Under the pieces are notes generated by a model that searched no databases, had not been told where the DNA came from, and worked only from the letters and a program-made list of their open reading frames with translations. The translations under genes were made by a program, and so were the position numbers. DNA of 20,850 nt from Tidjanibacter sp. (lineage in GTDB: Bacteria > Bacteroidota > Bacteroidia > Bacteroidales > Rikenellaceae), in contig JAFYRC010000169.1 of the NCBI GenBank assembly GCA_017547065.1, positions 1-20,850 on the forward strand. The letters are read 5' to 3'. This document shows positions 1 through 20,850 of this stretch, one piece after another (position 1 is the stretch's first letter; every line of letters starts with the position of its first letter).

Positions 1-2
1 AC

Positions 3-374
3 TACTCCAAACGTTGGCAGCACCAGCACGCCGTGGCCCTGCGCTCGGCCTACAAGTCGTCGCCCTACTACGACTACTTTGCCGACCGCTTGGAACCATT
101 TTTTGAGAAGAGATATGAGTTTTTGTATGACTTCAACCGCGAGCTCATCGACGTGGTTAGGGGCATTGCGGGCATAAAAGAGGAACTTCGATTCTCGGAG
201 CACTACATCATCGCCTCGCCCGACGACGAGGACCTCCGCGGACACTCTTTCCTTGGGCCCAATCTGTTGCCCGGGCGCCCCGAACTGACCTCCTACTGGC
301 AGGTGTTTTCCGAGCGTACACCCTTTGAGCCCAACCTCTCAATCCTCGACTACCTCTTCAATGAGGGCCGATAG
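3..374 (+). CDS. WbqC-family protein, 3' end only
   Basis: The reading frame is open from the first complete codon of the window to a TAG at 372-374, so this is the C-terminal part of a longer gene whose start lies upstream. The visible residues start Y-S-K-R-W-Q-H-Q-H, followed by LRSAYKSSPYYDYF and then a run of FF/LYDFN. This pattern (a W-x-x-x-H segment, then an aromatic 'SAY-kSPYy-yy' stretch, then 'Y-FLYDFN-EL') is typical of the WbqC-like family, whose members occur near O-antigen and glycan genes and often beside lepB in Bacteroidales. The biochemical role of the family is not settled. A GTG at 33 could serve as a start but would cut into the conserved segment, so I do not treat it as real. 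The gene has no evident link to the starch locus. Confidence 0.72.
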   Translation, partial: YSKRWQHQHAVALRSAYKSSPYYDYFADRLEPFFEKRYEFLYDFNRELIDVVRGIAGIKEELRFSEHYIIASPDDEDLRGHSFLGPNLLPGRPELTSYWQVFSERTPFEPNLSILDYLFNEGR

Positions 375-522
375 GTTTAGCAAAACATCCCAACACATAA
401 TCAGCAGTAAGCCAACACAATAGAGTGTGCGTGGAGCCATCGGTGTGTCTTCAATTTTAGGGTTACCAACAGGTGTAAATAAGTTTCGGGGGCAGGGAGA
501 GGGGTGGGAGCAGAAGTGAGCC

Positions 523-530
523 TACTTTTG
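523..530 (+). promoter_or_regulatory. Possible -7 promoter box of the AraC-type gene
   Basis: TACTTTTG at 523-530 matches the Bacteroidota -7 consensus TAnnTTTG and lies 29 bases before the ATG at 560. No TTTG is found 19-21 bases further upstream, where the sequence is G-rich, so only half of the promoter is supported. Confidence 0.35.
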
Positions 531-559
531 CCCTCGCAAAACCCCAAACAGGATTTCAA

Positions 560-1015
560 ATGGATCATTCAAACACGCACGAAAGTAGCCACGCAGCACA
601 ATTCTGTCGCATTATTGCGGGAAGCGCTCTCAAAGGACTCACCATTACACAGCTCGCCAACGAGTGCGGGCAGAGTCCCACAAAATTCAAACAAGAGTTC
701 AGGAAGATTTTTGGCGACACGCCCCACCATTGGGCCGTACGCAGAAGGCTCGAATTTGCCCAACAGCTGTTGGAAAACACAACACTCCCCGTGAAGGCTA
801 TCGCCCAGCAGGCCGGTTTTAGCACCGCCTCCCACTTCATACGCCTATTCAAGGCCGAGTATGGGCACACCCCAACACACCACCGCAAGTTCTACGGAAA
901 GGGCGACACACAGAAGAGTTGTAGTGCCAATTGCGGATCCTGCCGAGCCACAAGTGGTGAGTGTTGCTGCAACAACATTCGCAATGGTCAATGCCCACGC
1001 CACCACACCCCATAA
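560..1015 (+). CDS. Short AraC-family DNA-binding regulator with cysteine-rich tail
   Basis: This 151-residue protein is little more than an AraC-type DNA-binding domain. The first helix-turn-helix covers about residues 27-62 (LTITQLANECGQSPTKFKQEF, shown here only as its key pattern L-x2-LA-x-x-x-x-S-x2-x-F-x2-x-F). The second covers about 65-112 and has the signature A-Q-LL, V-x-x-IA-x-x-AGF-s-S/T-x-S-H-F-x-R-x-F-K. There is no N-terminal ligand-binding domain, so effector sensing is either absent or placed elsewhere. After the domain comes a tail with seven cysteines (121, 125, 128, 135, 136, 137, 145), which is unusual for the family and could bind metal or react to redox state (inference). 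ATG 560 follows an AGGA at 550-553. The frame is open back to a stop at 476-478 but offers no better start. The gene converges on the CPBP gene with only 36 bases between them. Confidence 0.8.
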   Translation: MDHSNTHESSHAAQFCRIIAGSALKGLTITQLANECGQSPTKFKQEFRKIFGDTPHHWAVRRRLEFAQQLLENTTLPVKAIAQQAGFSTASHFIRLFKAEYGHTPTHHRKFYGKGDTQKSCSANCGSCRATSGECCCNNIRNGQCPRHHTP

Positions 1016-1026
1016 GGGGTGCGGTG
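1001..1026. terminator. Stem-loop between convergent genes, possible weak bidirectional terminator
   Basis: Arms CACC-A-CACCCC (1001-1011) and GGGGTG-C-GGTG (1016-1026) pair over ten base pairs with one A/C mismatch and leave the loop ATAA (1012-1015). The stop codon TAA of the AraC-type gene (1013-1015) sits in the loop. Neither strand shows a proper T-run right after the stem, so termination efficiency is doubtful. Confidence 0.4.
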
Positions 1027-1051
1027 CACGGACTTTGTTATATCTGACGGA

Positions 1052-1675
1052 TTAGATTGGCAAGACCAAAAACACCACCACATCCCACACGGCGTGCGAC
1101 ACGATAAGTGTCCACAGCCCCTTGGGCCATAGGCGATAGAGGAGGCCCCACACGCCACCCACAACGGCTGCAGCAGCCACCAACATAAAGTTCATTGCCC
1201 AGATGTGAACAAGGGCATAGATGGCCGTGGTGACCACAAAGGCCCACGTGGGGTTGATTTTGAGCGATAGTTGACGTTGTACAAAGCCCCTCCAAAAAAT
1301 CTCCTCGGCAGGGCCGATGACACACAGCAAGAGGGGGCCGATGACCCACGCATTTTCACCATCCTTCATGGAATAGATGGAGCCTATCTCGCCCTCAGCA
1401 AAGGGGAAGATTGCGCAGGCAACCTTGTCGCCCACCCAGAACACGCCCCACAACACAGCCGCGAGGCCCACACCCAGAAGGATGTGTTTCCAATGAAACT
1501 CCTCGGCCAACACACGACGCAGATCGGGAGCAATAGTGAGCGAAAGGCTTGTAAGGATAAGTCCCGCGAAGCTCATTGTGACCCAAAAGTTGACGTGTGG
1601 TGCCGTCCACGGACTGAACATCACAAACCACAGCAGGGCCGCCACGGCAACGGGTATGGCAATTTTCTTTGTCAT
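1052..1675 (-). CDS. CPBP-family intramembrane protease-like protein
   Basis: This is a polytopic membrane protein of 207 residues. It carries the three CPBP (Abi, PF02517) signature motifs: P-AEE-x-x-x-R (E124, E125, R129), a later H-x-x-x-N (H157, N161), and a third conserved histidine in SHAVWD (H194). In the family these residues form the presumed metal-dependent protease site, as in Rce1-type CAAX proteases. Bacterial members act in bacteriocin immunity, protein maturation or unknown processes, and the substrate here cannot be told. I chose ATG 1675 because it lies one base after the menA stop codon and gives a normal MTKK start. A longer in-frame start at 1723 would put 47 bases inside menA. 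The tight spacing indicates translational coupling with menA. It is the last gene of the minus-strand run. Confidence 0.8.
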   Translation of the reverse strand: MTKKIAIPVAVAALLWFVMFSPWTAPHVNFWVTMSFAGLILTSLSLTIAPDLRRVLAEEFHWKHILLGVGLAAVLWGVFWVGDKVACAIFPFAEGEIGSIYSMKDGENAWVIGPLLLCVIGPAEEIFWRGFVQRQLSLKINPTWAFVVTTAIYALVHIWAMNFMLVAAAAVVGGVWGLLYRLWPKGLWTLIVSHAVWDVVVFLVLPI

Positions 1676-1676
1676 T

Positions 1677-2621
1677 TTACCAGCGGGCAACACCTTCAAC
1701 TGCGCCCCAGCCCACAAGGGCACTCACAACGAGAGCTACAATCATCAGCAGGCTGAAAATCATCTGCAACTTGGCACTCTGCTGATCGAGAGTAGCAACA
1801 GCCTCGGAGCCTTTGGTAACGAGTCCCTTGGCCTGACGAGCCATACCCAAAGCAGTCTTTCCCACACACATTACAAGCAGCGAGAATGGGGGCAACCAGC
1901 CCAAGCAAATCGCCACAATCACCCACACAAAGGGGAGGAGAACCTCGGCCTGGTAGAGCTTATAGGAAGCTTTGGGGCCAATGCGCATAGCGAAGGTGGT
2001 GGCACCTGCAGCGCGGTCACTCTCGGCGTCACGGGCGTTGTTGATGTGTAGAATAGAGTCGGTGATGAGCGCCAAGGGCACTGCCAACACCATAGCCGAC
2101 CAATCGATGTGGCCCACGGCAACAATTGAGGTTCCCATAATGGGAAGGATTGCATAGTTGAGCACAATCACCACATCACCCAGCGAGCGGTATTTCAGGA
2201 AGGAGTAGAGCAGGGTGAGAGCGCCACCAGCCAAGCCCACATAGAGCAAAGAAAGGCTGCGAGTGAGCAACAGCAAAATGCCGCCCACCAAGCAACCCGC
2301 CACGAGCAACACAACACCATAGCGGCGGAACTCATAATCCTTGAATGAGCCGTTAACCAGCGGGAGGTAGATTGCATTCTCGGGGGTATCGACACCCTTG
2401 CGGAAATCGTTGTAGTCACTCAGCACGTTGCCTGCGGCGTGGAAGAGGATGATGCCCACGAGGGCAAGCACTCCACACAGAAGGTTAACCACGGGGGCAC
2501 CAACGGTGGTTTGCGACACCCAAAAGAGGTAAGCCACGGTGGATGCTACGGGCATTGCCGATGCGGGGAACGACCAGGGGCGAGTAGCAAGATACCACTC
2601 TTTGATTGTGTGTTTAGCCAT
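1677..2621 (-). CDS. menA: 1,4-dihydroxy-2-naphthoate polyprenyltransferase (UbiA family)
   Basis: This 314-residue integral membrane protein of the UbiA superfamily should attach the polyprenyl chain to 1,4-dihydroxy-2-naphthoate, giving demethylmenaquinone. The first Asp-rich motif is N65-x3-D69-Y-N-D72-x4-G-V-D78, the form seen in MenA ('GN-x-x-x-DY-D-x-x-x-GVDT'). The second is NNARDAESD at 194-202, followed by RAAGATTFAMRIG, which again resembles MenA more than UbiA or chlorophyll synthase. The rest is hydrophobic, fitting about eight or nine transmembrane helices. The start at 2621 (MAKHTIKEWYLATRPWSF) is a typical MenA N-terminus. It follows the GH97 gene by 39 bases with no visible promoter, so it is probably cotranscribed with it although it has no role in starch use. 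It is a housekeeping enzyme for anaerobic respiration. Confidence 0.88.
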   Translation of the reverse strand: MAKHTIKEWYLATRPWSFPASAMPVASTVAYLFWVSQTTVGAPVVNLLCGVLALVGIILFHAAGNVLSDYNDFRKGVDTPENAIYLPLVNGSFKDYEFRRYGVVLLVAGCLVGGILLLLTRSLSLLYVGLAGGALTLLYSFLKYRSLGDVVIVLNYAILPIMGTSIVAVGHIDWSAMVLAVPLALITDSILHINNARDAESDRAAGATTFAMRIGPKASYKLYQAEVLLPFVWVIVAICLGWLPPFSLLVMCVGKTALGMARQAKGLVTKGSEAVATLDQQSAKLQMIFSLLMIVALVVSALVGWGAVEGVARW

Positions 2622-2660
2622 AGTAGTTTAAGTTTAGGGACTGTTTAGGTTTTATATTAA

Positions 2661-4808
<2,148 letters not shown>

Positions 4809-4829
4809 CTATTTCTTTGTGTTTATTGT

Positions 4830-4850
4830 TTTGTACTCAGTGAGTACAAA
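4830..4850. promoter_or_regulatory. Perfect palindrome over the susB promoter, candidate operator
   Basis: Two 10-base arms, TTTGTACTCA (4830-4839) and TGAGTACAAA (4841-4850), are perfect inverted repeats around one base (4840). On the minus strand the palindrome shares its TTTG with the -7 box and covers the expected transcription start, a classic place for a repressor site. It could alternatively form a hairpin at the 5' end of the mRNA. Confidence 0.6.
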
Positions 4851-4877
4851 GATACGATGAAGAATTGAAAATTGAAA
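4847..4877 (-). promoter_or_regulatory. Promoter of susB
   Basis: On the minus strand the -7 box is TATCTTTG (4854-4847), an exact TAnnTTTG match. Nineteen bases upstream is TTTC (4877-4874), three of four bases of the TTTG -33 box. This predicts a start near 4840 and a leader of about 30 bases. Confidence 0.65.
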
Positions 4878-4904
4878 ATGGAAAATGGAGAGTGGAAAGT
4901 TGAG
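4863..4904. repeat. Degenerate heptanucleotide tandem repeat upstream of susB
   Basis: Six consecutive 7-base units can be read without a gap: AATTGAA (twice), AATGGAA, AATGGAG, AGTGGAA and AGTTGAG. Units diverge progressively from left to right. The tract is purine-rich on the plus strand and overlaps the -33 region of the susB promoter. Confidence 0.7.
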
Positions 4905-4931
4905 GTTAGGTAAGACTCTGCCCCCCTCGAC

Positions 4932-4964
4932 AAAAAAAAAGAGCGGCCCGCAAATGCGAGCCGC
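4932..4964 (-). terminator. Intrinsic terminator after susE
   Basis: On the minus strand GCGGCTCGC and GCGGGCCGC (4964-4956 and 4951-4943) form a 9-bp GC-rich stem with one G-T wobble and the loop ATTT. It is followed by TC and nine T residues (4940-4932). It starts 34 bases after susE, with no other gene in between. Confidence 0.92.
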
Positions 4965-4970
4965 CCCCTG

Positions 4971-4991
4971 AAAGGTTTTATCAAAACCCTT
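4971..4991 (-). other. Second stem-loop just after the susE stop codon
   Basis: Minus-strand arms AAGGGTTTT (4991-4983) and AAAACCTTT (4979-4971) pair over nine positions, one being a G-U wobble, with a 3-base loop. It begins six bases after susE and lies just before the GC-rich terminator, so the 3' end would carry two hairpins in tandem. A role in mRNA protection is inference. Confidence 0.55.
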
Positions 4992-4997
4992 GTTTGA

Positions 4998-6473
4998 TTA
5001 CTTAATCGAACCAGTACCTGCGTTGAAGTTCAAGGTAACGGTCTGACCAGCGGTTACAGCAACACCAGGAAGGTCGCCACCAGTACCACGGTAAACAATC
5101 TTGCCATCAATTACGTTGAACTCGCTGTGCCACCAGTCACCACCAGTGGGAACATACATACGAAGACCGTATGCGTCTTTTGATGCCCCAAGGTCACTTG
5201 CTTTATCAACGGTGATAGTTGCAGTACCATCCTCGTTTACATTGAAATCAGCAGCCTCGCCAGCCCACGACGAACCCGATTTGGAGAAGCAGGGGCCGAT
5301 ACCGTAGATCTTAGCGGGAGCGATGCTGAGTTTAGAAGCCTTCATATCAACGATGATAGTGTAAAGACCAGAAGCTTCAACAACAGCGTTACCATCTTTG
5401 TCGCTACCGAAGCCCTCATTAGTGGTAAGACCACCGAATGCTTTGCTCCAATCGTCTTTGATGTTGATAGAACTAAACTTAACACCTTTGCCACCTTCCA
5501 TGTAGCGAACTGCCCAGAATTTACCAGTCTCGCTGTGTACGGGAGTGAGCGAAACGATACCCTCAGAACCCCAAGTCCAAGCACCGAAAGCGTCACCAGT
5601 CATATACATCTCAGTGGGAAGGTCGAGAGTGCGAGTGCACTCAACCTCGCTAGTGAAAGCATCAGCAACCGAACCGGCTGCGGGTTTCCAAGTAAGTGTC
5701 AAGGCGTAGAAACCTGCTTTGTCAACTGCAATATCGGCACCGGTGTTGGAAAGTTTACCATCGGTCAAACCAAGAGCAACCTCTGCTTTAACGTTGCCAT
5801 CAACGTCGAGGTTAATCTTCCAGCCGTGGCACGAAGCCCATTTAAACTTGCCTCCCTGGCCCATCTCCTGCTCGGTGAGGGTGTAGGTAACGCTACCGTC
5901 AGCGTTAAGAGTCTCCTCGGCCTGGGTGAAGCCCCAACCGTTCATACCACCACGAACACCCCATTTAGCACGCTGAATGATGATCTGGGGATACTCGAGG
6001 TCACCCATAGCGTTGTTGTCGAGTACGATGTGGTACATACCGGTCTCTGCAACCTGCATAGCGGGAGCGTTCTCACCAATAATCATCTTACCGGCAAGAA
6101 TCTTCATGTTTGGGTTGTCTGCGAAGTTCTTGCAGTCGGGATCGTTTGCATCGTAGCCGTAGTTAACCTCTGCCAACTGTGCACCATAGAACACTTTGTT
6201 GCCAGCCGAATTCTCAACGAGCGAGAACTCTTTGTTAGCCTCGAGCCAGATGTATTTCTCATACATACCGGTACGAACCGATTTGGTTACCTCATTCGAA
6301 CCAGCCGACATCTGGTTTACTGCAAGGAACTCCTGAGTACCTACTGCATCGCCATAGATGTAGAAACCATCCAATACAATGTTGATAGGGCCATCATCCT
6401 CGTTGGTATCACCACAAGCGGTGAAACCCATCATCAGTGCCATAGCACCGAACAAATAAAGAAGTTTTTTCAT
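4998..6473 (-). CDS. susE: SusE/SusF-type starch-binding surface lipoprotein
   Basis: This 491-residue lipoprotein has a lipobox ending at C20 (GFTAC), followed by an acidic stretch (GDTNEDD) of the kind associated with surface export in Bacteroidota. Four related beta-sandwich modules can be recognised from their openings: DGFYIYGDAVG (35-45), WGVRGGMNGW (171-180), MYMTGDAFGAW (289-299) and IYGIGPCF (389-396). The TGDAFG-W form is characteristic of the SusE/SusF family (starch-binding modules). Several tryptophans per module (for example W212 and W218, W299 and W301, W403, W447 and W448) could stack on glucose rings, but individual binding sites are not proven here. I chose ATG 6473 because it begins a proper lipoprotein signal peptide; the longer frame from 6590 overlaps susD and has no signal. 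It follows susD by 49 bases. No separate SusF gene is present. Confidence 0.85.
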   Translation of the reverse strand: MKKLLYLFGAMALMMGFTACGDTNEDDGPINIVLDGFYIYGDAVGTQEFLAVNQMSAGSNEVTKSVRTGMYEKYIWLEANKEFSLVENSAGNKVFYGAQLAEVNYGYDANDPDCKNFADNPNMKILAGKMIIGENAPAMQVAETGMYHIVLDNNAMGDLEYPQIIIQRAKWGVRGGMNGWGFTQAEETLNADGSVTYTLTEQEMGQGGKFKWASCHGWKINLDVDGNVKAEVALGLTDGKLSNTGADIAVDKAGFYALTLTWKPAAGSVADAFTSEVECTRTLDLPTEMYMTGDAFGAWTWGSEGIVSLTPVHSETGKFWAVRYMEGGKGVKFSSINIKDDWSKAFGGLTTNEGFGSDKDGNAVVEASGLYTIIVDMKASKLSIAPAKIYGIGPCFSKSGSSWAGEAADFNVNEDGTATITVDKASDLGASKDAYGLRMYVPTGGDWWHSEFNVIDGKIVYRGTGGDLPGVAVTAGQTVTLNFNAGTGSIK

Positions 6474-6522
6474 AATTGTTTGTTTGTAAAAAAGGTTTGT
6501 GTATAGTGTTGTGTTTGTTTGC

Positions 6523-8307
6523 TTACTGAGTAACAGCAGGAGCTTTGATATCCTCATAGCCCTCATTCTGGGTCCAGAGGCGCTTGCCATCCTCGCCGAT
6601 GAGCGATTTCTCCAATACCGAGCGGGGGATGGGGTACCACTTGAGGTAGTCGTTCTTCTTGGCTACATACTGGATATTGCCAAACTCGCCATAGCGGATA
6701 AGGTCACGGCGACGTACCATCTCCCAAGTAAACTCCCTACCACGCTCGTCGAGAATACCTTTCTCAGTGAGCGAGGTCGAGGCCTCGGGATAAGCAGCCT
6801 TGAAGGCGTCAACCGAGCCCATAGCACGTTTGAAGTAGTTCTCAAAGTCGGCTTTGCTTACGCCGTTGATACCGCTCACGCCTGCACCACCGCGCACGAT
6901 TGCCTCCTCCTTCATCCAGAGTACATCAGCATAACGCATCAGCACGAAGTCGTTCTCGCAGTACTTGTAGGTACCGGTCTTGTCAGCCTCCCACTTGTTC
7001 AGACGTGCACCATCGAAGTTGTGGGTATCGTAGGGCCTACCACCCTGCTCCGAAATAGTGGAGCGGATGATGGTGGGCTCTTTGTAGTCCTCGTCGAGGT
7101 ACATAGCGTTCACGTCGCGAGCGGCAATCTGCTCTGCGGTAGCCGAAGCCTTGTAAACGGGACCTACAAACCAACCCCACTCTTTCTTGTCGCCGGTACC
7201 GTTCCTCTCGCTCTCCTTACCCATACCACGAACATCGTTGTCGTTGTAGAGTTTCAAGAAGTCGGGACGAGCGCAGAAGCCATTCCAGGTGTCGAGCACC
7301 ATACCGTAGGCCTGCTGGATACCGTAGTGGTGGGTGTTCATGGTGATACGGAGCTTGTTCGACATCGAGCCATTGCTACGCTCGTCGAAGTCTGCCTGAC
7401 CGTTGTCAACAATCGAGAGAATGTTCTCCTTGCTATTCTCGTTGAAGATGCGGAAGTTGGAGAAATAATTGTTCTCAATGCTGTAAGAGCCAGCCTCGAT
7501 TACTTTGTCGCAGCAACGTACGCAGTTGTCCAAGAACGAACCGCTATACTGCTCGGGAGCCTCCACTTTCTGGAATACATTGTCGGGATTACAGCCATAC
7601 GACTCGGCATTCAGATAGAGACGAGCCAACAGAGCATAGGCAAAACCCTGGGTAGTACGGCCATAGTTGGCAGCACGGTTGTCGTTGGTCACAATAGCCA
7701 TATTGGGGGCGTTGCGCTCCAACACAGCAACCAAGTTCGACCAAGTCTCCCAAGGCTCGTTCATAGGACCAACAACCTCCTCGTATGTCTCGGTGTAGGG
7801 AACACGACCGAAGCACTCAAATAAGAGGTAGAAGTAGTAGGTACGCAGTACCTCAACCTCGCCCACATACTGTGCATAAATCTCCTCGCTCATATTCTCC
7901 TTGCCGAGCTCGAGGGTCTGAAGTACACGGTTACACGAAACGGCACCCGAGATGGTAGTGTTCCAAACATTCTTGATAGCGTCACCACGGAAATCCCAGG
8001 TGTGGTCGTTCTGTTTCATCCAGTAGCCACCGTCGTTCCAGTCGTTACCCTTATTACGGGGTACGCAAAGACCCTCGTCAGCCGAAATGGTCACAAGACC
8101 CCAGTAGCCCCAGTGGTCGTGGATCCATTTCAGGTCGGCATAGCACTGACCAACCAACAGAATAACGTTCTGCTCGTCAGTTACCATATCCTCCACGGTG
8201 GGGTTGCCATAGTTTACCTCATCGAGCAGGCCATCCAGGTTGGAGCACGAGCTCATTGAGCCAATCATTGTGGCAGTAGCTGCCAACATCAAAAGAAACT
8301 TTTTCAT
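6523..8307 (-). CDS. susD: SusD/RagB-type starch-binding outer-membrane lipoprotein
   Basis: This 594-residue lipoprotein has its lipobox at C21 (GSMSSC). It belongs to the SusD/RagB family, the helical lid that covers the SusC barrel and captures oligosaccharides at the cell surface. Typical features are the early D-x-x-W-HDHW-YWG region, the helix with WNTTISGAVSCNRVL, the A-x-LR-YY-x-LL-FG-VPY pattern, and the C-terminal ERG-EFTWEM-RRRDLIR block close to the end, followed by WYPIPRSVLE. The downstream end ties this gene to SusC, whose stop codon is 17 bases upstream, so both are surely cotranscribed. An earlier in-frame ATG at 8319 would add only four residues in front of the MKKFLL signal peptide, and I consider it unlikely. 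Sugar specificity is inferred from the neighbours, not from mapped binding residues. Confidence 0.94.
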   Translation of the reverse strand: MKKFLLMLAATATMIGSMSSCSNLDGLLDEVNYGNPTVEDMVTDEQNVILLVGQCYADLKWIHDHWGYWGLVTISADEGLCVPRNKGNDWNDGGYWMKQNDHTWDFRGDAIKNVWNTTISGAVSCNRVLQTLELGKENMSEEIYAQYVGEVEVLRTYYFYLLFECFGRVPYTETYEEVVGPMNEPWETWSNLVAVLERNAPNMAIVTNDNRAANYGRTTQGFAYALLARLYLNAESYGCNPDNVFQKVEAPEQYSGSFLDNCVRCCDKVIEAGSYSIENNYFSNFRIFNENSKENILSIVDNGQADFDERSNGSMSNKLRITMNTHHYGIQQAYGMVLDTWNGFCARPDFLKLYNDNDVRGMGKESERNGTGDKKEWGWFVGPVYKASATAEQIAARDVNAMYLDEDYKEPTIIRSTISEQGGRPYDTHNFDGARLNKWEADKTGTYKYCENDFVLMRYADVLWMKEEAIVRGGAGVSGINGVSKADFENYFKRAMGSVDAFKAAYPEASTSLTEKGILDERGREFTWEMVRRRDLIRYGEFGNIQYVAKKNDYLKWYPIPRSVLEKSLIGEDGKRLWTQNEGYEDIKAPAVTQ

Positions 8308-8324
8308 AATTCGCAGCATATCTA

Positions 8325-11315
8325 TTAGTTAAACGTAATGTTAATACCAAACAACACAGTTGCAACGGTGGGATAGAAGTCGCAGTAGTCGATACCTGCA
8401 CTCCACACGCTGTTGGTGTCAACCTCGGGATCCTGACCGCTATACTTGGTGATGGTCAACAAGTTCTGGCCGGTGATGTAGAAACGCATCTTCTCGATCG
8501 ACGAGTTCTCGGGAAGGTCGTAGGTGTAACCAATGGTAATGTTGTCGAGTTTGATGTAGGAACCATCCTCCAAGTAGTAGTCCGAGAAGCAAGCCTTGTT
8601 GGTGTAGACTACGTTTGTCCCATTAACATCCTTCATGAAGAGGTTGTCGGCCTGGGAAGGACGGGGACCGTATGCCCAGCGAGTGAGGTTCAACACGTCG
8701 TTACCATAGACACCACGGAAGAAGATGGTAGCGTCGATATTGTTGTAACGAACGGTGTTGTTCCAACCGAAGGTAAACAGAGGCTGTGCATTACCGATAA
8801 CCTGGCGGTAGGCATCAGCAGTGGTGTTCTCATCCACAACACCACCGGCAGGGGTCTCGTAGTACCATTTACCGGTCTGCTCGAAGTATTTCTTGTGGAG
8901 TTTGAAACCATAGAAAGCACCCACGCTCTCACCCTCGATAAGAATCTGGGTGGAGGTGTTCTGAATACCGTTCTCACCAACCCAACCCGACGAGGTCTCC
9001 TTGTAGTTGAAGCCCTTGCTGGGGTCGGAGAGTTTGGTGATGTAGTTGCGGTTGAATGCGATGGTGGGGGTCGATGTCCAAGTCAGGTTCTTGCTGCGAA
9101 TAATGTCAGCATTGAGAGCCAACTCTACACCATAGCTATCCATCTGACCTGCGTTGGCAAGCAGAGTAGGATACTGATAGGGAGGAGTGGGTACCTCGTA
9201 GTCCCACAAAAGGTCGCGGGTCTGACGATAGTAAACATCGAAGCTACCATACAGGCGGTTGTCCATAACCGAATAGTCAACACCGAGGTTGTACTCATAC
9301 TTCTTCTCCCAACGGAGGTCGGGGTTTACATTCTGGCTTACACCATAGGTGTAAACATAAGCGCCGTTGTACCAGAAGGTACCACCATTGGAGAGCATTG
9401 CCACCGAACGGAGGTCGCTGGCGAGGTTGTTACCAGTAACACCCCAACCCAAACGAACTTTCAGGTCGTTGATAGCGTCGTTGTTCTGCATGAACTCCTC
9501 CTGGTTGAGGCGCCAACCGAACGAAACTGCGGGGAACCAACCCCACTTATGGTTAGCACCGAAACGGCTCGAACCCTCACGACGAATCGAAGCTGAAACG
9601 AGGTACTTGCCATCGAACGAGTAATTTACACGACCGAAGGCAGCAGCCAACACGTTGGAGTTACGGTAGGACGAAGCGGTCAGGTAGGTCTTCTCTGCAT
9701 CACCGTTACCAATCTGGTAGTATTTCATGCTGGCAGTGGGGAAACCTTTGTTCGACACGCTCATACCGTCATACATAAAGTTTTGGTAGGAAACACCAGC
9801 AACTGCGGTCAAGCTGTGACCACCCGACGACCAAGCGTAGTCGAGAGTTGCCTCAAAGAGTTTGCTACGGCTCTTGTCGGTGCTACGACCGGCCTTACCC
9901 GAGCCCTCGATATCGGTGTTGATAACACCATTGTACCAGTAGGAAGTGTTGTCACCCTCCTCAACTGCACCAAAGGCGCTGAGTTTCAAACCGGGCAAGA
10001 GGTTGTAAGAAGCCTTCACTGAACCACGGAAGAAGTTGCCATCCTGGTAGCTCTCCCTGTTGTTCATATTCTCCACGGGGTTGGTCAAGCCGGTACCCTG
10101 GGGCTGATAGTAACCATTCTTCTGGCTATTGTCGTAGATGGGATAGGTGGGGTTCAGGATTGCAGCCTGCTTGAAGTCACCACAGAAGTAGTCGTTGCGG
10201 TAGTCCATATACGAAAGGTCGTACTGCAACTCTAATTTACCATTGAGGGCTTTCTGCGAAGCAGCAATTTTGGCCATTACCTCCTCACGGTTGGAGGTCT
10301 TTGCAATACCCTGTGCATCTTTGTAGGCCACCGAAGCACGGTAGTTGAAGTTGCTTGCCGAGCCGGTGATTGCCACATTGTGGTTCTGGGTGGTTGCAAC
10401 GTCGCGGCAAAGAGCGTCCATCCAATCGGTCAACTCCACCTCGCCAGCGGCATTCTCGATGATGGTGGGTTTGATAAGACCACCGGTGGTCTGCTCGAGG
10501 TTCACAAACTCCTCGGGAGTTGCCATACCCATATCGCCATTGCGTACCGAAGCCGAAACATAGCCCGAGTACTCAACCGAGGTTTTAGCCTCGTTGGAGA
10601 AGTTCTCGCCACGTTTGGTGGTGATGATGATTACACCATTGGTACCACGAGTACCATAGATTGCAGCTGCCGAACCGTCCTTCAACACGTCCATCGAAGC
10701 AATCTCATCGTTGGAGATGTTGTCGATGCTGCTCACGGGCACACCATCAACGATGAACAGAGGCGAAGTGCCAGCACCCTTATCGAGGGTGGAGAAACCA
10801 CGAATCTGCATACTGTAACCGGTGCTGGTGGGGTCCGAAGAGGTCTTGATAATGTTCAGACCTGCAACCTTACCCTGCAACATACCAACGGGGTTGGTCT
10901 TCACACCCTGGTTGAAGTCCTCCGACTTGATCGAAGCAACCGAACCGGTAACCTCTTTTTTCTTCTGCGAGCCATAACCCACCATCACAATCTCCTCAAT
11001 CTGCTCTGCGATCTCACTCATCACAAAGTTGATTGTGGTACTTTTTGCTTCGGGATCGTAAATCTCTGTGTAACCCATACACTCAACAAGGAGGGTTGCT
11101 GCAGCATCCACTTTGATGGTATAAGCACCATCAACGCCGGTAACTGTTCCGAGGCCACTCTTCATGTCCATCACTGTTGCACCGATGATGGCCTCGCCTT
11201 TGGCATCCTTCACCACACCCGACACCGAGAGGGTCTGTGCCGAAGCGGCCAGACTCACGAGGGTCAAAGCAAGTGTCAGAAGGAGGCTCTTAAAAACCTG
11301 TAAAAGTTTCAACAT
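8325..11315 (-). CDS. susC: SusC-type TonB-dependent oligosaccharide transporter
   Basis: This 996-residue outer-membrane transporter begins with a signal peptide (1-26, ending ASAQ). A carboxypeptidase-D-like beta domain follows (about 29-100, VSGVVKDAKGEAIIGATV). Then come the TonB-box region EEIVMVGYGSQKK (107-119) and the plug domain to about 236, with the hallmark DVLKDGSAAAIYGTRG at 209-224. The remainder is a 22-strand barrel that ends in the expected aromatic-terminated strand (GINITFN). It should import maltooligosaccharides using TonB/ExbBD energy supplied from elsewhere. It is first in a transcript with susD and susE. A promoter candidate, a shared AT-rich element and a small palindrome lie in the 202-base gap upstream. 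Length and layout are ordinary for SusC of starch systems. Confidence 0.96.
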   Translation of the reverse strand: MLKLLQVFKSLLLTLALTLVSLAASAQTLSVSGVVKDAKGEAIIGATVMDMKSGLGTVTGVDGAYTIKVDAAATLLVECMGYTEIYDPEAKSTTINFVMSEIAEQIEEIVMVGYGSQKKKEVTGSVASIKSEDFNQGVKTNPVGMLQGKVAGLNIIKTSSDPTSTGYSMQIRGFSTLDKGAGTSPLFIVDGVPVSSIDNISNDEIASMDVLKDGSAAAIYGTRGTNGVIIITTKRGENFSNEAKTSVEYSGYVSASVRNGDMGMATPEEFVNLEQTTGGLIKPTIIENAAGEVELTDWMDALCRDVATTQNHNVAITGSASNFNYRASVAYKDAQGIAKTSNREEVMAKIAASQKALNGKLELQYDLSYMDYRNDYFCGDFKQAAILNPTYPIYDNSQKNGYYQPQGTGLTNPVENMNNRESYQDGNFFRGSVKASYNLLPGLKLSAFGAVEEGDNTSYWYNGVINTDIEGSGKAGRSTDKSRSKLFEATLDYAWSSGGHSLTAVAGVSYQNFMYDGMSVSNKGFPTASMKYYQIGNGDAEKTYLTASSYRNSNVLAAAFGRVNYSFDGKYLVSASIRREGSSRFGANHKWGWFPAVSFGWRLNQEEFMQNNDAINDLKVRLGWGVTGNNLASDLRSVAMLSNGGTFWYNGAYVYTYGVSQNVNPDLRWEKKYEYNLGVDYSVMDNRLYGSFDVYYRQTRDLLWDYEVPTPPYQYPTLLANAGQMDSYGVELALNADIIRSKNLTWTSTPTIAFNRNYITKLSDPSKGFNYKETSSGWVGENGIQNTSTQILIEGESVGAFYGFKLHKKYFEQTGKWYYETPAGGVVDENTTADAYRQVIGNAQPLFTFGWNNTVRYNNIDATIFFRGVYGNDVLNLTRWAYGPRPSQADNLFMKDVNGTNVVYTNKACFSDYYLEDGSYIKLDNITIGYTYDLPENSSIEKMRFYITGQNLLTITKYSGQDPEVDTNSVWSAGIDYCDFYPTVATVLFGINITFN

Positions 11316-11373
11316 AAGCCGTTAAGTATAAAATAATTTAAGTTAAAGTTTTCTCTTTAGGTTGTTACCACAT

Positions 11374-11381
11374 TAGGCCTA
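11374..11381. promoter_or_regulatory. Small palindrome at the predicted susC transcription start
   Basis: TAGGCCTA is a perfect 8-base palindrome placed 3 bases downstream of the -7 box on the minus strand, at the expected start of transcription. The wider segment is flanked by GTTGT and ACAAC. Function is unknown. Confidence 0.3.
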
Positions 11382-11384
11382 CAA

Positions 11385-11416
11385 CAAAAGTATATATTTA
11401 TATATAAGGTAGCAAC
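11385..11416 (-). promoter_or_regulatory. Promoter of susC-D-E
   Basis: On the minus strand TACTTTTG (11392-11385) fits TAnnTTTG exactly. Twenty bases upstream is GTTG (11416-11413), three of four bases of TTTG. The predicted leader is about 60 bases. An AT-rich candidate operator fills the spacer. Confidence 0.6.
11391..11410. promoter_or_regulatory. AT-rich element upstream of susC, shared with the MFS gene
   Basis: Plus-strand TATATATTTATATATAAGGT matches the element at 20601-20620 in 16 of 20 positions, including an identical 9-base end ATATAAGGT. It starts 76 bases before the susC ATG. It lies between the -33 and -7 boxes, so a protein bound here would affect promoter use directly. Confidence 0.5.
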
Positions 11417-11443
11417 ATTTGTGTTCAACTTGCAATTTTTGGG

Positions 11444-11479
11444 CGACGAACTACCCGTTTTTACTGACGGGCAGTGTCG
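11444..11479. other. Imperfect stem-loop between malQ and susC
   Basis: CGAC-(GA)-ACT-A-CCCGT and ACGGG-C-AGT-GTCG can pair over twelve base pairs with one mismatch and one two-base bulge around an 8-base loop. It follows the malQ stop codon by about 40 bases in the direction of transcription. No T-run follows on the minus strand, so it may be a weak terminator, a processing site or a barrier between the two transcripts. Confidence 0.45.
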
Positions 11480-11517
11480 CTTTTCGTCCACATTATCGCA
11501 GTAAAACACCCCTTCTA

Positions 11518-13821
11518 TTATCGTCCCGAAGCCTCAATCTTCGACTTGATTGTGGCGTTCAATTCGCCCTCCTCGAGGAGCTGTTCCAGCGAGAGGTGCA
11601 TTCTGTAACGCCAGTAGTGATTGGGGATTGCAGGGATGTTGATACGCTCACTATCGATGTCTGCCTTACGCAACCTCTCGTCCATCGAGATCCAATCCTG
11701 CAAAGGAAGGATGGTGAGAATTGCGGGCGAGCAGAGGTGGTTATTCACGATGGTTGCACACAACTCACCGCCCAACTCCTCGGGAGCGATGCCCTGCTTC
11801 CAGAGAATCTCGTTGTAGTACTTCTGCGAGGTTGCCCTATCCTCCTTCCACCAGCCACGGATGGTGCTGGTGTCGTGCGAACCGGTGGTGCACACACAAG
11901 CATAGGGGTAGCGGTTTGTGTAGCCAAACTCGATGGTGGGGTCTTTGGGCATCCTCTGTACCTCCAATGAGAGGATACCGAGGTTTTGCATCACGGGACC
12001 CACGCAGTCGGGTACCATACCGAGGTCCTCACCGCAGCACATCATGTTGGTTGCGTCCACCAAAGCGGGCAATTTTTCCATTGCCAATGCGCCCCAGAAA
12101 TCGTTGTGACGACGGTAGAAGAAGTCGTTGTAGAGTTCGTTGAACCTCTCCTTCTCCCAATCCGACAACCACTCATAGCTCTTGGTCTGCTGTGCAGCAA
12201 TACGGGGGTGGAAGTGACCGGGCTTACGGGGATCCTCAATAAATAGCACCTCACCGGTGAGGCCATACAGGGCCCTCATAGCCTTCTCGTTTACGCCGTC
12301 CAGAGCCTCGCGAATCTTACGCTGGGTGTCGTAGTCGGGTTTGAGCGAATAGTATCCATTGTCCTTGTAGTCCAAGTAGGGGGTCCAATCCTCCTCACCG
12401 AAATACTCGTGGAGGTAGTTGTGGTGAATCTGGGGCAACAAGTAGCGGTCCCTGTTCATAGGCATACCCCTCTGTGCCAACTCATCGTAGCTGAAAGGCA
12501 TGGCGGGGTTGAAGTAGCCCAAGAGGCCAACCACCGAATCCATAGGGATCTCCCAGATGCGGAAGAAGCCAAGGATGTGGTCGATACGGTAAAGGTCGAA
12601 GTAGTCTGCCATCTTCTCAAAGCGGCGTTTCCACCAAGCGTAGCCGTCCTGAGCCATAACCTCCCAGTTGTAGGTGGGGAAGCCCCAGTTCTGACCATCG
12701 GCCGAGAAATCATCTGGTGGCGCACCCGCCTGGCAATTCATATTGAAGAGCCTTGCGTCGCTCCAAGCCTCCACAGAGTCGCGCGAGATACCGATTGGAA
12801 TATCGCCTTTGAGCACCACGCCCAACGAGCGGCAGTAGGCCACACTATCTTTGAGCTGGCGGTCGAGCTGGAACTGCACCCAATAGTAGAGGGCAACCTT
12901 GCTGTAATCCTCAAAACTCTCGCTTGTGAGCTTCTCAACGAGCTTCTTGCTGTACTTTTTCTCACGGCCCCACATCTCAAAGTAGGCGGTCTGGTATTTA
13001 TCCCTCAGGTAGCAGAAGGCAGCATAGTCCTTGAGCCAGTCCTTGTTAGCCTCGAAGAAGGCAGCGAAGGCTTTGGTTTTGAGGGTACGCTTACCGCTGC
13101 GAGCAAACTCCTTGCGGATGAAATCCCACTTAATAGCGCTCACAGCATCGTAGTCCACAAATTCGAGGGCGTTCACCTTCTCAATCTCCTCACCCTTGGC
13201 ACCGAGCTCTACAATCGAGAGGTACATGGGGTTGAGTGCGAAGATGGAGATGGAGCTGTAAGGATATGAATCCTTCCAAGTGCGGGTCATTGTGGTGTCA
13301 TTGATGGGGAGGATCTGGATAATCTTCTGGCCGGTAGCCACAGCCCAATCACCCATCTTCTTCAAGTCCACAAAGTCACCAATACCCTGGCTCTGGTTGC
13401 TACGCAACGAGAATACGGGGATTGCCACACCGGCACCCTTCCAGCCAAACTGGCCACGGAAGTGGGCGTCGATGTGCTCGCTACCCTGCTCGCCACAGAG
13501 GAAGTAGCGACGGTTGTAGCCCTCCTCCCACCATACATTTCCACTCTCCTTAACGATGAATTTGTACTCAAACTCGTCGCCAAGACTCTTCATGTCAAGT
13601 GCGATGGTCCAATAGGGGTACGACTCTATGGTCAAAGGCAGAGCCTTCTCCACGTCCCAGCAACCGAGAGCCTCCACACTGCCCACAATGTAGAGCCTCT
13701 GTGTGGGCCTCTGTATGGGAGCGTTCACTCTGAACGAGAGGATCTGCTTTGCCCTACACGCCTGTGCCTTCTCCGCGGGGAAGAAGGTGGCAAAGGGCGA
13801 AGTTTCATAAATGTTCTTCAT
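11518..13821 (-). CDS. malQ: 4-alpha-glucanotransferase (GH77) with N-terminal CBM20
   Basis: This 767-residue enzyme has no signal peptide and so should be cytoplasmic. Residues about 25-120 are a CBM20 starch-binding domain: LYIVGSVEALGCW with W55, YPYW with W71, feYKFIV, and W97-W98-E-x-G-x-NRR. The GH77 domain follows, with KGDIPIG (338-344), GAPPDDFS, WGFPTYNW and the nucleophile segment YRIDHILGFFR (D414). The acid/base is in CCGEDLG (E598) and the third acidic residue in GSHDTST (D650). It transfers maltosyl or longer chains between maltodextrins, releasing glucose. The architecture resembles plant DPE2, but as I recall that type and many Bacteroides homologues carry two CBM20 domains and are near 890 residues; here only one is present. 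It follows susA by 33 bases and is probably the last gene of the MFS transcript. Confidence 0.93.
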   Translation of the reverse strand: MKNIYETSPFATFFPAEKAQACRAKQILSFRVNAPIQRPTQRLYIVGSVEALGCWDVEKALPLTIESYPYWTIALDMKSLGDEFEYKFIVKESGNVWWEEGYNRRYFLCGEQGSEHIDAHFRGQFGWKGAGVAIPVFSLRSNQSQGIGDFVDLKKMGDWAVATGQKIIQILPINDTTMTRTWKDSYPYSSISIFALNPMYLSIVELGAKGEEIEKVNALEFVDYDAVSAIKWDFIRKEFARSGKRTLKTKAFAAFFEANKDWLKDYAAFCYLRDKYQTAYFEMWGREKKYSKKLVEKLTSESFEDYSKVALYYWVQFQLDRQLKDSVAYCRSLGVVLKGDIPIGISRDSVEAWSDARLFNMNCQAGAPPDDFSADGQNWGFPTYNWEVMAQDGYAWWKRRFEKMADYFDLYRIDHILGFFRIWEIPMDSVVGLLGYFNPAMPFSYDELAQRGMPMNRDRYLLPQIHHNYLHEYFGEEDWTPYLDYKDNGYYSLKPDYDTQRKIREALDGVNEKAMRALYGLTGEVLFIEDPRKPGHFHPRIAAQQTKSYEWLSDWEKERFNELYNDFFYRRHNDFWGALAMEKLPALVDATNMMCCGEDLGMVPDCVGPVMQNLGILSLEVQRMPKDPTIEFGYTNRYPYACVCTTGSHDTSTIRGWWKEDRATSQKYYNEILWKQGIAPEELGGELCATIVNNHLCSPAILTILPLQDWISMDERLRKADIDSERINIPAIPNHYWRYRMHLSLEQLLEEGELNATIKSKIEASGR

Positions 13822-13854
13822 ATCTTATGGTCAAATAAAAAATACTTGATGTGT

Positions 13855-15693
13855 TTACTTTACAAACTCTATAACGTCGCAACCATAGGCCTCAACCTCC
13901 TCCGAGCCTGAAGCGGTTACGCTCTTGCCGGTGAGGATGCTGCGACCCACCATACCTGCGGGAATAACCTCCTCATAGTCACTCCAAGTGAGGGGTCGGC
14001 CCTCGCCTGCAAAGTTGGTGATGGTCAACACAACCTTCTCGTCATTGTAGCGAGCGAAAACATAGAGGTTGTCGGTACGGTAGAACTGGGTGAGCTTACC
14101 GCTCTGCACCACGGGCTCCGAAGTGCGATAGCGGAGCAGCGTGCGGGTGTGCTCAAAGGCTGCCTGCTCGTCGGCAGTACGGCCCTCGGCGGTAAACTTA
14201 TTGTTCACGTCGCCCTTCCAGCCACCCTCAAACTCCTTGCGCGAGCCACCGTGGCCCATCGACATATCGCTCGAACGCATCATAATCTCGGTGCCATAAA
14301 GCAATTGAGGCACACCACGGGTCATCGAGATGATTGCCATACCGATTTTGTACTTCCTGAGGTCGCCCTCGATGGTATCAGCAAAACGCTCGATATCGTG
14401 GTTATCCAAGAAGGTCAAGAGCGTGTTGGGGTTGCCGTAAAGAAAATCCTGCACGAGCGAAGTGTAGACACCGTGACCGCCCCACATCCAGCCGTCGGGC
14501 TGTTTGGAAAGGCCCTGAGAGATCTTCTCTTGCAGGGGGAAGTCCATAACCGAAGGCAGGCCACTCGAGTATCCATCGCGGTTGTTGCTGGCACCCTCCC
14601 AGTAGGCACAAATGGCAGGAACGGCATTCCAGCACTCACCCACAATATTGAGGTTGGGGTACTCGTTGAGAATTGCACGGGTCCAGCGAGCCATGGTCCA
14701 CTTCTCGTTGTAGGGGAAGGTATCCACCCTCAGACCATCCAGGTCGGCCCACTCGATCCACCAACAATAGAGCTGGCAGAAATAGTTGAACACGAGAGGA
14801 TTCTCCAAGTTCATGTCGGGCATTGAGTAGTCAAACCAACCCTCCTCCATCATTTTATGATCGCGGGTAGAGCGGTTTACGGGGTCGGCCTGCATCATCC
14901 AACCGTGGTTGGTGATGAGGGGCTTGTCGCCATTGTGTACCCAGTCGCTCGAAGGGAAGTCGCCTGCCCACCAGTGAGCCGTACCGCAGTGGTTTGTTAC
15001 CACGTCGAAAATCATCTTGATACCCCTCTTGTGGCCCTCGGCTACGAGCTCCTTGTAAAGTTCGTTGGAGCCATAACGGGGGTCGATGTGGTAGTAGTCA
15101 GAGCAGGAGTAGCCGTGGTAGGACGCAAAACCCTCGTTGTCGAGCGTGAGGGGAGTGTTCCAAATGGCAGTTACACCCAGGTCGGCCAAGTAGTCGAGGT
15201 GGTCGATAATACCCTGAATGTCGCCACCGTGACGGCCAAAGGGCTCCTGACGGTTGCAAGGCTCGGCACACTCAGCAACGGTGTCGTTGCTCTCGTCGCC
15301 GTTGGCAAACCTATCGGGCATAATCAGGTATACAACATCCTTTGCACTAAAACTCTCCCTTTCGGCCGAGCCCTCACGACGGTTGTCGATGTGGTATGCA
15401 AAGGTGTGTTTCTTACGACCCTTGGTAAGTGTAATATTCCAATCTCCTGCCTTCTTCACATCCAGGTCGAGGAAGAGGTAGTTGGGATTGTCGGTGCGGA
15501 TGATGCTTTTGAGGGTAAGGCCCTCGCCATCCACACTCACCTCCGAGCCGGCAATCTGCTCGCCGTGGAGCATAAGCTGGAGGGGAGTTTTCATATCGGT
15601 AAACCACGAAATGGGCTCCACGCGATCAACCTTCTGTGCACTCAGCGAGAGTGCACAGAGGGCTGTCATAAGGGTTACGAAAATTCGTTTCAT
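13855..15693 (-). CDS. susA: Periplasmic GH13 neopullulanase, SusA type
   Basis: This 612-residue enzyme has a signal peptidase I leader (1-19, ending LSLSA-QK) and no lipobox, placing it in the periplasm. An N-terminal beta domain (about 22-105) is of the cyclomaltodextrinase type. The GH13 barrel shows MPDRFANGD (125-133), region I DVVTNH (230-235), region II GLRVDTFPY with nucleophile D324, region III NIVGECW with acid E353, and region IV FLDNHD with D433. The size agrees with SusA of B. thetaiotaomicron (about 617 residues), which hydrolyses maltooligosaccharides and pullulan in the periplasm. It lies between the surface amylase (25 bases upstream) and malQ (33 bases downstream) in one transcript. 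Being in the same transcript as the MFS carrier and malQ, rather than next to susB as in the classical order, is a rearrangement. Confidence 0.93.
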   Translation of the reverse strand: MKRIFVTLMTALCALSLSAQKVDRVEPISWFTDMKTPLQLMLHGEQIAGSEVSVDGEGLTLKSIIRTDNPNYLFLDLDVKKAGDWNITLTKGRKKHTFAYHIDNRREGSAERESFSAKDVVYLIMPDRFANGDESNDTVAECAEPCNRQEPFGRHGGDIQGIIDHLDYLADLGVTAIWNTPLTLDNEGFASYHGYSCSDYYHIDPRYGSNELYKELVAEGHKRGIKMIFDVVTNHCGTAHWWAGDFPSSDWVHNGDKPLITNHGWMMQADPVNRSTRDHKMMEEGWFDYSMPDMNLENPLVFNYFCQLYCWWIEWADLDGLRVDTFPYNEKWTMARWTRAILNEYPNLNIVGECWNAVPAICAYWEGASNNRDGYSSGLPSVMDFPLQEKISQGLSKQPDGWMWGGHGVYTSLVQDFLYGNPNTLLTFLDNHDIERFADTIEGDLRKYKIGMAIISMTRGVPQLLYGTEIMMRSSDMSMGHGGSRKEFEGGWKGDVNNKFTAEGRTADEQAAFEHTRTLLRYRTSEPVVQSGKLTQFYRTDNLYVFARYNDEKVVLTITNFAGEGRPLTWSDYEEVIPAGMVGRSILTGKSVTASGSEEVEAYGCDVIEFVK

Positions 15694-15718
15694 CTGTTAT
15701 TTTCTCTGAGAACAGTGC

Positions 15719-18700
15719 TTATTTAATCTTCACAAGAACGATGTATTCGTGTGCTCCGAGAGTTACGTTATAAGTAGAGCCAAGAGTTACTTTCTGACCG
15801 GTAATAAGGTTGGTCCACTCGCCCGTATCGGGAACATTCACGGTAGTCGAAGCGCTTGCGGTGCTCTGGTTGGCCACCACGATAACACCACCGTGATTAT
15901 TGCTCAACACGAGAGTCTTTTTACCCATCGAGCTGTCGCCCACACTCCAAGTCTTGCGCTCCTTGTCGCCAGAATCGGACGAGAAAATCTGGGGATTATC
16001 GGTACGGAACGAGATAATCTTGCAGAGGTTCTCATAGAGGGCAACACGGTTGGTGTGCTTATCGTAGCCGAGCTTCCAAGGGTTGGGTTTGCGGTGGGTA
16101 CGATACTCGTCGCCGCTACCAAGCACACCCTGGTCGTTCATGTTGATGGAGTAGTCGTAGGCCAACTCACCAAACTGCCACATCATCTTGGGATAGGGTG
16201 CAAGGTATTCCAGAGCATAAAGACCGGTCAACTGGTTTACAACATTCTGCGAAATGTAGTTGTTTTTGAGAGGAGTCTGACCGTAGGTCTTAATCTTGTA
16301 AGCAACCCTCTCCTCGTCGTGGCTCTCTGCAAAGCCCACGCGACCATAGGCACTCACGCCCGAGAAGTTGCTCTTGTCGTTGCCGGTCCAACCCATACCG
16401 CTCTCGCACGAGGCGTTGTTGGCATTACGCCAAAGCATAATATTCTTGTAAGCTGCAAGCTCATTCTCCTCGGCGCCATCGCAGAAGTGCTCAAAGATAA
16501 TGTAAGCATCCTCCGACACCTCACGGATTGCGTCAGCATAGCCCTTCAAGAAACCGATACGCTGCGACGAGTAGCCACTTGCATCGTAGTTGCTAGGGTT
16601 CTGAACGAAGCCCTTGGTAAGGTCGAAACGGTAACCATCAATATTGTACTCTTTGAGCCAGAACTGCAACACCTCATTGATGTAGGAGCGAGTCTTGTGG
16701 TAGGTGTGGTTCAGGTCGTGGTATACACTCCAATTGTGGGGAGCGTCCACGTTGAAGAATGGGTTGTCCGAAGCGGTCTTGTTTGCCGACGAGTTCCACC
16801 ACATCTTTGCCCAGGGGAACTGACCCGTGGTGTGGTTGAACACAACGTCCAAAATCACTGCGATACCCCTCTTGTGGCACTCATCCACAAACCTCTTATA
16901 CTCATCCTTGGGACCATAGGCCTTATCGGGAGCAAAGTAGAAACAGGGGTTGTAGCCCCACGAGTCGTTGCCGTCAAACTCCTGAACGGGCAACAGCTCG
17001 ATGGCATTCACGCCAAGTTTATCGAGGTAGTCGAGTTTCTCGATGGCTGCACGGAGAGTACCCTCCTCGGTAAAGTCACGCAGGAGGAGCTCGTAGATTA
17101 CCAGCGAGTTGTTGTTGGGACGCTTAAAGTTGGTCACCTGCCAGTTATACTGTTTTGTCGAGGTGGTGAACACCGAAACAATGTCGGTAGTCTCCGCAGG
17201 GAAGGGTTTCAAGTTGGGATAGATCTCGGTAGGAACGCCGTTTACCTGGTTGATCCACTTGTCGTTCCAGGGGTCGAGAATCTTCTCGCAGTAGGGGTCG
17301 CCCACCTTAACCTTACCATCCACAAGGTACTGGTAGCCATACTCGGTCTCGGCCGACAAACCACTAACGGTAGTCCAGAAGTAGTCACCATCCTTGTGCA
17401 TCATAAAGGCATTCGAGGGTGCATATTCATTGAAGTCACCGAGCAGAACAATCTGCTGTTTACCGGGAGCGAAGAGCACGAAGGTTGCCTCCTCGCCACT
17501 CACGGTAACACCATCTTTTGCACCTGCGGGACGTGCAAACTGTTTGGTCTCGCCCAGAGCAGCCACCGATACAGAGGTGTAGGTGTGCTCCGCTTTGTCG
17601 TTGGTTGCGGTTGCACCAAACACCACATCGCAGGGCTCAGTGAAGGTATAGTCGTAGTTAATCTCTCCGTTGGTGGAGGTCGAAACCTCCTGACCATTCA
17701 TTTCGAGCGAGAGGTTGGTGGAGTTCTGTGCAACAACCCTAACGCTCACCTTGTCGCCAACCTTGTAGAGGTCGCCGTGGGTGGGCGAGATGAACGACAC
17801 AGCAAGAGCATCGGCATCCACGAGGTCAACGAAGATGTCGCTACCGTTGTTCTTAATCTCGGGGGAGCCGTTAGCGCCACGGAATACAAATGCAAGCTGG
17901 AGAATCTCCTCGCCGGCAGGCACACCGTAGAACACCCTTGCGCCATAGGGGATAACCATTGCATAGATACCATTGCCAACGTGAGTGAGTTTGCAATCGT
18001 CGGCGTTCACGCTCCAATCGTGCTTAACATACTTCCAGTCGCCACCGCTGGTGCTCTTGTTGGTGATCACACCTGTGTGAGCATAGAGAGCTGCACCTGC
18101 TTTGAGGTCGGTACCGTTGGTGTTAACCACCACAACGATATCGTCAGTGGTGTCGGAGATAATCTCAGGAAGGGTTGCAATCAAGGGCCACTGAAGAGTG
18201 GGGTCTACATCGTCAATGGAGTAGCTATCCTTGATGATAACATCGTTGTCGATGCGGTCAAACACCATGTCCTCATTCTCCACAACCCAGTCGCTGATGG
18301 TGGGAGTAAACTGAGCATTGACACTCTCTTTGTCAAGTTTGAGGTCGAGGGTGTAAGCCATACCCGACTTAAAGTTGGTGGGAGACATCTCAAACTGGAA
18401 ACGCTTGCCCGAGGCTGTCATCACCGTGATTGTGGTGTTGGCAGCATGCTGGGGAGCAACGATGAGTGCATATCCAGTCTTGCTACCCAATGAAATAGAT
18501 GCAGGAGTAAAGTCTGCTACGGTGGTATTCGTCACAATCTCTTTCTCGCTATACTTGTAGGTTGCGCCATCAGCCAGATTCGACACGCTCACCGACTCGA
18601 TAACCTCGCCACTTGTGGTGTCGAAGAGCATAACGAGTTTCGAGAAGAGGTGCCTAAAAGGAAGGTGCACGGCCTCTTTGGTGGGCTTCGACGAAGCAAA

Positions 18701-19138
18701 TGCAAACATCAAGTCCGAAGCCTTGTAGGCCTTCTCGGTGCTCTGGTCAACGTTAAGTTTCACCGAATAGCCGTTCTCTGCAGAGTAGTATCCCCTCGAG
18801 AAGTAGGGCGAGTAGGCGATAAACTGAGCCTCAACCTCGGCGTCGCTATGCCAAGACCTGGGCTTCGAAGAGGTGAAAGCACCGTTGGTGTAGGAGAATT
18901 TGGTGTTGTCATAGACAACCTCTGTGGGGGTTACAATGTGAATACCAATTGCATCGCCCTCCTCAAAAGAGGTGTCGGTTGCCCTTGCGCTGGTGTCGAA
19001 CACCTCGATAGATGCTGTAATGGAGATTGTTGCACCATTAAGATTGTCGTCAACCAGTTCGTCGCAAGATGTCATGCCCACAGTTGCCAAGAGCAACAGG
19101 GCCATAATCTTCATCGAACCGAAAAATGTCTTTTTCAT
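15719..19138 (-). CDS. Surface lipoprotein GH13 alpha-amylase with fimbrillin-like N-terminal domain
   Basis: This 1139-residue lipoprotein has its lipobox at C25 (GMTSC) followed by acidic DELVDD, compatible with cell-surface export. Residues about 34-285 look like a fimbrillin (Mfa-like) domain: SARATDTSFEEGDAIGI (50-66), FIAYSPY (106-112), LPFRHLFSKLVM (159-170), and the end block NFKSGMAYTLDLKL followed by ISDWVVENED. Residues about 315-530 are beta-rich and unassigned (possibly a DUF4961-like module plus an Ig-like one). About 545-635 resembles CBM48 (FVLFAPGKQQIVLLGDFN). The GH13 barrel spans about 675-1050 with region I DVVFNH (764-769), II GYRFDL (D839), III IIFEHF (E883) and IV ESHDEE (D941), then a C-terminal beta domain. 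All three catalytic acids are present. It takes the place of SusG as the starch-cutting surface enzyme, though its architecture is different. It lies 47 bases after the MFS gene. Confidence 0.88.
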   Translation of the reverse strand: MKKTFFGSMKIMALLLLATVGMTSCDELVDDNLNGATISITASIEVFDTSARATDTSFEEGDAIGIHIVTPTEVVYDNTKFSYTNGAFTSSKPRSWHSDAEVEAQFIAYSPYFSRGYYSAENGYSVKLNVDQSTEKAYKASDLMFAFASSKPTKEAVHLPFRHLFSKLVMLFDTTSGEVIESVSVSNLADGATYKYSEKEIVTNTTVADFTPASISLGSKTGYALIVAPQHAANTTITVMTASGKRFQFEMSPTNFKSGMAYTLDLKLDKESVNAQFTPTISDWVVENEDMVFDRIDNDVIIKDSYSIDDVDPTLQWPLIATLPEIISDTTDDIVVVVNTNGTDLKAGAALYAHTGVITNKSTSGGDWKYVKHDWSVNADDCKLTHVGNGIYAMVIPYGARVFYGVPAGEEILQLAFVFRGANGSPEIKNNGSDIFVDLVDADALAVSFISPTHGDLYKVGDKVSVRVVAQNSTNLSLEMNGQEVSTSTNGEINYDYTFTEPCDVVFGATATNDKAEHTYTSVSVAALGETKQFARPAGAKDGVTVSGEEATFVLFAPGKQQIVLLGDFNEYAPSNAFMMHKDGDYFWTTVSGLSAETEYGYQYLVDGKVKVGDPYCEKILDPWNDKWINQVNGVPTEIYPNLKPFPAETTDIVSVFTTSTKQYNWQVTNFKRPNNNSLVIYELLLRDFTEEGTLRAAIEKLDYLDKLGVNAIELLPVQEFDGNDSWGYNPCFYFAPDKAYGPKDEYKRFVDECHKRGIAVILDVVFNHTTGQFPWAKMWWNSSANKTASDNPFFNVDAPHNWSVYHDLNHTYHKTRSYINEVLQFWLKEYNIDGYRFDLTKGFVQNPSNYDASGYSSQRIGFLKGYADAIREVSEDAYIIFEHFCDGAEENELAAYKNIMLWRNANNASCESGMGWTGNDKSNFSGVSAYGRVGFAESHDEERVAYKIKTYGQTPLKNNYISQNVVNQLTGLYALEYLAPYPKMMWQFGELAYDYSINMNDQGVLGSGDEYRTHRKPNPWKLGYDKHTNRVALYENLCKIISFRTDNPQIFSSDSGDKERKTWSVGDSSMGKKTLVLSNNHGGVIVVANQSTASASTTVNVPDTGEWTNLITGQKVTLGSTYNVTLGAHEYIVLVKIK

Positions 19139-19185
19139 AGTTTTTCAAAAGTCTATTTTATTTGTCCTAATTTATCTCTTCGGTG

Positions 19186-20526
19186 TTATGCGGTTTTTTG
19201 TTCGGTCTTGTCCTCCACCAGTTTCACCGCCAGTGCACCCAACACAAGCAGCACTCCCGCTACGACGAACATATTAACCTGCACTCCACCCACAAGTTTG
19301 AGTATGGCACCACCACACAAGGCAGCCACGATTTGGGGCAAGCAGATGGCGCAGTTGAACAAGCCCATATAGGTACCCAAGTGGTCGCCAGAGAGCGAGT
19401 TGGTAAAGAGGGTGAAGGGCAGAGCCAACATTGCAGCCCAAGCCACACCTATCATCAAATAGGAGAGAATGAGCAGATATTGATTGTGTATGAAGAATAC
19501 GGACACGAAGCCCAGCGCACCAATAAGCAGGCTTGTGGAATATGCCACTTTGAGTCTCCTGAATTTGGGAATAACAAGTGCCCACAGCACAGCACCAATC
19601 GATTGTACGCCCATCAGTACGCCACCCCAATCGGCAGCCTTCTGGTAGTCACGCATCTTGGCATAGTCGGCAGCCGAGCAATCTACACCAAAGGCGGTAT
19701 CAGCCACGGCGGCAGGGTTGTAGGTCCACATATACATAAACGCAGCCCAACAGAAGAACTGCACCAAACCCACCGTCCAAAATGTCTTTGGAGCATTTTT
19801 GAGCAGGGTGAAAACATTATTCGAACTCTTCTCCTTTGGTTTGGAGGTGTCAATACCGTGATATTCGGCATACTCCTTGGGAGGCATCTCTTTCACCTTT
19901 AAGACGGTCAACATCACGCACAACACCATCAGTGCAGCGCCAAGATAGAACGACCACTTCACACTGTCGGGCACTTCTCCCTCAGGAGCCTCGCTGGAAA
20001 TTCCCACCAAAGCAAAAATGAAGGGGAATAAAAAACCCAGCACAGCACCTGCATTGCAGAGGAACGATTGAATGGAAAAAGCCTTTGCCTTCTGCTTCTC
20101 ATTGACCATATCGCCCACCATCATTTTGAAGGGCTGCATACCCATATTGAGCGAGGTGTCAAGCAGCATTAACGATGCGGCACCAAAGATCATTGCTCCG
20201 CCCATCGTCAAACCCAAACTACCCGCATTGGGGAAGAGGCACATAACGGCCACCGCAATGATGGTTCCTACCAGTAGGTAGGGAATACGGCGTCCCAAGC
20301 GGCACCAAGTTTTGTCGCTGAGTGAACCCACAATGGGTTGAACAATCATTCCCATCAGCGGGGGAAGAATCCAAAAGTAACTAAGGTCGTGTGGGTCGGC
20401 ACCAAGGGTTGCAAAGATGCGTGAAGTGTTAGCACTCTGCAAAGAGAAGGCTGCCTGCACTCCAAAGAATCCAAAGGAGAGCATCCACAGTTGTTTGAGC
20501 GAAAGATTTGGTTTAGTATTTCCCAT
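19186..20526 (-). CDS. MFS sugar transporter, SLC45/GPH-like, probable maltose importer
   Basis: This 446-residue inner-membrane protein has about twelve hydrophobic segments. The loop after the second helix reads GSLSDKTWCRLGRRIPY (67-83), the signature of SLC45/sucrose-proton symporters and related GPH-type carriers (G-x-x-SD-x-x-x-x-x-x-GRRRPY). A cytoplasmic loop with PKEYAEYHGI lies near residue 220, in the middle of the protein. It should take maltose, glucose or short maltodextrins into the cytoplasm with protons (substrate inferred from the adjoining amylase, susA and malQ genes). The first ATG at 20526 fits the NLSLKQLWMLSFGFFGVQ start common in these proteins. It heads the transcript, with a 234-base divergent gap upstream that holds an AT-rich element also found before susC. 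I saw no convincing -33/-7 pair for it. Confidence 0.88.
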   Translation of the reverse strand: MGNTKPNLSLKQLWMLSFGFFGVQAAFSLQSANTSRIFATLGADPHDLSYFWILPPLMGMIVQPIVGSLSDKTWCRLGRRIPYLLVGTIIAVAVMCLFPNAGSLGLTMGGAMIFGAASLMLLDTSLNMGMQPFKMMVGDMVNEKQKAKAFSIQSFLCNAGAVLGFLFPFIFALVGISSEAPEGEVPDSVKWSFYLGAALMVLCVMLTVLKVKEMPPKEYAEYHGIDTSKPKEKSSNNVFTLLKNAPKTFWTVGLVQFFCWAAFMYMWTYNPAAVADTAFGVDCSAADYAKMRDYQKAADWGGVLMGVQSIGAVLWALVIPKFRRLKVAYSTSLLIGALGFVSVFFIHNQYLLILSYLMIGVAWAAMLALPFTLFTNSLSGDHLGTYMGLFNCAICLPQIVAALCGGAILKLVGGVQVNMFVVAGVLLVLGALAVKLVEDKTEQKTA

Positions 20527-20600
20527 CTGTTTAATAAAGTTTTATGTTTTGTTTTGTTTGTTTCTCGTGCACACACGCATAAAAACCCCGCAATATAGCA

Positions 20601-20620
20601 ATTATATATAAATATAAGGT
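20601..20620. promoter_or_regulatory. AT-rich element upstream of the MFS gene, shared with susC
   Basis: Plus-strand ATTATATATAAATATAAGGT equals the susC element (11391-11410) at 16 of 20 positions and ends in the same ATATAAGGT. It starts 75 bases before the MFS start codon, against 76 for susC. It lies inside the divergent gap and could also act on the plus-strand gene at 20761. Confidence 0.5.
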
Positions 20621-20694
20621 GTAGGTATCCTTTTTTTCGTGACGAGTGGTGTTATTTTCCCGACGAGCGAGAAGAAAAAATGTTCCGAAAATCG

Positions 20695-20725
20695 TTTGGA
20701 ATACCACAAAAAAGGCGTATCTTTG
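20695..20725 (+). promoter_or_regulatory. Perfect Bacteroidota promoter of the right-edge gene
   Basis: TTTG (20695-20698), a 19-base spacer, and TATCTTTG (20718-20725) match TTTG-N19-TAnnTTTG exactly. The predicted start near 20732 gives a leader of about 28 bases to the ATG at 20761. Confidence 0.8.
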
Positions 20726-20760
20726 AGAACCTAAAAACCTAAATACAGAAAAAACATCAT

Positions 20761-20850
20761 ATGAAAAAGAGCCTTATTCTAAAGATTCTATTTGCGGTTA
20801 CCTTCGCATTTGTTTCGCTCACCGCATACGGAAAAATCACACACAAATAC
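20761..20850 (+). CDS. Start of a secreted or membrane-anchored protein, cut by the window end
   Basis: Thirty codons are visible. They read MKKSLILKILFAVTFAFV followed by SLTAYGKITHKY: a lysine-rich start and a hydrophobic core, that is, a signal peptide or N-terminal membrane anchor. The gene is divergent from the MFS gene and has a perfect promoter upstream. In B. thetaiotaomicron the regulator SusR is membrane-associated and sits at the end of the sus cluster, so a SusR-like regulator is one possibility. The visible part does not show this, and any other exported protein is equally compatible. Confidence 0.6.
   Translation, partial: MKKSLILKILFAVTFAFVSLTAYGKITHKY

Follow-up and report, generated by a model that had tools for sequence, protein, structure and literature searches.

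A complete fimbrillin-like domain precedes a starch-degrading enzyme in a single gene of the window (the whole stretch of 20,850 nucleotides that was analysed). The gene occupies positions 15719..19138 of the (-) strand and encodes a lipoprotein of 1139 amino acids, in which the fimbrillin-like domain is followed by a CBM98-related domain, an Ig-like stretch, a CBM48 and a GH13 alpha-amylase. With moderate confidence, which applies to the reading as a whole, the protein is considered to be a Sus alpha-amylase like BoGH13ASus, anchored by a lipid and with a predicted site on the cell surface, where the fimbrillin-like domain would serve as a folded, exchangeable spacer. The fimbrillin fold would then be set apart from pilus building and act as a module on an enzyme of nutrient acquisition. 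Fold and enzyme are both of known kinds; as far as the open-access literature was searched, by title or the start of the abstract, the fusion and the exchange of the domain as a cassette are undescribed.

Architecture and genomic context

All features given below lie on the (-) strand. The protein begins with a signal peptide and lipobox, read from the sequence and ending in Cys25 (residues 1-25, 19064..19138), and this cysteine is invariant in 31 aligned proteins. It is followed by the acidic stretch DELVDD (19046..19063), which resembles the surface lipoprotein export signal of Bacteroidetes described in PMC5080379. All 20 fused proteins carry between three and six acidic residues at positions +1 to +12 past the cysteine. 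The lipid on Cys25 would hold the amylase in the outer membrane, and the acidic signal would direct it to the outside of the cell. The fimbrillin-like domain (residues ~32-286, 18281..19045; Pfam match 18287-18985) is joined through a linker (residues 287-324, 18167..18280) to the rest of the protein. The linker is more conserved than the domain ahead of it, with a mean pairwise identity of 66% over residues 286-325.

The CBM98-related, or DUF4961-like, domain comprises residues 325-445 (17804..18166). Its relation to CBM98 was found with a profile made from these residues and ten relatives, which matched residues 60-132 of BoGH13ASus (8DGE) with an E-value of 1e-7 and takes in part of the domain. 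An Ig-like stretch (residues 447-500, 17639..17800) scores 16.3 bits with Big_7, below the cut-off of 24.1, and has strands in the model, and the CBM48 (residues 543-624, 17267..17512) is a Pfam match above cut-off (E 3.3e-6). The GH13 catalytic domain (residues ~673-1045, 16004..17122) includes the Pfam alpha-amylase match at residues 673-888, its end having been set by eye from the model. It contains D839, E883 and D941, invariant in the 31 aligned proteins, which are taken to be the catalytic residues typical of GH13. A C-terminal beta domain (residues ~1050-1139, 15722..15991), with weak Pfam matches and strands in the model, completes the protein.

The best PDB sequence matches, obtained with phmmer, are 8XX9 (RmGH13_47A; E 9.8e-126, residues 537-1118) and 8DGE (BoGH13ASus; E 1.6e-107, residues 560-1132), so that the matches to solved GH13_47 enzymes extend to residue 1118-1132. 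The next group of PDB sequences is far weaker, at 7e-32. When the predicted full-length model (pLDDT 78, pTM 0.62) was used with Foldseek, chains of BoGH13ASus came top and RmGH13_47A second. Judged by this comparison of PDB matches, the amylase appears closest in sequence to the GH13_47 enzymes.

On the (-) strand the amylase gene is flanked by genes for an MFS sugar transporter (19186..20526) and a GH13 enzyme of the cyclomaltodextrinase/neopullulanase type (13855..15693). Further along are a GH77 4-alpha-glucanotransferase with a CBM20 (11518..13821), a SusC-type TonB-dependent transporter (8325..11315), a SusD-type lipoprotein (6523..8319), a SusE/SusF-type lipoprotein (4998..6476, with a putative start inside the longer open reading frame 4998-6590) and a GH97 of the SusB type (2661..4808). 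On gene content, the amylase and these neighbours (MFS, second GH13, GH77, SusC, SusD, SusE/F and GH97) make up a Sus starch locus. The Pfam domains support the direct fusion to a GH13 lipoprotein that the original prediction described, and the neighbours place it in a Sus locus.

The fimbrillin-like domain

A fimbrillin fold had been proposed to lie directly behind the lipidated cysteine, and this is confirmed by the match to PF13149 and by the comparison of a structural model with solved fimbrillins. The profile search gave PF13149 (Mfa_like_1) on residues 52-284 with an E-value of 3e-38 and 132.7 bits, against a cut-off of 27, covering profile positions 2-246 of 246. In the structure comparison the model of the domain has the fold of FimA-like proteins. 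An N-terminal strand (residues 40-44, 19007..19021, strand 15-19 of the model) sits where the strand lost from prepilins on maturation is found; it is included when the model is aligned with FimA prepilins (6JZK and 6JZJ) or with Mfa1 5NF3. The alignments with pilus FimA (6KMF), Mfa4 (5DHM) and Mfa1 5NF2 start past this strand at model residues 27-28, which correspond to residues 52-53. R52-A53 (18980..18985) lies in a low-confidence loop of the model, where pilins have their maturation site.

These likenesses bear on the possibility that the domain still functions as a pilin. Cleavage past R52 by a protease would release the N-terminal strand, the donor strand of a pilin would fill the groove, and the amylase would be carried on, or would cap, a type V pilus. 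The prepilin-like strand and the loop at which the 6KMF, 5DHM and 5NF2 alignments begin are consistent with this, as are the cleavage of Porphyromonas gingivalis pilins after arginine and the retention of R/K-ATDT in all seven fimbrillin domains aligned, that of the window included. P_gingi_FimA is also found above cut-off in two of the four fused genus genomes (G076 and G086), and Mfa2 in one (G096). However, the basic residue at position 52 is present in 13 of the 20 fused proteins and missing in the other 7, and the domain has no free C-terminal donor strand, since some 850 residues of other domains come after it. Mfa2 is absent from three of the four fused genomes, which are 82-95% complete. 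In the window genome (91% complete) neither the Mfa2 pilus anchor nor P_gingi_FimA gave a match. No anchor or pilin genes stand beside the amylase, the window being a Sus locus. A gingipain-family peptidase also gave no match in the window genome, nor in any of 14 control genomes, so that this search had no positive control. Docking to a pilus, one of the roles first suggested, is disfavoured by the pattern of Mfa2 and P_gingi_FimA, though two of the four fused genomes have the latter and the genomes are incomplete; overall we regard a working pilin as quite improbable. A pure spacer would need neither R52-A53 at the pilin cut position nor a basic residue there in 13 of 20 proteins, and this weighs against the spacer reading.

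The domain might instead be an adhesin added to the enzyme, with starch or a different glycan, or else the surface of a host or plant, as its target. Its closest fimbrillin paralogue in the genome (L015) is fused to repeats which by eye resemble starch-binding modules, and the titles of solved fimbrillins frequently call them cell adhesion proteins. Two tryptophans, W96 and W284, are fully conserved in the domain, but fimbrillin domains joined to unrelated modules keep them as well, which leaves the suggested starch adhesin unsupported, and an amylase-specific aromatic platform was not seen among the conserved alignment columns. A mean identity of 46% and repeated exchange (described below) also fit poorly with one conserved ligand site, and an adhesive role is judged unlikely.

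The domain is not confined to amylases. In the window genome there are 11 matches to PF13149, of which 10 besides the amylase lie in other frames. Among these ten, four are cut short on the 3' side by the end of a contig, and one on the 5' side; one has DUF5017 above cut-off and one a GLUG match just below it. One frame of the window genome (L020) matched PF13149 in the genome search and had no Pfam hit when its protein was scanned at E 0.05. Of 138 matches in the genus, 76 belong to open frames no shorter than 450 amino acids, and another 50 to frames of 300-399, which is as long as a free pilin. The domain also fronts a CotH kinase (L065) and DUF5689 (L071), each in one related genome. As read from these sequences the fimbrillin domain is promiscuous, with relatives preceding CotH kinase, DUF5689, DUF5017 and other parts.

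Distribution, exchange and loss of the domain

Fusions of PF13149 with GH13 were found in at least 19 clusters of a set of 5.8 billion proteins, among the best 120 of 398 matches to the window protein, and a profile of the fused clusters retrieved the same 19 (among the best 120 of 142). The fimbrillin region alone as query gave 10 proteins, namely seven of the fused clusters, one CotH fusion, one protein that carries no further precomputed domain and a distant one. Among 120 genomes of the family, 68 match the fimbrillin region somewhere, and only four, that of the window included, have the match in an amylase frame of 1140-1152 amino acids. The orthologous amylase is present in 11 of 23 genus genomes, with the fimbrillin domain in four of them and without it in seven. 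Three relatives with the same fusion (L099, L100 and L101) are MAGs of Tidjanibacter, obtained from the hindgut of deer, yak and goat.

The unfused lipoprotein homologues that were read have a short linker from the cysteine to the CBM98-related domain, often rich in proline, glycine or acidic residues. From 66 loci, 61 readable amylase frames were obtained, and seven of these have more than 300 residues ahead of the first CBM98-related motif. In several Alistipes amylases (P0045, P0057, L143, L144, L151 and L153) a second, diverged N-terminal domain was noted which by eye is fimbrillin-like. Those of the Alistipes N-terminal domains that were searched gave no Pfam fimbrillin or PDB match and a weak profile comparison (probability 80% over 85 columns), and their relation to fimbrillins is possible only. 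A single clade on the enzyme tree of all fused rows, those of Alistipes included, was rejected (p 4e-8).

Within the fused proteins the fimbrillin domain varies most. Mean pairwise identity among the 20 is 46% for this domain, 65% for residues 326-535, 79% for residues 536-660 (the CBM48 part) and 76% for the catalytic part. Two protein clusters from metagenome assemblies, P0016 and P0017 (10 and 30 member sequences, respectively), share 98% identity in residues 300-1139 and 88% in residues 1-40, yet 38% in residues 40-285, the change being sharp at both edges of the fimbrillin domain. P0014 and P0018, both on NCBI contigs longer than 100 kb, are 89% identical against 46% in the fimbrillin domain. 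The trees conflict accordingly: that of the fimbrillin domain pairs P0016 with P0018 and P0017 with P0014, and that of the enzyme pairs P0016 with P0017 and P0014 with P0018. In AU tests the fimbrillin data rejected P0016 with P0017 (p 1e-55) and P0014 with P0018 (7e-4), and the enzyme data rejected P0016 with P0018 (6e-70); the groups were named once the identity table had been seen, and the p-values are to be read as such and not as those of groups chosen beforehand. A further protein, P0021, agrees with the fused clade in its fimbrillin and middle parts, whereas its catalytic part is that of the other lineage.

P0019 and P0020 have no fimbrillin domain, yet are nested in the fused clade (support of 98 for the clade and 93 for the inner forks) on a quick tree of 49 rows, P0001 being left out, in which support is by SH-aLRT only and the inner forks are not starred. 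By eye, P0019 retains a tail resembling the end of the fimbrillin domain. Loss of the domain is the simplest reading of these two sequences. Taken together, the comparisons suggest a cassette-like behaviour of the fimbrillin domain, which is exchanged and lost apart from its enzyme; it would then be a replaceable spacer at the surface and not a pilus component.

The loci also allow a comparison with the transporter. The order MFS, amylase, second GH13, GH77 and SusC is identical in the four fused and four unfused loci compared, the unfused loci with the gene order of the window being L122, L124, L132 and L134. SusC is of two types across these eight loci, 35-42% identical between types, and both are found with fused and with unfused amylases; the SusC proteins of L099 (fused) and L124 (unfused) are 95% identical. 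A linkage of SusC type with fusion state was looked for in the eight loci and rejected. The fusion is therefore independent of the SusC partner, which bears on how surface amylases cooperate with SusCD. Docking of the amylase to SusC/SusD by the fimbrillin domain, another role put forward at the outset, would agree with their common locus and, by inference, common membrane surface, but a nearly identical SusC beside a fused and an unfused amylase, and both types with and without the domain, make it highly improbable.

Of the roles in the original prediction (spacer, docking to SusCD or to pili, starch adhesin), that of spacer is left as the best supported, since a short linker stands at the same place in unfused homologues and the domain has been lost or exchanged without the enzyme. 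We propose that a complete fimbrillin-like domain took the place of the membrane-proximal linker and would form a rigid folded spacer, raising the starch-binding modules and the GH13 site off the surface. It would be tolerated as an exchangeable outer shell, which relatives swap or lose while the enzyme is unchanged. A short linker is seemingly enough for most relatives, and a spacer of 250 residues therefore needs a further reason.

Alternatively, the variation itself could be the function, the domain being a hypervariable outer coat recombined to evade phages or antibodies aimed at the conserved enzyme. The sharp edges of the P0016/P0017 exchange and the conflicting trees agree with this. 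So does the divergence of SusC, and of SusD and SusE where matched (40 to 82% identical to those of the window, in the four of seven loci that gave a match), beside a steady second GH13 and GH77 (about 79-93% to those of the window in all loci compared). However, the swapping of a tolerated spacer would be expected to look alike in sequence. Escape from phages or antibodies is an attractive cause of the exchange, although as the main function of the domain it seems doubtful. The variation may reflect pressure from phages, the immune system or competitors, or the spacer may simply be tolerated. Why a Sus enzyme keeps its catalytic part while its outer part is swapped is a question that the cassette exchange makes testable. 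More speculatively, gut Bacteroidota might equip surface enzymes with N-terminal cassettes of pilin fold that can replace one another. That of the amylase would recombine over a near-constant enzyme, whose outer face would vary as a fimbrial antigen does when phages or the immune system exert pressure, and the prepilin strand with R/K52 could let a protease free the enzyme from its anchor; we offer this scheme only tentatively.

Comparison with known amylases and fimbrillins

SusG of B. thetaiotaomicron, which the original prediction used as comparator, is likewise an extracellular GH13 amylase of a Sus system. It is not the closest: it belongs to subfamily 36 and has a CBM58 inside its catalytic domain, according to PMC11633381. 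Among solved Bacteroides enzymes, BoGH13ASus (BoSusG) of Bacteroides ovatus (8DGE, 8DL1 and 8DL2) is the nearest, likewise a Sus amylase with CBM98, CBM48 and GH13. PMC11633381 also places BoSusG in GH13 subfamily 47 and gives its architecture as CBM98, CBM48 and GH13, without a fimbrillin domain. The closest solved sequence, RmGH13_47A of Rhodothermus marinus (8XX9), was solved as a construct of the CBM48, A, B and C domains only.

On the fimbrillin side, the FimA-like proteins BACOVA_04980 (3UFI) and BACUNI_00621 (4K4K) have solved chains of 297 and 282 residues, respectively, and neither carries an enzyme. FimA, Mfa1, Mfa3 and Mfa4 of P. gingivalis have the same fold at lower Z (8-13), and the N-terminal strand of the prepilins and the basic maturation residue are alike. 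All four are cleaved after arginine by gingipains, as reported in PMC5954841 and PMC8313007. The P. gingivalis proteins are pilus subunits processed in this way, whereas the fimbrillin-amylase has an enzyme behind its domain.

Fimbrillin-like domains on other proteins

The nearest paralogue of the amylase's fimbrillin-like domain within the genome that supplied the window is L015, at 306-2354 (-) of contig C20. Its fimbrillin domain is of the same type as that of the amylase, with 37% identity. L015 also has a Gly-rich linker and repeats that, by eye, resemble starch-binding modules; a search of the protein against Pfam gave no match beyond the fimbrillin domain. Similar genes occur elsewhere in the genus (L057, L058, L062, L063 and L064).

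The same genome encodes another fusion containing a fimbrillin-like domain, L016, at 2-2767 (+) of contig C82. The only Pfam match of its partner part was to DUF4962 (E 0.012); inspected by eye, this part is like a heparinase/polysaccharide-lyase protein. A CotH kinase domain (PF08757) is joined to the amylase's type of fimbrillin in locus L065, at 7810-10032 (-), and in protein cluster P0121.

The Sus locus and other frames of the window

Judged from sequence comparison of the window (SusC at 8325-11315) with four loci encoding unfused amylases (L122, L124, L132, L134) and three encoding fused ones (L099, L100, L101), the Sus locus is a mosaic. Across species SusC is of two types, and GH77 and the second GH13 are conserved in the window and all seven loci.

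A 914-aa open frame runs antisense to the amylase at 15749-18493 (+), and the window holds further long antisense frames. These long frames are likely an effect of codon use. By eye, the ORF at 560-1015 (+) looks like a regulator of the AraC type whose tail is rich in Cys.

Terminal regions of related amylases

Several amylases that have no fimbrillin domain carry extra C-terminal repeats resembling CBM98/DUF4961 (L122, L128, L132, L134, P0022-P0032). Alistipes amylases and others related to them (L143, L144, L151, L153, P0045, P0057) begin with a diverged domain some 270 residues long at the N-terminus, which possibly represents a second, independent fimbrillin-like fusion. Two amylases lie on one contig, L151 with the diverged domain and L148 without it.
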